From the NCBI RefSeq assembly GCF_023238445.1, contig NZ_CP096658.1, positions 3,410,001 to 3,474,000 on the forward strand: a stretch of DNA of 64,000 bases, read 5' to 3'. The position numbers were made by a program, and so were the translations under genes. The number at the start of each line of letters is the position of its first letter. Position 1 is the first letter of the stretch. The stretch comes from Halorussus gelatinilyticus. Its GTDB lineage: Archaea > Halobacteriota > Halobacteria > Halobacteriales > Haladaptataceae. Of the stretch, positions 1 to 64,000 are shown in pieces. The notes under the pieces are model-generated. The model ran no database searches. It worked only from the letters and a program-made list of their open reading frames with translations, and had not been told where the DNA came from.

Positions 1-353
1 TGTCAGACCCAGACGACCCGCTACCCGACGACGACTTCGACGCCCCGACGGTGACCTGCGAGCGGTGTGACCGAGAGTGGGACCTCTCGAAAGAGTTCGA
101 CGATTTGGGCGTCGGCAACCACGCCGTCGAGCAGTTCGCGCTCGACCACCGGCGACACACCGGCCACTTCCCCGACGAGATAGCGACGTGGCGCGCCGTC
201 TGTCGCAACTGCACCGAAGAGGCCGAACGACTCGCCAGCGACGCCGCGACCCGGTGGGCCGAGACCCACGCCCGCCACACTCGTCACGCGGTCGAGATTC
301 GTCACGCCCGAAGCGACGAGACGACCCTTATCGAGACCGACGACGCCGAGTAG
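1..353 (+). CDS. small putative zinc-binding protein, start just outside window
   Basis: The reading frame is open from the first base. The first two bases (TG) would complete an ATG or GTG whose first base lies outside the window, so all but one base of the gene is probably present. The protein is about 117 residues and very acidic at its N-terminus (SDPDDPLPDDD). It has two CxxC pairs (CERC and CRNC) separated by a His-rich stretch (LDHRRHTGHF), which suggests one zinc site. I do not recognise the family. An internal GTG at 51 is a weaker start because it would remove the acidic leader. Function is unknown. Confidence 0.75.
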   Translation, partial: SDPDDPLPDDDFDAPTVTCERCDREWDLSKEFDDLGVGNHAVEQFALDHRRHTGHFPDEIATWRAVCRNCTEEAERLASDAATRWAETHARHTRHAVEIRHARSDETTLIETDDAE

Positions 354-399
354 CGTCCGAGGGGCCGATTTGGTTGGCGACCTATTATCGGAAAAATAA

Positions 400-436
400 T
401 TTAAATCTGGAGCGTAACGAATCCGAGCGGAGGTGA
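400..436 (+). promoter_or_regulatory. TATA box and strong Shine-Dalgarno of the 443-508 mini-gene
   Basis: An AT-rich block at 391-406 contains a TATA-like TTTAAAT (400-406), about 25 bases upstream of the expected transcript start. GGAGGTGA at 429-436 matches eight bases of the anti-Shine-Dalgarno sequence and sits six bases before the ATG at 443. Most genes in this window appear leaderless, so such a complete ribosome-binding site is unusual and supports translation of the mini-gene. Confidence 0.7.
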
Positions 437-442
437 CAAAAG

Positions 443-508
443 ATGACGTTCGAAATCAGCGTGGTTCCGTTCTGCACGTGTAAAGAGTTCCCGACGGTGG
501 ACTGCTGA
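443..508 (+). CDS. 21-residue three-cysteine peptide (putative)
   Basis: ATG at 443 opens a 21-codon frame ending at TGA 506-508. Its C-terminal part reads SVVPFCTCKEFPTVDC, with Cys at 11, 13 and 21 (the last residue). It has a private TATA box and a full Shine-Dalgarno sequence, and it lies alone between a plus-strand gene ending at 353 and a minus-strand gene ending at 564. No signal peptide or membrane segment is visible. Possibilities are a precursor of a modified peptide, a metal- or redox-binding microprotein, or a regulatory leader peptide whose downstream gene is absent. No modification enzyme is adjacent. The reading is supported by the translation signals only. Confidence 0.55.
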   Translation: MTFEISVVPFCTCKEFPTVDC

Positions 509-563
509 GTCCGTCCCGTCAGTCGTACCGTACCCAAACGATTTCCGACGCGCGCCGCTCCCG

Positions 564-1445
564 CTACAGTCCGAGGAACTCCTCGGCGTTCTCCCAGAGA
601 ATCTTGCGCTGGACCTCCTCGGGGAAGTCCAACTCCTCGAACTGGTCGAGCCACGGGGCCGGTTCTATCATCGGGTAGTCTGTGCCGAACATCACCTTGT
701 CCTTCAGGAGGCTCTTGGCGTAGTGCAGCACTTGGTCGTCGATGTAGCGGGGCATCCACCCCGAGAGGTCCATGTAGACGTTGCCCTTCTGCTGGCAGAT
801 GGCCAACTGCTCTTTCTCCCACGGGAACGCGGGGTGGGCGATGAGAATCTGGAGGTCGGGATGCTCGGCGGCCACGTCGTCTATCAGCATCGGGTTGCCG
901 TACTTGATTTTGAGACCGCGACCACCGGGCGCGCCAGCGCCGAGAGTGGAGTTGCCCCCGTGGAAGACCACCGGGACGCCGAGGTCCTCGATGGTCGAGA
1001 ACAGTTCCTCGTGTTCGGGGTCGCTCGGGTCGAAGCCCTGCGCTATCTGCTGGAACTTGAATCCCGAGAGGTCGAGGTCCTTCACCGCGCGCTCGGCCTC
1101 CTCGACGCAGTCGTCCTTGAGGGGGTCCACGCTGGCGAATCCGACGAAGAAGTCGTCGTACTCGTCGCGCACCTCGGCCACGTAGTCGTTGGGCACGGGC
1201 GGATTTCCGGTGTTGGTCTCGGCGTCCCACCCCAGCAGGACGGTCTTGCCGATGCCGACCTCGTGGTACTCCTCGATGAGATTGTCGTAGGTGTCGGTCT
1301 CGATGGACGAGCCGAACTTCTCGGCGGCGTCCTCCATCATCAGGCCGCCGGCGTCGTGGAGGAACTCCTCGGTCGGCTGGTGGCAGTGCGTGTCGATGAT
1401 GGGGTTCTCGTCGGGGTGGTCGGCGACGACGTCGAGTTTGGGCAT
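564..1445 (-). CDS. amidohydrolase family protein (amidohydrolase 2 type)
   Basis: The 293-residue protein has the TIM-barrel amidohydrolase layout of the PF04909 group: an N-terminal metal-binding motif DTHCH (about residues 18-22), a mid-protein VVFHGG, the IAHPAFPW strand, and a C-terminal MFGTDYP (catalytic Asp region). Members hydrolyse or decarboxylate small carboxylic or cyclic substrates; the substrate here cannot be inferred. It lies 126 bases downstream of the MaoC-like gene on the same strand. An AT-rich block (GATTTTT on the minus strand, near 1470-1478) about 28 bases upstream of the ATG suggests its own leaderless promoter. Its neighbours belong to acyl-CoA and aromatic metabolism, so a catabolic role is likely. 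Confidence 0.85.
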   Translation of the reverse strand: MPKLDVVADHPDENPIIDTHCHQPTEEFLHDAGGLMMEDAAEKFGSSIETDTYDNLIEEYHEVGIGKTVLLGWDAETNTGNPPVPNDYVAEVRDEYDDFFVGFASVDPLKDDCVEEAERAVKDLDLSGFKFQQIAQGFDPSDPEHEELFSTIEDLGVPVVFHGGNSTLGAGAPGGRGLKIKYGNPMLIDDVAAEHPDLQILIAHPAFPWEKEQLAICQQKGNVYMDLSGWMPRYIDDQVLHYAKSLLKDKVMFGTDYPMIEPAPWLDQFEELDFPEEVQRKILWENAEEFLGL

Positions 1446-1571
1446 GGAGCAGTGTTCGGGGACTGTGGTGAAAAATCGTGCGAAGAAGACGTGACTGCGT
1501 GGACACGTTCGACGGAGGTGGTTCGTGAACTGCGAGCGGCGGGGAGATGCCCACCGGGAGGAATAATCTGC

Positions 1572-2042
1572 CTACTCGTCTGCTTCGTCCTTCTTGATGA
1601 GGAACTTCATGTCGCCCTCGAACACCACGGTGTCCTCCTGATTCGTCATCGTGGTGTCGATGACGACCAGTCCGGCGTCGTCGCGGCTCGAAATATCCTT
1701 CGTCTCGACGACCACCATGTCCAGCGAGATGGTGTCGTCCATGTGGACCGGGTTCGGGATGTCCATGTAGTTCATCCCGAGGAACGCCAGCACGGTGCGC
1801 TCCAAGATGCCGGTCCGGTAGACGAACCCCGTGGCGAGGACGAACGTCATCGGGCCGTGGGCCACGCGCTCGCCGAACTCCTCGCCCTCGGCGTACTCCT
1901 TGTTGGTGTGGAGTTCGGTCCAGTCGCCCGCGAACGCCGAGTGCATCACGAAGTCGTACTCGGTGACGGTCCGGCCGACGCTCTCGAAGGTCTGTCCCTC
2001 CTCAAAGTCCTCGAAGTGGTGGGGCGTGTAGCTGTACGGCAT
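1572..2042 (-). CDS. MaoC family hydratase/dehydratase
   Basis: This 156-residue hot-dog-fold protein starts MPYSYTPHHFEDFEEGQ and has the MaoC hydratase segment FAGDWTELHTNKEYA followed by GERVAHGPMTFVLATG. In this family the Asp/His pair hydrates enoyl-CoA thioesters. The ATG at 2042 is chosen over an in-frame TTG at 2069 because a TATA-like GAATTTTG (minus strand, 2065-2072) lies about 27 bases upstream, which fits a leaderless message. It is divergent from the PaaI-like thioesterase gene across a repeat-filled gap. The likely role is (R)-specific enoyl-CoA hydration in acyl-CoA metabolism; the substrate is unknown. Confidence 0.88.
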   Translation of the reverse strand: MPYSYTPHHFEDFEEGQTFESVGRTVTEYDFVMHSAFAGDWTELHTNKEYAEGEEFGERVAHGPMTFVLATGFVYRTGILERTVLAFLGMNYMDIPNPVHMDDTISLDMVVVETKDISSRDDAGLVVIDTTMTNQEDTVVFEGDMKFLIKKDEADE

Positions 2043-2498
2043 ATTTCGGGATTCGCTCGTCGGCGACAAAATTCTATGGTATCTGCCGTGGTGGGTGATG
2101 GGAGGAACGACGATAAATTGGACGGAACGGAAAAGCGAGTATCAAACTCGAACAACCGAGTTTCCAGAGCGATTGAAATTCGACAGAAGCTAACTTCAGG
2201 CTTGAACACAGGAGTCTCCCGCACAGCACCGCATCAGTCTCACGCCTCCCCAACCGACTGCGTTGTCTGCGAACGTCGTTCGCAGATCAGCGAGACGCGT
2301 CGCGTCTCGCAAGTCTCGCTACGCTGCGCTACTCGTCCCTCGCGCGGATGGGCGCGGCGCTCACGAGCGCCACGCCCGCACGCGCCGGACGGAAAGTGTA
2401 GCTAGTCTGAGCCGAGAGTGCAGTCAGTCCAAGCCGAGAGGATTGCCGAGTCGGTCGCCGAAGCCGAAAACTAAGTGACCGTCACGCGAACTGCACCC
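2043..2498. other. intergenic region with hairpins and a dispersed repeat
   Basis: No credible gene is seen in this divergent gap between the MaoC-like and PaaI-like genes. It holds a perfect 7-bp inverted repeat AAACTCG/CGAGTTT around AACAAC (2144-2163), two perfect hairpins CTGCGAAC-GTC-GTTCGCAG (2267-2285) and CGAGACGCG-T-CGCGTCTCG (2291-2309), and one copy of the dispersed element described at 2221-2388. Reading frames here have the Arg/Ser-rich composition of shadow translations. Confidence 0.6.
2221..2388. repeat. dispersed intergenic repeat, copy 1 (with internal hairpins)
   Basis: It shares blocks in the same order with 25039-25143: GCACAGCACCGCA, CTCACGCCTCCCCA, TCGCTACGCT and a long GC-rich 3' block running from TCCCTCGCGCG to CACGCGCCGG-like sequence. 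The copy here is longer because two perfect hairpins sit between the second and third blocks. The ends are GC-rich and the 3' block is itself partly palindromic (GGCGC...GCGCC). No terminal target duplication or coding capacity is visible. Confidence 0.6.
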
Positions 2499-2900
2499 GT
2501 GCCAGAAATTCCCGACGAACGCCGCGAGCGAATCGCTTCGGACCCCTTCTGCCAGAAACTGGGCGTCGAGTTGACCGACCTCGGACCCGGCACCGCCGCG
2601 ACCGAGTTGACCGTCACCGACGACCTGCTGAACTTCCACGGGACGCCCCACGGCGGCGCGATTTACTCGCTGGCGGACGCCGCGTTCGCGGCCGCGTCGA
2701 ACGCCGAGGGCGACGCCGCGCTCGCTTTGGAGACCAACATCTCCTACTTCGAGGCGGTCGAGGTCGGCGAGACCCTGACCGCCGCGGCCGAGCGGGTCCA
2801 CGAGCGCGGCCGGACCGCCTCGTACCGCGTCGCCGTCACCGACGAGGTCGGCGACGAAATCGCGGCATTCCGCGGTCGGGTGTACCTCCCCGGCGAGTAG
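2499..2900 (+). CDS. PaaI family thioesterase
   Basis: This is a hot-dog-fold acyl-CoA thioesterase of about 133 residues, or 141 if the in-frame GTG at 2475 is used. It has the typical start PEIPDERRERIASDPFCQKLG, the active-site region LLNFHGTPHGGAIYSLADAAFA, and the C-terminal strand AFRGRVYLPGE. PaaI enzymes hydrolyse hydroxyphenylacetyl-CoA and related thioesters to release trapped CoA. The GTG at 2499 is preferred because AT-rich GAAAACTAAG lies about 28 bases upstream, fitting a leaderless message. A phenylacetate-CoA ligase gene lies 3.2 kb downstream, which supports an aromatic-CoA context. Confidence 0.85.
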   Translation: MPEIPDERRERIASDPFCQKLGVELTDLGPGTAATELTVTDDLLNFHGTPHGGAIYSLADAAFAAASNAEGDAALALETNISYFEAVEVGETLTAAAERVHERGRTASYRVAVTDEVGDEIAAFRGRVYLPGE

Positions 2901-2994
2901 CCCGAGCGTCGAATCCGGTCGAGACGTGTCGGAACGGACGCGTAAATCGCTCCAACGGAAAATCTATGAGGGCCGGTTTCAAACTTATCCGTCA

Positions 2995-4305
2995 ATGGAT
3001 TCTTCTGGAATCACGCTCGCCGAAACGCTCACCGTGCTGGAAACGACGGGAGCGTCCGGCGCTCCCGTCACGGCGAGCGAAGTTGCAGAAGCACTCGGCT
3101 GCGAGCGCCAGACGGCGCGCGACAGACTCGACGAACTCACGGAACGCGGCGACGCCGAGACCAAGGAGGTCGGCGGGAGCGTTCGCGTCTGGTGGACGAC
3201 CGACCGCCAGCGCCGGGACCGCGACCTCGAACGGTACGAGGCCGTCTTTCGGACCGTCAACGACGGCATCTACGTCAAAGACGAGGAGAACCGATTCACG
3301 CTGGTCAACGAGACGTACGCCGAGATGCTCGGCTACACGCCCGACGAACTCGTCGGGCGCGACTCCTCGTTTCTCGTCAGCGAGGAGGTGCTGAACGCGG
3401 CCGAGGAACTCTACAGCGACCTCCGGACCGGTGACCACCAGAGCGAGACCATCGAAGCGTCGCTGGAGACGGCCGACGGCGAAACCGTCGAGACCGAGGC
3501 GAGTTTCGCGCTGATTCCGCTGGACGAGGAGCGCGGGGAGTACGAGCGGGTCGGCGTCGTCCGCGACGTGACCGAGCGCAAGGAGCGCGAGCGCCGCCTC
3601 GAACGACAGAACAAGCGACTCGAATCGTTCGCCAGCATGCTCGCCCACGAACTCCGCAACCCCGTCACCATCGGCCAGATATACGGCCAGCGCCTCCCGT
3701 CCGACGAAGCGCCGGAGGCGGTCGAGTACGTCACCGACGCGTTCGACCGCATCGAGGACATGATAGACGTGCTGTTGGTGCTGGCTCGGGGCGGCGACGC
3801 GGTCGGCGAGTCGGAACCGGTCGCGCTCGCCGACGTGGCGAGAGAGGCCTGGGAGCAAGTGAACGCGCCGGACGCGACGCTGACGGTAGCGACCGACCGG
3901 GTCTTGCTCGCGGACGAGACGTACGTCCGACATCTCTTCGAGAACCTGCTCGAAAACGCCGTGGAACACGGCTCCACGAGCCCTCGTCCAGCGGACGAGA
4001 ACGCCGTCGAACGCGGGTCGGAAGGCGCCGCGGCGGACGAGGACGCCGGTCTCACGGTCACGGTCGGCGACGTTCCGACCGGGTTCTACGTCGCCGACGA
4101 CGGCGTCGGCATTCCGCCCGAGGACCGGGAGACGGTGTTCGAGGTCGGGTACACCACCGCGGAGTCCGAGGGCGGAATCGGAGTGGGACTGACGTTCGTC
4201 GCCGAACTGGTCGAGACGTACGAGTGGGAGTGTGCGGTGACCGAAAGCGAGGCCGGCGGTGCGCGCTTCGAGTTCACGAACGTCACGCTTCACTCCGAGG
4301 AGTAA
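2995..4305 (+). CDS. HTH-PAS sensor histidine kinase
   Basis: The 436-residue predicted cytosolic kinase starts with a winged-helix domain (residues about 7-66, ASEVAEALGCERQTARDRLDEL). It continues with a PAS domain (about 78-195, from YEAVFRTVNDGIYV to VRDVTERKER), a HisKA dimerisation helix with the phospho-acceptor in LAHELRNP (His218), and a HATPase domain with an N-box HLFENLLENAVEHG (about 313-326) and G-box DDGVGIP (about 368-374). No membrane helix is seen, so the signal is probably intracellular. An upstream GTG at 2926 would add 23 residues; the ATG is preferred by position after an AT-rich box. No receiver-domain partner is adjacent. Confidence 0.88.
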   Translation: MDSSGITLAETLTVLETTGASGAPVTASEVAEALGCERQTARDRLDELTERGDAETKEVGGSVRVWWTTDRQRRDRDLERYEAVFRTVNDGIYVKDEENRFTLVNETYAEMLGYTPDELVGRDSSFLVSEEVLNAAEELYSDLRTGDHQSETIEASLETADGETVETEASFALIPLDEERGEYERVGVVRDVTERKERERRLERQNKRLESFASMLAHELRNPVTIGQIYGQRLPSDEAPEAVEYVTDAFDRIEDMIDVLLVLARGGDAVGESEPVALADVAREAWEQVNAPDATLTVATDRVLLADETYVRHLFENLLENAVEHGSTSPRPADENAVERGSEGAAADEDAGLTVTVGDVPTGFYVADDGVGIPPEDRETVFEVGYTTAESEGGIGVGLTFVAELVETYEWECAVTESEAGGARFEFTNVTLHSEE

Positions 4306-4391
4306 CGGCGGAGTCCGCCGGAACCGACGCGGCGAACCGGTAACTTTCTTGTCCTCTCCGGTCGTCGGTTCGAACGCGTACGGGTGATAGC

Positions 4392-4604
4392 ATGGATAGA
4401 AGAGCTGTTCTCGGCAAGTCCAAGGCGGAACTCGTCATGGCACGAATCGGAGAGGTGATGGCGGCGTGCTACCTCCTGCTGCTGTTGCCGGTCCTGCCGG
4501 TCCTGCTCGCGTACGTCGCCGTCCAGAAGGTGCTGGCACTGTTCACCGGCCGGTCCGACGAGCGCCGGCGGTTCGACCCCCGGAGCGGCGCACCGCCCTC
4601 ATAG
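4392..4604 (+). CDS. small membrane protein, unknown function
   Basis: The 70-residue protein starts MDRRAVLGKSKAELVMARIG, has one long hydrophobic segment (ACYLLLLLPVLPVLLAYVAV, about residues 28-47), and ends in a charged tail SDERRRFDPRSGAPPS. It is a plausible single-span or hairpin membrane protein lying alone between the histidine kinase and an exported protein. Later in-frame ATGs at residues 16 and 22 are possible starts. The call rests on membrane-protein composition and lack of overlap with another gene; no family is recognised. Confidence 0.5.
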   Translation: MDRRAVLGKSKAELVMARIGEVMAACYLLLLLPVLPVLLAYVAVQKVLALFTGRSDERRRFDPRSGAPPS

Positions 4605-4670
4605 TCGTCGGGACGGTAAGCGCTACTTTAATTCCTGCATATTTTTGAACCCCGAGCGTCATCCACCGGT

Positions 4671-6035
4671 ATGCGACGCCGTCCGTTCCTCCGTCTCGCC
4701 GGCGCGACGACTGCGGCCGCGACCTCGGTCGGGGTGCTCGGCGCGTCCCGGTCGTCTGACGGAAGCCGAAACGAGCAGGCGTCCGGCGGGGACTCCGCTC
4801 GGTCGCCGGCCGGGACCCGACTGGCCGCGACCGACCGCGCGCTGTCGGTCCGGCGCGCCCGCACCTTCGACCACGTCGTCCGACTGAACGACCTCGGCGA
4901 CGACCCTCGCGGGCGAATCACCGCGTTTTCGGCCCTTTCGGAGCGCGAGCGCGAGGTCGTCGCCAGCGCAATCGAGGGCACCTACCGGACCCGCGACCCG
5001 CCCGAGTGGCTCTGCGAATTCGCCAGCGCGACCCCCTTCGTCGAGCGGGCGGGTACCTACTACCGACTCGACGACACCCTGCCGACGTACCGCGTCACGG
5101 CCGAGGCCGTCGCCGAGCGCGACGTCGCGGGTGAGGTCGCGACCTACGAGGCGTACGAGCGCGCCGTCACCCGCGAGGAGTACGTGGCCAGCGGCCTCCT
5201 GCGAATCGCCCGCCGGGAGGGCATCGAACTGGGGTACGTCTGGCCTACGCTCCGGGAGTTCTTCGAGCGCTACGACGCCGCGCGCTACCACGGCGAGGTC
5301 CTCGACTTCGCGGTCGAGGTGGACGGCGCTGGCCCGCCCGCCGAACTCTCGGCGACGGAGGTGGGCGTCGAAACGGCGGTCGGCGGCGCGGTCTGGAACG
5401 CGGACGCCGCACCCGAGCGCACCCGAAAACTCGTCCGGCGTGCCGGCCGCGCGCGCGGGGCGTACGGGTTCGACCGCGCGCCCGCGGGCCTGCTCGACGC
5501 GCTCCGTGACCACCGGTACGTCGCGCTCGGCGGCACCTTCTACGCGAGTTACGTCGAGTCCGACGGCCCGGTCCCGGTCTCGGTCTCGGCGACGGTCCGC
5601 GAGGGCCGACTCCGCCTCGCAGTCCGGAACGACGGCGACCGCGAGGTGCGACTCGCCAGCGGCCCGCCGCGACCCTTCGGAGTCGTCCGGTGTCGCGCCG
5701 CGGGGGACACCGGGGGCGACGGGCACGTCCTCTGGACCGACGCCTACGCCGCCAGCGACCGCGTTCGGACCGCGGGCCGGGACGTGACCGCCGCGAACGA
5801 CGTGGCGCTCCTCTCGACGCTCGCGCCCGGCGAGTCGCTCGCCGAGCGCTACGCGGTTCCGGCCGACCTGCCGGCCGGCGAGTACGTCGTGGAGGGGTCG
5901 CTCGGCGTGGAGCGCGACGGGACCGCCGAGGGCGGAACTGGACCCGCCGACGGCGGAACCGGACCGGGCGAGGGCGGAACCGAACCGGCCGAGGGTTCGA
6001 CCGTGCAGTACCGCGTCACGTTCGCGGTCGAGTAG
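4671..6035 (+). CDS. Tat-exported protein of unknown function
   Basis: The 454-residue protein begins with a twin-arginine signal (MRRRPFLRLAGATTAAATSV), so it is probably exported folded by the Tat system. The mature part is Arg/Asp-rich with no enzyme motif I recognise. The C-terminal third (about residues 290-425) has alternating strands like an immunoglobulin-type or pilus-associated domain (VPVSVSATVREGRLRLAVRN, then LAPGESLAERYAVPADLPAGEY). A 21-bp tandem repeat encodes three seven-residue units (AEGGTGP, ADGGTGP, GEGGTEP) just before the end. It stands alone, convergent with paaK. No function can be assigned. Confidence 0.7.
   Translation: MRRRPFLRLAGATTAAATSVGVLGASRSSDGSRNEQASGGDSARSPAGTRLAATDRALSVRRARTFDHVVRLNDLGDDPRGRITAFSALSEREREVVASAIEGTYRTRDPPEWLCEFASATPFVERAGTYYRLDDTLPTYRVTAEAVAERDVAGEVATYEAYERAVTREEYVASGLLRIARREGIELGYVWPTLREFFERYDAARYHGEVLDFAVEVDGAGPPAELSATEVGVETAVGGAVWNADAAPERTRKLVRRAGRARGAYGFDRAPAGLLDALRDHRYVALGGTFYASYVESDGPVPVSVSATVREGRLRLAVRNDGDREVRLASGPPRPFGVVRCRAAGDTGGDGHVLWTDAYAASDRVRTAGRDVTAANDVALLSTLAPGESLAERYAVPADLPAGEYVVEGSLGVERDGTAEGGTGPADGGTGPGEGGTEPAEGSTVQYRVTFAVE
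5926..5993 (+). repeat. 21-bp coding tandem repeat
   Basis: About three units of a 21-bp sequence inside the exported-protein gene encode seven-residue Gly/Thr/Pro repeats (AEGGTGP, ADGGTGP, GEGGTEP). They form a flexible linker-like segment before the last strand. Unit number may vary between strains. Confidence 0.6.
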
Positions 6036-6089
6036 TCGAGGCCACTGTCGCGTCTCAGCGCATCGAAAAGAGAGCGAGGAGCGACGAAA

Positions 6090-7388
6090 CTATTCGTCTT
6101 CGCCGCGGTGGTCGAAGACGCGCTTGACCTTCCCGACCTCGGTCCGGTCCACGACGCCCGGCCCGACGACTTCGATTTCGTCGGGGTTGACCTCTAAGGT
6201 CTCCTCCAGTTTCTCCCGGATATCGCGCTCTAACTCCTCGTGGGTCCCCTCGTAGTCCTCGTGGTACTCCACGGTGAGTTCCATCCGGTCCAAGTTCCCC
6301 CGGCGGTAGAGGTCGATGCGGTAGTGGGGAGCCACGTCCTCGATGTCCACCATCACTTCCTCGATCTGGCTCGGGTAGACGTTGACTCCGCGGACGATGA
6401 TGAGGTCGTCCGTGCGTCCGGTCACGTTGTCCATCCGGACGACGGTGCGCCCGCAGTCGCACTCCTCGTAGGTCAGCGAGGTCATGTCGCCGGTCCGATA
6501 CCGGAGGACGGGCAGAGCCTCCTTGGTCAGACTCGTCAGGACGAGTTCGCCCTCCTCGCCCTCCGGGAGGGGGTCGCCGGTTCGGGGGTCCACGACTTCG
6601 GGATAGAAGTGGTCCTCCCAGACGTGCAGGCCGTTCTGGACCTCCTCGCACTCGATGGAGACTCCCGGTCCGATTATCTCCGAGAGACCGTACACGTCCA
6701 CCGCGGTCACGTCCAGCGCTTGCTCTATCTCGTCGCGCATGGGGTCGGTGAACGGTTCCGCGCCGATGATGACCGTCGAGAGCGGGAGGTCTCTGGGGTC
6801 GATGCCGCGCTCCTCGGCGGCCTCCGCGAGATAGAGGCAGTAGGAGGGCGTGCAGGCCAGCACGTCGCTCTCCAAATCCTGCAACATGTCCAACTGGCGC
6901 GAGGTGTTGCCCCCGCCGGTCGGGATGACGCAGGCTCCCAGTTCCTCGACGCCGTCGTGGAACCCGAGTCCGCCCGTGAACAGCCCGTAGCCGTAGGCGT
7001 TCTGGACGACGTGGTTCGGCCGGACGCCCGCCGCGTGCAGCGACCGAGCCATAACCTCCCGCCAGACGCCCAAGTCCTCGTCGGTGTAGCTCACGATTTT
7101 GGGTTTGCCGGTCGTTCCCGACGAGGCGTGAATCCGGCGCACCTCGTCGTGGTCCACCGCGAAGAGACCGTCGGGGTACTCGTCGCGGAAGTCCTCCTTC
7201 GTCGTGAACGGGAGTTCCGAGACATCTTCGACGCTCTCGATGTCGTCGGGCGAGACGCCCGCCTCGTCCAGCGCCTCGCGGTAGAAATCGACGTTCTCGT
7301 AGGCGTACTCGACGGTTTCGGCGAGTCGCTCGCTCTGCAAATCGCGCAACTCCTCGCGGGGGAGGGTCTCTACGTCGTTGTAGACCAT
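6090..7388 (-). CDS. paaK: phenylacetate-CoA ligase
   Basis: The 432-residue protein is the length of PaaK and has its hallmarks: the adenylation P-loop SSGTTGKPK (residues 89-97), QNAYGYGLFTGGLGFHDG, the core motif YGLSEIIGPG, YRTGDMTSL, and the C-terminal VRGVNVYPSQIEEVM. It activates phenylacetate or a related aryl acid with ATP and CoA in the cytoplasm. The gene is a single unit here; the paaABCDE epoxidase genes are not in the window. PaaI- and MaoC-like genes upstream and beta-oxidation-type genes downstream fit the same metabolism. Confidence 0.93.
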   Translation of the reverse strand: MVYNDVETLPREELRDLQSERLAETVEYAYENVDFYREALDEAGVSPDDIESVEDVSELPFTTKEDFRDEYPDGLFAVDHDEVRRIHASSGTTGKPKIVSYTDEDLGVWREVMARSLHAAGVRPNHVVQNAYGYGLFTGGLGFHDGVEELGACVIPTGGGNTSRQLDMLQDLESDVLACTPSYCLYLAEAAEERGIDPRDLPLSTVIIGAEPFTDPMRDEIEQALDVTAVDVYGLSEIIGPGVSIECEEVQNGLHVWEDHFYPEVVDPRTGDPLPEGEEGELVLTSLTKEALPVLRYRTGDMTSLTYEECDCGRTVVRMDNVTGRTDDLIIVRGVNVYPSQIEEVMVDIEDVAPHYRIDLYRRGNLDRMELTVEYHEDYEGTHEELERDIREKLEETLEVNPDEIEVVGPGVVDRTEVGKVKRVFDHRGEDE

Positions 7389-7489
7389 GCTGAATAATCA
7401 TTCGCAAGAGAGGGTCTAAACTGTTTGGTCGCCGGTAGCGTCGCGCAACCTCGCCGTCGCTACCGTCCGGACTCGACTACTTGGTCGCC

Positions 7490-8536
7490 TCAGAAGGCGA
7501 ACCGGACGACGACCAGCGCGACCGCGCTCACGACCGCGAGCGTGAGCGCGAGGACCGCCAGCGGGCGGACGCCGGTCTCGCGCAGGTCCGAGAGCGCGAC
7601 GCTCGTGCCGAGACCCGCGAACGCGACGAGGAACGCCGCCCGATACGCTTGCTCGATGCGCGCGAGTTGCGGGTCGGTGAAGACGCCCGCGCTGGCCAGC
7701 GCGACCAGCGAGAGGAACCCGAGGACGAACTTCGGGAAGCCGTCCCAGAGGCTCCGGAGGAACGACGACGCGGACGCCGCGGCGGTCGGGCCGGACTCGT
7801 CACCCGAACTTGCCTCGGCGTAGACCACCGAGTACGCGACGACCAGTCCGCCCAGCAGGACGTTTCGGGTCAGTTTCGCCACCGTCGCCCACTGCCCGGC
7901 GACCTCCGAGTAGGCGAACCCGGCGGCCGTGACCGGGCCGGTGCTGAACATCGTCAGGCCCGCCCAGATGCCGAACGTGCGGTCGGCCAGCCCGAGAAAC
8001 TGGCCGAGCGCGGGGTAGGCAAAGAGCGTGAGCGCGTCGAAGACCAGAATCGTGCTGGTCGCGTAGGCGACGTGTTCCTCGTCGGCGCGGATAGCGCCAG
8101 CGACCGCGACGACCGCCGAGACGCCGCAGACGCTCGCGCCCGCCGCGACCAGCGACCCGAGGCGACGCTGGAGGTCGAAGCCTCGCGCGAGGAGTTCGGC
8201 GACCGCGAGCGTGAAGCCGACGACGCCGACGACCGCGAGGAGGAGCCTCGGTCCCGCTTCGACCAGCGCGTCGAGCGAGACCCGGACGCCCATCAGGACG
8301 ATGCCGACCTCCAGCCAGAGGTCGTAGGTTCCGACCCCCGACTCGAAGCGGTCCGGGACGCCGACGGTGTTGGCGAGCGCCCCGCCGACCAGCACGGCGA
8401 CGAGGAGCGCGGGAACCGGGACGAACGCGGCGAGACCGCGAGCGACGAGCGCGAGTACGACGAGGAACGCGAGACCGGGGAGCAGGTCTCGGAGCGAGGG
8501 GAGCAGGGCCGACCGGTCGGGGCGTCGGGGAGCCAT
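7490..8536 (-). CDS. YeiH family putative sulfate exporter
   Basis: The 348-residue membrane protein belongs to the YeiH/UPF0324 group (PF03601). About ten hydrophobic segments are visible, with the family motifs WLEVGIVLMGVRVS, GASVCGVSAVVAVAGAI (about residues 132-148), and TLFAYPALGQFLGL. The family is named putative sulfate exporter from limited bacterial evidence, so the substrate is uncertain. It starts one base after the stop codon of a 42-residue membrane peptide gene, so the two are probably co-translated. Confidence 0.88.
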   Translation of the reverse strand: MAPRRPDRSALLPSLRDLLPGLAFLVVLALVARGLAAFVPVPALLVAVLVGGALANTVGVPDRFESGVGTYDLWLEVGIVLMGVRVSLDALVEAGPRLLLAVVGVVGFTLAVAELLARGFDLQRRLGSLVAAGASVCGVSAVVAVAGAIRADEEHVAYATSTILVFDALTLFAYPALGQFLGLADRTFGIWAGLTMFSTGPVTAAGFAYSEVAGQWATVAKLTRNVLLGGLVVAYSVVYAEASSGDESGPTAAASASSFLRSLWDGFPKFVLGFLSLVALASAGVFTDPQLARIEQAYRAAFLVAFAGLGTSVALSDLRETGVRPLAVLALTLAVVSAVALVVVRFAF

Positions 8537-8537
8537 C

Positions 8538-8666
8538 TCAGACCGCGAGCCACACCGCCGCGACGACGAGGTGGCCGACCACCGTCGCTCGCCACCCCCG
8601 GTCGAGGTCGGCCCACCATCGTCTCGCTCGCTCGTCGAGCGTCCGCAGTGACCGCGCGTCCGCCAT
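8538..8666 (-). CDS. 42-residue membrane microprotein upstream of the YeiH gene
   Basis: ATG at 8666 starts a 42-codon frame: a charged N-terminus (MADARSLRTLDERARRWW) followed by one hydrophobic segment (ATVVGHLVVAAVWLAV) that ends the protein. Its stop (8538-8540) is one base from the ATG of the YeiH-type exporter. This spacing, the membrane segment and the absence of any competing gene argue for a real co-translated small protein, possibly a transporter partner. No homologue is recognised. Confidence 0.55.
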   Translation of the reverse strand: MADARSLRTLDERARRWWADLDRGWRATVVGHLVVAAVWLAV

Positions 8667-8819
8667 GTCGTTCCGAACTGGCGGTCCGCCCGCCGTTATG
8701 TCTTCGGGTTCGGCGCGCGCCGGTCGGAGCGAAGCGGCGGGCGGAGCAGAGCGGCCCGCGGAGCGCCCCGGTGAACGGAGTGACCCGCGGAGACCCGACG
8801 GCGAACCGGCAAACAACGG

Positions 8820-8828
8820 CAGGTATTT
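8820..8828 (+). promoter_or_regulatory. TATA-like box of the thiolase gene
   Basis: AGGTATTTC lies about 28 bases upstream of the ATG at 8854, the spacing expected for a leaderless archaeal message. It supports that start over the GC-rich upstream extension of the frame. Confidence 0.5.
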
Positions 8829-8853
8829 CCTCGGAGACCCACACGTTCCACCC

Positions 8854-10080
8854 ATGCGAGACGCCTACCTCGTCGGCGCGGCCCAGACCGACTTCGGGTC
8901 GTTCCCCGACGAAAGCTACCGGTCGCTGTTCCGAACCGCGTTCGAGGCGGCCCGCGACTCGGTTCCGGCGGACATGGACTCCGAGGACGTGGACGAGGCG
9001 GTCGTCGGCACCCTCGGCGTCGGGGGTCGCCAGTTGGGGCTGTCCGGCCCGGCCGCGACCGAACACGTCGGTCTCCACGGGATTCCGACGACGCGCGTCG
9101 AGAACGCCTGCGCCGCGTCGGGGTACGCGGTCCGGCAGGCCGTCCAAGCCGTCCGCTCGGGGATGGCCGACGTGGTGCTGGCCGGCGGCGTCGAAATCAT
9201 GACCGACACGTCCGGCGACGCGACGAAGTACTGGCTCGGGGTCTCGGGCGAGACCGAGTGGGAACGCCTCTCGGGGACCACCTTCGCGGGCGTCTACGCC
9301 CAGATGGCCGACGCTCACATGGCCGAGTACGGGACCACGAGCGAGCAACTCTCCCACGTCGCGGTGAAGAACCACCGGAACGGCGCGAAGAACCCCCACG
9401 CGCAACTCGGCTTCGAGTGTTCGCTGGAGGACGCCGAGAACGCCCAGACCGTCGCCGACCCGCTCACGCTGTATCACTGCTGTCCGACGACCGACGGGGC
9501 CGCCGTCGCCCTGATCGCCAGCGAGGAGGTCGTTGCCGAGTACACCGACGACCCGATTCGGGTCGCGGGCGTCGGCGCGGCGAGCGACGCGGTGGGCCTG
9601 TTCCAGCGCGACAGCTACACCGGCATCGAGGCCTCCCAGCGCGCCGCGGAGACCGCATACGAGCGAGCGGGAATCACCCCCGACGACCTCGACTTCGCGG
9701 AGGTCCACGACTGCTTCTCCATCGCCGAGATTCTGGCCTACGAGGACCTCGGATTCTGCGACCCCGGCGAGGGTGGCGAACTCGCCGAATCCGGGAAGAC
9801 CGGACTCGACGGCGAGTTGCCGGTCAACACCTCCGGCGGCCTCAAGTCGAAGGGACACCCCATCGGCGCGACCGGCGCGGGACAGGTCGCGGAGGCGTTC
9901 AAACAACTCTCGGGCGACGCCGGAAACCGGCAGGTCGAGGGCGCGAAGCGTGGGCTGACGCACAACGTCGGCGGGAGCGGCGGGGCCGCCGTGGTCCACG
10001 TTTTCGAGCGCGAGGCGGGAACCGCCTCGGACAGTCGAGCGGCGAAGCCGCGAGAGCAGGAACGGGAGGTGGACGCATGA
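8854..10080 (+). CDS. thiolase family protein (SCP-x/acetyl-CoA acetyltransferase type)
   Basis: The 408-residue thiolase starts MRDAYLVGAAQTDFGSF, a typical thiolase N-terminus. The nucleophile is Cys86 in RVENACAASG. It also has the SCP-x-type HDCF motif (EVHDCFSIAE) and C-terminal GHPIGATGAGQ, so the active site looks complete. Its stop overlaps the start of the next gene by four bases (ATGA), implying translational coupling and a stable complex. In archaea, thiolase, HMG-CoA synthase and a DUF35 protein are known to form a substrate-channelling complex; here the partner is a fused, probably inactive HMG-CoA-synthase-like/DUF35 protein. The biological substrate may therefore differ from acetyl-CoA. 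Confidence 0.92.
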   Translation: MRDAYLVGAAQTDFGSFPDESYRSLFRTAFEAARDSVPADMDSEDVDEAVVGTLGVGGRQLGLSGPAATEHVGLHGIPTTRVENACAASGYAVRQAVQAVRSGMADVVLAGGVEIMTDTSGDATKYWLGVSGETEWERLSGTTFAGVYAQMADAHMAEYGTTSEQLSHVAVKNHRNGAKNPHAQLGFECSLEDAENAQTVADPLTLYHCCPTTDGAAVALIASEEVVAEYTDDPIRVAGVGAASDAVGLFQRDSYTGIEASQRAAETAYERAGITPDDLDFAEVHDCFSIAEILAYEDLGFCDPGEGGELAESGKTGLDGELPVNTSGGLKSKGHPIGATGAGQVAEAFKQLSGDAGNRQVEGAKRGLTHNVGGSGGAAVVHVFEREAGTASDSRAAKPREQEREVDA

Positions 10081-11570
10081 GCGACCACGAGTCCGCCGCG
10101 AGCAGCGAGCAACCCAAAATCGAAGCGGTCGGATCCTACGCGCCCCGATTCCGCGTCTCCAGCGAGGCGTTCGAGGAGGCGTGGGGCCAGTTCCACGCCG
10201 CGGGGGTGAACTCGAAGGCTGTGCCCGACGCCGACGAGGACGCCCTGACGATGGCCTACGAAGCCGCGACGCGGGCGCTCGACGCCGCCGACCGCGACGG
10301 GTCGGCGGTCGCGTTCCTCGCGTTCGCGTCCACGACGCCGCCGCTGGCCGAGGAGGACCTGACCGCCCGCCTCGGCGGGATGGTCGGCGTCCCCCGCTCG
10401 GCGACCCGCCACGTCTTCACCGGCAGCACGCGCGCCGGGACGCGGGCGCTCGACGCCGCGCTGTCTGCCGGGCCTTGGCCCCGAAAGGAGTCGGAGGACG
10501 GCGAGGGCGTCGGTCTGGTCGTCGCCGCGGACTGCCCACGCGGCGACCCCGACAGCGACGAGGACCACGCCGCCGGCGCGGGCGCGGCAGCGTTCGTCCT
10601 CTCGGCGTCGGGCGGCGCCGAAATCACCGCGAGGACGGAGTACGCCGAGGAGTACCCCGGCACGCGATTCCGGCGCGTTGGCTCGGAGACCGTCGAAGGA
10701 CTCGGCGCGACGGGGTACGAACGGCAGGCGTTCACGGAGACGCTGGCGGGGGCGGTCGAGCAGTTGGACTACGACGGGAGCGAAATCGACGCCGCGGCGG
10801 TGCAGGCCCCGAACGGCAAGATGCCCTACCGGGCGGCGGGCGCGCTCGGCGTCGAGACCGACGCGATTCGGCGGTGCGCGACGGTCCACGAGTTGGGCGA
10901 CACCGGCGCGGCTAGCGTCCCGCTGAGTCTGGCGACTGCGCTCGCGGACGGCGCGGAGACAGTCCTCTGCGCCGCGTTCGGGAGCGGCGCTGGCGCGGAC
11001 GCCCTGCTGGTCGAGACCACCGACAGCGAGGCCGTTGCCTCGTCGCTCGCACTCGGCGACGGCGAACGGGTGACCTACGCCGAGTACCTCCGCAAGCGCG
11101 GCGAGTTGACCTCCGGCCCGCCCGACGGGGGCGGGGCGTACGTCAGCGTGCCGTCGTGGAAGCGCACGCTCGACCAGCGCCACCGCCTCGTCGCGGGCCG
11201 GTGCCCCGACTGCGGCGGATTGAACTTCCCGCCCGAAGGCGCCTGTAACGACTGCAAGACGCTCGTGGCGGAGTACGACGAGGTGGACCTGACCGGCGAG
11301 GGCCGCGTCGAGGCCGCGACGGTCATCTCGCAGGGCGGCGCGCCCCCGGAGTTCGCCGAGCAGCAGGCCCAGTCGGGCGACTTCGCGGTGGCGGTAGTGG
11401 CCTTGGCGGGACCGGACGGCGGCGAGGCCAGCGTCCCGGCGCAGGTGGTCGCCGCGGACCCCGGAAGCGTGGCAATCGGCGACGATGTGGAGACGACGAT
11501 GCGGCGAATCTACACGCAGGAGGGCGTGACCCGGTACGGGTTTAAAATCCGCCCGCAGGGAACGGAGTGA
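10077..11570 (+). CDS. HMG-CoA-synthase-like protein fused to DUF35 zinc-ribbon/OB domain
   Basis: Residues about 13-325 of this 497-residue protein resemble archaeal HMG-CoA synthase. Residues about 355-497 form a DUF35-type acyl-CoA-associated module: rubredoxin-like zinc ribbon CPDCGG...CNDCK (Cys376, 379, 390, 393) plus an OB fold. The expected catalytic Cys (family ACKAGT) is Thr118 in STRAGT. The usual HQPNGK His appears as Gln243 in VQAPNGKMP, and the usual catalytic Glu region reads ASTTPP. It is therefore unlikely to make HMG-CoA and may act as a scaffold or acyl-CoA carrier for the overlapping thiolase. The ATG at 10077 is set by the four-base overlap. Confidence 0.85.
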   Translation: MSDHESAASSEQPKIEAVGSYAPRFRVSSEAFEEAWGQFHAAGVNSKAVPDADEDALTMAYEAATRALDAADRDGSAVAFLAFASTTPPLAEEDLTARLGGMVGVPRSATRHVFTGSTRAGTRALDAALSAGPWPRKESEDGEGVGLVVAADCPRGDPDSDEDHAAGAGAAAFVLSASGGAEITARTEYAEEYPGTRFRRVGSETVEGLGATGYERQAFTETLAGAVEQLDYDGSEIDAAAVQAPNGKMPYRAAGALGVETDAIRRCATVHELGDTGAASVPLSLATALADGAETVLCAAFGSGAGADALLVETTDSEAVASSLALGDGERVTYAEYLRKRGELTSGPPDGGGAYVSVPSWKRTLDQRHRLVAGRCPDCGGLNFPPEGACNDCKTLVAEYDEVDLTGEGRVEAATVISQGGAPPEFAEQQAQSGDFAVAVVALAGPDGGEASVPAQVVAADPGSVAIGDDVETTMRRIYTQEGVTRYGFKIRPQGTE

Positions 11571-11692
11571 CCGAGGACGGATTTTAAACGAGGCGAGTCG
11601 CAGACCCGCGCAGGCCGGAGGCCGAGCAGGACCGTCTCGACGTAGTTCAAAGTTTGCCCGCAGGGACCGGAGTGACCGAGGGCGGAGTTCGG
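11540..11692. repeat. inverted repeat plus direct repeat after the HMGS-like gene
   Basis: A perfect 12-bp inverted repeat GTTTAAAATCCG (11540-11551) and CGGATTTTAAAC (11578-11589) straddles the stop codon, so the left arm encodes the last residues of the protein. A near-identical stretch (CCCGCAGGGA, then CGGAGTGACCGAGG) occurs at 11552-11580 and again at 11655-11683. The hairpin could mark transcription termination, but it is not followed by a T-run. Confidence 0.5.
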
Positions 11693-11832
11693 AGTAAAGA
11701 GCAAACCCATCTAAAGACACCTTATAGGAATATTTTTGGCCTCTAAACATAGCAGTGTATTTCTCGAAGGACGCTGTAGTTGTCTAATCGAAAGGGGAAA
11801 AGCACTTATCGAGGACCTGCGACCTGCCGGAT

Positions 11833-12513
11833 ATGTCCGAGTGGTCCTCGCACCTCCGTCTCGCGGTCGCGCTCGCGCTCGTGGCGAGTCCGTTCTGGCT
11901 GTTGCCCGACGTCGGGGCGACGACCTACGAGTATCAGGCCGAAGAAGTCGAGTACAGCGAGTACGTCACGGGAACGCTGTACGCGGACGACCAAATCGAG
12001 GGGCTCGCCTGCGACAACTTCGACGACTTCGGCGAGCAGTGCGTCCTCGCGGCCCGCGTCGCCCAGAACGGGCCGGTGGTCGTGAACCAGAGCGCGATTT
12101 TCTCCCGCGCGTACCGGTTCGACACCGAGTACGTCATCGTGGAGGACAGCGGGACGGGCAAGCCGTTCTACCGCTGGCGAATCAATCGGACGGAGCGCCC
12201 CGACGACCGGTACCGCGTGACCTACGCGCTGGAGACCGTCACGCCGCCCGAAATCCTCCGCAATATCTCGGTCGCGCCGGGCGACCTCTCGGAGAAAGCC
12301 CGGCGCGCGCTCGACGGCGAGACGGTCCGCACGCGCGGCGAACGACTCGACGCCGCCCAGCGGGTCGTCCGTGCGAACGGCACCTACTACTATCTCTCCG
12401 AGGAGGAGAACCCCCGCGGCGGGCCGAAGGAGTGGCAAGTACTCGCCGGGCAGGTGGTGGCGGTCGCCGTCGGACTCGGATTACTCCGCGGGCGGTGGTT
12501 GCGCGAGAGATAA
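11833..12513 (+). CDS. membrane-anchored extracytoplasmic protein, unknown
   Basis: The 226-residue protein has an N-terminal hydrophobic segment (LRLAVALALVASPFWLLPDV, about 8-27) and a C-terminal one (WQVLAGQVVAVAVGLGLL, about 202-219) before a basic RGRWLRER tail. The central region (TTYEYQAEEVEYSEYVTGTLYA onward) would face outside and carries NQS, NRT, NIS and NGT sequons. A TATA-like CACTTATCG about 28 bases upstream fits a leaderless start. No catalytic motif is seen. It precedes the beta-oxidation pair with its own promoter, so a functional link is not implied. Confidence 0.75.
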   Translation: MSEWSSHLRLAVALALVASPFWLLPDVGATTYEYQAEEVEYSEYVTGTLYADDQIEGLACDNFDDFGEQCVLAARVAQNGPVVVNQSAIFSRAYRFDTEYVIVEDSGTGKPFYRWRINRTERPDDRYRVTYALETVTPPEILRNISVAPGDLSEKARRALDGETVRTRGERLDAAQRVVRANGTYYYLSEEENPRGGPKEWQVLAGQVVAVAVGLGLLRGRWLRER

Positions 12514-12546
12514 ACGCTTAACCGCGCTCCGGTCGCCTAATCCGAC

Positions 12547-13443
12547 ATGAACGACCTGCAAGTCGCCGTGTTGGGAGCCGGAACGATGGGCCACGGCATC
12601 GCCCAAGTCTCGGCGATGGCTGGACACAGCGTGACGATTCGGGATATCGAGCAGGACCTCGTGGACGAGGGCATCTCGTCCATCGAATCGAACCTACAGG
12701 GCGGCGTCGAGCGCGACAAGGTGTCCGGAGACGAGAAGGCCGCGACGCTCTCGCGCATCTCCGGTACGACCGACCTCGCGGAAGCCGTCTCGGACGCCGA
12801 CCTCGTGGTCGAGGCGGTCCCCGAGGACGTCGACCTCAAAAAGCAGACCTTCGAGGAGGTCGAGGCGGCCGCACCCGAGGACGCGGTCATCGCGTCGAAC
12901 ACGTCCTCGCTCCCCGTGACCGAAATCGTCTCGGCGCTCGACGACCCCGGCCGAGGCATCGGCCTGCACTTCTTCAACCCCGTCCACATCATGGAGTTGG
13001 TGGAAATCGTCGTCGGCGAGCAGACCGACGACGAGACGGTGGAGTTCGTCACGGAGTTCGTGGAGGACGCGAACAAGACCGCCATCGAGGTGCGGGACAC
13101 CGCCGGGTTCGCCTCCTCGCGCCTCGGGGTCGCGCTGGGCGTCGAAGCGATGCGGATGGTCGAGGAGGGCGTCGCCAGTCCGCGGGACATCGACCAGTCG
13201 ATGGAACTGGGTTACAACCATCCGATGGGACCCATCGAACTGGGCGACGTGGTGGGACTCGACGTGCGACTGGACATCCTCGAACACCTCCGCGAGGAGT
13301 TGGGCGAGCGGTTCCGCCCGCCCCAGATTCTGCGCCGGAAGGTCCGGGCCGGAAAGCTCGGCAAGAAGACCGGCGAGGGGTTCTACGTCTGGGAAGACGG
13401 CGAAATCGTGGCCACGAGCGGCGATTGGGGTGACGACGAATGA
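12547..13443 (+). CDS. 3-hydroxyacyl-CoA dehydrogenase family protein
   Basis: The 298-residue, single-function enzyme has the NAD-binding start VAVLGAGTMGHGIAQVSA, the SNTSSLPVTEI segment, GLHFFNPVHIMELVEI (catalytic His), and the C-terminal domain with NHPMGPIELGDVVGLD. This is the 3-hydroxybutyryl-CoA dehydrogenase layout. It oxidises 3-hydroxyacyl-CoA to 3-ketoacyl-CoA in the cytoplasm. A TATA-like CGCTTAACC sits about 28 bases upstream. The stop overlaps the next ATG by four bases, so it is in an operon with an enoyl-CoA hydratase that supplies its substrate. Confidence 0.93.
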   Translation: MNDLQVAVLGAGTMGHGIAQVSAMAGHSVTIRDIEQDLVDEGISSIESNLQGGVERDKVSGDEKAATLSRISGTTDLAEAVSDADLVVEAVPEDVDLKKQTFEEVEAAAPEDAVIASNTSSLPVTEIVSALDDPGRGIGLHFFNPVHIMELVEIVVGEQTDDETVEFVTEFVEDANKTAIEVRDTAGFASSRLGVALGVEAMRMVEEGVASPRDIDQSMELGYNHPMGPIELGDVVGLDVRLDILEHLREELGERFRPPQILRRKVRAGKLGKKTGEGFYVWEDGEIVATSGDWGDDE

Positions 13444-14285
13444 GCGACGACGAAACGACTGCGGACGACGAAGTCGGAACCCCCGAAGCGGTCGGCGCGG
13501 AGTGCGAGACGGTGAACGTCGCGGTCGGCGACCGAGCGGAGAACGTCGCCACCGTCACGCTCTCGCGGCCGGACGCCCGGAACGCGCTGAACGCGCAACT
13601 GCGCGCCGAACTGAAGGACGTGCTGGACGCCATCGAGGCCAGCGACGTGCGCGTGGTCGTCCTCACCGGCTCCGAGGAGTCGGGTGCGTTCGTCGCCGGG
13701 GCCGACGTGACCGAACTCCGCGAGCGCGGCCCGCTCGAGCAGCGCGAGGCGAGCAAGCGCCCCAGAGTGTACGAGTACGTGGACGACCTCGAACAGCCGG
13801 TTATCGGCGCTATCAACGGCCACGCGCTCGGCGGCGGGTGCGAACTCGCGCAGGCCTGCGACACGCGCATCGCCCGCGAGGGGGCCAAGTTGGGCCAACC
13901 CGAGATAAATCTCGGTATCATGCCCGGCGGCGGCGGCACCCAGCGCCTCCCGCGACTCGTCGGCGAGGGGCAGGCGATGAAGCTGATTCTCTCGGGCGAA
14001 CTCGTGGACGCCGAGGAAGCCCGCGACATCGGTCTGGTGGACGAGGTTCACGGTGAGGACGAGTTCGAGGAGCGCGTCTACGACCTCGCCGAGTCGATGG
14101 CCGAGAAGAGCCCGCTCGCGCTGGAGTTCGCCAAGAAGGCGGTGAAGGCCAGCAGTCGGATGGAGTTGGAGCAGGGCATCGAGTACGAGGCCGAACTGTT
14201 CGCGCACCTGTTCGCCTCCGAGGACAAGAACGAGGGCATCGACGCTTTCTTCGAGGACCGCGACCCCGAGTGGAAGGGGAAGTAA
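13440..14285 (+). CDS. enoyl-CoA hydratase/isomerase family protein
   Basis: The 281-residue crotonase-fold enzyme has an acidic N-terminal extension (SDDETTADDEVGTPEAV). Oxyanion-hole segments are FVAGADVTEL and INGHALGGGCELAQACD. Both candidate catalytic Glu residues are present, in GGGCELA and in GQPEINLGIMPGGGG. It hydrates trans-2-enoyl-CoA to 3-hydroxyacyl-CoA. It is translationally coupled to the upstream dehydrogenase through ATGA. The convergent neighbour is a FilR1-like regulator, a candidate controller of this operon. Confidence 0.93.
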   Translation: MSDDETTADDEVGTPEAVGAECETVNVAVGDRAENVATVTLSRPDARNALNAQLRAELKDVLDAIEASDVRVVVLTGSEESGAFVAGADVTELRERGPLEQREASKRPRVYEYVDDLEQPVIGAINGHALGGGCELAQACDTRIAREGAKLGQPEINLGIMPGGGGTQRLPRLVGEGQAMKLILSGELVDAEEARDIGLVDEVHGEDEFEERVYDLAESMAEKSPLALEFAKKAVKASSRMELEQGIEYEAELFAHLFASEDKNEGIDAFFEDRDPEWKGK

Positions 14286-15065
14286 TCAGTCCGACTCGTC
14301 GCCCGCCCGTTCCCAGTAGGTCCGGAACATCTCTCGCCCCCAGTCGAGCGCGGCCTCGGTGTCGTTGAGCAGGACGCCCCGGAGGTCCCCGCTCTCGTCG
14401 TAGACGATGAGGACGAGTCCCTCGTCCTCGGCGACGACGAGACCGAACGGCAGGGTCTCGTCGGTTCGGCGGACCGCGAGCCGGCCGGTGGCGAGCGACT
14501 CCGAGAGGCGTTCGGCGTGGTTCTCCCGGAGGTACTCCACGACCGGAGATTCCAGCACGAGGTCGGCCGTCAGGTCGCCGCCGACCACCTCCTCGTGGAA
14601 TATGTCCACGTACTGGGGCAGGACGACCGGGGTGAACCCGACCACGCGGTCGGTCCGGCGCACGAAGTCGTCGATGTGTTCGACCGGGCCGGTCGGTGCG
14701 TGGCGCTCGCCCCGGACGGTCTCGGCCCCGACGAGCAGGTCGGTCGTCACCGGCACGTCCGCGGGGAGCGCCGACAGGAGCGACTCGCCGTCTAAGACGG
14801 CGGCCACGCGCTCCTCGAAGGTCCGACACTCCTCGCGGAGCAGGCGGCCGACCAGCGTAAGTGCCACGCCCTCGTCGGTCTCGGTCACGAGACCGCGGTC
14901 TTCGAGTTCGCGGACGGCCTTGTACACCGTCGAGCGCGAGACGCCCAGCTCGTCACGCAAGTCGCGTTTGCTCGTCGGTCCCTCGGCCAGTCGGCCGAGA
15001 AACGCGGCACGCTTGACCACCGTCGAGATGCGGTCCCGGAGGTCGGAGTCGAGTTCGTCGCTCAT
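14286..15065 (-). CDS. winged-helix transcriptional regulator with FilR1-like domain
   Basis: Residues about 8-72 of this 259-residue protein form a winged helix (KRDLRDELGVSRSTVYKAVRELEDRGLV). The C-terminal part (FTPVVLPQYVDIFHEEVVGG to LPFGLVVAEDEGLVLIVYDESG) resembles the FilR1 middle domain (PF08350) common in haloarchaeal regulators. It is probably a ligand-responsive DNA-binding protein. The ATG at 15065 is chosen because the upstream extension consists of low-complexity decamer repeats. Its 3' end abuts the enoyl-CoA hydratase gene, and its 5' side faces a repeat-rich intergenic region and a DUF7344-like gene. Confidence 0.8.
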   Translation of the reverse strand: MSDELDSDLRDRISTVVKRAAFLGRLAEGPTSKRDLRDELGVSRSTVYKAVRELEDRGLVTETDEGVALTLVGRLLREECRTFEERVAAVLDGESLLSALPADVPVTTDLLVGAETVRGERHAPTGPVEHIDDFVRRTDRVVGFTPVVLPQYVDIFHEEVVGGDLTADLVLESPVVEYLRENHAERLSESLATGRLAVRRTDETLPFGLVVAEDEGLVLIVYDESGDLRGVLLNDTEAALDWGREMFRTYWERAGDESD

Positions 15066-15160
15066 GTAAACTGTTCGCAGTTGTGTGACTATCCCGTATT
15101 CCAACGCGAGAGACGTATTCGTTTCGGCACTGATGACGATAGACCGGTTCGGTCCGGGCC

Positions 15161-15220
15161 GGACGAGTCTGGGCGGGTCCGGGCGAGTCTTCGCGAGTCC
15201 GGGCGGGTCCGGGCCGGTCC
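15161..15220. repeat. six-unit 10-bp tandem repeat (GGGCGGGTCC-like)
   Basis: Six consecutive decamers occupy this stretch: ggacgagtct, gggcgggtcc, gggcgagtct, tcgcgagtcc, gggcgggtcc, gggccggtcc. The 10-bp period places each copy on the same face of the helix. It lies in the roughly 300-base divergent region (15066-15362) between the FilR1-like regulator and the DUF7344-like gene; nothing else was recognised in that region. Confidence 0.65.
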
Positions 15221-15362
15221 CGTTTCGGAGGCTCGGACGCGTTTCGACCTTCGAAACGTCGGTAGCTCCTCCGAACGCGAGTCCGGCGTCGAACCGTTTC
15301 CGGTCGATTACAATCAAATGGGATGGTCCCCTTCGTCCGTTGAACACGCTGGAGGTACGTCC

Positions 15363-15692
15363 ATGATAGGAAACCGAGACGGTTCGACACCGCCCCGAAT
15401 TGCCCGCGAGTCCGCAGCGACCGACCTCACGACCGAACGACTGTGTGGTCTGCTGAGCGACTCGCTCCGGCGACGCGCCCTCCGCGCGCTCGACCCCGAC
15501 GAGGGAACGGTCGCGCTCTCGCAACTGGCCGACCGAATCGCGGACGAGTCCGACCGCGAGGTCGAGATGAAACTCCACCACCATCACCTGCCGAAGTTGG
15601 ACGAAGCAGGGCTCGTGCGGTACGACGGCGACGAGAACGTGGTCGAGGCTCGGCCGCAACCCGACATGGCCGACCAGTATCTGGAACTCTGA
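15363..15692 (+). CDS. DUF7344-like winged-helix protein
   Basis: The 109-residue protein has the haloarchaeal DUF7344-type pattern: LCGLLSDSLRRRALRALDPDEGTVALSQLADRI, then KLHHHHLPKLDEAGLVRYD, and ending in ARPQPDMADQYLEL. The family looks like a small winged-helix DNA-binding domain of unknown target. A related protein is encoded at 58886-59272. The ATG at 15363 is selected because the upstream frame runs through the decamer repeat. Confidence 0.75.
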   Translation: MIGNRDGSTPPRIARESAATDLTTERLCGLLSDSLRRRALRALDPDEGTVALSQLADRIADESDREVEMKLHHHHLPKLDEAGLVRYDGDENVVEARPQPDMADQYLEL

Positions 15693-15741
15693 GCCGGGCG
15701 GCCCGACGAATCGACTCGCGAGTCCCCGAGCGCTCGGTGGC

Positions 15742-16512
15742 CTACCGCATCAGTTCGCCGCCGTTGACGTTCAGCGTCTCGCCCGTGACGAACCCGGCGT
15801 CCCGGAGGTAGGCCGCGGCGTCGGCGATGTCCCGCGGTTGGCCGAACCGTTCGACCGGTATCTCGGCCATCTCCGCCTCCTTTTCGTCCTCGGTCCGGTC
15901 GGCGGTCATGTCGGTCTCGACGTGGCCGGGCGCGATGGCGTTGACCCGCACGTCGGGCGCGAAGTCCCCGGCGTGGCTCTTGGTGAGACCGAGAATCCCG
16001 GCCTTCGAGGCGGCGTAGTGGCACTCGACCGGCGCGCCGGTGTGGGCCAGAATCGAGGAGACGTTCGTGACCGAGGGCGTCGGCGCGGGGTCCGCGTCGT
16101 CCGCCTCGTCCGGCGTCGTCTCCGCCGCCTCTCTGAGGTGGGGAAGGGCGGCCTTGGTCACGTTGAACGCGCCGTTGACGTTGGTGTCCATCACGGCGTC
16201 GAAGTCCTCGGGAGAGAGGGCCTCGGTGTAGACGTGCTGGTCCACGCCCGCGTTGTTCACGACGTGGGCCAGTCCGCCGAAGGCCTCGACGGCGGCGTCC
16301 ACGAGGTCCGCGGCCTCCTCGGGGTCGCCCACGTCGGCCCGGACCGCGACCGCCTCGCTGTCGGTCTTCTCGCCGATGGACTCGGCGACCGCCCGCGCCT
16401 TCTGCGCGCTCGATACGTAGTTGACGACCACGTCGTAGCCGTCGCGCGCGAACCGCTCGGCGATTGCCCGGCCGATGCCCCGCGAGGAACCGGTGACGAG
16501 TGCTGCTGGCAT
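15742..16512 (-). CDS. SDR family oxidoreductase (FabG-like)
   Basis: The 256-residue classical short-chain dehydrogenase has the cofactor motif VTGSSRGIGRAIA, the NNAG motif (VVNNAGVD), catalytic Ser in NVSSILAH, YAASK (Tyr-Lys pair), and C-terminal GFVTGETLNVNGGELM. It resembles 3-oxoacyl-ACP/CoA reductases. An acidic insertion (ETTPDEADDADPAPTPS) precedes the catalytic Ser. Start at ATG 16512; the longer upstream frame overlaps a divergent gene. The likely substrate is a 3-oxoacyl thioester or a small ketone. Confidence 0.9.
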   Translation of the reverse strand: MPAALVTGSSRGIGRAIAERFARDGYDVVVNYVSSAQKARAVAESIGEKTDSEAVAVRADVGDPEEAADLVDAAVEAFGGLAHVVNNAGVDQHVYTEALSPEDFDAVMDTNVNGAFNVTKAALPHLREAAETTPDEADDADPAPTPSVTNVSSILAHTGAPVECHYAASKAGILGLTKSHAGDFAPDVRVNAIAPGHVETDMTADRTEDEKEAEMAEIPVERFGQPRDIADAAAYLRDAGFVTGETLNVNGGELMR

Positions 16513-16612
16513 ACCGGAACCACCGCCCGCCGGGACCTTGGCGTTTGGGTCCGGCGAGCGCGGCGGCTCCCGGACCTCGGCGTTTATGCCGACCGCGCGT
16601 AATTGCCCACGC

Positions 16613-17209
16613 ATGAGCGACCGGAGAGCCAATTCCGGGACCGACCGGTCGGAGTCGGAGCCGCCCGCCGACCCCGATCTGGAGGACCTGCTGGACGAAC
16701 TCGAAACGCTCGAAGAGACCGTGGACGACCCCGACGAGCGCGAGCAGGTCCGCGAGACGATGCGGATGGCCCGGCGGGTCTCGACGCCGAGCGCGTTCGG
16801 CCGGGTCATCCGGGGGTTCGACCGCCACGACGCCGCGGAGGCGCTGGTCGGGAGCGTGGTGTTCGGGATTCCGATGCTGGTCGAGGGCGGGACCGTCGAA
16901 ATCGGCGAGTTCATCGCGGCCCACCCGGCCTCGCTGCTGGTCACGCTCGGGGGAACGGTGGCACTGGTGGTCGGTCTGCTCTACGTCGCCGAAATCCAGC
17001 AGGTCGAGATTCACCGCCCGCTGTTCGGGGTCGTCCCCCGCCGACTCGTGGGCGTCCTCGGCGTCTCGTTTCTCACCGCGCTCGGGATGATGACCGTCTG
17101 GGGGCGCGTCGATTGGGCCGACCCGTGGCTCGCGCTCTGCCAGACGAGCGTGACGTTCTCGGCGATGGCGCTCGGGGCCGGACTCGGCGACATCCTGCCG
17201 GGGTCGTGA
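16613..17209 (+). CDS. DUF2391-like membrane protein
   Basis: The 198-residue protein has an acidic, probably coiled-coil N-terminus (LEDLLDELETLEETVDDPDEREQ, about residues 25-47). Four hydrophobic segments follow from about residue 80 (ALVGSVVFGIPMLV, ASLLVTLGGTVALVVGLLYVA, RLVGVLGVSFLTALGMMTVW, TSVTFSAMALGAGLGDIL). This layout matches DUF2391/TIGR02587 haloarchaeal membrane proteins, whose function is unknown. The divergent neighbour is the SDR gene. Confidence 0.75.
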   Translation: MSDRRANSGTDRSESEPPADPDLEDLLDELETLEETVDDPDEREQVRETMRMARRVSTPSAFGRVIRGFDRHDAAEALVGSVVFGIPMLVEGGTVEIGEFIAAHPASLLVTLGGTVALVVGLLYVAEIQQVEIHRPLFGVVPRRLVGVLGVSFLTALGMMTVWGRVDWADPWLALCQTSVTFSAMALGAGLGDILPGS

Positions 17210-17348
17210 CTGACGCCGGGAGTCGCGGTCGCTCGCGGCCGTCTGCGGCGGTTCGGAGAATTTGTTAGATATTCTACTCGACAACACAAAGTATATCCGT
17301 GTAGTGAGGGTATTGGTACCCGTTCACACAGGACTTCTGGTGAGACGC

Positions 17349-17504
17349 ATGATAGAATGCCCACATTGCGGTTCGGACCTGAATCGGCAAGCGAAGACGC
17401 AGACGCGGCGAAACGGCGAACCACTCGGCGGTAAATCGACCGGTTCAGAACTGGTCTCTTGTCCCGACTGCGACGAGATGATAGACGGATTCACGGCGCA
17501 CTGA
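17349..17504 (+). CDS. 51-residue zinc-ribbon protein
   Basis: The protein has two CxxC knuckles, CPHCG near the N-terminus and CPDCD near residue 40, separated by a basic loop (RQAKTQTRRNGEPLGGKS). It is a typical haloarchaeal single zinc-ribbon microprotein. The ATG at 17349 is preceded by GGTGAG as a possible ribosome-binding site and by TATA-like GTATAT (about 17291-17296), so it probably has a short leader, unlike most genes here. Role unknown. Confidence 0.7.
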   Translation: MIECPHCGSDLNRQAKTQTRRNGEPLGGKSTGSELVSCPDCDEMIDGFTAH

Positions 17505-17540
17505 CTCGGCCCGGTCTCCCGATTTTTCGTCTCAGACGCG

Positions 17541-17966
17541 TCAGAGCGACGCGAACGCCTCGCGGGCGTTCTCGACGGCGGCCTCCTTCTCGGCGGGGTA
17601 GGCTTCGACTTTGGCGCGGAAGGTGATTCCCTCGCCGAGTTCGGCCTCGCCGCGGTAGGCCGCCTGCTTGTCGAGGCGGAGGAACAGCGAGCAGTTGTCG
17701 TCCACGCGCTCGTCGAGTTCGTCCAGCAGGTCCTCGGCGTCGGGGAGTTGTGCCACCTTCGAGAGGACGTGGCGCATCTCGTCGGCGTTCTCGACGCGCG
17801 CCGAGAGGACGAGGATGCGGTCGCCGTGGTGGCCCTCGCTCGTCGCGCGCTCGATTTCGAACTCCTCGGGGAGGTAGGTCCGCAGGGCCTGCTCGACGCG
17901 CTTGTCGTCCTCGGTCGCGTAGCAGAACGCCCGCAGGTCGATGTAGTGGAACGGAACTTCGGCCAT
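17541..17966 (-). CDS. RNA-binding protein, PF01877/COG1325 family
   Basis: This 141-residue protein starts MAEVPFHYIDLRAFCYATEDDKRVEQALRTYL and contains GHHGDRILVLSARVENADEM and LFLRLDKQAAYRGEAEL. That matches the archaeal COG1325 family, described as a predicted exosome-associated RNA-binding protein. It is cytosolic. It is convergent with the zinc-ribbon gene, and a tandem repeat lies upstream of its start. The function is assigned by family only. Confidence 0.82.
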   Translation of the reverse strand: MAEVPFHYIDLRAFCYATEDDKRVEQALRTYLPEEFEIERATSEGHHGDRILVLSARVENADEMRHVLSKVAQLPDAEDLLDELDERVDDNCSLFLRLDKQAAYRGEAELGEGITFRAKVEAYPAEKEAAVENAREAFASL

Positions 17967-18269
17967 TGAGAGCGCGTAGGGTCCCCGAACGGAAAAAGGC
18001 GTTTCGTTCGGTTCAGTGGGTCGCTGTCGGGGAGGACGAAGTGTGGTGCGGCAGGTGTGCTGTGCGGCGGACGTGTAGTGCGGCGGTGTGCTGTGCGGCG
18101 GGTACGTGGTGCGGCAGGTGTGCTGTGCGGTTGCGGTGACTCCCGTACTAAGCCTGAAGCTAGCCCTCGCCGAACGAAGCCACCCGTTCGAGTATCACCG
18201 CTTTTGGTGACGCGAGCGATGCCACTCCCGAACGCAGACTCCGGAGAACAGTCGAGGGCCGCAGAAGCG
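17967..18269. other. intergenic region with about 31-bp tandem repeats
   Basis: No gene is supported. Between 18045 and 18139 there are three imperfect copies of an about 31-bp unit containing GTGCGGCAGGTGTGCTGTGC, at 18045, 18077 and 18108. The first and third copies share 23 identical bases; the middle is degenerate. The region is upstream of the RNA-binding protein gene on the minus strand. Confidence 0.6.
18045..18139. repeat. about 31-bp tandem repeat, three imperfect copies
   Basis: Copies begin at about 18045, 18077 and 18108 and share the core TGCGGC-GGTGTGCTGTGCGG. It is strongly G/T-rich on the plus strand, which gives marked strand asymmetry. Confidence 0.6.
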
Positions 18270-18458
18270 CTACTCCTCGTCTTCGACGGCTTCCAGCGAA
18301 TCCTCGGGGATGCCGGTCTCCTGTCCGTCCTCGAAACTGACGGTGTAGGTGCTGTCGCCGAACATCGTGTCCATGACCTGCGTGATCTGGCCTTCTTCGC
18401 CGTCGTACTCGCTGTGCTCGTCGTGCAGGATGACGCGGTCGTCTTCCTCGAAGCTCAT
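18270..18458 (-). CDS. 62-residue SH3-like acidic protein
   Basis: The protein starts MSFEEDDRVILHDEHSEYDGEEGQ, continues TYTVSFEDGQETGIPEDSL, and ends in an acidic tail. The strand pattern resembles a small SH3/DUF1918-like barrel seen in many haloarchaea. It is probably soluble. It is monocistronic. No function is known; the call rests on compositional fit and the conserved-looking pattern. Confidence 0.7.
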   Translation of the reverse strand: MSFEEDDRVILHDEHSEYDGEEGQITQVMDTMFGDSTYTVSFEDGQETGIPEDSLEAVEDEE

Positions 18459-18573
18459 GGGTCGTGATAGCCTCGCTGGTGGTAAAAACGACCCGGTTCG
18501 GCGTCGGGCCTCTGGGCGGTCCGGGCGACGGTCGAACTGACCGTCGCCCGGACCGTCCGTCGCGCGTCGAATC

Positions 18574-20052
18574 TCACTCTGTGGTCGTGGCGGTCCCGCC
18601 GGACCCGCCGATTGCGACGCCCGTCGCGTCGGCGGCGAACTCGGCGAGGTCGGCCACGACGCGCTCGGCGACGTGGTTGCGCTCGAAGTACTCCTCTGTG
18701 TTGGGCTTCCCGCTACCGGGCATGAACAGATGGTTGAGTCGGTCGTACCGCCGGAACGTGACGTTCGACTCGCCGCCGAGCGCGTCCTTCCAGAGCGGCA
18801 GGTCGTCCTCGACCGTGACCTGATAGTCGCGCTCGCCGAACAGGAGCAGTCGCGGGAGTTCGAGGTTTCGGGCGGTCTTCAGGTGGTCGTACTCCGCGAG
18901 CGTTCGCCAGTACTCGTCGCCGCCGAGGTGGACCACTTCGTCGTCGGGGAAGTCGAGCCCGCGAATCTGCTCGGCGATGTGACGCGCGTTGTTCAGTTGC
19001 TCGCGCTCGGCGTCGGTGACGGTGCCGTCCAGTTCCACGAGGTGGCGGTTCTGGTCGAGGATGGCGTCGCTCGCGGACCGGGCCAGCGGCGCGAGCATGG
19101 CGACGCCGGCGAGGTTCCCGTCGCGGGCGGCGATGCGCGGTGTGAGGGTCCCGCCGAGGCTGTGGCCCGTGACCACCGCGTCGCCGTCCGCGACGAGGTC
19201 GGTGCCCCGGAGCGCCGCCACGGCCGCGAGCGCGTCGTTCGTCACCACCTCGTCGATGGTTATCTCCGCGAGGTTCACGTCGCAGGCGACGGTGCGCTTC
19301 TGGTACCGGAGGACGGCGACGCCGCGGGAGGCCAGCCCCCACGCGAGGTCCTTGTAGACCTTGTTCGGGCCGGAGGTGCCGTCGCGGTCTACCGGTCCCG
19401 AGCCGTGGACGAGGACGACGCCCGGCACGCGCTCGACGCCCATCGGCAGGGTCAGCGTCCCCTCCAGCGTGCAGGCGTCGGTCGCTCGGAGCGAGACGGT
19501 GCGCTCGGTGAACGCCGACTGGTCGGCGTACGCTGGGGATGACCACTCTTCGGCCACGCGCCGAATCTGGAAGCCGCCGATGGCCTCGGAGCCGAAGTAC
19601 AGGACGACCTCCCGGCGGCCGCGCTCGAACTCGGCGACGCCGGTCACCACGCGGTAGCGGTTCTGCTCGGAGACCTCCAGCGCCGTGAAGGTCCGGAACG
19701 CGCCGATTTGGCCCTCCAATCCGGTCCAGACCTGTTCGAGTCGTTGCGTCGAAATCTGTTCGGCCGCGGTCGAGTCGAATCGCCCGTGGGCCTCCTCGAA
19801 GGAACCGTCGGCGAGGAGACCGACGAACGCTCTCGCGCGTCGTTTCAGTTCCTCGGGGGTCGGCGTGCCGCTTGTCGTCTCGGCGTCGCTCTCCGTCTCG
19901 GTCTCGGACGGTGCGGTCGTCGCGAGCGTGGTGGAGGTCGCGGTCGATACGGTCGTGTTGGTGGCGTCGCCGGCACCCTGACAGCCGGCCAGCAGTGCCG
20001 TCAGGCCGGAGCCGACTGCAGTCAGGACATCGCGTCGGTCGAATCGTGTCAT
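18574..20052 (-). CDS. Tat-exported lipoprotein, DUF3887-like domain plus alpha/beta hydrolase
   Basis: The 492-residue protein has a twin-arginine signal (FDRRDVLTAVG) with a lipobox LLAGC (Cys24), then a Thr/Ser linker. A DUF3887-like domain follows (about 66-165, LLADGSFEEAHGRFD). The hydrolase domain is at about 185-490: oxyanion region VLVHGSGPVDRDG, nucleophile elbow GHSLGG (Ser298), Asp in LLFGERDYQV and His in RLNHLFMPG. It should be a cell-surface esterase or peptidase of unknown substrate. The ATG at 20052 is set by the signal peptide; the upstream extension crosses repeats and palindromes. Confidence 0.88.
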   Translation of the reverse strand: MTRFDRRDVLTAVGSGLTALLAGCQGAGDATNTTVSTATSTTLATTAPSETETESDAETTSGTPTPEELKRRARAFVGLLADGSFEEAHGRFDSTAAEQISTQRLEQVWTGLEGQIGAFRTFTALEVSEQNRYRVVTGVAEFERGRREVVLYFGSEAIGGFQIRRVAEEWSSPAYADQSAFTERTVSLRATDACTLEGTLTLPMGVERVPGVVLVHGSGPVDRDGTSGPNKVYKDLAWGLASRGVAVLRYQKRTVACDVNLAEITIDEVVTNDALAAVAALRGTDLVADGDAVVTGHSLGGTLTPRIAARDGNLAGVAMLAPLARSASDAILDQNRHLVELDGTVTDAEREQLNNARHIAEQIRGLDFPDDEVVHLGGDEYWRTLAEYDHLKTARNLELPRLLLFGERDYQVTVEDDLPLWKDALGGESNVTFRRYDRLNHLFMPGSGKPNTEEYFERNHVAERVVADLAEFAADATGVAIGGSGGTATTTE

Positions 20053-20090
20053 GGTTGGTCGTGGAGTCGTCAGCGGGGTCCGCTGTAGTC

Positions 20091-20140
20091 GCGGTGGCTT
20101 GCGGTAGTTTGCGGTGGTTCGCGGTCGTCTGCGGTCGTGC
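20091..20140. repeat. five-unit 10-bp tandem repeat (GCGGTNGTNT-like)
   Basis: Consecutive decamers gcggtggctt, gcggtagttt, gcggtggttc, gcggtcgtct, gcggtcgtgc each begin with GCGGT. They end exactly where the GTAAAG half-site starts. A second decamer array with a different sequence is at 15161-15220. Confidence 0.65.
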
Positions 20141-20189
20141 GTAAAGGAGGCTTGTCGTAAAGCCCCCTTTACAGTAAAGTCCCCTTTAC
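20141..20189. promoter_or_regulatory. candidate operator: two GTAAAG-N4-CTTTAC palindromes and a half-site
   Basis: GTAAAG at 20141-20146 is followed by perfect palindromes GTAAAG-CCCC-CTTTAC (20157-20172) and GTAAAG-TCCC-CTTTAC (20174-20189). Successive GTAAAG starts are 16 and 17 bases apart. The symmetry suggests a dimeric regulator binding cooperatively between the hydrolase lipoprotein gene and the NUDIX gene. Confidence 0.6.
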
Positions 20190-20363
20190 ACTCGGTATTA
20201 AAGCTAGCGGTGAAGCGTTCCGACCGCCGACAGGTTCGAGCGCGACCGCCGCCGACCGAAGGCTTATTCGGACGGCCGGACAAGCCTCGGAGTATGACTT
20301 CGCGCTCGCCCACAGCGGTCCGGTCCGCTCGCTGTCAGTCGATTCCGCTCGTACGACGTCCCG

Positions 20364-20927
20364 ATGACCACAGTTGACGACCTGTGGTATCTCGCCACCC
20401 GCGCGGACCAGCGCGCCGAGCAGGTCCACCACCGCCTGACCGACGCCCACGACGACTTCCTCGAACGACGCCACAGTCGCCGGGTCTCGCGCTCGCGGTT
20501 CCGCACCCTCGCCGAGCGCATCGCCGAGTTCGGCGCGCCCTACGGCGCACACTCGATAGTCTACCGACCGTCGGGCGAACTACTGCTGGTCTGGCACGCG
20601 GGCGTGGACATGTGGGTCGTCCCCGGCGGCGAACCCGACCCCGACGAGTCGTTCCGCCGGGCGGCCGAGCGAGAACTCGCCGAAGAGGCGGGCGTCGAGG
20701 CCAGTTACGACGGACTGGCGATGAACGTCCGAGTCGAAGTCCGGTGCGACGACTACGAGACGTGGGGTGTCCTCCCGCTGTTCGAGGCGCGCGTCGAGGG
20801 CGAGACCGCGCCCGAACCCGACGACCCCGACGGCGAGATCACGGACGCCGACTGGTTCGCGGACCTGCCCGAGAACACCCGCGACCGCGAGGACCTGCAG
20901 GCGTGGCGCGAGTTCGCGCTGGAGTGA
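20364..20927 (+). CDS. NUDIX hydrolase
   Basis: The 187-residue protein has the NUDIX box GGEPDPDESFRRAAERELAEEAGV (about residues 89-112) with the required Gly, Glu and REL-EE residues. An N-terminal helical region (DDLWYLATRADQRAEQVHHRL) is common in haloarchaeal members. It hydrolyses a nucleoside diphosphate linked to another moiety; the substrate is unknown. It is convergent with the TIM-barrel-like gene at 20961. Confidence 0.9.
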   Translation: MTTVDDLWYLATRADQRAEQVHHRLTDAHDDFLERRHSRRVSRSRFRTLAERIAEFGAPYGAHSIVYRPSGELLLVWHAGVDMWVVPGGEPDPDESFRRAAERELAEEAGVEASYDGLAMNVRVEVRCDDYETWGVLPLFEARVEGETAPEPDDPDGEITDADWFADLPENTRDREDLQAWREFALE

Positions 20928-20960
20928 CGCCGCGTTCGAGCGCCCGCCCGGAGACGGGCC

Positions 20961-21782
20961 TCACTCGTGGGAGACGCCCTCGCGGGCCTCGGCCTTCTTC
21001 CGGCGGAGCGCGGCCCGCGCGTTGCTGGCGTCGTAGCCGAAGAAGACGTTCTCGGCGTACTCGTCGGCGACCTCCGCGGCGTGGATGAGGTTGTCCACGT
21101 CCACGTCCACCGCGTAGAGTTCGACGCTGAAGGGAGCGTCGAGCGCGTCCCGAAAGCCGCTGGCGATGGTTTCGAGCCAGTAGGTCGTCTCGTAGGCCAT
21201 GTCGTAGAGCGGGACGACGAACTCGTCCACGTACTCGGCGAGCGCGTCCACGTCGAGTCCCGCTCGCTCGTAGAGGTGACCCGGATACGGGTCGGGGTAG
21301 AGCGTGAAGTATGTCTTGCCCGGAATCCGGTCGGCGGCCTCGGCGACGAACTCGGTGACGACGCTCGCGCGCCACTCGAAGCGGTCGTCGAAGTCGCTGG
21401 CCGCGAATCGCTCGTCGCACCGCTCGCAGTGACAGTACTCGGCGCGCGGGAATCCCACGTCGTCGAGTCGCACGTCGGGGTTCGCTTCGGCGCAGTCCGA
21501 GACGATTTCGAGGACGCCCTCGCGGTAGTCCTCGCGCGTCGGGCAGACGTACGCCCAGTCGAAGTAGCGCCGCTCGCGGGTGGCGAGGTCGCCCTCGTCG
21601 CTGACCGCCGCGAGGTCGGGGTCGGCCTCGACCGCGGCGTTGTCTCCGAAACACGACACCATGTTGACCGCCCCGTCGAGCGGTTCGGCCGACCTGCCGG
21701 TCACGTCCTTGACCTCGTAGAAACCGCGGTCGAACTCCGGCCAGTCGAGTTCCTCCTCGTTGCGCGTGACGACGCCGTACAT
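20961..21782 (-). CDS. conserved protein, possible TIM-barrel glycoside-hydrolase-like
   Basis: The 273-residue cytosolic protein contains the motif VRLDDVGFPRAEYCHCERCDERF, in which a CxCxxC cluster follows a barrel-strand-like DDVGFPR. It also has GKTYFTLYPDPYPG and FVVPLYDMAYETTYW. The layout recalls glycoside-hydrolase-like TIM barrels (COG1649 or alpha-galactosidase relatives) in which a Cys-rich loop follows a strand. No catalytic pair can be assigned with confidence. It is probably expressed alone. Moderate confidence in the gene, low in function. Confidence 0.7.
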   Translation of the reverse strand: MYGVVTRNEEELDWPEFDRGFYEVKDVTGRSAEPLDGAVNMVSCFGDNAAVEADPDLAAVSDEGDLATRERRYFDWAYVCPTREDYREGVLEIVSDCAEANPDVRLDDVGFPRAEYCHCERCDERFAASDFDDRFEWRASVVTEFVAEAADRIPGKTYFTLYPDPYPGHLYERAGLDVDALAEYVDEFVVPLYDMAYETTYWLETIASGFRDALDAPFSVELYAVDVDVDNLIHAAEVADEYAENVFFGYDASNARAALRRKKAEAREGVSHE

Positions 21783-21825
21783 ACCCGCCGTTGGTCGCCG
21801 TCGCGGGTAAGTGGTTCGCTCTCGC

Positions 21826-22605
21826 CTATCCGCGATTGCACCCCTGCGGCAGCGTCGCGTTGGTCGGCGCGGACCGGTTCACCGAACCGACCGACCAGTT
21901 CGAGGCCTCGCCCTTGATGATCAGCGCCTCGCCGACCGTTCCGTTCTCGACCACGATGTCGGGTTTCTTCTCGCCCGCGGCGGGCGCGATCGGGTCGCCG
22001 GTCGTGCGCTGGCCGAGCGACGTGTTGCCACAGAGGATGGCCGCGTCCACGACGAGGCGGTCGATGACGACCCCCGAGACGGTGCTGTTCTTCGTCCACT
22101 GGCGGTCGATGGTCCGGTTCTCGACGTTCGGGTCGAAGAAGCTCCCGCCGGGCACGTTGAGGACGGACTTGTTCCGGATGACGAGTTTCCGGGCGGTGAC
22201 GTTCTTCATCCGGGCGCGCTCGATGGCGAACCGACCCACCGAGACGTTCGAGAGCGTGACGTTCGTCCGCCGCCCATTCTCGGTCGTCGCGTTCCGGACG
22301 ACGACGTTCCGGACCGTCGCGTTCAGCACCGTCGAGTTGCGTATCAGCCACGTCTTGACCGTCACGTTCTCGAGCGACACCTTGTACTGGGCGAACGAGT
22401 CGTCCGCGTCGGATGCTCCGGCATCCGACGCGGACGCGGTAGCGTTAGCATCGGAGACTGCACCGGCAGTCCGGTGAATCGATTCGCCGGGGCGCTGTAC
22501 CGGACCGTCGTCCCCGCTGTCGGTCCCGACGCCGACGGCCGGTCCCACTCCGGCTAACAGGACGGCGAGCGCGAGCGCGACGGCGGGAAGTGGTCGAGCG
22601 TTCAT
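21826..22605 (-). CDS. secreted, N-glycosylation-sequon-rich protein
   Basis: The 259-residue protein has a Sec-type signal (MNARPLPAVALALAVLLAGVGPAVG). The mature part has about 16 NxS/T sequons, mostly in short repeating strands such as NVTVKTWLIRNSTVLNATVRN and NVSVGRFAIERARMKNVT. This suggests a right-handed beta-helix ladder with glycans on one face. No C-terminal anchor is visible. A TATA-like TTTATTT (minus strand, about 22630-22637) lies some 28 bases upstream. The AglB/AglJ system at 37-57 kb could glycosylate it. Function unknown. Confidence 0.75.
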   Translation of the reverse strand: MNARPLPAVALALAVLLAGVGPAVGVGTDSGDDGPVQRPGESIHRTAGAVSDANATASASDAGASDADDSFAQYKVSLENVTVKTWLIRNSTVLNATVRNVVVRNATTENGRRTNVTLSNVSVGRFAIERARMKNVTARKLVIRNKSVLNVPGGSFFDPNVENRTIDRQWTKNSTVSGVVIDRLVVDAAILCGNTSLGQRTTGDPIAPAAGEKKPDIVVENGTVGEALIIKGEASNWSVGSVNRSAPTNATLPQGCNRG

Positions 22606-22764
22606 CTCCGAAGGAGTACTCCGAGGCCGGAAATAAACGAAAACGACTGTTCTGTCCGTTTTGTCTCGTAACGGAACGTTTCGTGCAAAGTAGCCGCCAC
22701 TTATCTCGACTTCCGACCGAGGGTCGCGGTCGCCGGAATCGGCGGTCGGTGCGCAATTGCGTCG

Positions 22765-22790
22765 CGGGCCGACGCCGCGGCGTCGGCCCG
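22765..22790. repeat. 26-bp perfect palindrome downstream of pyrI
   Basis: The left arm CGGGCCGACGCCG is followed directly by its exact complement with no spacer. It is 26 bases past the pyrI stop on the minus strand and not followed by a T-run, so it is not a standard intrinsic terminator. In single-stranded RNA it would form a very stable hairpin. Confidence 0.6.
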
Positions 22791-22815
22791 TAAGTCGTGT
22801 CTCGACTCGCCGGCC

Positions 22816-23277
22816 TTACTCGACCGCGATGTGGGCCGCGAGGTCCTCGCGGACGATGGTGTCGCAGTACTCGCAGCGCACGCCGTCGTCCAGCACGTCG
22901 AACTTCGTCTCGACCGGTTCGTCGGCGTTCGTGATGCAGTTGTGGTTCGGACACGAGAGGACGCCGACCACGCGCTCGGGGCGTTCGAGATACTGCTTCT
23001 CGGCGACCTCGTACTCCCGGATGATGTTGATGGTCGCCTCCGGCGCGATGAGCGACAGCACGTCCACCTCGTCTTGGCTCAACTCGCGGTCCTCGACCTT
23101 CACGATGTCCTTGTGGCCCATCCGGTCACTCGGGATGTTCATCCCGACGCTGACGGTCTCGCCCGACTCGCCGTCGATGCCGAGGATGGCGAGGACGTTG
23201 AGCGCCTGTCCGGCGCGGATGTGGTCGATGACGGTCCCCCTCGGAATCTTGCTGACGCGGAGTTGGTGGTCGCTCAT
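22816..23277 (-). CDS. pyrI: aspartate carbamoyltransferase regulatory subunit
   Basis: The 153-residue protein has the N-terminal nucleotide-binding domain ([24 protein letters not shown]) and the zinc domain with all four ligands: CPNHNC followed by CEYC (C-x4-C...C-x2-C). It binds CTP/ATP and links catalytic trimers in the pyrimidine pathway. Its ATG overlaps the pyrB stop by four bases, giving stoichiometric coupled translation. Confidence 0.96.
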
Positions 23278-24188
23278 CGGTCTCCCTCCAAGAGTTGGTC
23301 GAGCAGCGCCATCCGGACCGGCACGCCGTTGTGGGCCTGCTCGAAGTACGTCGCGTAGTCGGTGTCGTCCACCTCGGGTGCGATCTCGTCCACGCGCGGG
23401 AGCGGGTGCATCACGGTCAGGTCGTCTTTCGCCGGTCCGAGTGTTTCGAGGTCGATACCGTACTCGCCCGCGACCTCCTGATACTCGTTCTCGTCGGGGA
23501 AGCGCTCGCGCTGGATGCGCGTGACGTAGAGGACGTCGAGCGACGGCAGAATCTCCTCTAACTCGGTGTGCTCGCGCACCATCGCGCCCTCCTCGTGGAG
23601 GTCGTAGCGCACGCTCCGGGGGAGCTTCAGACTCTCGGGGCTGACGAAGTGCTGGTCGGCGTCGAAGTTCGTCAGCGCGTGGGCCAGCGAGTGGACGGTG
23701 CGGCCGTACTTCAGGTCGCCCATGATGCCGATTGTCAGGTCGTCCAACCCCGCGTTCTCTCGAATCGTGTAGAGGTCGAGCAACGTCTGGGTCGGGTGGT
23801 GGCCCGCGCCGTCGCCCGCGTTGAGCAGGGGCACGTCCACGAACTCGCCGACCATCTTCGCCGCGCCCTGACTCGGGTGGCGCAACACGAGCGCGTCGGC
23901 GTAGCCCTCGATGACGCGCGCGGTGTCGGCCAGACTCTCGCCCTTCTTGACCGACGAGGACTCGACGGTGCCCATGTCCACCGTGTCGCCCCCGAGGCGC
24001 TTGATGGCTGTCTCGAAGCTCATCTTCGTCCGGGTACTCGGCTCGAAGAAGCACAGTCCCAGTATCGCGTCCTCGTGGCGGTCCCCGAACGCGGCCGGGT
24101 CGGCGTCGAACTCCGCCGCGCGGTCGAGGACCGACTCTACGTCCTCCCGAGAGAGTTGTTTCGCAGTGATGAGGTGGTCGTCCCGCAT
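23274..24188 (-). CDS. pyrB: aspartate carbamoyltransferase catalytic subunit
   Basis: The 304-residue protein has the carbamoyl-phosphate site [13 protein letters not shown] (about residues 48-60), [26 protein letters not shown] and the C-terminal MHPLPRVDE. It condenses aspartate with carbamoyl phosphate in UMP synthesis. Full length. The ATG at 24188 follows from alignment to [13 protein letters not shown]-type family starts. It is first in the pyrB-pyrI operon; the 370-base upstream gap may include its leader. Confidence 0.96.
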
Positions 24189-24560
24189 TGGTAGAGTAGG
24201 GTAGTGGACGCGCCTTGAATGTCTCGGACTGGGATTCGAATTCGAGAGACAAACCGGTGGCACGCGCGAAATTCACCCGAGGGCTTAAGGCCGAAGCCGG
24301 GACGAACCCCGCTCGGACGTGTCGCTCGGTCGCGCGAGCAACGGCCGACCGGAGCGGGCGACGGTCGCGTGACCGGCGCGAGCGGTTGCGGGCAGATAGC
24401 TGGCGAGTCAGTCAGCAGTGTCGTCCGGCGGTGTCGCCGCCTCGCTGGAGGCGGGAACGCCGCTTTCCCCCAAGGCGGCGACACCGCCCTACCCCGTAAC
24501 TACCAGTCCGACTAATCCGAGAGGACGGAGCCTAATTACCCGAGCGTCGTAGCGACGGGT
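24189..24560. other. pyrB-cutA divergent intergenic region
   Basis: No gene is supported. A 16-bp perfect inverted repeat GGCGGTGTCGCCGCCT (24427-24442) / AGGCGGCGACACCGCC (24473-24488) encloses a 30-base loop. A TATA-like CCTAATTACC (24531-24540) lies about 26 bases before cutA. AT-rich GGCTTAAGGCC (about 24281-24291) is a possible distal pyrB promoter element. Confidence 0.55.
24427..24488. repeat. 16-bp inverted repeat with 30-base loop
   Basis: The arms at 24427-24442 and 24473-24488 are exact reverse complements. The element lies 72 bases upstream of the cutA start. It could be an RNA hairpin or the remnant of a small mobile element; no direct repeats flank it. Confidence 0.6.
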
Positions 24561-24890
24561 ATGCCGACCGCCTACGTCACTGCACCGCCCGAAGTGGCGA
24601 CAGACATCGCCGAAGCGCTCGTCGAGGAACGACTCGCGGCCTGCGTCAACCGGTTTCCCTGCACCTCGGTCTACCGGTGGGAGGGCGAGGTCCACCGCGA
24701 CGAGGAGGTGGTTCTGCTGGCCAAGACCACCGATGCGGGTTACGACCGACTCGAAGAGCGGGTCGAGGAGTTGCATCCCTACGACGTGCCCTGCATCGAG
24801 CGGTTCGAGGAGCGCGAGATGCTGGACTCGTTCGCGGCGTGGCGCGACGAGGCGGTGTCGTCCGGAGCGTCGGCGTCGGACGATGAGTGA
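24561..24890 (+). CDS. cutA: divalent-cation tolerance protein CutA
   Basis: The 109-residue protein matches CutA in length and motifs: YVTAPPEVATDIAEALVEERLAACVN, VYRWEGEVHRDEEVVLLAKT, and LHPYDVPCIERF. CutA proteins are small trimeric signal-type proteins linked to copper tolerance. A TATA-like TAATTA about 26 bases upstream indicates a leaderless message. It has an acidic Ser-rich tail (SSGASASDDE). Confidence 0.93.
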   Translation: MPTAYVTAPPEVATDIAEALVEERLAACVNRFPCTSVYRWEGEVHRDEEVVLLAKTTDAGYDRLEERVEELHPYDVPCIERFEEREMLDSFAAWRDEAVSSGASASDDE

Positions 24891-25178
24891 CGGCTGGAAG
24901 GCGTCGAATAGGAGCTAGCTACTGCCGACACCGAGGAGACCGCACAGCAGACTCCGACCGCACCCTGCCCGCGACCGCAGAGCGGACTACCGCCGAGGAA
25001 AAGGAGTCACCGTACAGCACCGCGACGGCACTGCGGCCGCACAGCACCGCAGGCCTCACGCCTCCCCAGCCTCGCGGTCGCTACGCTCCCGCTCCCTCGC
25101 GCGATGGGCGCGGCGCGTTCACGCGCCGCGCCCGTACGCGCCGGTCGAAAAGACGTATCTTCGCGCTCCGTCGCCTGT
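24891..25178. other. intergenic region carrying dispersed repeat copy 2
   Basis: No gene is supported between cutA and the convergent phosphoglycolate phosphatase gene. CAGCACCGC occurs twice within 40 bases (about 25015 and 25042), followed by the dispersed repeat at 25039-25143. Confidence 0.55.
25039..25143. repeat. dispersed intergenic repeat, copy 2
   Basis: The ordered blocks GCACAGCACCGCA, CTCACGCCTCCCCA, TCGCTACGCT and TCCCTCGCGCG...ACGCGCCGG match those at 2221-2388. This copy lacks the two hairpins inserted in copy 1. It contains the internal palindrome GGCGCGTTCACGCGCC. Confidence 0.6.
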
Positions 25179-25853
25179 TCAGGCGCGCTCGCGGAGGTCG
25201 TCCAGCACCCCGAGCGTGCCCTCGGAGTACGACTCGTCCAGTACCACGTCGGCGGCGCGCTGGGCTTTGGCGTCGGCGTTGGCGACCGCGTAGGACTCGC
25301 CGGCGACGCCGAACGTGGACACGTCGTTCTCCGAGTCGCCGATAGCTACGAACTCGTCGGGGTCTCGGTCGAGGAGCCGCGCGACCGACTTCAGCCCGCG
25401 ACCCTTCTCGATTTCGGGGGCCTTGACGTGGTAGGCGAACCCGGTGTCCACGACTTCCAGTCCGTGTTCGGCCGCGAGTTCTTCGAGCGGGCCGAGCGGC
25501 TGGTCCCGAGCGACCGCCACCTCGGTCTCGCGCCACCGGTTTACCGTGTCCGTCGGTCCCCACCCGAGGTCGTGGCCCGCCGCGACGTACTTCTCTGCGA
25601 CCCGGCGCGCGGCCTCGCCGTCGCCGTTCGTCGTGACCGCCTCGCCCGAGAGGACGATACCGCCGTTCTCGGCGATGACGTTCTGTTCGACGTACATGAA
25701 GTGACAGAGCGCCACGGGGTAGGGGAACGCCTTCCCGGTGGCGACGACGACCGGCGCGTGCCACTCGGGAAGCACGTCGAAGAACCGCGGGTCTACGGAG
25801 TCGTCGGGCCGAGTCATCGTGCCGTCGATGTCGAGGACGAGCGGCGGAACCAT
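25179..25853 (-). CDS. phosphoglycolate phosphatase, archaeal HAD type
   Basis: The 224-residue HAD-superfamily (Cof/IIB-like) enzyme has motif I LDIDGTMTRP, motif II VVATGK, the catalytic Lys in EKGRGLK, and motif IV IGDSENDVSTF. That matches the archaeal TA0175/phosphoglycolate phosphatase family, which removes phosphate from 2-phosphoglycolate. ATG at 25853. It is 59 bases downstream of the membrane protein gene at 25913-27049 on the same strand, so it may belong to the end of the glpK operon. Confidence 0.9.
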   Translation of the reverse strand: MVPPLVLDIDGTMTRPDDSVDPRFFDVLPEWHAPVVVATGKAFPYPVALCHFMYVEQNVIAENGGIVLSGEAVTTNGDGEAARRVAEKYVAAGHDLGWGPTDTVNRWRETEVAVARDQPLGPLEELAAEHGLEVVDTGFAYHVKAPEIEKGRGLKSVARLLDRDPDEFVAIGDSENDVSTFGVAGESYAVANADAKAQRAADVVLDESYSEGTLGVLDDLRERA

Positions 25854-25912
25854 GCGGTAGCGTGGGAGCGGCGCGCACAAAAAGCGGTCGTTCGGAGGTC
25901 GCGTCCGTCCGT

Positions 25913-27049
25913 TCAGAGGCCGAGCGTCGGCACCCAGACGCTCTGGGGGAAGACGCCGACGATGGCCAGCACCGCGATGAGGAAGGTGCCGACGACGATG
26001 GCGGCGGCGGGCGGGTCGAAGTGAGTGTCGGCGTGCGCGTAGAAGATTCGCTGGACGAGTTCGCCGACGAGCGCGCAAATCGCGCCGAAGACGCCGCCGA
26101 CCACGAGCGCCGAGGCGAGCGGAATCGCGGCCGCCACCTCCGCGGGCGGGGCCGTCGAGACCGCCATCCCGGCCGGAGCCAGCGCCAGCGCCGCGGTGCT
26201 GGCGGGCAGGCTGATGTGGTGAGTCACCGGAATCTGCTCGACGCCGCAGTTGAGGAAGACGAGACTCGCCGCGCTGATGCCGAACGCGAGGAACGGACTG
26301 CCGGTCGTATAGGCAGTGAACGCCGCGAGGATGCCCACGACGACGCCCAATGTCGCCACGTTCGCCCACTTGTACTGGTGGGGGAGCCACGGTTCGACGA
26401 CGAACCGGCCCTCGGCGGTTCCGCCGTCGGCGGCGGGTTCCCGCCCACCGTCACTGTCGGCGGTCGCGGCCTCGCCGATGATGCGTCGGTCACCGTCCTC
26501 GAACGGCGACATGTCGAGGATACCGCCGCTGGTGTCGCCGATGATGTCGTAGCCGAAGACGATGCGGTGGATGACGGCCGACAGCACGACGCCCATCGCG
26601 ATGGGGTCGTAGGGCATCCCGAGCGTCGAGGAGGCGACGGTCAGCCAGTAGCCGACGATACCGAACGCGCCGCCGACCGCGAGCACGTCGGGTTTGGTCC
26701 CCTGCGCGAACGCGATGTTCTTGGCCTCGTGGAAGTCGAAGTCGGTGTCCATGTACCCGCGCTTCGCGGCGTAGGCGGCCGCGGCCGCGCCGCCGGCGAA
26801 GCTGATGGCCGGGGAGAACACCGGCCCGAAGGCGATGGAGCCGGTGATGCCGACCGCCGCGAGTTCGCCCGCCGCGCCCGCCTCCGACGCGCCGGCGACG
26901 GTCTTTCCGATGACGTTGGCCGCCTCGTCCGCGATGACCATGAAGCCGGTGAAGATGAACGCCGGGAGCGCCCCGAGCGCCGCGCCGAACGCGCCGCCCG
27001 CGAACGCCGCCAATAGCATCTCCACCGCCCACAGATCAGCCCAAGCCAT
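25913..27049 (-). CDS. multi-span membrane protein coupled to glpK, candidate glycerol transporter
   Basis: The 378-residue, Gly/Ala-rich membrane protein has about ten hydrophobic segments (for example LLAAFAGGAFGAALGALPAF, VLAVGGAFGIVGYW, VATLGVVVGILAAFTAY, SALVVGGVFGAICALV) and a soluble acidic loop at about residues 180-220. It matches no transporter family I can name. Its ATG lies immediately after the glpK stop (no spacer), so the two are co-translated. The context strongly suggests a role in glycerol or glycerol-phosphate uptake, but this is inference from position. Confidence 0.75.
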   Translation of the reverse strand: MAWADLWAVEMLLAAFAGGAFGAALGALPAFIFTGFMVIADEAANVIGKTVAGASEAGAAGELAAVGITGSIAFGPVFSPAISFAGGAAAAAYAAKRGYMDTDFDFHEAKNIAFAQGTKPDVLAVGGAFGIVGYWLTVASSTLGMPYDPIAMGVVLSAVIHRIVFGYDIIGDTSGGILDMSPFEDGDRRIIGEAATADSDGGREPAADGGTAEGRFVVEPWLPHQYKWANVATLGVVVGILAAFTAYTTGSPFLAFGISAASLVFLNCGVEQIPVTHHISLPASTAALALAPAGMAVSTAPPAEVAAAIPLASALVVGGVFGAICALVGELVQRIFYAHADTHFDPPAAAIVVGTFLIAVLAIVGVFPQSVWVPTLGL

Positions 27050-28594
27050 CTAACTCTCTCCCCCGTCGCGCGCCCAGTCGGTGGCACGTTCGACGGCGTC
27101 GGCCCAGCGGTCGTACATCTCGTCCGCTTCGTCGCGGTTCATGTCCGGTTCGAACTCGCGGTCAACGCGCCAGTTGTCCCGGAGTTCCTCGGGATCGTCC
27201 CAGTAGCCGACCGCGAGGCCCGCGGCGTAAGCCGAACCGAGTGCGGTCGTCTCGTCGACTTCGGGTCGGGCGATTTCGGTGCCGATGATGTCGGCCTGCA
27301 ACTGGCAGAGGAAGTTGTTCTTGACCGCGCCGCCGTCCACCTTCAGACTCTCCATCTCGATGTCGCTGTCGGCGACCATCGCCTCGGCCACGTCGCGGGT
27401 CTGGTACGCGATGGATTCGAGCGTCGCGCGGACGACGTGTTCCCGGCGCGTCCCGCGGGTCATCCCGACGATGGTGCCCCGAGCGCGCTGGTCCCAGTGG
27501 GGCGCGCCGAGACCGGTGAAGGCCGGGACGACGTAGACGCCGTCGGTCGAATCGACGCTCCGGGCCAGCGTCTCGGACTCGGCGGCGTCCTCGATGAGCG
27601 TCATGTCTTCGAGCCACTCGATCGCCGCACCCGTCACGAAGATGGCTCCTTCGAGGGCGTACTGGACGGGTTCGCCCGAGCGCTGGAACCCGACCGTCGT
27701 GAGCAGGCCGTGGTCGCTGTCCACCGCCTCGTTACCCGTGTTCATCAGGAAGAAGCTCCCCGTGCCGTAGGTGTTCTTGGCGTCGCCCGCGTCGAAGCAG
27801 GTCTGGCCGAACAGCGCGGCCTGCTGGTCGCCGAGCGCGCCCGCGACCGGAATCTCGGCCCCGAGGAAGCCGTCGGGGTCGGTCGCGCCGTAATAGTCTT
27901 CGTCGCTGGAGGGCCGGACCTCCGGCAGACACTCCTCGGGGACGTCGAACTCCCGGAGGAGGTCGTCGTCCCAGTCCATCTCGTGGATGTCGAACAGCAT
28001 CGTCCGGGAGGCGTTAGTTACGTCGGTGATGTGGTTCCCGGTGAGGTTGTATATCAGCCACGAGTCGATGGTGCCGAACATGATTTCGCCCTCGGCGGCC
28101 CGCGATTTGAGGTCCGCCGGGCGGGCGCGCTGGGTCTTGATGGGGTCGGCGTTGTCCAACAACCACTCGGCCTTCGTCGCCGAGAAGTAGGCGTCGGCTT
28201 CGAGACCGGTCTTCGCTCGAATCTCTTCGACCTTCCCCTGCGCTTCGAGTTCCTCGACGCGGTCGGTCGTCCGTCGGTCCTGCCAGACGATGGCGTTGTG
28301 GACCGGCTTGCCGGTGTCGCGGTCCCAGAGCAGCGTCGTCTCGCGCTGGTTGGTCACGCCGATGGCGGCGAGTTGGTCCGCGGTCAGTCCGGCGTCTTCG
28401 AGCGCCGCCCGGACGACCGACTTGGTGTTCTCCCAAATCTCGACCGGGTCGTGTTCGACCCAACCGGGTTCGGGGTAGATCTGTTCGTGGGTCTCGTACG
28501 AGTTGGCGACGACCTGGCCGCCGTGGTCGAAGACCATGAAGCGAGTACCGGTCGTCCCTTGGTCTATCGCGCCGACGTATGTTTCCTGAGTCAT
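27050..28594 (-). CDS. glpK: glycerol kinase
   Basis: The 514-residue FGGY kinase has the N-terminal phosphate loop AIDQGTTGTRFMVFD, WVEHDPVEIWENT, and the NQRETTLLWDRDTGKPVHNAIVWQDRRT signature. It also has GALGDQQAALFGQ and the C-terminal VDGGAVKNNFLCQLQADI. It phosphorylates glycerol with ATP to sn-glycerol-3-phosphate for GlpABC. The ATG at 28594 (MTQETYVG) is preferred over an upstream frame extension. Divergent from glpA across 242 bases. Confidence 0.96.
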   Translation of the reverse strand: MTQETYVGAIDQGTTGTRFMVFDHGGQVVANSYETHEQIYPEPGWVEHDPVEIWENTKSVVRAALEDAGLTADQLAAIGVTNQRETTLLWDRDTGKPVHNAIVWQDRRTTDRVEELEAQGKVEEIRAKTGLEADAYFSATKAEWLLDNADPIKTQRARPADLKSRAAEGEIMFGTIDSWLIYNLTGNHITDVTNASRTMLFDIHEMDWDDDLLREFDVPEECLPEVRPSSDEDYYGATDPDGFLGAEIPVAGALGDQQAALFGQTCFDAGDAKNTYGTGSFFLMNTGNEAVDSDHGLLTTVGFQRSGEPVQYALEGAIFVTGAAIEWLEDMTLIEDAAESETLARSVDSTDGVYVVPAFTGLGAPHWDQRARGTIVGMTRGTRREHVVRATLESIAYQTRDVAEAMVADSDIEMESLKVDGGAVKNNFLCQLQADIIGTEIARPEVDETTALGSAYAAGLAVGYWDDPEELRDNWRVDREFEPDMNRDEADEMYDRWADAVERATDWARDGGES

Positions 28595-28836
28595 GGGTGA
28601 GTTACCGTAGTTACCGTCAACCACTACCGTGTTCACGACATCGTGCGTAGTTTACGCATGGTGCCGCTATACTGGTAAACAATATTGACTTTCATTATAA
28701 AACTTTCGCAGGAACGTGCCAGAAGCGGTCGTATCCGTCAGAAATCGTGGCGATTCGACGCTCGGAGAGTCATTTACTGCGATACATGGAATGGCGGTAA
28801 AGTAAAGTGACGTGAGTGCGAGTTTCGAGAAAAGGG
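28595..28836. other. glpK-glpA divergent control region
   Basis: This region carries a direct repeat AGTTACCGT twice near the glpK start (about 28605-28623), an operator-like palindrome (28644-28658), AT-rich blocks near 28680-28704 (AATATTG, CATTATAAAAC), and GTAAAGTAAAG at about 28797-28807 close to glpA. No gene is present. Confidence 0.55.
28644..28658. promoter_or_regulatory. candidate operator palindrome TGCGTA-GTT-TACGCA
   Basis: A perfect 6-bp dyad around GTT lies 50 bases upstream of glpK and 179 bases upstream of glpA, next to AT-rich promoter-like DNA. Position and symmetry fit a repressor or activator site for the glycerol genes; the protein is unknown. Confidence 0.5.
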
Positions 28837-30567
28837 ATGACAGCTACTACGGACGTTCTCGTCGTCGGCGGGGGGTCTACGGGCACCGGCATCGCGCGGG
28901 ACTTGGCGATGCGAGGGGTGGACGTGACGCTCGTCGAGAAAGGGAACCTGACTCACGGGACGACCGGGCGGATGCACGGACTCCTCCACAGCGGCGGTCG
29001 CTACGCGGTCTCCGACCGAGCGAGCGCCGAGGAGTGCATCGAGGAGAATCGCGTCCTCCGGGACATCGCCGGCCACTGCGTCGAGGAGACCGGCGGGCAG
29101 TTCGTCCAGTTGGAGGGCGACCCGGACGAGTACTTCGAGGAGAAACTGGCGGGCTGTCGGGAGTGTGGCATCCCCGCGGAGGTCCTCACGGGGGAGGAGG
29201 CCCGCGAGGAGGAGCCCTATCTGACCGAGGACGTGAAGCGGGCGATTCGGGTGCCGGACGGCGCTATCGACCCGTTCCGGCTCTGCGTCGCCAATGCAAT
29301 CAGCGCGGAGAACCACGGCGCGCGCATCGAGACCCACGCCGAAGTCGTGGACCTGCTGGGCGACTCGGACCGCGTGACCGGCGCGACGATTCGCCACGAC
29401 AGCGGCCCCGGCAAGCGCACGCACGGCAAAGTGGGCGAAACCGAGGAGATTCGCGCCGAGTACGTCGTCAACGCGACCGGCGCGTGGGCCGGGCAGTTGG
29501 GCGAGATGGCGGGCGTGGACATCGAGGTCCGACCGTCGAAGGGCGTGATGGTCGTGATGAACTGCCGGCAGGTGGACACCGTTATCAATCGGTGCAGGCC
29601 GAAGGGCGACGCCGACATCGTGGTGCCCCACGAGACGACCGCCATCCTCGGCACGACCGACGAGGAGGTCTCGGACCCCGAGGACTACCCCGAGGAGCGC
29701 TGGGAGGTGGACCTGATGATAGACGAGTTGAAGCGACTCGTCCCCATCCTCGAAGAGGCTCGGACGGTCCGGTCGTTCTGGGGCGTCCGCCCGCTATACG
29801 AACCGCCGGAGGTCGGGAGTTCGGACCCGACCGACATCACCCGCGACTACTTCCTGCTTGACCACGAGGAGCGCGACGACCTGCACGGGCTGACCTCCAT
29901 CGTCGGCGGGAAGTTCACGACCTACCGGATGATGGCCGAGGAGATCAGCGACCACGTCTGCGAGCAGTTGGGCGTCTCCGCGGCGTGCCGCACCGCCGAC
30001 GAACCCCTGCCGGGAAGCGAGGACGAGTCGGTCTTGGACGCCGGGATGGACCGCTTCGGCCTGCGCTCGCCGGTCGCACGCCGGAGCGCCCAGCGCCTCG
30101 GGTCGCGGGCCGACGACGTGCTGTCGTCGGTCGAACCCAACCCAGTTCTCTGTGACTGCGAAGCCGTCACGCGCGCCGAGGTGCGCGACGCCATCGACCA
30201 GTCGGGCACCGACCTCAACGCGGTCCGCATCCGGACCCGCGCCTCGATGGGCAACTGTCAGGGCGGGTTCTGCTGTCACCGGATGGCCAGCGAACTCCAC
30301 CCCGAGTTCGAGGAACCGCAGGCCTACGCCGCGCTCGACGAACTGTTCCAGGAGCGCTGGAAGGGCGAACGACACGCCCTCTGGGGCGAACAGCTCTCGC
30401 AGGCCGCGCTGAACTACGCGCTCCACGCGACGACGATGAACCGGGACCGCGACCCGGTGGCCGACGGCGAGCGGGACGAGGGCTCTGCTATCGACTTCGC
30501 GGCGTTCGACGCGGGTGAGTCGCACTCGCCGACCGCCGCCCCCGACGGAGGGCGACATGGCGATTGA
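28837..30567 (+). CDS. glpA: anaerobic-type glycerol-3-phosphate dehydrogenase subunit A
   Basis: This 576-residue flavoprotein has the FAD motif [21 protein letters not shown], then [30 protein letters not shown], and a C-terminal BFD-like [2Fe-2S] domain ([11 protein letters not shown]...[12 protein letters not shown]). With GlpB and GlpC it oxidises glycerol-3-phosphate to DHAP and passes electrons to quinone. ATG 28837 is preferred to GTG 28816. The last 11 bases overlap glpB. Confidence 0.95.
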
Positions 30568-31981
30568 GGACGACGTGACCGTCGTCGGCGGCGGCCTCGC
30601 CGGGATGACCGCCGCGCTCGCCGCCGCCCGCGACGGTGCCGAGGTCCGGGTCCTGTCGCACAAGGACTCGACGCTCAAGAGCGCGAGCGGACTGGTTGAC
30701 GTGCTGGGGTATCGGCCGCGTTCGGCGGCGGCTGACGAGCGCGGTGCAGGGTCGGACGAGTCGGCGAACGACGCCGACCGCGGCGAGGAGTCGAGCCCGG
30801 CGGACGGACCGCTCGCCGACCCCTTCGACGCGATTCCCGACCTGCCGGAGTCGCACCCCTACCGAACCGTGGGCGTCGAGGGCGTCCGGGACGCACTGGC
30901 GCTCTTCGACGAGGTGGTCGGCGACCGGTACCGCGGGAGCCACACCGACCGGAACGCGCTGGTCCCGACCCACGTCGGGTCGGTCAAGCCGACCGCGCGC
31001 TACCCCGCGACCGCGGCGGCGGGACTGGCCAGCGACGACCGGAGCGCCCTGCTGGTCGGCTTCGAGACCGTCACGGACTTCGACGCGCCGCTCGCGGCCG
31101 CCCACCTCGAATCCGCGGGCGTCCCGTTCGCCGCGCGCGGCGCGACGATTGCGTTCCCCGGCGACTTCCGGGTGGACGCCAAGATTACGCGGTTCGCCGA
31201 CGCGCTCGACGCGAACGAGCGCGTCGCGGTCGAGGGCGACGGATACACGACCGAGCTACCGGTTCGGACGGCGCTCGCGGAGGCCGTGAAACCCCACCTG
31301 CGGGGCGAGGAGCGCGTCGGCTTCCCCGCAATTTTGGGCCAGCACGACCCGGCGGAGGTCTGCGCCGACCTCGAATCCGAACTCGGTGCGGCCGTCTTCG
31401 AGGTTCCGATGGGACCGCCGAGTCTGCCGGGGATGCGCCTCGAAGGCGCGTTCCTCGCGGCCTGCCGGGAGGCGGGCGTGCGGTTCACGACCGGAAACCC
31501 GGTGGTGGACTACGAGACGGGCGACGGAACGAGCGGCGGGAGCGGCGACGAGACTGGCGACGGGGACGGCGATGCTCCCGGCATCGCCGCCGTCCGCGTC
31601 GAGCGAAACGGCGCGGCGATTCCGTTCCACGCCGACCAGTTCGTGCTGGCGACCGGCGGGTTGGTGGGCAAGGGCATCGACTCGGACCGCGAGAGCGTCG
31701 AGGAGCCCATTTTCGACTGCCACGTTCCCCACTCGCGGGACCGATACGACTGGTTCGCCGACGACGCCTTCGGCGACCACCCCTTCGCGCGGTTCGGCGT
31801 GGAGACCGACGACGACCTGCGACCCCTCGACCGGGAGGGCGACGTGGAGTTTTCGAACCTGCGGGCCGCCGGCGCGGTGCTGGGCGGCTACGACTTCGCG
31901 GCCGAGAAGTCCGGGGCGGGCGTCTCGCTCGCCACCGGCGTCGCGGCCGGGCGGAGCGCGGCGCGAGAGGTGACGAGGTGA
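30557..31981 (+). CDS. glpB: glycerol-3-phosphate dehydrogenase subunit B
   Basis: The 474-residue FAD-binding protein starts [24 protein letters not shown] and has [36 protein letters not shown] and C-terminal [24 protein letters not shown], all GlpB features. There are haloarchaeal acidic insertions (about residues 57-78 and 319-333). It bridges the GlpA flavin and GlpC iron-sulfur centres. It overlaps glpA by 11 bases and is six bases before glpC. Confidence 0.93.
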
Positions 31982-31987
31982 CTATCT

Positions 31988-33349
31988 ATGAGTGACGCAG
32001 AACAGCCGACGGACGCGAACGAACCAGAGGGAGCGAGTGACCCGAACGACGTGCGAGAGGAAGAGACGGTCGCAGACGACGAGTTCGAACCGGTGCAGGT
32101 GTTCCCCGAGAGCGAGGAGATGGACCTCCGGCCGGGGAGCGACGACTGCTACAAGTGCTCGACCTGCGACACGAACTGTCCGGTCGCGGAGGTTGACGAC
32201 GAGTTCCCCGGCCCGAAGTTTCAGGGACCGGAGCAGTGGCGGCTCAAGCGCAAGGACGACCGCGACATCGACGACTCGGTGATGTCCTGCTCGAACTGCA
32301 TGCGGTGTGACTCGTCGTGTCCCTCCGACGTGCCGCTGAGCCAGATGCACAACACCGCGCGCGGCGAGTACGTCGAGAACCAGATGGACAAGTTCTCGCG
32401 GGAGTACGTCCGCAACCGGATTCTGGCGAACTACCGGACGATGGCCGAGTTGGGGAGCAAGGTGCCGCGCCTGACTAACTTCGTGATGGGCAACTCGCTC
32501 GTCCAGACGTTCAACGAGAAGGTGCTGGGAATCACGTCGGAACGCGAGTTCCCCGAGTTCGCCGACCAGACCTTTCGGGAGTGGTGGCGCGAGCGAGGCG
32601 GGGCGAAGGTCCGAAGCGACGAGAAGCGCGTCGCGTACTTCCACGGCTGTTACTCGAACTACAACACCCCGGAGGTCGGCAAGTCGATGGTCCGACTCTT
32701 CGAGTACTTCGGCTACGAGGTCGTGGTGCCGCCCCAGAAGTGTTCGGGCACGCCGATGTTCGCCAACGGGATGCTGGACGACGCCGAGCGCGCGGCCGAG
32801 ACGAACGTCCGCGAACTCGCGGCCGCGATAGAGGACGGCGCGGACGTCATCGCCTCCTGCACGTCCTGCTCGATGTCGCTCCGCCAGGAGTACCCCGAAC
32901 TGTTCAGTTTCGAGGGGACCGCCAGCGTCGCGGCCCGCACCTACGAGGCCCTCGAATACCTGCGACTCCACGAGGACCTGGAAGCCGAACTGGCCGAGGC
33001 CGAAGTGGACGCCGGCGAGTTCGCCTACCACGCGCCGTGTCACGCCCGGAATCAGGGGCTGGCCGGACAGGCCGTCGAACTCCTCGACGGTCTCTCGGGC
33101 GCGAACGCCGAAGACGTCGGCGAGTCGTGTTCCGGCATCTCTGGCACCTACGGTTGGAAGGAGGAAAAATACGAAACGTCCATGAAGATAGGTGAGGAGA
33201 TGTTCGACCACATGGAGACGACCGACGCGGAGACGGGCATGACCGAGTGTCCGACCTGCGCGATGCAGATGGAACACGGCACGGGCTACGAGATTCGCCA
33301 CCCGCTCGAAGTGATGGACGAGGCGCTGGTCGGCGAGGGGAGACACTGA
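31988..33349 (+). CDS. glpC: glycerol-3-phosphate dehydrogenase iron-sulfur subunit C
   Basis: The 453-residue protein has two [4Fe-4S] ferredoxin motifs, CYKCSTCDTNCP (about residues 55-66) and CSNCMRCDSSCP (about 100-111). Two CCG-type domains follow, here reading KCSGTPMFANG and SCSGISGTYG with Ser instead of the second Cys, plus CTSCSMS and CPTCAMQ. It has a long acidic N-terminal extension. It should anchor GlpAB to the membrane and transfer electrons to quinone. Confidence 0.94.
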   Translation: MSDAEQPTDANEPEGASDPNDVREEETVADDEFEPVQVFPESEEMDLRPGSDDCYKCSTCDTNCPVAEVDDEFPGPKFQGPEQWRLKRKDDRDIDDSVMSCSNCMRCDSSCPSDVPLSQMHNTARGEYVENQMDKFSREYVRNRILANYRTMAELGSKVPRLTNFVMGNSLVQTFNEKVLGITSEREFPEFADQTFREWWRERGGAKVRSDEKRVAYFHGCYSNYNTPEVGKSMVRLFEYFGYEVVVPPQKCSGTPMFANGMLDDAERAAETNVRELAAAIEDGADVIASCTSCSMSLRQEYPELFSFEGTASVAARTYEALEYLRLHEDLEAELAEAEVDAGEFAYHAPCHARNQGLAGQAVELLDGLSGANAEDVGESCSGISGTYGWKEEKYETSMKIGEEMFDHMETTDAETGMTECPTCAMQMEHGTGYEIRHPLEVMDEALVGEGRH

Positions 33350-33355
33350 CGACGG

Positions 33356-34510
33356 ATGAACTTGGAAGAGCGCATCGCTCGGCGGCAGGCCACGCGGGAC
33401 GACGACCTGCTGGTGGACCGGCGACCGCTGAACCCCGCGGTCCACCTCGCGGAACCGGTGGGTCGGGGCACGGTCCTCGAACGCCTGCTGGACGTGTTCG
33501 ACCCCGTCTTCGACCGACGACTCCCGCCCGACGCCGCGGTGTACGGGCCGAAAGGTGCCGGCAAGTCGGCGCTGGTGAGCGCGCTGTTCGCCCGCCTGAA
33601 CGACCAGTTCGGCCGCCGCGAGGGACGACTCGGCACGACCACGCGCGCCGGAACCGCCACCGACACCGTGGAATTCGTCCACGTGGACGGCTACCGCGCA
33701 GAGAGCGAGTTCCAGTTTCTCCACCGCCTTCTCGACGCGCTCGTCGACGAGTCGGTGCCCCGCCGCGGCATCGGAACCGAACGACTCCGCGAGCAGTTCG
33801 TCGAGCGGTTCGCGTCGCCCACCCGGAGCGCGGTCGTCGCGGTGGACCACGCGGCCAGCGAGAACTCGCCGTCCGGGTCACAACTCCGCGAGTGGTTCGC
33901 GCCGGTCGCGGACGACGTGGCGTTGGTCGTCGTCGGCCGGTCGGTGCCCGACGACTGGGACGCCCCGACCGTCCACGTGCCCGCCTACCGCCAGCACGCG
34001 CTGGTGGACATCCTGACCGAGCGCGCCTCGCGGGCGCTCTCGAGCAACGCGCTCAGACACGGACAGGCCCGCCGCGTCGCGGAGTGGGCGAGCGGCGACG
34101 CCCACGACGCGCTGGCGGCCGTCGCCAGCGCGGCAGAACTGGCCGACGCCGACGGTGCCGACCGCATCCGCGCGAGCGACGTCGATGCGGGCATCGAGGA
34201 CGTGCGCGACGGTGGCGTCCACCTCGGACGCGTGTTCGCCCTGCCGGAGAACCGCCGGAAGGTCCTCTCGGAACTGCTGGCGCTCGACCCGACGCCGCCG
34301 ATAGACGACGCCGCGAGCGCCATCGCGGACCGCTCGGACCTCTCGGCGGGCACGGTCAAGCGGTTCCTGTACGAACTCGCCGAGCGCGGCGTCCTCGAAC
34401 GCGTCGAAACCGACGCGACCGACGGGAGCGGCCGCCGCCCGAGCCGCCCCGAACCGCAGTTTCCGACGCTCCCGTTCCGTCACTTCGACGGCGACGCTCG
34501 GCCGGAGTAG
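33356..34510 (+). CDS. Orc1/Cdc6-like AAA ATPase with degenerate Walker B
   Basis: The 384-residue protein has the Orc1/Cdc6 layout: N-terminal helix (LLVDRRPLNPAVHLAEPVGR), Walker A YGPKGAGKSAL (about residues 63-73), AAA lid, and C-terminal winged helix (PPIDDAASAIADRSDLSAGTVKRFLYELAERGVL). The expected Walker B acidic pair is AVVAVDHA, with no Glu after the Asp, and the sensor-1 region reads LVVVGRSV without Asn. ATP hydrolysis is therefore doubtful. It starts six bases after glpC, so it is probably co-transcribed with glpABC. It is more likely a regulator or paralogue than an initiator; no origin-box repeats were seen nearby. Confidence 0.8.
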   Translation: MNLEERIARRQATRDDDLLVDRRPLNPAVHLAEPVGRGTVLERLLDVFDPVFDRRLPPDAAVYGPKGAGKSALVSALFARLNDQFGRREGRLGTTTRAGTATDTVEFVHVDGYRAESEFQFLHRLLDALVDESVPRRGIGTERLREQFVERFASPTRSAVVAVDHAASENSPSGSQLREWFAPVADDVALVVVGRSVPDDWDAPTVHVPAYRQHALVDILTERASRALSSNALRHGQARRVAEWASGDAHDALAAVASAAELADADGADRIRASDVDAGIEDVRDGGVHLGRVFALPENRRKVLSELLALDPTPPIDDAASAIADRSDLSAGTVKRFLYELAERGVLERVETDATDGSGRRPSRPEPQFPTLPFRHFDGDARPE

Positions 34511-34524
34511 GTCGGTTCTCGTTT

Positions 34525-35562
34525 TCAGGTCGGATTCTCCTCGGCGAGTGCGGACGCGCGTGAATCGCGCGACTCGTCCGACTCGTGCCACTCGTAGCCT
34601 CCCGGCGTCTCCCGGAGAGTTCCGTTCTCGCGCCATCGCTCGACCACCGCGTCGAGTCCCTCGCGGTACGTCGGATAGCGGGGCTCCCAGTCGAAGTCCC
34701 GACGGAATCTCTCAGCGGCGGTGGGCATCGGACTCGTCAGCAGTCGGGCGGTCTCCTCGCCGACGAGGTACTTCGCCAGCCACCCCGGTATCCGGCGCGG
34801 GTCGGGCGCGTCGAGGCGGTCGGCCAGCGCGCGCAGGAAGTCGGCGGTCGTGACCGGTTGCTCGTCCACGACGTGGTAGAGCCCGGTCTCGGTTCCAAGA
34901 GCCGCCTCCGCGAACGCCCGCGCCGCGTCGTCGGCGTGTAGGAAGGAGAGTTCGGCGTCCCGGCGGCCGAGCAACCCGCCGCCCACGATGGGCATCCGCC
35001 CGGCGAGCGACCGCTCGGCGAACGACCGGACGTGCGCCGAGTCGTGAGCGTAGAAGAAGCCACACCGGAGGACCGTCGTCTCGAATCCGGCGTCGTCGGC
35101 CGCCTCCGTAGCGATTCGCTCGGCGTCGAGCGCCGACCGCGTGGACCGGTCGGGGTTCGGGGTCGCCGACTCGTCGAACTCGGAGCCGTCCGGCCGGCGG
35201 GCGACCCAGACCACACTCTGCTGGACGAACCGGTCCGCGCCGACCGCCTCGGCGACGGCGGTCAGGTTCCGCGCGCCCTCCCGGCGCACGCGGTCGTTTC
35301 GCTCCCAGTCGGCGTCGGTCGGCTTGCCGTCGGTCGGGATTGCGGTCGCGGCGTGGACCACGCGGTCGGCGTCCGTCGCGGCCGCCCGGAGCGAGTCGCG
35401 GTCCAGCACGTCGCCGCGCCGCGGGTCGCCGCCCGCGGCGCGGACCAGTCGGTCGCCCGATTCGTCTCGCGTCAGGCCGACCACCTCGTGGCCGCGCTCG
35501 GCGAGTTCCGCGACGAGTCGTCGGCCGAGGACGCCGGTCGCGCCAGCGACGAAGACGTTCAT
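34525..35562 (-). CDS. NAD-dependent epimerase/dehydratase family protein (extended SDR)
   Basis: The 345-residue protein has the Rossmann start MNVFVAGATGVLGRRLVAELAERGHEV, RVVHAATAIP, and FVQQSVVWVA. The downstream catalytic Tyr of the YxxxK motif is not evident (the region reads TRSALDAERIATEA), so it is an atypical SDR like many NAD(P)H-binding sugar-epimerase homologues in haloarchaea. It ends SDESRDSRASALAEENPT. It is convergent with the Orc1/Cdc6-like gene and divergent from the HTH gene. Substrate unknown. Confidence 0.85.
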   Translation of the reverse strand: MNVFVAGATGVLGRRLVAELAERGHEVVGLTRDESGDRLVRAAGGDPRRGDVLDRDSLRAAATDADRVVHAATAIPTDGKPTDADWERNDRVRREGARNLTAVAEAVGADRFVQQSVVWVARRPDGSEFDESATPNPDRSTRSALDAERIATEAADDAGFETTVLRCGFFYAHDSAHVRSFAERSLAGRMPIVGGGLLGRRDAELSFLHADDAARAFAEAALGTETGLYHVVDEQPVTTADFLRALADRLDAPDPRRIPGWLAKYLVGEETARLLTSPMPTAAERFRRDFDWEPRYPTYREGLDAVVERWRENGTLRETPGGYEWHESDESRDSRASALAEENPT

Positions 35563-35616
35563 GCTCGAACCGACGGCCGAGACGACGGTAGCGGTTCTGC
35601 CGGACCTGCACGGTGG

Positions 35617-35623
35617 ATTTATA
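35617..35623 (+). promoter_or_regulatory. TATA box of the HTH-10 gene
   Basis: ATTTATA is centred 28 bases before the ATG at 35648, the classic position for a leaderless haloarchaeal promoter. Confidence 0.65.
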
Positions 35624-35647
35624 CGTGCGGCGAGCGCGGACGGTCGT

Positions 35648-36292
35648 ATGCGCCGGGTCCGGTTGACGTTCTACGCTCCCGACGCCGAGGTCCATCCGGT
35701 CCACACGACGCTGGCCGAGCGCGATTACGTCGAGGCCGCCGAGATGGTCCACTGGAACGACGCGGGCGAGACGATGACCCACGCCTTCTACGTCGAGGGC
35801 GACGCCGAGGCGTTCGCCGCGGAACTGGACGGGACGTCCGCGGTGCAGGCCTACGACCTCACGACGGTCGGCGACGAGTGCTTCTACGCCCACGTCCGCG
35901 CCGAGACGACGCCGCTCCAGCGGCGGATGTTCGACACCTACCACGAGGGCGGCGCGGTCGTCACTTCGACGCTCGAACACACCGACGACGGCGGCGTCAC
36001 CTTCGAAGTCGTCGGCACCGCCGAGGCGCTACAGGCGTTCCACGACGGCGCACCCGACGAGATAGACGTGGTGATAGACAGCGTGGGCGGCCCGACGGCG
36101 GACCCCGAGACGACCCTCTCCAAGCGCCAGCGCGAGGCCGTCGAGGCCGCGCTGACCGCGGGCTACTACGACGTGCCCCGGACCGCGACCCACGAGGACG
36201 TGGCGCGGCGACTCGACTGCGCGCCGAGTACCGCGTCCGAACACCTCCGGAAGGCCGAGTCGAAGGTCCTGCACGGACTGTTCGGGGAGTGA
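35648..36292 (+). CDS. Bat-type HTH-10 transcriptional regulator
   Basis: The C-terminal 55 residues of this 214-residue protein (LSKRQREAVEAALTAGYYDVPRTATHEDVARRLDCAPSTASEHLRKAESKVL) are the bacterio-opsin-activator HTH domain (PF04967). The N-terminal part is the GAF/HTH-associated sensor domain typical of short haloarchaeal members (LTFYAPDAEVHPVH and YHEGGAVVTSTLEH). It is leaderless from a strong TATA box. Target genes are unknown. Confidence 0.92.
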   Translation: MRRVRLTFYAPDAEVHPVHTTLAERDYVEAAEMVHWNDAGETMTHAFYVEGDAEAFAAELDGTSAVQAYDLTTVGDECFYAHVRAETTPLQRRMFDTYHEGGAVVTSTLEHTDDGGVTFEVVGTAEALQAFHDGAPDEIDVVIDSVGGPTADPETTLSKRQREAVEAALTAGYYDVPRTATHEDVARRLDCAPSTASEHLRKAESKVLHGLFGE

Positions 36293-36314
36293 GAGTCGAG
36301 CGCGGAAAATTGCG

Positions 36315-36397
36315 GGCCAGTCAGTCGTGTTGCGGCGCAGTTCGGCCAGTCAGTCGTGTTGCGGCGCGGTTCGGTCAGTCGTCGCGCGCCGCGGTTC
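36315..36397. repeat. 29-bp tandem repeat between convergent genes
   Basis: Two nearly identical 29-bp units (36315-36343 and 36344-36372, core CAGTCAGTCGTGTTGCGGCG) and a third degenerate unit fill the gap between the stops of the HTH-10 gene and the DUF368 gene. Confidence 0.6.
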
Positions 36398-36403
36398 AGC
36401 GAA

Positions 36404-37375
36404 TCAGTCGTTTCGCGGGGCGGGCGTCGCGGTCGGTTCGTCCTCGACGTAATCGAGGTCGTCGGTGTAGTAGTCCACCAGCAGGACCGCCGCGGTGCCC
36501 GCCACGCCGGCCAGCAGGACCGCCGCCACGCGCGCCACCGACCACTCGCCGCCAGCGCCGAGAATCTTCGCGACCGGGAGACGGAGCGCGCCGACCATCA
36601 GCGCGACGAGGAACGTCAGCGTCACCTCGCGGTGGTTCGACAGCGCCCACTCCACGACGCGGGCGAAGGTGAGGATGCCGACCGCCGCGCCGGCGACGAA
36701 CGAGGCTACCGCGACGGCGGGGCCGACGGCCGGTTCGAGCGGTCCGCCGCGGGCCACGCCGACGGCCTCGTCGATGAACGCGTGGAGGGTGTCGGACATA
36801 AAGATGTACTGGCCGAACAGGATGAGCAGGAACGACCCCGAGACGCCCGGCAGAATCATCGCGCAGATGGCTATCGCACCGACGACGAACAGTACTGGCG
36901 GCGAGTGGGGAATCACTGCGGCCGTCGATTCGCTCGCGAGCAGGAAGGCGACGACGAAACCGACGACGGCGGCGACCTTCTCGCCGCGGGTATCGAGTCG
37001 GACCTCACTCCAGAGGACGACCGCCGACGCGGCGATGAGACCGAAGAAGAACGCGAACAGGATGGCCGGCGAGGAGTCCGAGATTCGCGCGACCGCTCCG
37101 GTCACGCCGACGATAGCCGTCATGATACCCGCCCCGAGGACCAGCAGGAAGCCGATGTCCATCTCGCGGAGCATCGCAGCGACCCGCCCGCGGGCCTCGG
37201 AGTCGTAGACGCGGGGCAGGTCGGCCAGCACGTTAGGGTCGAAGGCGGCGATTGCGCCGACCAGTCGCTCGTAGATACCGGTTATCAGCGCGATGGTCCC
37301 GCCGGAGACGCCGGGCACGGCGTCGGCGGCACCCATGAAGAGGCCTTTCAGGTAGATGGAGAGCCACTCTCGCAT
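36404..37375 (-). CDS. DUF368 (PopT-family) membrane transporter, candidate dolichyl-phosphate flippase
   Basis: The 323-residue protein has the DUF368 signatures: LKGLFMGAADAVPGVSGGTIALITGIYERL (about residues 9-38) and the second half-repeat AICAMILPGVSGSFLLILFGQY (about 167-188), with about eight hydrophobic spans. Bacterial DUF368 proteins transport undecaprenyl phosphate back across the membrane. Here it follows aglB on the same strand, so recycling of dolichyl phosphate after N-glycan transfer is the likely role. Start MREWLSIYLKG at 37375 is family-typical; longer frame extensions run through non-coding DNA. Confidence 0.88.
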   Translation of the reverse strand: MREWLSIYLKGLFMGAADAVPGVSGGTIALITGIYERLVGAIAAFDPNVLADLPRVYDSEARGRVAAMLREMDIGFLLVLGAGIMTAIVGVTGAVARISDSSPAILFAFFFGLIAASAVVLWSEVRLDTRGEKVAAVVGFVVAFLLASESTAAVIPHSPPVLFVVGAIAICAMILPGVSGSFLLILFGQYIFMSDTLHAFIDEAVGVARGGPLEPAVGPAVAVASFVAGAAVGILTFARVVEWALSNHREVTLTFLVALMVGALRLPVAKILGAGGEWSVARVAAVLLAGVAGTAAVLLVDYYTDDLDYVEDEPTATPAPRND

Positions 37376-37718
37376 TGAGACGGGAGTACGACGACGGGCG
37401 GGAAAACGGTTTGCTTTCTCTGAGAGGACACGCGGATAATCGCCACGCTCGTCGCGAACATCTATAGCGGTCTTTAGGAAACATTCTGTTGTGGTAGAGA
37501 AATAAGTACATTTCTCGGGCGATAGTGCAGGTACGGTCACGGCGCTGTGCGGTCTCGGTACTCCATCGTGCGGTCGCAGTTTGCTCGGTCCCGGTAGAAG
37601 CTGACGTCACCGAACGATTCGCTCCGTCCGTTGCGGGTCGAAAAATCAGCGGTAGCCGGGTCGTCGGAGGCGAAGAATCGAGTTCCGCACCGAAAATCAG
37701 ACTGCGAGGGCGTTCGCG
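37376..37718. other. aglB-DUF368 intergenic region
   Basis: No supported gene lies in this 343-base stretch. A perfect 7-bp inverted repeat GAGAAAT-AAGTAC-ATTTCTC sits at 37497-37516. The last 30 bases before the DUF368 gene include AT-rich AAAACGGTTT (37403-37412) that could be its promoter. The distance suggests DUF368 is transcribed separately from aglB. Confidence 0.5.
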
Positions 37719-40700
37719 TCAGTCCCGACCTGCGACCACGAGCGCACCGGCCCACGCGCCGACCAGACCGGCACGCACCGGAGTCGTCTCTTCGCGCTCG
37801 GGGAGCGCCTCGTCGGGCGTCAACTGCGAGGCGTTCGACGAGTCGTTGCTGGTTCCGTTCCCGGCAGTCGAGTTACCGCTCGTGCCGTTCGCCGCGGTCT
37901 GGTTGCCCGCGGTCTCGTTCGCGGGCGGGGTCTCGTCGCCCGACGTGCCGTTCGGGGCCGTCTCGTTGCCCCCGGCCGTCGAGTTGTTCCGGTTCTGCTG
38001 GATAGAGACCGACTCCTTGGTCAGTTCGACCGTGGTGGTCTGGTTGCTCTCACCGATGACCTGCGCCTCGGTGATCTGCGCCGTGGCGTTGTGGTAGGTC
38101 AGGTTACCGCCCTCGAAGTTCCGGGGCGTGTAGAACTGGTACGGACCGGTGGCACGGACGCTGACGTTGGTGTAGCCCTGCTCCGGTCCCCAGTTGCTGT
38201 ACCCGGTCGTGGAGTAGGGCAGCGTCATCGTGAACTGCCCGTCCGGCCCGGTTTTGGCCTGTTGGCGGTAGGCGAACGACGAGTTCTTGCCGACCGGCGA
38301 GAGGCGGACCGACGCCGTGACCGTGGTGTTCGCCGGGCCGGTGCCCGTCACCGTCGCGCCGGGGACCCGCTCGAAGGTCTTGACCCACGAGGGCGAGGTC
38401 TGGAACATCGCGTTAGGGTTGCGAATCGCGTTGCCCTGCAAGAGCAGTTGCATCTCGGCGCGAAGCCGCTGTGCCCACCGCGCGTTACTCGTGCCCGACT
38501 GGTCGCTCTGGTGGACGACGCGGTAGTGGTTCAGCGCCTTCACGGGTTCGCTCGGGAACTTGGCGATGCCGCCGATTTGGGAGGTCGAGTCGTTGGCGAC
38601 GAACGCCTCGGCCTGCTTCATCGTCCGGAAGCGCCGGACGAGCGTGGCGTTCGGTCCGCTCTCGGTGGTCTTGAACGTCGCAACCTGCCCGTTCGGCGTC
38701 TGATACTGCCGAGCGCGCCAGTCAACGACGATGGGCTGGGGTTCGACGCGACTCCCGTGGTAGCGGTAGAGCCGCACCATCTGGCTCTCGTAGTATTTCT
38801 GAGACCGCAGGTTGAACGCGGTCTGGAACCCGCCCCGCTGGCTCTGGCGGTAGACCGGCTGGTAGTAGTCGGACCGAGTGACGTTCGGCTTGAACGCGGG
38901 CGGCGCGAAGAACTTCCCGCCGGCGTTCGAGTACACCGAGGCCATCTTCCAATCGACCATCACGTAGCGGGTCTCCTCGTTGGGCGCGCCGAGCGTCTTG
39001 ATGACCTCGTTGGCGCGCGACTCGTTGGGCGCGAGGAGGTACTTCGCGGCGGTCGTGGCACCCTCTTGGAACGGGTTGGCGTTCGGGATGCGCTCGCCTT
39101 CGACCGTAATCCAGTGGCCGTAGTCCCACCACGACATCACGCCGTAGGAGCCTTCGGGGTAGCTGTAGTCGCTTTTGTTCTGCTCGAAGGTACCGTAGTA
39201 GTCCAGTTCGTCGGCGTTGTTCGCGTTACCGTAGTCGCCCACGGCTGGCGTGCTGTTCTCCAGCCAGTCGAGCGACCCCTTCCACTTGGTGATGTCGCCC
39301 GGACTGGCACCCGTCCCGCTCTCCATCGCGGTCTGGGTGTCGGGGTACCGGGCCGTGCCGAGGCTGGCGGGCGCGACCAGCACCGGGACGACGAGTAGGA
39401 CGACGAACAGCATTGCCAAGACCTGCGTGCCGTTGATGTCGCCGACGTTCTCGAAGCTCGGGAGACTCGCCCACGAGAACACGCGACCGATGAGGTAAGC
39501 GTTTAGCACCGCGACCGACACCGCGAGGTAGTAATTGAACCGGACCTGCGTGAACGCCGCCGCGGTGATGAACGCGGCCCACACCAACACGAGGAGCTGT
39601 TCGGCTCGCTGGTCGTCCGACCGGTAGGCGCGCCAGAGCATCCAGACCGCGGCGACGACGGCCGTGAACAGCATCAGGCCGTACTCGCGGATGATGAGGT
39701 CGTACCACTCGATGCCGAACTGCGGCTGGGTCCGCGAGAGGAACGGTTGGGCCTCGCCGATAGTTCGGGCCTTCGCGCCGGTGCTGAACCCGATGATTCG
39801 GATGAGGTTTTTACTGACGAGGCTGTACAGCGAGGGGAGTGCGACGTAGACGACACCGACCGTCGCGACGACGATGCCGCCGACCGTCGCGGGGTAGAGC
39901 GCCGTCGAGAGGTCGCGGGCCTCGAACTCGCGGGCGAGCCACGCCATGAAGATACAGCCGACCGAGACGGCGAACGCGAGCAGCGGTTGGAGCGGCGAGA
40001 ACTTCGTCGGACTGAAGTCGAACGTTCCCAGCGGCACCAACAGGAGCAGTCCCGTCACGCCCATGCTGACCGCGCCGACGAACGCGAGGTGGTCGGGGCT
40101 GACGCCGCGGGCGTAGTCGGCGGTGAGCTTCAGGCCGAAGAAGACGCCGAAGATACCGACGAGCAAAACGCCCGGCGGCCACGTCCAGAGGTAGAACGCG
40201 GTGGCGATACCGGCGAGGACGCTGTACCCCAGCGGCTTCCGGAGCGCCTCGAAGTCACGGTCCGCGAGCAGTTCGTACACCGGTTTCTCGCGCTCGGCGA
40301 CGGTCAGTGCGACCATCATCGCCAGCAGGGCGAACGTCTGAAACAGCGGCTCGGCGATGTTGTGGTCGGCGAAGCCGACGAGTCCCCGACGGAGGAACGT
40401 GCCGGGGAACAGCGCGAGGACGATGACCCCGAACAGACCGCCGGGGCGACCGCCGAGTCGCTTGCCGACGAAGTACGTCGGGATGGCGACGAGCGTCCCG
40501 AAGACGGCGGGCGCGACGAGGAGGGTCGTCGCGACCGTCTGGTGGGAGGGGTCGCCCAGTCCGACTATCAGCGCGGCGGTCGCCACGAGTTGGTCGTACA
40601 GCGTGCCGAACTGGCCGACGCTGGTGCCGAACGGGAAGTACGTCCACGGGTCGTACGGCATCGTGGAGGGCCAGTGGTTCACTGTGTACTGTACCTGCCG

Positions 40701-40898
40701 GAGGTGATACCACGCGTCGTTCCCGTCGAAGAGGACTTCGCCGTTCTGGATGAACTTGTCGTACGACTGGAGTCGCACCCACAGCATGAACGAGAGCGCT
40801 GCGGCGAGCACGGGGACGTGATACCAGTCCTCGAACGAGTCGAGGACCGACTCTACCGAATCGGAGGAGTCCTCGACCTGCTCAGTCTGCTGGCTCAT
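37719..40898 (-). CDS. aglB: oligosaccharyltransferase AglB
   Basis: The 1059-residue, STT3-type enzyme has about thirteen membrane spans in its first half, an acidic metal motif in the first external loop (FDGNDAWYH), the catalytic WWDYG motif (residues 590-594), and a DWKMASVYSN segment corresponding to the DK motif. It transfers dolichol-linked glycans to Asn in NxS/T. Its C-terminal 120 residues are atypical: a Ser/Thr/Asn-rich stalk with about ten sequons, then a hydrophobic end (AGLVGAWAGALVVAG). A TATA-like GCTTATGC lies 29 bases upstream. It is the core of the glycosylation island. Confidence 0.97.
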   Translation of the reverse strand: MSQQTEQVEDSSDSVESVLDSFEDWYHVPVLAAALSFMLWVRLQSYDKFIQNGEVLFDGNDAWYHLRQVQYTVNHWPSTMPYDPWTYFPFGTSVGQFGTLYDQLVATAALIVGLGDPSHQTVATTLLVAPAVFGTLVAIPTYFVGKRLGGRPGGLFGVIVLALFPGTFLRRGLVGFADHNIAEPLFQTFALLAMMVALTVAEREKPVYELLADRDFEALRKPLGYSVLAGIATAFYLWTWPPGVLLVGIFGVFFGLKLTADYARGVSPDHLAFVGAVSMGVTGLLLLVPLGTFDFSPTKFSPLQPLLAFAVSVGCIFMAWLAREFEARDLSTALYPATVGGIVVATVGVVYVALPSLYSLVSKNLIRIIGFSTGAKARTIGEAQPFLSRTQPQFGIEWYDLIIREYGLMLFTAVVAAVWMLWRAYRSDDQRAEQLLVLVWAAFITAAAFTQVRFNYYLAVSVAVLNAYLIGRVFSWASLPSFENVGDINGTQVLAMLFVVLLVVPVLVAPASLGTARYPDTQTAMESGTGASPGDITKWKGSLDWLENSTPAVGDYGNANNADELDYYGTFEQNKSDYSYPEGSYGVMSWWDYGHWITVEGERIPNANPFQEGATTAAKYLLAPNESRANEVIKTLGAPNEETRYVMVDWKMASVYSNAGGKFFAPPAFKPNVTRSDYYQPVYRQSQRGGFQTAFNLRSQKYYESQMVRLYRYHGSRVEPQPIVVDWRARQYQTPNGQVATFKTTESGPNATLVRRFRTMKQAEAFVANDSTSQIGGIAKFPSEPVKALNHYRVVHQSDQSGTSNARWAQRLRAEMQLLLQGNAIRNPNAMFQTSPSWVKTFERVPGATVTGTGPANTTVTASVRLSPVGKNSSFAYRQQAKTGPDGQFTMTLPYSTTGYSNWGPEQGYTNVSVRATGPYQFYTPRNFEGGNLTYHNATAQITEAQVIGESNQTTTVELTKESVSIQQNRNNSTAGGNETAPNGTSGDETPPANETAGNQTAANGTSGNSTAGNGTSNDSSNASQLTPDEALPEREETTPVRAGLVGAWAGALVVAGRD

Positions 40899-40922
40899 TG
40901 AGTTGATGGAGTGCCAAAACGC

Positions 40923-40930
40923 GCATAAGC
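40923..40930 (-). promoter_or_regulatory. TATA box of aglB
   Basis: GCTTATGC on the minus strand is centred about 29 bases before the aglB ATG, indicating a leaderless transcript independent of the upstream flippase gene. Confidence 0.55.
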
Positions 40931-41090
40931 CTTATCATCTGTCCCTCGCCGCGACGGACGCGGCCGCATCGGGTCCTGTCGCGTCCGATTCCGCAAGTCT
41001 CCAAGAGGAATCGCGCCGTTTCCGAACCGAGTCAGGACGACCGCGAACCGCCTCGCTACGACTCTGTGTTCGACTCGCAAGCGACTCCCC

Positions 41091-42557
41091 TCACGATAGC
41101 ATCATGTTTCGGAGGTCCCGCGCGACCGCGACCGCGTCGATGCGGATGCGTTCGCTGAGCGTGAACAGGACCGCGAAGTACGTCGTCGCACCGACGCCGA
41201 GCAGGACCCCGAGTCTGACCGCGCCGCTCGCGCCCCCGAATTGGAGTTTCAGCCCGTAGACGACGCCGGTCATGACCAGCGTGGCCGCGACTTGCCGTCC
41301 CACGTCGCCGAGCGCCGACGGCGGAACCGGCTCTTCCAGCATGAAGAACATCGCGCCAACGCTCGCGCCGAAGGCGACGACGGTCGCCCACGCGGTACCC
41401 CACGAGCCGTACCAGACCGTGAGCGGGACGACCAGCGCACTATAGACGACGATGAGCAACAGTCCGCTCACGGCGTAGAGCTTCGGCTTCCCGGTGCCGA
41501 GGAAGAACTTCTCCAGCCCCTCCCGGTAGCCGTTGAGCAGGTTCGCCGCCGCGAGGACCGGGACGAGCGCGTTCGCCAGTCCGACGACGCCGACGACCGG
41601 GAGGACCGTACTGCCGGCGCTCTGGCCGTAGAGGGTCAACAGCAGGGCATTGCCGACGACCGCGCCGCCGCCGAGTATCGGGACGGCGAACACGCCGGCG
41701 TAGGTGAACAGCACCCCGAGGAGTCGTCCGACTTCCTCGTCGTCGCCCGCCTCCGTGAGCGCGGAGAACTGCGGAAACGCGACCTGCGCCAGCGCCGAGG
41801 AGAACAGCATCGACGCCTCCGTGAGCGTGAAGACGTTCTTGTAGACGCCGGTGACGCCCGTGCCGACGAACTGCCCGAGTAGGAGGTAGTCGGCCTGTTT
41901 GAACAGTTGACTGGAGACGCTCTTGACGTAGGCGTACTTCGAGTAATCGACGAACTCGCGGAACAGTCCGCGGGAGGGGCGAGCGGGAACGACGCGCGCG
42001 AAGCCGACGTACGAGACGAGGAAGGTGAGGAACTGTCCGACGACCAGCCCCCAGATGAGGCCCTTCACGCCGTAGCCATCGAGGACCAGCACGGTCTGAA
42101 TCGGCACGATGAGCGCGTACCGACCGTTCTCTATCGCGCCGACGAGGGCGACGCGCTGTTTGCCTTCGAGGAACGACCCCGAGAGTCGGAAGAGACCCCA
42201 CGAGAGGACCCCGAGTGGCACGAAGAACGCCGCCTCGACGTTCAGGATGGAGTTGATGAACCCGCGGAGTGGGACGACGACGACCGCGACCGCTACGACG
42301 CCAGCGAGGAGGATGAGCACGCCGCTGGTGAAGTGGCGGGCCTCGTCGCTCCCCTCGCTGACGCGCTTGACGACGACCGAGTAGAGACCGAAACTGGAGA
42401 CGTTGGCGGCTATCATCTGGAGACTCAGGAAGATAGCGTACACGCCGATGCCGTCGAACCCGAGTTCCCGTGTGAAGAAGAAGGTCCCGAGGAACGCCGC
42501 GAGCGTCCCGACGACGTTCGTCACGAACCGCTTGGAAACTTCCGCTCCGACCTTCAT
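41091..42557 (-). CDS. MOP-superfamily flippase (Wzx-like)
   Basis: The 488-residue protein has about 12-14 membrane spans, starts VSKRFVTNVVGTLAAFLGTFFFTRELG, and contains YVKSVSSQLFKQADYLLLGQFVG. This is the polysaccharide-flippase pattern shared with AglR-type proteins. It should move the dolichol-linked oligosaccharide to the outer face. It lies between the phosphatase-superfamily gene and aglB on the same strand, 46 bases after the former, suggesting co-transcription. Confidence 0.9.
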   Translation of the reverse strand: MKVGAEVSKRFVTNVVGTLAAFLGTFFFTRELGFDGIGVYAIFLSLQMIAANVSSFGLYSVVVKRVSEGSDEARHFTSGVLILLAGVVAVAVVVVPLRGFINSILNVEAAFFVPLGVLSWGLFRLSGSFLEGKQRVALVGAIENGRYALIVPIQTVLVLDGYGVKGLIWGLVVGQFLTFLVSYVGFARVVPARPSRGLFREFVDYSKYAYVKSVSSQLFKQADYLLLGQFVGTGVTGVYKNVFTLTEASMLFSSALAQVAFPQFSALTEAGDDEEVGRLLGVLFTYAGVFAVPILGGGAVVGNALLLTLYGQSAGSTVLPVVGVVGLANALVPVLAAANLLNGYREGLEKFFLGTGKPKLYAVSGLLLIVVYSALVVPLTVWYGSWGTAWATVVAFGASVGAMFFMLEEPVPPSALGDVGRQVAATLVMTGVVYGLKLQFGGASGAVRLGVLLGVGATTYFAVLFTLSERIRIDAVAVARDLRNMMLS

Positions 42558-42603
42558 CTCACTCGCCCGGAAGGTGTCGGGCCGGCCCCATTAGGGTGTC
42601 GGC

Positions 42604-44163
42604 TCACTCCAGATACCCCAGTTCCCGGAGTCTGTCTTTGACTTCGCCTTCCTTCTCCTCGTCGCCCGACACGCCGCCGCCGGTCACGGCGTCCCTGCCC
42701 ACGAAGTCGTAGGTCGCGGCCTCGCGCTCGGCGAGGTCGGTCCCCTCGGCGAACACGTCCAGAATCTCACCGGTCATCGACGCAGGCAGGTCGTAGCCCA
42801 GTGCGTGGAGGACGGTCGGGGCGATGTCGGTGATGTGTGCGCCCTCGACGCTGCCAGTTCGGAACGACGGGCCGCGCGCAAAGAAGATGCCTTCTCGGGC
42901 GTGGCCGCTGGTATCGACCTCGAAGGTCGGCGCGTCCACGTCGAACCGCGAGGAGGCGTGGACTTCGGGCGTCTCGATTATCATGGCGAGGTCCGGGGTG
43001 TGCGGGCCGCCGCGGGCGAGTCGCCGGAAGCGGACGTCCAACCCTTCGGACTCGGCCGCCGTGCGAAGCGCGGACTCGGCGCGGTCGCAGATGCGCTCGA
43101 TTTCGGTCTCGTCGTCGGCGAGCGCGTAGACGGTCGTCGTCTTCTGGCCAACGTCGGCGACCGCTTCGGTGCGGTCCCAGTCGATGCGACCCATGCTCAG
43201 GGCGTTGTCGAGGCCGAGGTCGTCGCCGGTCGGCACGTCGGTCAGCGCGCTCTCGGGAATCACCTTCCGCGCGAGCGTGAGCAGGCCGACCTGGCCGAGA
43301 GCGTCGCTGGCGAGGTCGCGGGCCGTGCCCAGCGCGGCCTTCTTCGCGTCGCCCGAATCGGTGAGCGCGGCCAGTCCGGCCCGCTCCAACACGTAGTTGG
43401 GCGCGAACTGTCTGCGGACCTTCTCGAACCCGTGGTCGCTCATCACCACGAGGTCCTCGTTTTCGTGGGCGTCGAGGAACTCGCCGAGGCGCTCGTCCAC
43501 GCGCTGGTAGACCTCGAACAGGGGGTTGTCCTCGCTGGCCGGCGGCGTACTTTCCGGTCCCCAGAAGTGGTGGGCCACGCGGTCGGTCGCCCGAATCAGG
43601 CCCACCGCGAGGTCCGGCGACTCCTTCCGGACGAAGTGTTCGAAGGCCTCGAATCGCTTGTCCACGAGGTCGAGGCTCTGTTCGACGTACTCGCGCGAAT
43701 CGGTCGGCGCGTCGTTGCGCAGTTTGTAGTCGTCCACGAGGTCGGTGAGTTCGTCCCATCGCTCGGGCGGGTGGGCGTACTCCTCCTTGTACTCCGGGGC
43801 GGCCGCGATTATCGTCCCGTCGATGGCCTGCCACGGGTACGAACCGGGGATGTTGAACACGACCGCCGACCCGCCCTGGTCGTCCACGGCGTCCCACATC
43901 TTGCCGGGGACGAACTCGTCGTGGCTCAGGTCGTTCTCGCGGGTCTCTCGGTTGAAGTGGGTGAACCCGTACATGTCGAGGTCGGTCGGGTCGCGGCCGG
44001 TGGCGAACGCGGGCCACGCCGGCACCGTGATTTCGGGGACCGTACTCTCCAACTCGCCGGAGACGCTCTCGTCGAGGAGGCGTCGGAAGTTGGGGAGGCG
44101 GCCGGCTTCGACCCAGGGCTCGATGACCGAGAGGGTCGCGCCGTCGAGTCCGAGGAGTATCAT
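42604..44163 (-). CDS. alkaline-phosphatase-superfamily phosphodiesterase (type I PDE/NPP-like) 1
   Basis: The 519-residue enzyme has the metal motif MILLGLDGATLSVIEP, the nucleophile region EITVPAWPAFATGRDP (candidate Thr), NIPGSYPW, ATDRVAHHFW, and VMSDHGFEKV. The active site looks complete. It ends LRELGYLE. It is probably cytoplasmic because no signal peptide is seen. A TATA-like CATTTTTGG (44187-44196, minus strand) lies about 29 bases upstream. Substrate unknown; a nucleotide-sugar, lipid-linked or glycan phosphate is plausible given the neighbours. Confidence 0.85.
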   Translation of the reverse strand: MILLGLDGATLSVIEPWVEAGRLPNFRRLLDESVSGELESTVPEITVPAWPAFATGRDPTDLDMYGFTHFNRETRENDLSHDEFVPGKMWDAVDDQGGSAVVFNIPGSYPWQAIDGTIIAAAPEYKEEYAHPPERWDELTDLVDDYKLRNDAPTDSREYVEQSLDLVDKRFEAFEHFVRKESPDLAVGLIRATDRVAHHFWGPESTPPASEDNPLFEVYQRVDERLGEFLDAHENEDLVVMSDHGFEKVRRQFAPNYVLERAGLAALTDSGDAKKAALGTARDLASDALGQVGLLTLARKVIPESALTDVPTGDDLGLDNALSMGRIDWDRTEAVADVGQKTTTVYALADDETEIERICDRAESALRTAAESEGLDVRFRRLARGGPHTPDLAMIIETPEVHASSRFDVDAPTFEVDTSGHAREGIFFARGPSFRTGSVEGAHITDIAPTVLHALGYDLPASMTGEILDVFAEGTDLAEREAATYDFVGRDAVTGGGVSGDEEKEGEVKDRLRELGYLE

Positions 44164-44186
44164 GTGCGCCGAGAAGCGACCGACCG

Positions 44187-44196
44187 CCAAAAATGG
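44187..44196 (-). promoter_or_regulatory. TATA-like box of the 44163 gene
   Basis: CATTTTTGG on the minus strand is about 29 bases before the ATG at 44163, indicating a leaderless transcript. Confidence 0.45.
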
Positions 44197-44211
44197 TTTG
44201 ATAGCCCGGAG

Positions 44212-45822
44212 TCACTCCAGATATCCGAGGTCCGACAGTCGCTCCGCCACGTCCTCGTCCTCGGTCGATTCCTGCGCTCCGGCGTCGTAGTCGGGGTAGG
44301 AGGTCGGTTCCGGCGCGTCCACGACCGGCAGGACCTCGCCGTCCATCTCCTCGTCGGGGGCCACGCCGAGCGTCGCCAACACCGTCGGAGCCACGTCGAA
44401 GAGGTGCGCGCCGGCGAGGTCCGCGTCGGCGTCGATGCCCTCGCCCGCGCCCGCGACGACGCCGTGGCGCTTGTGGTTCCACGGTTCGGGGTCGCCGAAG
44501 CGCTCGCCGACGAGCGCCGACAGCGCGTGTTCGAAGTCGGCCGGAATCGCCAGCACGTCCACCGCTTCGTCGGCGTAGGGACCGTGGATGTACTCCTCTC
44601 GGGGGACGACCTCCTCGAAGACCGGGCGGCCCTCGGGCGTCGTGACGTTCGAGAGCAGCGAGACGACTTCCTCGCGGACGCGCTCGTAGTCGTCTTCCGG
44701 GACCACGCCGTCGGGGTCCCGGCCCGCGACGTTGAGTCGCACGCCCAACTCGGAGGGCGACCGGAGGTAGGCCCGCGACTCGGCGAAGTCCACGGCGTCG
44801 CTCGCAGCGAACACCGCGCCGACCGGGACGTAGCGCCCGACGACCGCCGCGAGACCCAACCGTTCGAGAATCGCCTTGCCGCGCTGGTAAGTCAGGCCGA
44901 ACTCCGCCGCTACCCCGGCGAGTCTCCGGAGCAGTTCGGCGTCGCCGTCCTGCCCGCCGTCGTCGCTTTCGGTCAGTCGCTCGTCTTTGATCTGGAACCA
45001 CGAGGGAACGCCTTGGCCCTCGGTCGTGGTCTCGACCACGCCCGCTTCGCGGAGGAACTGGTTGACCCGGACCTCGTAGCCGTCGTACTCGCCCATCCCG
45101 TGGTCGCTGGCGACGACGACGGTGTCGGGGTCGCAGTCGTCCAGAATCGCGCCGACCTGCTCGTCGACGCGGCGATAGACCTGCCGGACCTTCTCGTCGT
45201 CGCCGGGGAAGTCGTGGAAGACGGCGTCGGTCTTCTGGAACTGGACGAAGCCGAAGTCGGGGTCGAAGCGCGACGCGAGGTAGCGGAACGCCTCGCCGCG
45301 CATCCGGGTGAGTTCGAGGTAGTCGGCGAACTTCTCCTCGGCGTTCGCGCGCTCGTCGGTCTCCCGGCGGGCGTAGACGCGGTAGTCGCCGATTTCGTCC
45401 CGGATATCGTCGAGGACGCCCTCGGGGTGGCAGGCCGGGTCCTCGGAGGCGAGATACCCCGGCACGACGGCGCCGTCGATGTCGGGCGGCGGACTCGTGA
45501 CCGGCGCGTTGACGACGACGCTGGTCAGACCCTCCTCGTCGAGATACTCCCAGAGAGTCCGCCTGCGCACGTCGGTCGCGTTCACGATGTCCCAGTCGTA
45601 GCCGTCGAACCGCAGGAAGTCGAAGACGCCGTGCTTGCCGGGGTTGGTGCCGGTGTACAGCGAGGGCCACGCGCTGGCGGTCCACGGCGGAATCTGGGAC
45701 TCCAGTCGCTCGCTGGCTCCCTCCGCGAAGAGAGATTCGAGGTGCGGTAACTCGTCGTCCTCGAACATCGGTCGGAGAACGGGGAGACAGGCGGCGTCGA
45801 GTCCGACCAGCAGTGTCTTCAT
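44212..45822 (-). CDS. alkaline-phosphatase-superfamily phosphodiesterase (NPP-like) 2
   Basis: The 536-residue paralogue of the neighbouring gene starts MKTLLVGLDAACLPVL. It has the nucleophile region PPWTASAWPSLYTGTNPGKHG, FQKTDAVFHDF, and VVASDHGMGEYDGYEV, and ends ERLSDLGYLE. Metal ligands appear present. No signal peptide. It is preceded by GTTTTAAG (45847-45854) as TATA. The function is inferred only from family and location in the glycosylation island. Confidence 0.85.
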   Translation of the reverse strand: MKTLLVGLDAACLPVLRPMFEDDELPHLESLFAEGASERLESQIPPWTASAWPSLYTGTNPGKHGVFDFLRFDGYDWDIVNATDVRRRTLWEYLDEEGLTSVVVNAPVTSPPPDIDGAVVPGYLASEDPACHPEGVLDDIRDEIGDYRVYARRETDERANAEEKFADYLELTRMRGEAFRYLASRFDPDFGFVQFQKTDAVFHDFPGDDEKVRQVYRRVDEQVGAILDDCDPDTVVVASDHGMGEYDGYEVRVNQFLREAGVVETTTEGQGVPSWFQIKDERLTESDDGGQDGDAELLRRLAGVAAEFGLTYQRGKAILERLGLAAVVGRYVPVGAVFAASDAVDFAESRAYLRSPSELGVRLNVAGRDPDGVVPEDDYERVREEVVSLLSNVTTPEGRPVFEEVVPREEYIHGPYADEAVDVLAIPADFEHALSALVGERFGDPEPWNHKRHGVVAGAGEGIDADADLAGAHLFDVAPTVLATLGVAPDEEMDGEVLPVVDAPEPTSYPDYDAGAQESTEDEDVAERLSDLGYLE

Positions 45823-45846
45823 ACTCCGACGAATCGGACGAGGCGG

Positions 45847-45854
45847 CTTAAAAC
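45847..45854 (-). promoter_or_regulatory. TATA box of the 45822 gene
   Basis: GTTTTAAG on the minus strand is centred about 28 bases before the ATG. Nearly the same box precedes the gene starting at 52874 (GTTTTAAGC at 52896-52904). Confidence 0.55.
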
Positions 45855-45869
45855 TGCTTTTCCGCGACG

Positions 45870-47333
45870 CTATTCGAGGTAGCCCAGTTCCCGGAGGTTC
45901 CGCTCGACGCCCGCGCTGTACTCGGCGTCGGTCGCGCTCTCGGCCCCGTCGAACGACTCCCCGAGCGTCGCCGCGAGTCGCTCGCGGAGCGGTGCCACGA
46001 CCGCCTCGTCGGGGTCCGAGACGACCGCCTCGCCCGGCAGTTCGTAGAGGACTTCCTCGCCGTCCGACCGTAACTCGAAGCGATACTCGTCGGTCCGAAT
46101 CGACTTGCGGCCGACCTCGAACTCCCGGAGCGTCTCCTCGGACACCTCGCTGGCGGCCTCGGCGTCGCGCTCGTCGGAGGGCGCTTTCGCGGCGAAGACG
46201 GCGTCGCGTCGCGCGTCGCCGAGCAGCGACGACCCGTCCGTCTCGGGGGCGTCGAGACCGCACAGGTCACACAGCGTGGCGAACAGGTCGATGTGGGAGG
46301 CGAGGTCGGTGCGGCGCTCGCCCGCCGGAACGCCGGGACCCGAGACCACCAGCGGGACGCGAGTCACCTCGTCGTAGAGGAAGTCGCCGTGGTAGAAGCC
46401 GCCGTGTTCGCCGAACAGTTCGCCGTGGTCGGACGTGAGGACCAGCAGAGTGTCGTCGGCCAGCCCCTGTCGGTCGAGCCAGTCGAGGAACGCCCCGAGT
46501 CGGTCGTCCAGATACCGGAGGCTCGCGGCGTACCACTCGCGTAGCACGTCGAGTTCGGCGTCCGAGACGTACTCGTCGTCCTCGAAGTACCGCAACGCGA
46601 TGGACGTCGCGTCGGCACCGTCCGCGGCGTCGAACAGCCGTTCGTCACGAATTTCGGGGTCGTCGAACTCACAGGGCGCGTCCAGCAACTCCTCGGCGAG
46701 ACCGAACCGCGGCCGGGAGAGTTCCGGCGTCGCCGCCCGCTTGTACGGTCGCGGCGGGTCGTAGGGGCTGTGGACGGTCGTCAGGTTCGCCATCGCGAAG
46801 AACGGTTCCGGGGCGTCGGCGAGCCACTCGCGGAGTCGGTCGAACTTGATTTCGCTGTAGTAGTCGTTGCCCGCTCCCGCGAGGCGCAGGAAGTCGCGCC
46901 GAATCAACGGGTCGGTCACGAGCTGCCGGAGGTAGTCGAGCGAGGGGCGCTTGGCCACCTCCTCGTACACCTCGTAATACTCGTCGAAGCCGCGATCGAG
47001 ACCCGTCGCGGACCCCATCTTCGCGGGACCGGGGATGCCGTAGGTCCGGTAGCCTCGGTCGGAGAACCACTCCGCGAGCAAGGGAACCGACTCGGGCATC
47101 GTCGGCCACGCGCCGTCGAACCCGGTGTCGGAGGGGTATCGCCCGGAGAACATCGCGCCGTGGGACGGCGGGGTCCACGGGCCGACGGCGAAGGCGTTCT
47201 CGAAGACCGTCCCCCGCCGAGCCACGCGGTCGAAGGCCGTCGTCTCGACGGGGAACGCTCGGTCGTAACACGAGAGCGCGTCGGCCCGGAGCGTGTCGAA
47301 GACGAGGAGGATGACGTTCGAGCGGTCGGTCAT
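45870..47333 (-). CDS. sulfatase-fold protein with Thr nucleophile 1
   Basis: The 487-residue protein starts SNVILLVFDTLRADALSCYD (metal Asp residues) and carries the nucleophile loop VGPWTPPSHGAMFSGRYPS. Sulfatases have Cys or Ser modified to formylglycine in CxPSR; here Thr is at that place. It also has SPYDPPRPYK and TSDHGELFGEHGGFYHGDFLYDEVTRVPLVV and ends NLRELGYLE. A Thr nucleophile is typical of phosphoryl-transferring relatives, so it is more likely a phosphohydrolase or phosphotransferase than a sulfatase. GTTTAA (47360-47365) is a leaderless-type TATA. Confidence 0.83.
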   Translation of the reverse strand: MTDRSNVILLVFDTLRADALSCYDRAFPVETTAFDRVARRGTVFENAFAVGPWTPPSHGAMFSGRYPSDTGFDGAWPTMPESVPLLAEWFSDRGYRTYGIPGPAKMGSATGLDRGFDEYYEVYEEVAKRPSLDYLRQLVTDPLIRRDFLRLAGAGNDYYSEIKFDRLREWLADAPEPFFAMANLTTVHSPYDPPRPYKRAATPELSRPRFGLAEELLDAPCEFDDPEIRDERLFDAADGADATSIALRYFEDDEYVSDAELDVLREWYAASLRYLDDRLGAFLDWLDRQGLADDTLLVLTSDHGELFGEHGGFYHGDFLYDEVTRVPLVVSGPGVPAGERRTDLASHIDLFATLCDLCGLDAPETDGSSLLGDARRDAVFAAKAPSDERDAEAASEVSEETLREFEVGRKSIRTDEYRFELRSDGEEVLYELPGEAVVSDPDEAVVAPLRERLAATLGESFDGAESATDAEYSAGVERNLRELGYLE

Positions 47334-47359
47334 ACTGCGACACTGGGCGTTCGGTCGTG

Positions 47360-47365
47360 TTAAAC
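47360..47365 (-). promoter_or_regulatory. TATA-like box of the 47333 gene
   Basis: GTTTAA on the minus strand is centred about 29 bases before the ATG at 47333. The divergent glycosyltransferase promoter is only 90 bases away. Confidence 0.5.
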
Positions 47366-47451
47366 GTTCGATTCTGTCGGCGGTGTCCGGGCGACGGAGA
47401 CGACGGAGGCGAGCCCGTCGCCCGCCTCGACACGCCGACGATTGAGCGTCC

Positions 47452-47458
47452 TTTTTAT
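47452..47458 (+). promoter_or_regulatory. TATA box of the GT4 gene at 47486
   Basis: TTTTTAT is about 30 bases upstream of the ATG at 47486, indicating a leaderless transcript. Confidence 0.55.
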
Positions 47459-47485
47459 CACTCGCCCCGGAAACTTCGGCCGAAC

Positions 47486-48520
47486 ATGGACCCGGACACC
47501 GCCCGCGTCGCCATGCTCCACCAAGACCCGCATCCGGCACACCGCGGGTTCGCGGAGGCGGTCGGCGCGGACCTCGTTGACTACCATCGGCTCTCGCTCG
47601 GTCCGTTGGAGGGCACCGTCGCCGAGGACGGCCTGAACGGGCTGGCGTACCCGAACTACGACGCGTACATCGTGGAAGGCTCGCGACCGCTCTACGCCGC
47701 GCTCGCCCGGCGGTTCACCCGCGGCGGGAAGCTCATCTACCTCTGTGCCGACCACGGGCTCTACCAGCTCGGCAACGCCGACTTCGAGGGGAGTTCGACC
47801 GTGAAGTCGCTGGTCGGGAAGTTCGGCACGCCGCTGGTCCGTGCGGTCGGGCGGCGCGGCATCGACGGGGTAATCGCGGTCTCGGAGTTCGCCGCGGAGT
47901 TCACGCGCCCGGTCGTCGGTCCCGACACACCCATCGAAGTCGCCCACCCGTTCGTCCAGCAAGCAGAGTACGACGCGCTCGGAGGAGTCGAACCCGACCT
48001 CGACTCGAACGTCGCGGTCACGGTCGCTCGCCCGTGGAAGTACAAGGGCGTCGATATGCTGGTCGAGGCGTGGCCCCGCGTGCGCGAACAGTTCCCCGAC
48101 GCCCAACTGCACGTGGTCGGGAAGGGTCATCCGGACGACTACGGGACCACCCCCGGCGTCCGCGTTCGCGGGTACGTCGAGGACCTCGCCGACGCGTTCG
48201 CCCCCGCCTCGCTGTTCGTCCAACCGTCCCGGATGGACACCTTCCCGGTCAGCACGCTGGAGGCGATGCGCGCCGGACTCCCGCCGCTCGTGACTCGGAC
48301 CGCCGGAACTCGCTCGGAAGCCCGCGAAATCGACCCGCTGTTCGTCGCGGAGCCGAACCCGGAGGCGCTGGCGCGCGGCGTCCGGGAGTACTTCGTCCGG
48401 GACACCGCCGAGCGACGACGGCTCTCGGCGGCCGCTCGGGAGCGCGGGTCGCGCTTCGACCCCGAGTCGCGGAAGGCCGCGTTCGGGCGAGCGTTCCGCG
48501 ACGTTCTCAAAGAACTTTAG
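47486..48520 (+). CDS. GT4-type glycosyltransferase
   Basis: The 344-residue GT-B enzyme has a nucleotide-sugar-binding C-terminal half: VAVTVARPWKYKGVDMLVEAWPRV, LHVVGKGHPDDYG, RVRGYVEDLADAFAPASLFVQPSRMDTFPVSTLEAMRAGLPP (the family E-x7-E region). It is cytosolic, with no membrane span. It is followed after 24 bases by a phosphatase-superfamily gene on the same strand. It probably adds a sugar to the lipid-linked glycan. Confidence 0.9.
   Translation: MDPDTARVAMLHQDPHPAHRGFAEAVGADLVDYHRLSLGPLEGTVAEDGLNGLAYPNYDAYIVEGSRPLYAALARRFTRGGKLIYLCADHGLYQLGNADFEGSSTVKSLVGKFGTPLVRAVGRRGIDGVIAVSEFAAEFTRPVVGPDTPIEVAHPFVQQAEYDALGGVEPDLDSNVAVTVARPWKYKGVDMLVEAWPRVREQFPDAQLHVVGKGHPDDYGTTPGVRVRGYVEDLADAFAPASLFVQPSRMDTFPVSTLEAMRAGLPPLVTRTAGTRSEAREIDPLFVAEPNPEALARGVREYFVRDTAERRRLSAAARERGSRFDPESRKAAFGRAFRDVLKEL
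48514..48520 (+). promoter_or_regulatory. TATA-like box of the 48545 gene
   Basis: ACTTTAG is centred 28 bases before the ATG at 48545. It overlaps the end of the preceding GT4 gene, so the phosphatase gene may be transcribed independently as well as by read-through. Confidence 0.45.
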
Positions 48521-48544
48521 CTTCGGGAGCGCGAGGGGTCAGGC

Positions 48545-50089
48545 ATGACCGTCTACGTCGTCGGATTGGACGGGGCCGACTGGTCCCTGCTCCGCCCGTG
48601 GGCCGAGGAAGGCCACCTCCCGGCGTTCGCCCGGATTCTGGACGAGGGCGCGTCGGGCGACCTCGAAAGCACCCTCCCGCCCGTCACGTTCCCGGCGTGG
48701 AAGTGCTACTCGACCGGCAAGACGCCCGGCAAGTTGGGCGTCTACGAGTGGTTCGCCTACGACCGCGACGCGAACGAGATTTCGGCCAACGACGCCAGCG
48801 ACTTCCGGTCGCGCGAGTACTGGGACGTGCTGGCCGACCGCGGAGTGCGCGCCGGGGTGGTGAACATGCCGACGACCCACCCGCCCGAGAGCGACGATGG
48901 CGTCTTCGTCGTCGCCGGAAGCCCCGCGACCGAGCGCGAGGCGTTCACCAGCCCTCGGTCGCTCAAGTCCGACCTCCTCGACGCGATTCCCGACTATCGG
49001 GTCAAGCCCGACCTCGTGCTGGACGAGGCCACGCCCGACGAACTGGTTTCGGAGGCCCGCGACCTCTTCGAGCAGCGGTTCGAGGCCGCGACGTGGCTGG
49101 CCGACGAGAAGGACTGCGAGTTAGTCCACACCACGCTGTTCGCCACCGACACGCTCCAGCACAGGCTGTGGGACCGCCCCGAGAAGCTCCGGGCGGCCTA
49201 CGAGCGCGTGGACGAGTTACTCGCCGACCTGCTCGACCGCGAGGACGCCGAGGCCGTCTTCCTGATGAGCGACCACGGCTTCACCGAGATAGACGAGATA
49301 TTCCTCGTCAACCAGTGGCTCTTGGAACGTGGGGACCTCGCCGTCGAGGAGTCCGAGACCCGCGACCTGCTCGCGTCGGTCGGCCTGACCGAGGAGCGAC
49401 TGAAGCGACTCGTCGGGAAGCTCGGCCTCGTGAACCTCGCCCAGTCGCTCATCCCCGAGTCGGCCCAGCGGTTCTTCCCGAGCGAGAGCGGTCGGGTGGC
49501 GATTCAGGACGCCGACATCGACTGGTCGCGGACGAAGGCGGTCTCACTCGGCCGGGGTCCCCTCTACGTCAATCGCCGCGCGTTCCCCGACGAGGAGGCC
49601 GCCCAGTCCTACGCCGACGAACTCGCGGCCGACCTCGAAGCTCTCGACACGCCCGCTGGCGACCCTGTGGCCGCCGCGGTCCACGACCCTGCCGACGTGT
49701 ACACCGGCGAGCGAGCGCGGGGTCCGGACCTCCTCGTGGAGTACGCGACCGGCGTGGACGCTCCAGAGGCCATCGGCGGCGGCGTGTTCGGCGAGACGAC
49801 CGAGTGGCTGGCGACCCACCGCCGCACGGGGGTCTTCGCGGCGTGGGGCGAGAACGTCGCGGCCGGGAACAACGACCTCGACCTGTACGACCTCGCACCC
49901 ACGATTCTCCACTATCTCGGCGCGCCGGTCCCCGAGGACGCGGACGGCGAGGTCCGCCGCGACGTGTTGACCGGCGAACCGGCGGACCGCGAGGTCGAGG
50001 ACGGGCCGCCGACCGCGACCGACGCCGCCGGTCGCGGCGCTGGCGACGAGGTGGAGGAGACGCTTCGGGAACTGGGGTACATGGAGTGA
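48545..50089 (+). CDS. alkaline-phosphatase-superfamily phosphodiesterase (NPP-like) 3
   Basis: The 514-residue protein starts MTVYVVGLDGADWSLLRPWAEEGHLPAF. It has the nucleophile region PPVTFPAWKCYSTGKTPGKLG, FATDTLQHRLWDRPEK, and FLMSDHGFTEIDE. It ends LRELGYME, so it is the third close relative of the two NPP-like proteins at 42.6-45.8 kb but on the opposite strand. The next phosphatase-superfamily gene begins 10 bases later, so the two are co-transcribed. The paralogues may act on different glycan intermediates. Confidence 0.85.
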   Translation: MTVYVVGLDGADWSLLRPWAEEGHLPAFARILDEGASGDLESTLPPVTFPAWKCYSTGKTPGKLGVYEWFAYDRDANEISANDASDFRSREYWDVLADRGVRAGVVNMPTTHPPESDDGVFVVAGSPATEREAFTSPRSLKSDLLDAIPDYRVKPDLVLDEATPDELVSEARDLFEQRFEAATWLADEKDCELVHTTLFATDTLQHRLWDRPEKLRAAYERVDELLADLLDREDAEAVFLMSDHGFTEIDEIFLVNQWLLERGDLAVEESETRDLLASVGLTEERLKRLVGKLGLVNLAQSLIPESAQRFFPSESGRVAIQDADIDWSRTKAVSLGRGPLYVNRRAFPDEEAAQSYADELAADLEALDTPAGDPVAAAVHDPADVYTGERARGPDLLVEYATGVDAPEAIGGGVFGETTEWLATHRRTGVFAAWGENVAAGNNDLDLYDLAPTILHYLGAPVPEDADGEVRRDVLTGEPADREVEDGPPTATDAAGRGAGDEVEETLRELGYME

Positions 50090-50099
50090 TTCCGAGCAG

Positions 50100-51449
50100 A
50101 TGAATCCGCTGACGCGCTTTCCGCGACTCAACAACGCGTGGATGGACCTGAAACACCGCCTGTCTCACTGGCAGAAGCGGCGCGAGCGCGCCGCCGAGAC
50201 GGACTTCGACGCGAGCGTGGGCGACCCCCGGAACGTCCTCGTGGTCGTCGTGGACTGCCTCCGGGCGGACCACGTCGGTCGGTTCGGCCACGACCGCGAG
50301 ACGACGCCGACCCTCGATTCGTTCGACGCGGCGGCGTTCTCGAACGCCAAGGCCGCGAGTACGTGGACCTTCCCCTCCGTCCCCTCGCTCCTCTCCGGGC
50401 GCTACCCTCACGAACACGGCGGCCGCTTCGAGACCGACCCGCGGAACCTCTCGGCCGCGGAGTTTCCCCAGCGACCGCGCGCCGACGTGCCGACGCTTCC
50501 CGACCTGTTGGAGACGGCGGGCTACGACACCGGGATGATAACCGCGATTCCGATGGCCGAGAAGGCGGTCGGCGAGCGCTTCCAGCACGTCTCGGTTCGC
50601 TACACCGACGCCAGCGAACGCGTCGAAACCGCCCGCGATTGGATTTCGGGGCGGGACCGGTGGTTCTGTTACCTCCACCTCGGGGACCCCCACGCACCAC
50701 TCGACGTGCCCGACGACCACCGCGAGACGTTCGGGGTGCCCGAACTGGACGACCTCGAAGACTGGCGGTTCCGCGAGACCACCGACGGCGACGGCTTCGA
50801 GACGTATCGTGACGCCAGACTCCGGGCCTACGACGCCGCGGTTCGCGGTGCCGACGACGCGCTCGCGCCCCTGCTGGCGGACGTGGGCGACGACACCGTG
50901 GTCGTCGTCTGCGGCGACCACGGCGAGGCGTTCTGGGAGCATCCCGACCTCGAACGCCGACTCAACGACGACCCGAGGGGCTACTACGCGACCGACCACG
51001 GCCACAGCGTCCTCGAAGAGGTCGCGCGCGTCCCGCTCTGGGTTCGCGCGCCCGGCGTCGAGCGGATGGAGTCCGACCGCGCCGTCTCGCTCGTGGACGT
51101 GGCACCGAGCGTCCTTCGAGCGCTCGACGCCGACGTTCCGGATGGAGTCAGCGGCCGGGACCTCCGAGACGCACCCGACGACCGAACGATTCTCTGCGAG
51201 GAGACGGCCTACGGCTACAATCAGCGGGCGGTTTGGCAAGACGGCCGGAAGTTGGTCTCGGTGCCCGAAACCGGAACCCGGCTCGCCTTCGACCTCGACG
51301 GCTACCTCGAAGGCGACCCGCTCGGCGCGGTGCCGGACCACCTTGACGCGGCGCTGGCGTCGTTCGGCGGCGGCGTCGAGGGCGGCGAGCGGATGGACGT
51401 GGACGGCGCGACCCAGGACCGACTCGAAGAACTCGGCTACCTCGAATGA
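50100..51449 (+). CDS. sulfatase-fold protein with Thr nucleophile 2
   Basis: The 449-residue protein has a basic N-terminal extension (LKHRLSHWQKRRERAAE), the metal motif VLVVVVDCLRADHVGRFGHD, the nucleophile loop AASTWTFPSVPSLLSGRYPHEHGG, YLHLGDPHAPLDVP, CGDHGEAFWEH and DHGHSVLEEVARVPLWVRAPG. The aligned nucleophile is Thr, not Cys or Ser. It ends RLEELGYLE. No signal peptide. It is the second gene of a pair with the upstream NPP-like enzyme. Substrate unknown. Confidence 0.82.
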   Translation: MNPLTRFPRLNNAWMDLKHRLSHWQKRRERAAETDFDASVGDPRNVLVVVVDCLRADHVGRFGHDRETTPTLDSFDAAAFSNAKAASTWTFPSVPSLLSGRYPHEHGGRFETDPRNLSAAEFPQRPRADVPTLPDLLETAGYDTGMITAIPMAEKAVGERFQHVSVRYTDASERVETARDWISGRDRWFCYLHLGDPHAPLDVPDDHRETFGVPELDDLEDWRFRETTDGDGFETYRDARLRAYDAAVRGADDALAPLLADVGDDTVVVVCGDHGEAFWEHPDLERRLNDDPRGYYATDHGHSVLEEVARVPLWVRAPGVERMESDRAVSLVDVAPSVLRALDADVPDGVSGRDLRDAPDDRTILCEETAYGYNQRAVWQDGRKLVSVPETGTRLAFDLDGYLEGDPLGAVPDHLDAALASFGGGVEGGERMDVDGATQDRLEELGYLE

Positions 51450-51491
51450 AGACGCATCGGCTTCGAATACGAAGATGACTCTGGGGCGTCG

Positions 51492-52874
51492 CTATTCCAG
51501 ATACCCCAAGTCTTCGAGGTGGTCCTCGACCATCTCCTCGTCCTCGGCGATACCTCGGGAACTGCCTTCGCGCAGTCGCTTCATGCGTTCTTGATGGTCG
51601 TCCAGCGCGTCAGCGACCGCCTCGTACTCGGGCGGCGCGTCCTCGGCGCGGTCGTCCTCGGGGCGTTCGTCGGGCGTCTCGCGCACGTCGAAGCAGAACT
51701 CGCCGTCGTCGGCGTGGCGAAGCACCTTCCAGCCGTCGGCTCGCCGGGCACAACAACGGGCGTAGTCTATCTGGCGACCGACGTCGGCGAACGCGTACTC
51801 GCGGGACTCGGCCTCGCCGTCGGCGACTTCGAGCGCCGACTCGCCCTCCCACCCGTCGAAGCCGTCGAGCGAGAGCGCGTCGCAGACGGTCGGTGCCGCG
51901 TCGATGAGTCGAATCTGGCCGTCCACGGTGGCGGCTTCCCTGTCGGGGTGGTGGACGAGGAAGGGGACGCGAAGCACGCCCTCCCAGAACTCCGGCGGGT
52001 GGCCGGCGTGGCCGTGTTCGCCAACGAGTTCGCCGTGGTCGGCGGTGAACACCACCACCGTCTCGTCCAAGAGGTCGCGGTTCTCCAGCGCGGTCAGCAC
52101 GCCGTCGAACTGGTCGTCCACGTAGGCGCACTCGGCGTCGTAGAGTTGCCGGATTAGCTCCCACTCGCGGTCGGTCATCTCGTCGGGGTGGTGGGTCCCC
52201 TTCCGGGAGAGTCCGCGACACTCCGAGAGCGAGAGCGGTTCGTCGAGGAACTGCCGCTGGTACTCGTCGGGGGCCTCGTAGGGGTGGTGGGCGTCCATGT
52301 AGTGGAGCCACGTGAACCAGTCGTCGGAGTCGTCGTCCGACCGGTCGTCTATCCAGTCGAACGCGCGGCGGTTCAGCGACTCGGCGCGCTCGTACTCGCT
52401 CTCCTGTCCGGTCGCGCTGGCGAAGAGGGCGTCCACCCGATTGTAGACCGACTCGATGGTCCGGAACAGCGTCCCGTCCTTGTCGAGGTTCGACTGGACG
52501 AACTGCTTGAGTTTCCCGGCCTCGGCCGCGCCGCTGGCGTCGTACATCGTCTCGAAGCCGCGGTCGTAGTGGTACGACCCGCTGGCGAAGTGGTTGTCGG
52601 TGTAGCCCGCGGTGGCGTAGCCGGCGTCGCGGAGTCGCTCGGCGAGCGTCCGGATGCCGTCGTCGGTGCCGGGTTCGGGGATGCCCAGTCCCTCGATGCT
52701 GGCGAAGTACCGACTGGCGTGAATCGTCGGGAACGAGGCGGGCGTCGAGGGACCGTTGGCGATACACTCGGTGAATTCGACCGCTCCGTCGGCGAACGAC
52801 CGGGTCGCGGGCATCACCTCCGGGTTCACCCGGTCGGCCCGGAGCGAATCCACGGTCACGAGGAGGACGTTCAT
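51492..52874 (-). CDS. sulfatase-fold protein with Thr nucleophile 3
   Basis: The 460-residue protein starts MNVLLVTVDSLRADRVNPEV. Its nucleophile loop is ANGPSTPASFPTIHASRYF, which aligns without gaps to GPWTPPSHGAMFSGRYP of the 45870-47333 protein and again has Thr. It has WLHYMDAHHPYEAPDEY, FTADHGELVGEHGHAGHPPEFWEGVLRVPFLVH, and ends HLEDLGYLE. Promoter GTTTTAAGC at 52896-52904. It faces the 50100 gene convergently. Confidence 0.82.
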   Translation of the reverse strand: MNVLLVTVDSLRADRVNPEVMPATRSFADGAVEFTECIANGPSTPASFPTIHASRYFASIEGLGIPEPGTDDGIRTLAERLRDAGYATAGYTDNHFASGSYHYDRGFETMYDASGAAEAGKLKQFVQSNLDKDGTLFRTIESVYNRVDALFASATGQESEYERAESLNRRAFDWIDDRSDDDSDDWFTWLHYMDAHHPYEAPDEYQRQFLDEPLSLSECRGLSRKGTHHPDEMTDREWELIRQLYDAECAYVDDQFDGVLTALENRDLLDETVVVFTADHGELVGEHGHAGHPPEFWEGVLRVPFLVHHPDREAATVDGQIRLIDAAPTVCDALSLDGFDGWEGESALEVADGEAESREYAFADVGRQIDYARCCARRADGWKVLRHADDGEFCFDVRETPDERPEDDRAEDAPPEYEAVADALDDHQERMKRLREGSSRGIAEDEEMVEDHLEDLGYLE

Positions 52875-52895
52875 ATGCGCTCACTGTCGGCCGAC

Positions 52896-52904
52896 GCTTA
52901 AAAC
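52896..52904 (-). promoter_or_regulatory. TATA box of the 52874 gene
   Basis: GTTTTAAGC on the minus strand, about 26 bases before the ATG, closely matches the box at 45847-45854. Confidence 0.5.
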
Positions 52905-52905
52905 C

Positions 52906-53967
52906 CTACTCGTAGCGAGTCAGCACGCGGTCGGCCACGTCGTCCCACGTCGGGAGCGCGGCGGCGGGCGCGTCGCGTCCGACTGCGTTCCGGACCGCCT
53001 CGGCGACCGTCTCGGGCGCGATCGCCGCCACGCTCTCGCAGTCCGGCCTGTCGGCCCAATCGACCAGCGCGCCCGCCTCCCGGACGACGCAGGGCGTCCC
53101 GGCCGCCAGCGCCTCGGCGACCGTCATGCCGTACGCCTCGAACGTCGAGAGCGTGAGATACGCCGAGGCCCCGGCGTACAGCCCCGGAAGGCGCTCGTCG
53201 GCGACGTAGCCAAGAAACTCGACGCGCGACGCGACGCCCTCCCTGCGTGCGACCGCCTCCAGTTCCTCCCGGTAGTCGCCCGACCCCGCGACTAGCAGGT
53301 CGTACTCCGGCAGCTCCGACAGGGCGCGAATCGCGTGCTGGACGCCCTTGTACGCTTCCAGTCGCCCGACGCAGAGCAGGTAGGGCCGGTCGCGCTCCTC
53401 GGGGGTCGCGTCGGCGAATCGCTCGGCGTTCAGCCCGTTGGGTATCACGGTCGCCTCGACGCCGAAGTCCGAGCGCAGTCGGTCGCGCTCCCAGTCGCTG
53501 ACCGCGATTACCTCGTCGGCGCGGTCGAGCGCCCAACCGCCGAGCGGCCGATAGAGCGAGAGGAGTCTGTCGCGGAAGTCGCTCGCGCTCGCGCCGTGGT
53601 AGTGGGGCGTCACGACGAATCGCGCGTCTTCAGGCCCGGCGCTCCCCCCGACGGCGACCCCCAGCGCCGCGAAGAACGCGGGCAGCGAGTGGTAGTTGTG
53701 AGCGTGGACTACGTCGGGGTCGGCCCGCCGGACCGCGGGCGCGACGCCGGGCGCGACGTGGAACGCGCCGCCGGGCGCGAACCCCCGGAACCGCCGCACT
53801 CGCACCCCCTCGCGGGTCTCGCGCCGCGGGAGGTCCGCCTCGGCGTCGGCCGTGAACACCGTCACGTCGTGGCCGAGGGCGACGAGTCGGCGGCTTATCT
53901 CGGCGACGTGCGTCTCGACGCCGCCGGTGTGTGGCGCGTAGCGCGGCGCGACCTGTAGAATCTTCAT
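52906..53967 (-). CDS. GT4 family glycosyltransferase
   Basis: The 353-residue GT-B enzyme has the acceptor-side N-terminus MKILQVAPRYAPHTGGVETHVAEISRRL, ADPDVVHAHNYHSLPA, and VIAVSDWERDRL. The donor-side C-terminal half has YLLCVGRLEAYKGVQHAIRAL, LLVAGSGDYREELEAVA and LSTFEAYGMTVAEALAAGTPCVV. It begins five bases after the upstream GT2 gene, so the two are one operon. It probably adds a later sugar of the glycan. Confidence 0.92.
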   Translation of the reverse strand: MKILQVAPRYAPHTGGVETHVAEISRRLVALGHDVTVFTADAEADLPRRETREGVRVRRFRGFAPGGAFHVAPGVAPAVRRADPDVVHAHNYHSLPAFFAALGVAVGGSAGPEDARFVVTPHYHGASASDFRDRLLSLYRPLGGWALDRADEVIAVSDWERDRLRSDFGVEATVIPNGLNAERFADATPEERDRPYLLCVGRLEAYKGVQHAIRALSELPEYDLLVAGSGDYREELEAVARREGVASRVEFLGYVADERLPGLYAGASAYLTLSTFEAYGMTVAEALAAGTPCVVREAGALVDWADRPDCESVAAIAPETVAEAVRNAVGRDAPAAALPTWDDVADRVLTRYE

Positions 53968-53972
53968 CGGGG

Positions 53973-55115
53973 TCAGTCGAAGGCTTCCCGAAGCTCTTCG
54001 TCAACTTCCCACGTGCCGTCGCCCTTCCCGCGGAGGAGTTCGACCGCGGCGTGGAGCAGGGAGACCTGCGAGTCGAAGACGGCGTAGACGGCTTGGAGCG
54101 GCCCGAGGAGGTCCTTCTGTCCGAGCCAGACGAATCCGGCGAGCGCGGCCGGAACCGCGAGTCCGGCGAGACCCGCCACGGAGACTCCGGCCGCCGTGAC
54201 CGCCAGCACGTCGAGCGCGACTAGCCACGGCGAGACCACCATGAACCACCAATTGAACGGGAGGACCAGTTTGCCGTAGTTGCCGTACTTGCCGAGCGCG
54301 TCGCGGTGCTGAGCGAGCAGGCGAATCAGGCCCATCCCTCGGCGGTCCTTCTGGAGACGGCGCTTGCCGAAGTCCGAGTGGGACGCCTCCTTGTACCGGA
54401 CCGCGGGGTCGAATATCACGCGGTCGCCGCCCCGACGAATCTTGAGCGCCAACTCGGTGTCGTCGGCCAGCGAGTTGGGGTCGATGGGGACGATGGCGTC
54501 GTTCTCGAACGCCGAGAACGGGCCGTGGAAGATGAGCGTCGAGTCGAGGTGCGATTCGAGCGTCTGGATGTGGGCCTGCACGCCGCGGTAGCCGGCCTCG
54601 ACCTCGCTCCCGCCCAAGACTTCGGCGTTCTGGCCCGTGACCGCGGCCACGTCGGGGTCCGCGAGGTTGGCGGCCGCCTCCCGGAGCGCGTCGTCGGCGA
54701 CGTACGAGTCGCAGTCGGTCTTGACGACCATCTCGTTCTCCGCGGCGGCGTAGGCGTCGTTCAGCGCGGGTGCGAGTCCCCGGCGCTCCTGCTCGCGGAT
54801 GAGGTTCAGGTCGGGCGCGTCCCGGTCGGCGAAGTACTCCTCTATCAGTTCCGGCGTCTCGTCGTCGCTCGAATCCACGACGACCAACTCAACTTTCTCC
54901 ATCGGATAGTCCAGCGACAGCACGTCGTCGAGTTTCTTCTCGATGATTCCCGACTCGTTGTACGTCGGCAGGACGATGCTGACGGTCGGTTCGTCGTCGC
55001 GCTTCTCGGCCGGCGACCCGCTGGGCGAGACGGCCGCGTAGAGGGCGAGATACGCGAGATACGGCAGCGCCGTGGCGGCGACGAGCGCCCCGGCGGCGGC
55101 CACGAAGGAGTTCAT
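53973..55115 (-). CDS. membrane-bound GT2 glycosyltransferase
   Basis: The 380-residue protein has an N-terminal hydrophobic segment (FVAAAGALVAATALPYLAYLAL), then the GT-A domain SIVLPTYNESGIIEKKLDDVL, VVKTDCDSYV (metal-binding DxD-like), DDTELALKIRRGG and RLQKDRRGMGL. Three C-terminal spans follow (from about residue 285), as in processive or dolichol-linked GT2 enzymes. First gene of a two-gene operon with the GT4. A TATA-like GTTATAG (about 55134-55141, minus strand) precedes it. Confidence 0.9.
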   Translation of the reverse strand: MNSFVAAAGALVAATALPYLAYLALYAAVSPSGSPAEKRDDEPTVSIVLPTYNESGIIEKKLDDVLSLDYPMEKVELVVVDSSDDETPELIEEYFADRDAPDLNLIREQERRGLAPALNDAYAAAENEMVVKTDCDSYVADDALREAAANLADPDVAAVTGQNAEVLGGSEVEAGYRGVQAHIQTLESHLDSTLIFHGPFSAFENDAIVPIDPNSLADDTELALKIRRGGDRVIFDPAVRYKEASHSDFGKRRLQKDRRGMGLIRLLAQHRDALGKYGNYGKLVLPFNWWFMVVSPWLVALDVLAVTAAGVSVAGLAGLAVPAALAGFVWLGQKDLLGPLQAVYAVFDSQVSLLHAAVELLRGKGDGTWEVDEELREAFD

Positions 55116-55253
55116 ACGACCGGGTATGGAATCGGACTATAACATACTGTTGGTCGCTCGTCGGCGGGACGGCCGACCGGCGTCTCTTCGTCGGCGAGAC
55201 ACAAGAAAAGATAGTACGGACAGGACGAAAGTGAGAGGAAGGTCGCTACCGGA

Positions 55254-55880
55254 TTAGACCGTGACCGCGCTCTCTTGGGAGAGCGACTGGGGCACGTTCG
55301 CGCGGTAGAGCGTCACTGCGCCGTACTGGGTAGTGAGCTTCAGCTTGACTTCCTCGCCCTCGCCGAGGCCGGTGCCACTTTCGCGGATGGCAGTGGCATC
55401 CATCGTAATCTTGAAGCGGTCGTCCTGTGTGTTGAGAACGGGTTCGGAGCCATCGGGGTCCTTGATGGAGCTGACGTCGAACTCGGTGCCGTTCAGCGTG
55501 TCGGGCGCAGCGGTGTTGTGGACCAGCGTCGTTGCCTCCTCCGGACCGATCCACTCGATGGTGGCCGACGAGAGGTTGATGTCGTCGGACCCGGAGCCGC
55601 GCATGACCGTCAGGTTGATCTTTTCGACTTTCTCGTTGGCCACGTCACCGAACGCGCTGACGACCTGTACGCGGTTCGAGACCTGCGCGCTGGACTCCTG
55701 ACCGGTCTGTTCGGACTTGGTCTGGAGGAAGCCAGCCGTGTTGATGAGCACGCCCGCCGCAATCGCGGCGACCAGCACCATAGCGATGAAGACGATGAGT
55801 GTACCGATACCCACCTGACCGCGGTCGTTGACCGCGCCCTCGATTCTATCTTTTACTGCCGAGAGATAATTCCGTGTCAT
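55254..55880 (-). CDS. archaellin (archaeal flagellin)
   Basis: The 208-residue preprotein has a 21-residue class III signal ending NDRG, then the conserved archaellin helix [20 protein letters not shown] with [13 protein letters not shown]. The prepilin peptidase would cut after the Gly. Mature protein about 187 residues, with sequons NLT, NLS and NGT. A strong ATATATATA box is 55-63 bases upstream, so a leader of about 30 bases is expected. It is alone: no fla/arl accessory genes are in the window. AglB is the probable modifier. Confidence 0.93.
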
Positions 55881-56157
55881 TATTCGGACCGTATTGTATT
55901 CGGGAGCTTTCCCAACGTGGACGTACCACCAACGATATATATAACATTCGTCTGTTTTCATCGCTGATAATCGGGGGACGGGACGCCGAATATCGACGGT
56001 GAGAGGTCGGCTCGAACGGCTTCGCGTCGGGGGACGAGTCTGACATCGGTGATAGGTCGTCTCGGCGCCCGGCGGGAACTGCGAGCGCCCCCGCTCGGTC
56101 CCCGAGCGAAAGGTCATAGGGTAAGCCTTTTGCGCTCGTGGTGTCCACTGCCTCCCA
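55881..56157. other. archaellin-aglJ divergent intergenic region
   Basis: This 277-base stretch holds the archaellin promoter near 55935-55943 and, before aglJ, AT-richer GGGTAAGCCTTTTG (about 56122-56135). No gene is supported in the middle. Confidence 0.55.
55935..55943 (-). promoter_or_regulatory. strong TATA box of the archaellin gene
   Basis: An uninterrupted alternating ATATATATA, the clearest TATA element in the window, lies 55-63 bases upstream of the archaellin ATG. It predicts a short untranslated leader and high expression. Confidence 0.65.
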
Positions 56158-57066
56158 ATGGCCGACTGCGAGGAGGTTTGCGTTCTCATCCCGACGCTGA
56201 ACGAAGCTAAGACCATCGGCGAGGTTATCGACGGGTTCACCAGTCGCGGGTACGAGAACGTCCTCGTCATCGACGGCAACTCCTCGGACGGGACGACGGA
56301 CATCGCCAGCGACCACGGGGCGCGCGTCATGTCCCAGTCGGGCACGGGGAAGGGGCAGGCGGTCCGCGAAGCCATCGACCACATCGACGCCGAGTACATC
56401 CTGATGCTCGACGGCGACGGCACCTACCGCCCGGAGGACGCCGAGGCGATGCTCGAACCGATACTCGACGGCGAGTACGAACACGTCATCGGCAACCGCT
56501 TCGCCGACATGGAGGAGGGCGCGATGAGTCGCCTCAACGAGTTCGGCAACGGCCTGTTCAACTGGGTGTTCGAGACCATCCACGGCAAGGACTTCGAGGA
56601 CATCCTGAGCGGCTACCGGGCGTTCACCCGCCAGTCGGTGGAGAACTTCTATCTCGACGCGGACGGCTTCGGCGTCGAGACGGAACTCGCCGTCGAGTGT
56701 GTGAAACACGGCGTGCCGACGACGGTGGTGCCGATTCGCTACGAGGCACGGCCCGACGAATCGGATACCAACCTCCACCCGATTCGGGACGGCGGGGTCA
56801 TCCTCGTGACGCTCTATCAACTGGCGAAGACGAGCAACCCGCTGTTCTACTTCGGGAGCGTCGGCGTGGGGAGTTCCCTGGTGGGGGTGACCATCGCCGC
56901 GTTCGTCGCCTACGAGTGGTTCGTGAAGGTGCCCCGCGAGAGCCACGAGGTGCTGGCGGTGGTCGCCGCGTTCGCCATCCTGTTCGGCGTGCAACTGCTG
57001 ATGTTCGGGGTGCTGTCGGACCTCATCGTGACGCTCCACCGCGAGCAGATGCGACGGTTGGAGTGA
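56158..57066 (+). CDS. aglJ: N-glycosylation initiating glycosyltransferase AglJ
   Basis: The 302-residue GT2 enzyme matches AglJ (TIGR04182) in length and layout: [55 protein letters not shown] (metal-binding DGDG), [16 protein letters not shown], and two C-terminal membrane spans ([39 protein letters not shown]). AglJ adds the first hexose to dolichyl phosphate in Haloferax. It lies 16 kb from aglB with the sugar-processing genes between. Confidence 0.93.
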
Positions 57067-57148
57067 CCGCAGTCCCCGACCGGCGACATTTTTCCGAGTC
57101 CGAACCCGTCGGTACCGTTATCATTCTCGGGAGAGTACGACCGTCCGC

Positions 57149-58849
57149 ATGGGAGAGACACACAACCTCTCGGACTACGACGAGGTGCGCGAATCGTTCT
57201 CGTGGGACGATATTTACGCCGAAGCGGACTGGGACGCGCCCGACGAACTCAACGTCGGTCACGAGGTCTGCGACCGCCACGCCGACGGCGGGGAGAACGT
57301 CGCGCTCCGACAGGTCGGGACCGACGGCGACCTGACGACGTTGACCTTCTCGGAACTGGCCGACCGGTCGAGTCGGTTCGCCAACGTCCTCGAAGAGTTG
57401 GGCGTCGAGCGGGGCGACCGGGTGTTCTCGTACATGCCGCGGATTCCGGAACACTACGTGGCGCTGGTCGGGACGCTCAAGCGCGGCGCGGTGTTCGGCG
57501 GCGTCAACGAGCGGTTCGGTCCGGACGGCATCTCCTACCGACTCGACGACTGCGACGCGTCGGTGGTCGTGACGACCAGCGACAACCGCGACACCGTGGC
57601 CGACGCCCTCGACGACGCCCCCTCGGTCGAACACGTCGTCACGGTGGACCGCGGGGAGGGTGAGTCCGGCGAGGGCATCGAGGAGGACGACCTCGTGTTC
57701 GCCGACGCGCTCGACGACGCGAGCGACGAGTACGAGACCGCCCGGACCGGCGGCGAGGACGACGCGCTGCTGTACTACACCAGCGGGACCACCGGCCCGG
57801 CGAAGGGCGTCCGCCACAGACAGCGGTGGGTCGCGGGCGTCGCCGCCACCCAGAAGTACGCGGTGGACCTCCAACCGGACGACCTCTACTGGTCCACGGC
57901 CGACCTCGGGTGGCTCACCGGCCCCATCAACACGCTCGGCGCGTGGTTCTGGGGCGCGAGTCTCTTCACCTACGAGGGCGAGTTCGACCCCGAGACGTGG
58001 GCCGACCTGCTGGACGAGCACCCGATTTCGGTCCTGTTCAGCGTCCCCACGGCCTACCGGATGCTCCGGGAGAAGGAACACGTACTGGAGGGCGTGGACC
58101 TCGACCTCCGCCACGCGCTCTCCATCGGCGAACCGCTCTCGGCGGGCGTGGTGGACTGGGGCGAGGAGACGCTGGGCGTCACGGTCCACGACACCTACGG
58201 CCAGACCGAGACGGGCAACATGATAATCAACAACTACCCGACGATGGAGTTGAAGCCGGGGAGCATGGGCAAGCCGCTGCCGGGCATCGAGGCCGACGTA
58301 GTAGACCCGGAGACCGGCGAATCGATGCCGCCGGGCGAGACGGGTGAAATCGCCCAGCGCGGCGACTACCCCTGCTTCTTCGCGGAGTACTGGGAGAAAC
58401 CCGAGAAGACCGCCGGATGCTTCGTGGAGGGCCCCGACGGAAAGTGGTACCTCTCGGGGGACCTCGCCCGGAAAGACGAGGATGGCTACTTCTGGTTCGA
58501 GGGTCGCGCGGACGACGTCATCATCTCGTCGGGCTACCGCATCGGTCCGTTCGAGGTCGAGAGTTCGCTCGGCGAGCACCCCGCGGTCGCGGAGGCCGCG
58601 GTGGTGCCCAAGCCCGACCGCGAGCGGGGCAACATCGTCAAGGCCTACGTCGTCCCGAGCGACGACGTAGACCCTGACGACGAACTCGCGGAGGACGTGA
58701 AGACCCACGTCCGCGAGGAACTTTCGGCCCACGAGTACCCCCGCGAAATCGAGTTCGTCGAGGAGCTTCCCAAGACCGTGACCGGGAAGATTCGTCGGAC
58801 GGAACTACAGGACGACGCCCAGCAGGAGGCCGAAGTCGAGCAGGAGTAG
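57149..58849 (+). CDS. AMP-forming acyl-CoA synthetase (acetate-CoA ligase-like)
   Basis: The 566-residue adenylate-forming enzyme has the motifs YYTSGTTGPAKGV (P-loop, about residues 208-220), STADLGWLTGPINTLGAWFWGAS, DTYGQTETGNM, YLSGDLARKDEDGYFWFEGRADDVI, and the C-terminal catalytic Lys motif VTGKIRR. The pattern matches acetyl-/propionyl-type CoA synthetases. It has an acidic tail (AQQEAEVEQE). It follows aglJ by 82 bases with its own promoter-like spacing; a glycosylation link is not implied. Confidence 0.92.
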   Translation: MGETHNLSDYDEVRESFSWDDIYAEADWDAPDELNVGHEVCDRHADGGENVALRQVGTDGDLTTLTFSELADRSSRFANVLEELGVERGDRVFSYMPRIPEHYVALVGTLKRGAVFGGVNERFGPDGISYRLDDCDASVVVTTSDNRDTVADALDDAPSVEHVVTVDRGEGESGEGIEEDDLVFADALDDASDEYETARTGGEDDALLYYTSGTTGPAKGVRHRQRWVAGVAATQKYAVDLQPDDLYWSTADLGWLTGPINTLGAWFWGASLFTYEGEFDPETWADLLDEHPISVLFSVPTAYRMLREKEHVLEGVDLDLRHALSIGEPLSAGVVDWGEETLGVTVHDTYGQTETGNMIINNYPTMELKPGSMGKPLPGIEADVVDPETGESMPPGETGEIAQRGDYPCFFAEYWEKPEKTAGCFVEGPDGKWYLSGDLARKDEDGYFWFEGRADDVIISSGYRIGPFEVESSLGEHPAVAEAAVVPKPDRERGNIVKAYVVPSDDVDPDDELAEDVKTHVREELSAHEYPREIEFVEELPKTVTGKIRRTELQDDAQQEAEVEQE

Positions 58850-58885
58850 TCGGCGTTCGTCGTACGGACGAACTTCCACCCCGGT

Positions 58886-59272
58886 TCAGTCGCTCGTCAT
58901 CGCTCGGAGGTGGGTGTGAACCTCGTCGGTGTCGTTTACGAGCGTGACCGTCTGTCGGGTAGCGTCGTACTCGACGACGTTCGCGTCGGCCATCTTCGGC
59001 AGGTGATTGTGGACGAGCGAGACGCCGACGGTGGTCTGTCCGTCGCCCGCCCGACCGATTTCGGACTGGCGCTCCTCCCACGCGACCAGTTCCGTCGTCA
59101 GTTCGGCCACCGAAAGCGGGGTATCGACGGACCGGAGGTGCTGAAGGGTGAAACGGCGGTAGGGATGAGACAGGACGCTGAAGAGTTCGTCTTGACGGTC
59201 GCCTCCGACCTCGAATCCCAACTTGCTCGTCTCAGAGGCATTGTTTGTCACATCGAAACAGTGGCCTTCCAC
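58886..59272 (-). CDS. DUF7344-like winged-helix protein
   Basis: The 128-residue protein resembles the one at 15363: DELFSVLSHPYRRFTLQHLRSVDTPLSVAELTTELVAWEERQ, then VSLVHNHLPKMADANVVEYDATRQTVTL. The ATG at 59272 is supported by GTTATTTATC (minus strand, about 59295-59304) roughly 28 bases upstream. It is a probable DNA-binding regulator, convergent with the acyl-CoA synthetase gene. Target unknown. Confidence 0.78.
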   Translation of the reverse strand: MEGHCFDVTNNASETSKLGFEVGGDRQDELFSVLSHPYRRFTLQHLRSVDTPLSVAELTTELVAWEERQSEIGRAGDGQTTVGVSLVHNHLPKMADANVVEYDATRQTVTLVNDTDEVHTHLRAMTSD

Positions 59273-59421
59273 GGGGATAAGTGTTGTCTGGCAGATAAAT
59301 AACGGGATGAAGATAACGCAGTTTACGCGCTTCTATCTGGGGTTGACACACGTTTCGGTGTGGGGACCTACATTTCGCCCCGCGATACTGCGCGTTCCGC
59401 AGCGAGCGAGTTTCCGCCGGA

Positions 59422-59952
59422 TTACGGGTCATCTCGGTCGTCGTCCTTGCCGTCGTCGTCCTTGCCGTCGTCGTCCTTGCCGTCGTCGTACGGGTCGGTG
59501 AAGAAGAAGTGATTGAACGGTTGCACTCGTCGCTGGCACAGGATTTCCGAACTCTCTATCGAGAGGCCGACTTCGTGGATGGCGTCGGTGATACGGACGG
59601 TGTCGGCCGTTCCGGTCCCGACTGCCTCGACGAACAGGTTCCGCTGGCCCGTCAGCGTTTCCCGAACGTCTACGACCCCGCGAATATCGAGTACCTGTTC
59701 GACCATCGCGGTTCGCTCCGAGGGCGGTGCCGTACAGACGAACAGCACTTGGAGCGGGAGGTCGGCCGCCTCGTAGTCGATTTTCGGATGGTAGCCCTCG
59801 ATGATTCCGTCGTCTTCGAGTTGCTCGATTCGGTTGCGAACCGTGCTGGCGGAGACGTCGACCTTGTCCGCGATTTCTTGGGCCGTCCGGTTGCGCGCAT
59901 CCATCTGGAGTTCGTGCAGGATTCCCCGATCCACGTTGTCCAACTCGACCAT
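59422..59952 (-). CDS. Lrp/AsnC family regulator with acidic DDGKD-repeat tail
   Basis: The first 60 residues of this 176-residue protein are the Lrp/AsnC HTH (RTAQEIADKVDVSASTVRNRIEQLEDDGIIEGY). A RAM-like ligand-binding domain follows (VLFVCTAPPSERTAMVEQVLDIRGVVDVRETLTGQRNLFVEAVG). The last about 20 residues are unusual: three DDGKD-type units and DDRDDP, encoded by a perfect 15-bp tandem repeat. It probably binds DNA as an octamer. Ligand unknown. Confidence 0.88.
   Translation of the reverse strand: MVELDNVDRGILHELQMDARNRTAQEIADKVDVSASTVRNRIEQLEDDGIIEGYHPKIDYEAADLPLQVLFVCTAPPSERTAMVEQVLDIRGVVDVRETLTGQRNLFVEAVGTGTADTVRITDAIHEVGLSIESSEILCQRRVQPFNHFFFTDPYDDGKDDDGKDDDGKDDDRDDP
59437..59481. 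repeat. 15-bp coding tandem repeat
   Basis: Three exact units of GTCGTCGTCCTTGCC (plus strand) at 59437, 59452 and 59467 encode the acidic DDGKD tail of the Lrp-type regulator. In-frame expansion or contraction would change tail length without a frameshift. Confidence 0.75.
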
Positions 59953-60071
59953 ACCTCGATTCGGGTAGCCACGACAATAGGTGACGGGGCGGATTCGACC
60001 CTCCTGCAGGGAGCGGACACGGACGCCCTGCTTCCGCGAAACGACGGGAAGGACAGAAGCCAGAAACTGAT

Positions 60072-60401
60072 TCAGAGCGGTAACGCAGCACGGACGCGCT
60101 CGATGACGCCCGGCGTCCGTGAGTTCCGGTAGCGTTCGAAGACAGGGTGGAGCGCGTTCAGAAACTCCTGTTTGTCGTCGAACTGCTCACGCTCCACGTC
60201 CGAGACGGCTTCCGAGAGGGGCACGGTGTGGCCGTCGGCGTCGTACTTGATGCGCGGGTTCGAGAGTACCTGCACGACTTCGTCGCCGGTCGCCGGAAAC
60301 GAGAGGTTCCCGCCGTCGAGTTCGGCCGCGACTTCGGCGATGCCGAACTCGATGACGTCGGGACCCTCGTCCGAGTTCGACGGTGGTGGCCTCATGCCCA
60401 T
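60072..60401 (-). CDS. DUF5789-like haloarchaeal protein
   Basis: The protein is about 109 residues, starting MGMRPPPSNSDEGPD (the alternative ATG at 60395 drops two residues). The DUF5789 pattern is recognisable: LDGGNLSFPATGDEVVQVL, DADGHTVPLSEAVSDVEREQFDDKQEFLNALHPVFE. It is probably a small cytosolic regulator or chaperone-like protein of unknown role. Longer upstream extensions look non-coding. Confidence 0.72.
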   Translation of the reverse strand: MGMRPPPSNSDEGPDVIEFGIAEVAAELDGGNLSFPATGDEVVQVLSNPRIKYDADGHTVPLSEAVSDVEREQFDDKQEFLNALHPVFERYRNSRTPGVIERVRAALPL

Positions 60402-60635
60402 GTCCGTGGCTTCTCGCTCCCGCAATGAAAAACTCACTACTCGGATTTCCAATCAGTTCGTGACGCCGTGACGTCGTTCGGGTGGTTCGTCGTTCGGTAC
60501 GAGATGACGTAGACGTGCATGAGAACGATAGCAGTCGTGCCAAACGCCGGTACATCGGTGTTCGGGGCCGCCGGATACGGAACACACTCGGCCGCGAACC
60601 CCGCCTTTAGGTCGCTCGAAGCCCTCGCTCCAGTC
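60402..60635. other. divergent intergenic region between DUF5789-like and DUF255 genes
   Basis: No gene is seen. A TATA-like CCTTTAGG (about 60603-60610) is about 28 bases before the DUF255 start, and a frame extending from 60519 has non-coding composition. Confidence 0.5.
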
Positions 60636-62804
60636 ATGACCGACGCCGACCCTACCGCGCGTAACCGACTCGACGAGGAGGAGAGTCCCTACCTCCGCCA
60701 GCACGCCGACAACCCCGTCAACTGGCAACCGTGGGACGACGCGGCGCTCGACGCCGCCGCGGAGCGCGACGTACCCATCTTCCTCTCGGTCGGCTACTCG
60801 GCGTGCCACTGGTGTCACGTCATGGAAGAGGAGAGCTTCGAGGACGACGAGATAGCCGCGCTCCTCAACGAGAACTTCGTGCCCATCAAGGTGGACCGCG
60901 AGGAGCGCCCCGACCTCGACAGCATCTATCAGACCATCTGTCAGGCCGTCTCGGGCCGGGGCGGTTGGCCGCTGTCGGTGTGGCTCACGCCCGACGGCAG
61001 GCCGTTCTACGTCGGGACCTACTTCCCGAACGAACCCAAGCGCGGCCAACCCGGTTTCGGCGACCTGCTGGAGAACATCGCCGAGTCGTGGAGCGACGAG
61101 GAGGACCGCCGGGAGATGGACCGCCGCGCCGACCAGTGGACCGACGCCATCGAGGGCGAACTCGAATCGGTGCCCGACCCCGGCGAAGCGCCCGGCGAGG
61201 ACTTGCTCGAAACGGCGGCCGACGCCGCGGTCCGGAGCGCCGACCGGGAACACGGCGGGTTCGGCACCGGCCAGAAGTTCCCGCAGGCGGGCCGCGTCCA
61301 CCTGCTCCTGCGCGCGGCCGACCGCGCCGAACGCGACGGCGACGACGAGGCCGCCGACGAGTACCGCGAGGTCGCCACGGAAGCCCTCTCCGCCATGGCC
61401 GAGGGCGGTCTCTTCGACCACGTGGGCGGCGGGTTCCACCGCTACACCGTGGACCGCGAGTGGGTCGTCCCCCACTTCGAGAAGATGCTCTACGACGAGG
61501 CCGAAATCTCGCGCGCCATGCTCGCGGGCTATCAGGTCGCGGGCGACGAGCGCTACGCCACCGCCGCGCGCCGGACCTTCGAGTTCGTGGAGCGGGAACT
61601 GACGCACCCGGAAGGAGGCTTCTACAGCACTCTCGACGCCCAGAGCGACGGCGAGGAGGGCAAGTTCTACGTCTGGACGCCCGACCAAATCCGCGAGGCG
61701 GTCGCGGGCGGCGACTGGGGCGGCGCGGACGCAGACGCGGACGCCGACACCGCCGCGGACCTCTTCTGCGACCGCTACGGCGTCACGGAATCGGGCAACT
61801 TCGAGGGCGAGACCGTCCTGACCGTCAGCGAGTCGATACCCTCCCTCGCCGACGAGTACGAGCTGTCCGAACGGGAAGTCGAGCGGACCCTCGAAGACGC
61901 CCGCGAACGGGTCTTCGACGCCCGAGCGGAGCGCGTCAGGCCCCGGCGCGACGAGAAGGTGCTGGCCGGCTGGAACGGCCTGATGATTTCGGCGCTCGCG
62001 GAGGGCGCGCTCGTCCTCGACGACGACCGGTACGCCGACCTCGCCGCGGACGCGCTCGGATTCGTCCGCGACAAGCTGTGGAACGCGGCGGAAGGGAGAC
62101 TCTCCCGACGCTTCAAGGACGGCGACGTGGCGATCGAGGGCTACCTCGAAGACTACGCCTTCCTCGCGCGCGGTGCCCTGAACTGCTACGAAGCGACCGG
62201 CGACCCCGACCACCTCGACTTCGCGCTCGACCTCGCGGACGCCGTCGTCGCCGAGTTCTGGGACGCCGAGGCCGGTACCATCTACTTCACGCCCGAGCGC
62301 GGCGAGGAGTTAGTCGCCCGCCCGCAGGAACCCCACGACCAATCGACGCCCTCCAGCCTCGGGGTCGCGGCAGACACCCTGCTCGCGCTCGCGGAGTTCA
62401 CCCCCGACGACGAGTTCGCCGAGGTCGCCGAGCGCGTCCTCGAAACGCGCGGCCGGGAGATTCGGTCGAACCCGCTCCAGCACGCGTCGCTCGCCTTGGC
62501 GGCCGACCGCTACGCTCGCGGGTCGCTGGAGATTACGGTCGTCGCCGACGACCTGCCCGAGTCGTGGCGCGCGGACCTCGCCGACCGCTACCTGCCGACG
62601 CGCCTGCTGTCGCGCAGGCCGCCGACCGACGACGAGCTATCGACGTGGCTCGACGGGTTGGACCTCGCCGAGACGCCGCCCATCTGGGCCGAGCGCGGTC
62701 GGACCGACGGCGAACCGACGGTGTACGTCTGCCGGGAGTTCGCCTGCTCGCCGCCGGAGACCGACCTCGCCGCGGCGCTCGACTGGGCCGACGAGCGCGC
62801 CTGA
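60636..62804 (+). CDS. thioredoxin-domain protein of the DUF255/YyaL family
   Basis: The 722-residue cytosolic protein has an N-terminal thioredoxin-like domain (about 15-165) with NRLDEEESPYLRQHADNPVNW, the redox motif SVGYSACHWCHVMEEESF and VKVDREERPD-type sequence. A large six-hairpin glycosidase-like domain follows (about 195-690; GGFGTGQKFPQ, VPHFEKMLYDEAEISRAML, VLAGWNGLMISALAEGAL). It resembles spermatogenesis-associated protein 20 homologues. ATG 60636 is supported by family start and TATA position. Function unknown beyond a redox role. Confidence 0.9.
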   Translation: MTDADPTARNRLDEEESPYLRQHADNPVNWQPWDDAALDAAAERDVPIFLSVGYSACHWCHVMEEESFEDDEIAALLNENFVPIKVDREERPDLDSIYQTICQAVSGRGGWPLSVWLTPDGRPFYVGTYFPNEPKRGQPGFGDLLENIAESWSDEEDRREMDRRADQWTDAIEGELESVPDPGEAPGEDLLETAADAAVRSADREHGGFGTGQKFPQAGRVHLLLRAADRAERDGDDEAADEYREVATEALSAMAEGGLFDHVGGGFHRYTVDREWVVPHFEKMLYDEAEISRAMLAGYQVAGDERYATAARRTFEFVERELTHPEGGFYSTLDAQSDGEEGKFYVWTPDQIREAVAGGDWGGADADADADTAADLFCDRYGVTESGNFEGETVLTVSESIPSLADEYELSEREVERTLEDARERVFDARAERVRPRRDEKVLAGWNGLMISALAEGALVLDDDRYADLAADALGFVRDKLWNAAEGRLSRRFKDGDVAIEGYLEDYAFLARGALNCYEATGDPDHLDFALDLADAVVAEFWDAEAGTIYFTPERGEELVARPQEPHDQSTPSSLGVAADTLLALAEFTPDDEFAEVAERVLETRGREIRSNPLQHASLALAADRYARGSLEITVVADDLPESWRADLADRYLPTRLLSRRPPTDDELSTWLDGLDLAETPPIWAERGRTDGEPTVYVCREFACSPPETDLAAALDWADERA

Positions 62805-62913
62805 GTCCGCCGTCGCGGTCACTCGTGCGAACGGTCACCGAGGACGTTAGCTGTGAAAGTAGTCGAACTCGACGGGTCAGCGGCCCAGATTTCTGCCTTC
62901 GACGGTGCGAAAG

Positions 62914-62920
62914 TTTATTA
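62914..62920 (+). promoter_or_regulatory. TATA box of the 62947 gene
   Basis: TTTATTA is centred about 30 bases before the ATG at 62947, indicating a leaderless transcript. Confidence 0.55.
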
Positions 62921-62946
62921 ACTATACATCTTCAACCAGTTCCGCA

Positions 62947-63711
62947 ATGAGTGCAGGGAGTTCCGGGTATCGGGGTGGCGGCTCGGGCGGCGACGCGAAT
63001 GCCTCGGAGGATTCGCCTCGGTTTCTCGACGTACTCCGGGAGTTGAAGGCCGACGGGTGTAACCTGCTGGTGGTCGGTGACGCGCCGCGCCCCCTGTTCA
63101 CCGAGGCCAGCGCGGACCTACTCGGGGGGACCGACGAACGGCGCTACCGCCTGCTCGCGGTGACGGACGCGAGCGCCCAGAGCGTCGTCGAGCGCCTGCC
63201 CGACCCCGAGGAGACGCCGGGGGAGTTCGCCGAGACGACCGAAATAGTCAACCACGCGTCGCCCCCGCGGTCGGTCGTGGAGAGCGACGGACCGCTCGAA
63301 ACCCCGCGGTTGGGCGACCTCTCGGAGCGGCGCGTCGTGGACCCGCAACTCGCGGGCTTGCAGGCGGAGTTGGCCGAGTCGATGGCGGCGTTCAACCGCC
63401 ACGCCGGCGGGCTTCACCCGGCGCAATTGCGCGTCGGCGTCGATTCGCTCGGCGCGCTCTTCGAACACTACGACGCCGGCGTCGTGCACCGCTGTCTGCA
63501 GGTCGTCACTGGCTACGTCGCCGACTACGACGCGATGGGCCACTACGTCCTGACCGAACCGTACGACGCCGAGCGCGTCTCCCGACTCGCCGACGACTTC
63601 GACGCCGTGGTCGAGATTCGTGCGGTCGATTCCGCGAAAGACGACCACCACGCAGAGGAGCGGTGGCACGTCGATAATCACGACCTCGTGACCGACTGGT
63701 TCCCGATGTGA
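62947..63711 (+). CDS. DUF7504-like haloarchaeal protein
   Basis: The 254-residue protein has an N-terminal Gly/Ser-rich segment, then FLDVLRELKADGCNLLVVGDAPRPLFTEAS (a P-loop-like strand without a Walker A), QLRVGVDSLGALFEHYDAGVVHRCLQVVTGYV, and a C-terminal WHVDNHDLVTDWFPM. The pattern fits the haloarchaeal DUF7504 family, which looks like a degenerate RecA/KaiC-type fold. It is probably a signalling or scaffold protein. Confidence 0.72.
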   Translation: MSAGSSGYRGGGSGGDANASEDSPRFLDVLRELKADGCNLLVVGDAPRPLFTEASADLLGGTDERRYRLLAVTDASAQSVVERLPDPEETPGEFAETTEIVNHASPPRSVVESDGPLETPRLGDLSERRVVDPQLAGLQAELAESMAAFNRHAGGLHPAQLRVGVDSLGALFEHYDAGVVHRCLQVVTGYVADYDAMGHYVLTEPYDAERVSRLADDFDAVVEIRAVDSAKDDHHAEERWHVDNHDLVTDWFPM

Positions 63712-63748
63712 CCGACCGCCCCTTCGGGCCCACAGACAAGTTTACCAT

Positions 63749-64000
63749 ATGCGTCCACGAATCGATTCACTCGGCGACCCGACCGGCGTAGAGATAGTCG
63801 ATCTCATCGAGAGTCACCGCTTCCTCCTGTACACGCCGAAGGCGGTGTCGCCGACTCCGACCGACACCGAGCGATTCGTCTACCCCGTGACGGTCGCCTG
63901 CCGATTTACGACGTCCGACCTCCGGCTCTCGTATCCCGTCCCGGTCGGCGTCCGACGACGCGAGGGGCGAGAATACATCTGTGATGTCACTTACGGAGCG
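63749..64000 (+). CDS. hypothetical protein, truncated by window end
   Basis: ATG at 63749 opens a frame of at least 84 codons that runs to the last base. It begins MRPRIDSLGDPTGVEIVDLIESHRF and continues with VYPVTVACRFTTSDLRLSYPVPVG. It starts 37 bases after the DUF7504-like gene and may share its transcript. Only the N-terminus is visible; no function can be assigned. Confidence 0.6.
   Translation, partial: MRPRIDSLGDPTGVEIVDLIESHRFLLYTPKAVSPTPTDTERFVYPVTVACRFTTSDLRLSYPVPVGVRRREGREYICDVTYGA

Follow-up and report, generated by a model that had tools for sequence, protein, structure and literature searches.

Six genes of the alkaline phosphatase (AP) superfamily lie within an archaeal N-glycosylation island, and the question raised by this locus is what their products do to the glycan that is built there. 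AP-superfamily enzymes are mainly known as hydrolases, and the role of archaeal members as sugar sulfotransferases was shown only in 2025. The locus was analysed in a window of 64,000 nucleotides (the whole stretch of DNA, C1:3410001-3474000 of a 3.67-Mb Halorussus genome), to which the positions below refer unless otherwise indicated.

Organization of the locus

The island is arranged in the order polyprenyl-phosphate translocase, aglB, flippase, N1, N2, S3, GT4, N4, S5, S6, GT4, GT2, archaellin and aglJ. The AglB oligosaccharyltransferase gene (37719..40898, minus strand) and a Wzx-type flippase gene (41091..42557, minus strand; PF13440, 8.9e-18) are followed by the six AP genes, N1 (42604..44163, minus strand; Thr nucleophile, tail LRELGYLE), N2 (44212..45822, minus strand; tail LSDLGYLE), S3 (45870..47333, minus strand; tail LRELGYLE), N4 (48545..50089, plus strand; tail LRELGYME), S5 (50100..51449, plus strand; Thr90 nucleophile, tail LEELGYLE) and S6 (51492..52874, minus strand; tail LEDLGYLE), with a GT4 glycosyltransferase gene (47486..48520, plus strand; PF13692, 3.5e-25) between S3 and N4. 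On the other side are a GT4 gene (52906..53967, minus strand; PF13439, 2.7e-31), a GT2 gene (53973..55115, minus strand; PF00535, 3.2e-20), an archaellin gene with an approximate start (55254..55850, minus strand; NF006325 flagellin, 7.6e-32; TIGR02537 from residue 199 of the open frame) and the gene of the dolichyl-phosphate glycosyltransferase AglJ (56158..57066, plus strand; TIGR04182, 458.4 bits at a cut-off of 325). An earlier sequence-only reading had given the six genes, on both strands, the same positions and tails and had named the same neighbours, and all of these proved correct. The polyprenyl-phosphate translocase-like gene (36404..37540, minus strand; PF04018, 2.3e-63; NCBIfam polyprenyl-phosphate transporter, 1.2e-55) is added here; it adjoins aglB in relatives too, and its product probably serves dolichol-phosphate recycling.

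By Pfam, N1, N2 and N4 were assigned to PF01663 (E from 1e-35 to 1e-39) and S3, S5 and S6 to PF00884 (E from 1e-34 to 1e-44), in agreement with their earlier description as NPP-like and sulfatase-like proteins. Pairwise identity was 29-35% inside each subfamily and 18-24% across the subfamilies, and three of the five PF00884 matches in the whole genome fall in the cluster. The TATA-like boxes proposed for five of the six genes were clear in two cases (TTTTAA at -29 of S6 and at -31 of N2) and were weaker AT stretches at about -30 in three others; S5, which starts 10 bp past its neighbour, has none.

Catalytic residues, fold and location

The residues D9, T48, D202, H206, D243, H244 and H425 are invariant in the N-branch, so that N1, N2 and N4 carry the full NPP catalytic set (Asp-Thr-Asp-His-Asp-His-His) together with the PF01663 profile. 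The nucleophile and metal ligands invariant in the S-branch are D52, T90, D273, H274 and H300. Thr occupies the position of the Cys or Ser that is converted to formylglycine in type I sulfatases (the Cys being replaced in S3), and the formylglycine motif CxPxR/SxPxR was found in none of S3, S5 and S6.

The AF2 model of S5 (pLDDT 88) gave the uronic acid 2-O-sulfatase BT1596 (5G2T/5G2U) as the best PDB match. S5 is also distantly similar to EptA and LtaS. For the N-branch, phosphonoacetate hydrolase and NPPs were the closest PDB entries; since the N4 model is poor (pLDDT 57.5, ten sequences in the alignment), this fold match is taken as supportive only. Neither a signal peptide nor a transmembrane stretch was found in any of the six proteins (top 19-residue hydropathy 1.67 or less), so they are probably cytoplasmic, where the dolichol-phosphate-linked glycan is built.

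Conservation and exchange of the cassette

A match to AglB at E<=1e-60 was obtained in 94 of the 99 genomes of the order. In Halorussus relatives, the block from flippase to aglJ with all six AP genes is found again, order and strand unchanged, at 71-87% identity over the AP genes plus the first GT4 gene; the cassette of one relative (G097) is without S5, and that of another (G041) is split over contigs. The whole series from flippase through N1, N2, S3, GT4, N4, S5, S6, GT4 and GT2 to AglJ is also kept in Haloferax mucosum, where aglB is present as well, and in Natrinema hispanicum (50-78% identity), and the tails recur in Halorussus species and in both of these. In G097 and G082, one more AP protein, short and ending in an LGYL tail, was seen in or near the S5 slot. 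In the tree, S3, S5 and S6 form separate old lineages (support 100/100, 99/98 and 100/100, respectively), by which a recent tandem duplication as the origin of the S-branch is ruled out.

The sister genome G066 has the closest AglB (78%) and keeps both flanks, with aglB on one side and GT4, GT2, archaellin and aglJ (76-94%) on the other. In its middle (L064 6548-11105), eight genes are replaced by a different GT4, a different GT and a different flippase, together with a single shorter AP protein whose tail is LRNLGYKV. Because the flanks are kept and the inside differs, the middle of the agl locus is regarded as a swappable cassette. Sister species that have it, or a swapped middle between the same flanks, offer a natural experiment on the identity of the surface glycan, a trait of relevance to recognition by viruses and in mating.

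Loss of the cluster near aglB in related genomes would have spoken against a link to N-glycosylation; the cluster is kept there, and the conservation of the whole cassette across three haloarchaeal families ties the enzymes to the N-glycan locus. The cluster is real, conserved and functionally coherent. Outside Halorussus, among the genomes listed, at least 6 LGY tails were counted at 20 kb or less from aglB, against 1.1 expected (Poisson p ~0.001, with contig breaks ignored). That the six are nutrient-scavenging phosphatases or sulfatases, placed near aglB by accident, is suggested by the family names only; against it are this excess of tails, the conservation across three families and the missing signal peptides, and such a role is hardly credible.

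Relation to the sulfotransferases of Halobacterium salinarum

The aglB cluster of Halobacterium salinarum has three AP-superfamily proteins, VNG1056C (Agl30), VNG1057C (Agl31) and VNG1063H (PMC11980604). As published in 2025, Agl30 and Agl31 sulfate the N-linked tetrasaccharide, almost all N-glycan sulfation is lost upon their double deletion, and expression of either one in Hfx. volcanii leads to sulfation of the glycan there; Agl31 is a soluble cytosolic protein, no effect of VNG1063H on N-glycan sulfation was detected, and the catalytic mechanism and the donor of Agl30/Agl31 are not given (PMC11980604). The clustering of AP-superfamily genes with a complete agl locus, which had been put forward as new, is therefore already on record for this species, and the six-gene cluster is a variant of a recently described kind.

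The C-termini of the three proteins were derived by translating the cloning primers printed in PMC11980604, and they read HLEDLGYL (Agl30), LEELGYT (Agl31) and KELGYIE (VNG1063H); no mention of a tail linking them was found in the literature searched. Exact matches to the published Agl30/Agl31 primers were found nowhere in the genome contigs searched. A Halobacterium genome (G064, bacterio-opsin 100% identical) was considered as a stand-in, and its AP proteins, with 28-210 bits against the S-branch profile and no fit to the primers, are relatives only. Its aglB contig ends beside aglB, and three AP genes are on another contig (L082 1125-7396), where tails LGYLS, LGYL and LGYR occur with several glycosyltransferases alongside. 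Two of these proteins seem to have Ser, not Thr, near the nucleophile position.

Because proven sulfotransferases have the same tail, sulfation is favoured over the other readings, for the S-branch at least. An activity as hydrolases for editing or recycling, in which sulfate or phosphate is stripped from nucleotide sugars or lipid-linked intermediates, would suit the AP-superfamily fold and the NPP or sulfatase profiles. The addition of sulfate by Agl30 and Agl31 (PMC11980604), the PF00884 members without the formylglycine motif and the difficulty of accounting for six co-inherited hydrolases beside three glycosyltransferases make it improbable.

Proposed function

The six proteins are proposed, with moderate confidence and largely by analogy, to be cytoplasmic sulfating transferases of the AP superfamily, which would decorate the dolichol-phosphate-linked N-glycan before flipping. 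A Thr activated by metal would first accept the sulfuryl (or phosphoryl) group of a donor and then transfer it to a sugar hydroxyl, in a two-step mechanism that would parallel the use of Thr by phosphoethanolamine transferases. The neighbouring flippase would then turn the decorated glycan outward, and AglB would attach it to archaellin and S-layer protein. With six co-inherited, non-redundant enzymes, an unusually highly sulfated glycan may be expected.

The sequence-only reading had proposed that phosphate-type groups are added, removed or transferred on the lipid-linked glycan. Of this, transfer is still likely; the group is more likely sulfate, as in Agl30 and Agl31, since AP proteins with the same tail in the aglB cluster of Halobacterium salinarum sulfate its N-glycan (PMC11980604). 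The sulfate assignment is weaker for the three PF01663 members than for the PF00884 ones; no proven sulfotransferase in PF01663 was found in the literature searched, and their two-metal set of NPP residues is also compatible with phosphate chemistry. In a rival reading, phosphate, phosphoglycerol or another phosphodiester would be placed on the lipid-linked glycan by at least part of the six, most of all by the PF01663 three, and sulfation may be left to the PF00884 members. The seven NPP catalytic residues of the N-branch, its nearest PDB entries, and the use of Thr by EptA and LtaS (phosphoethanolamine and glycerophosphate, respectively), to which S5 is distantly similar, are consistent with this. 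The proven relatives in an aglB cluster transfer sulfate (PMC11980604), EptA and LtaS differ from the six in being membrane enzymes whose catalytic domains are external, and no haloarchaeal N-glycan with a phosphate-type group was found in the literature searched. Phosphate transfer is considered rather unlikely overall, and it is most plausible for the PF01663 branch.

The C-terminal tail

In the 3.67-Mb genome, LGY[LIMV]E-stop occurs nine times, six of them in the cluster, and the reversed control pattern does not occur; the clustering is therefore beyond chance. The pattern is present in 78 of the 99 genomes of the order (control, 0 to 2 matches each). Two of the nine genomic tails are on unrelated proteins (aIF6-like and ribbon-helix-helix), by which the tail is ruled out as a stand-alone diagnostic. 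About 100 kb downstream, three further PF01663 proteins with the tails LGYL, LGYLE and LGYMD, one of them 61% identical to N2, are encoded (genome positions 3548018-3552786, L020 13018-17786; 3569918-3571567, L021 14918-16567). Among 133 bacterial and archaeal S-type homologs, which were collected by DHGE and LRAD patterns and are thus biased against formylglycine sulfatases, Thr was found in 124, half of which have LGY near the end; the combination of Thr with the LGY tail is therefore old and widespread. As had been foreseen, the tail alone is not new, and being shared by bacterial Thr-type relatives and by unrelated proteins it is suggestive, not diagnostic.

Conservation was compared over five ortholog sets: the final 12 residues equal or surpass the catalytic domain, and the 38 residues before them fall below it; the tail exceeds the domain in four sets, the exception being N4 (0.87 vs 0.88). 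In the AF2 model of S5, residues 425-431 are of low confidence and residues 436-444 form a helix, and the N4 model, though poor, also ends in a helix. These models suggest that the LxxLGYxE tail forms a short helix, joined to the rest of the protein by a variable, acidic linker. Such a tethered helix could plausibly serve in docking, in line with the common role suggested earlier for the C-terminus. Its probable target would be either a partner shared by the enzymes or the core of the enzyme itself. Alternatively, LGY may do no more than stabilise the C-terminal helix as a cap (Leu-x-x-Leu-Gly-Tyr, Schellman type), with no binding partner. The same ending on the aIF6-like and ribbon-helix-helix proteins and on about half of the bacterial Thr-type homologs, and the S5 helix followed by a cap, argue for this; the low-confidence variable linker before the tail, and a conservation above the catalytic domain in four of five sets that a mere cap does not require, argue against. 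The cap is a serious contender, slightly short of an even chance.

Sulfate activation

The canonical PAPS route, in the form of ATP sulfurylase plus APS kinase, was not found in this genome. ATP sulfurylase (Sat, PF01747) is absent from it and was found in 3 of the 99 genomes of the order, a convincing APS kinase (E below 1e-40) is absent from it and was found in 6 of 99, and CysD above the cut-off was found in none of the 99. Weak APS-kinase matches in almost every genome were set aside as short (20-30 bits). The two canonical enzymes are thus missing from nearly all 99 genomes, though N-glycan sulfation is known in the group.

A CysD-like PP-loop protein is encoded in this genome at C1:2553540-2554499 (L099 1498-2469; relatives in L095-L098), with 62.6 bits, as measured on the relative in L098, against the CysD cut-off of 396.6. 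It is highly conserved in haloarchaea (79% identity with the copy in a genome of another family), and its ending, MERLRDLGYM, resembles the AP-superfamily tails. True CysD proteins end in a GYF-type sequence too, so the LGYM ending may be a mere family trait. As a speculation that is regarded as quite doubtful, haloarchaea might bypass the canonical PAPS route in N-glycan sulfation: a CysD-like enzyme that has diverged would activate the sulfate, Thr-nucleophile AP transferases such as the six would pass it to the lipid-linked glycan, and, as the CysD-like protein has a similar ending, one docking helix could bring both kinds of enzyme together. The six-gene cassette would then be a portable module for hyper-sulfation that haloarchaeal families exchange. 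The Thr-for-Cys change, the common LGY tail and the near-absence of canonical sulfate activation provide testable points on mechanism and donor.

Comparison with known systems

In Haloferax volcanii, Agl7 has a part in sulfating a hexose of the low-salt glycan that is linked to dolichol phosphate (PMC3871713), and it is like the present proposal in the sulfation of a dolichol-phosphate-linked sugar and in the gene position in an N-glycosylation cluster; an assignment of Agl7 to the AP superfamily was not found in the literature searched. The Thr-type PF00884 proteins of Planctomycetota, Myxococcota and Acidobacteriota share the Thr nucleophile and the DTLRAD and DHGE motifs with the S-branch and have the LGY tail in about half, and few of them have recognisable glycosyltransferase neighbours. 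Type I sulfatases (S1 family, e.g. BT1596) have fold and metal ligands in common with S3, S5 and S6, which score above the PF00884 cut-off, but the S-branch is without the formylglycine motif and signal peptide. EptA and LtaS resemble the proposed enzymes as Thr-nucleophile AP-superfamily proteins that transfer instead of hydrolysing, whereas they are membrane-anchored and perform phosphate chemistry, and no membrane anchor is seen in the six.

The closest known system is that of Agl30, Agl31 and VNG1063H, in which three AP genes stand against six here, with no PF01663 branch described, and the tails end in L, T or IE against LE here. In common with these three, the six are AP-superfamily proteins (PF01663 or PF00884) in an aglB-anchored cluster with a C-terminal LxxLGY tail (the Halobacterium salinarum ends having been translated from the printed primers), and BT1596 is the closest solved fold for S5 as it is for VNG1056C and VNG1063H (PMC11980604).
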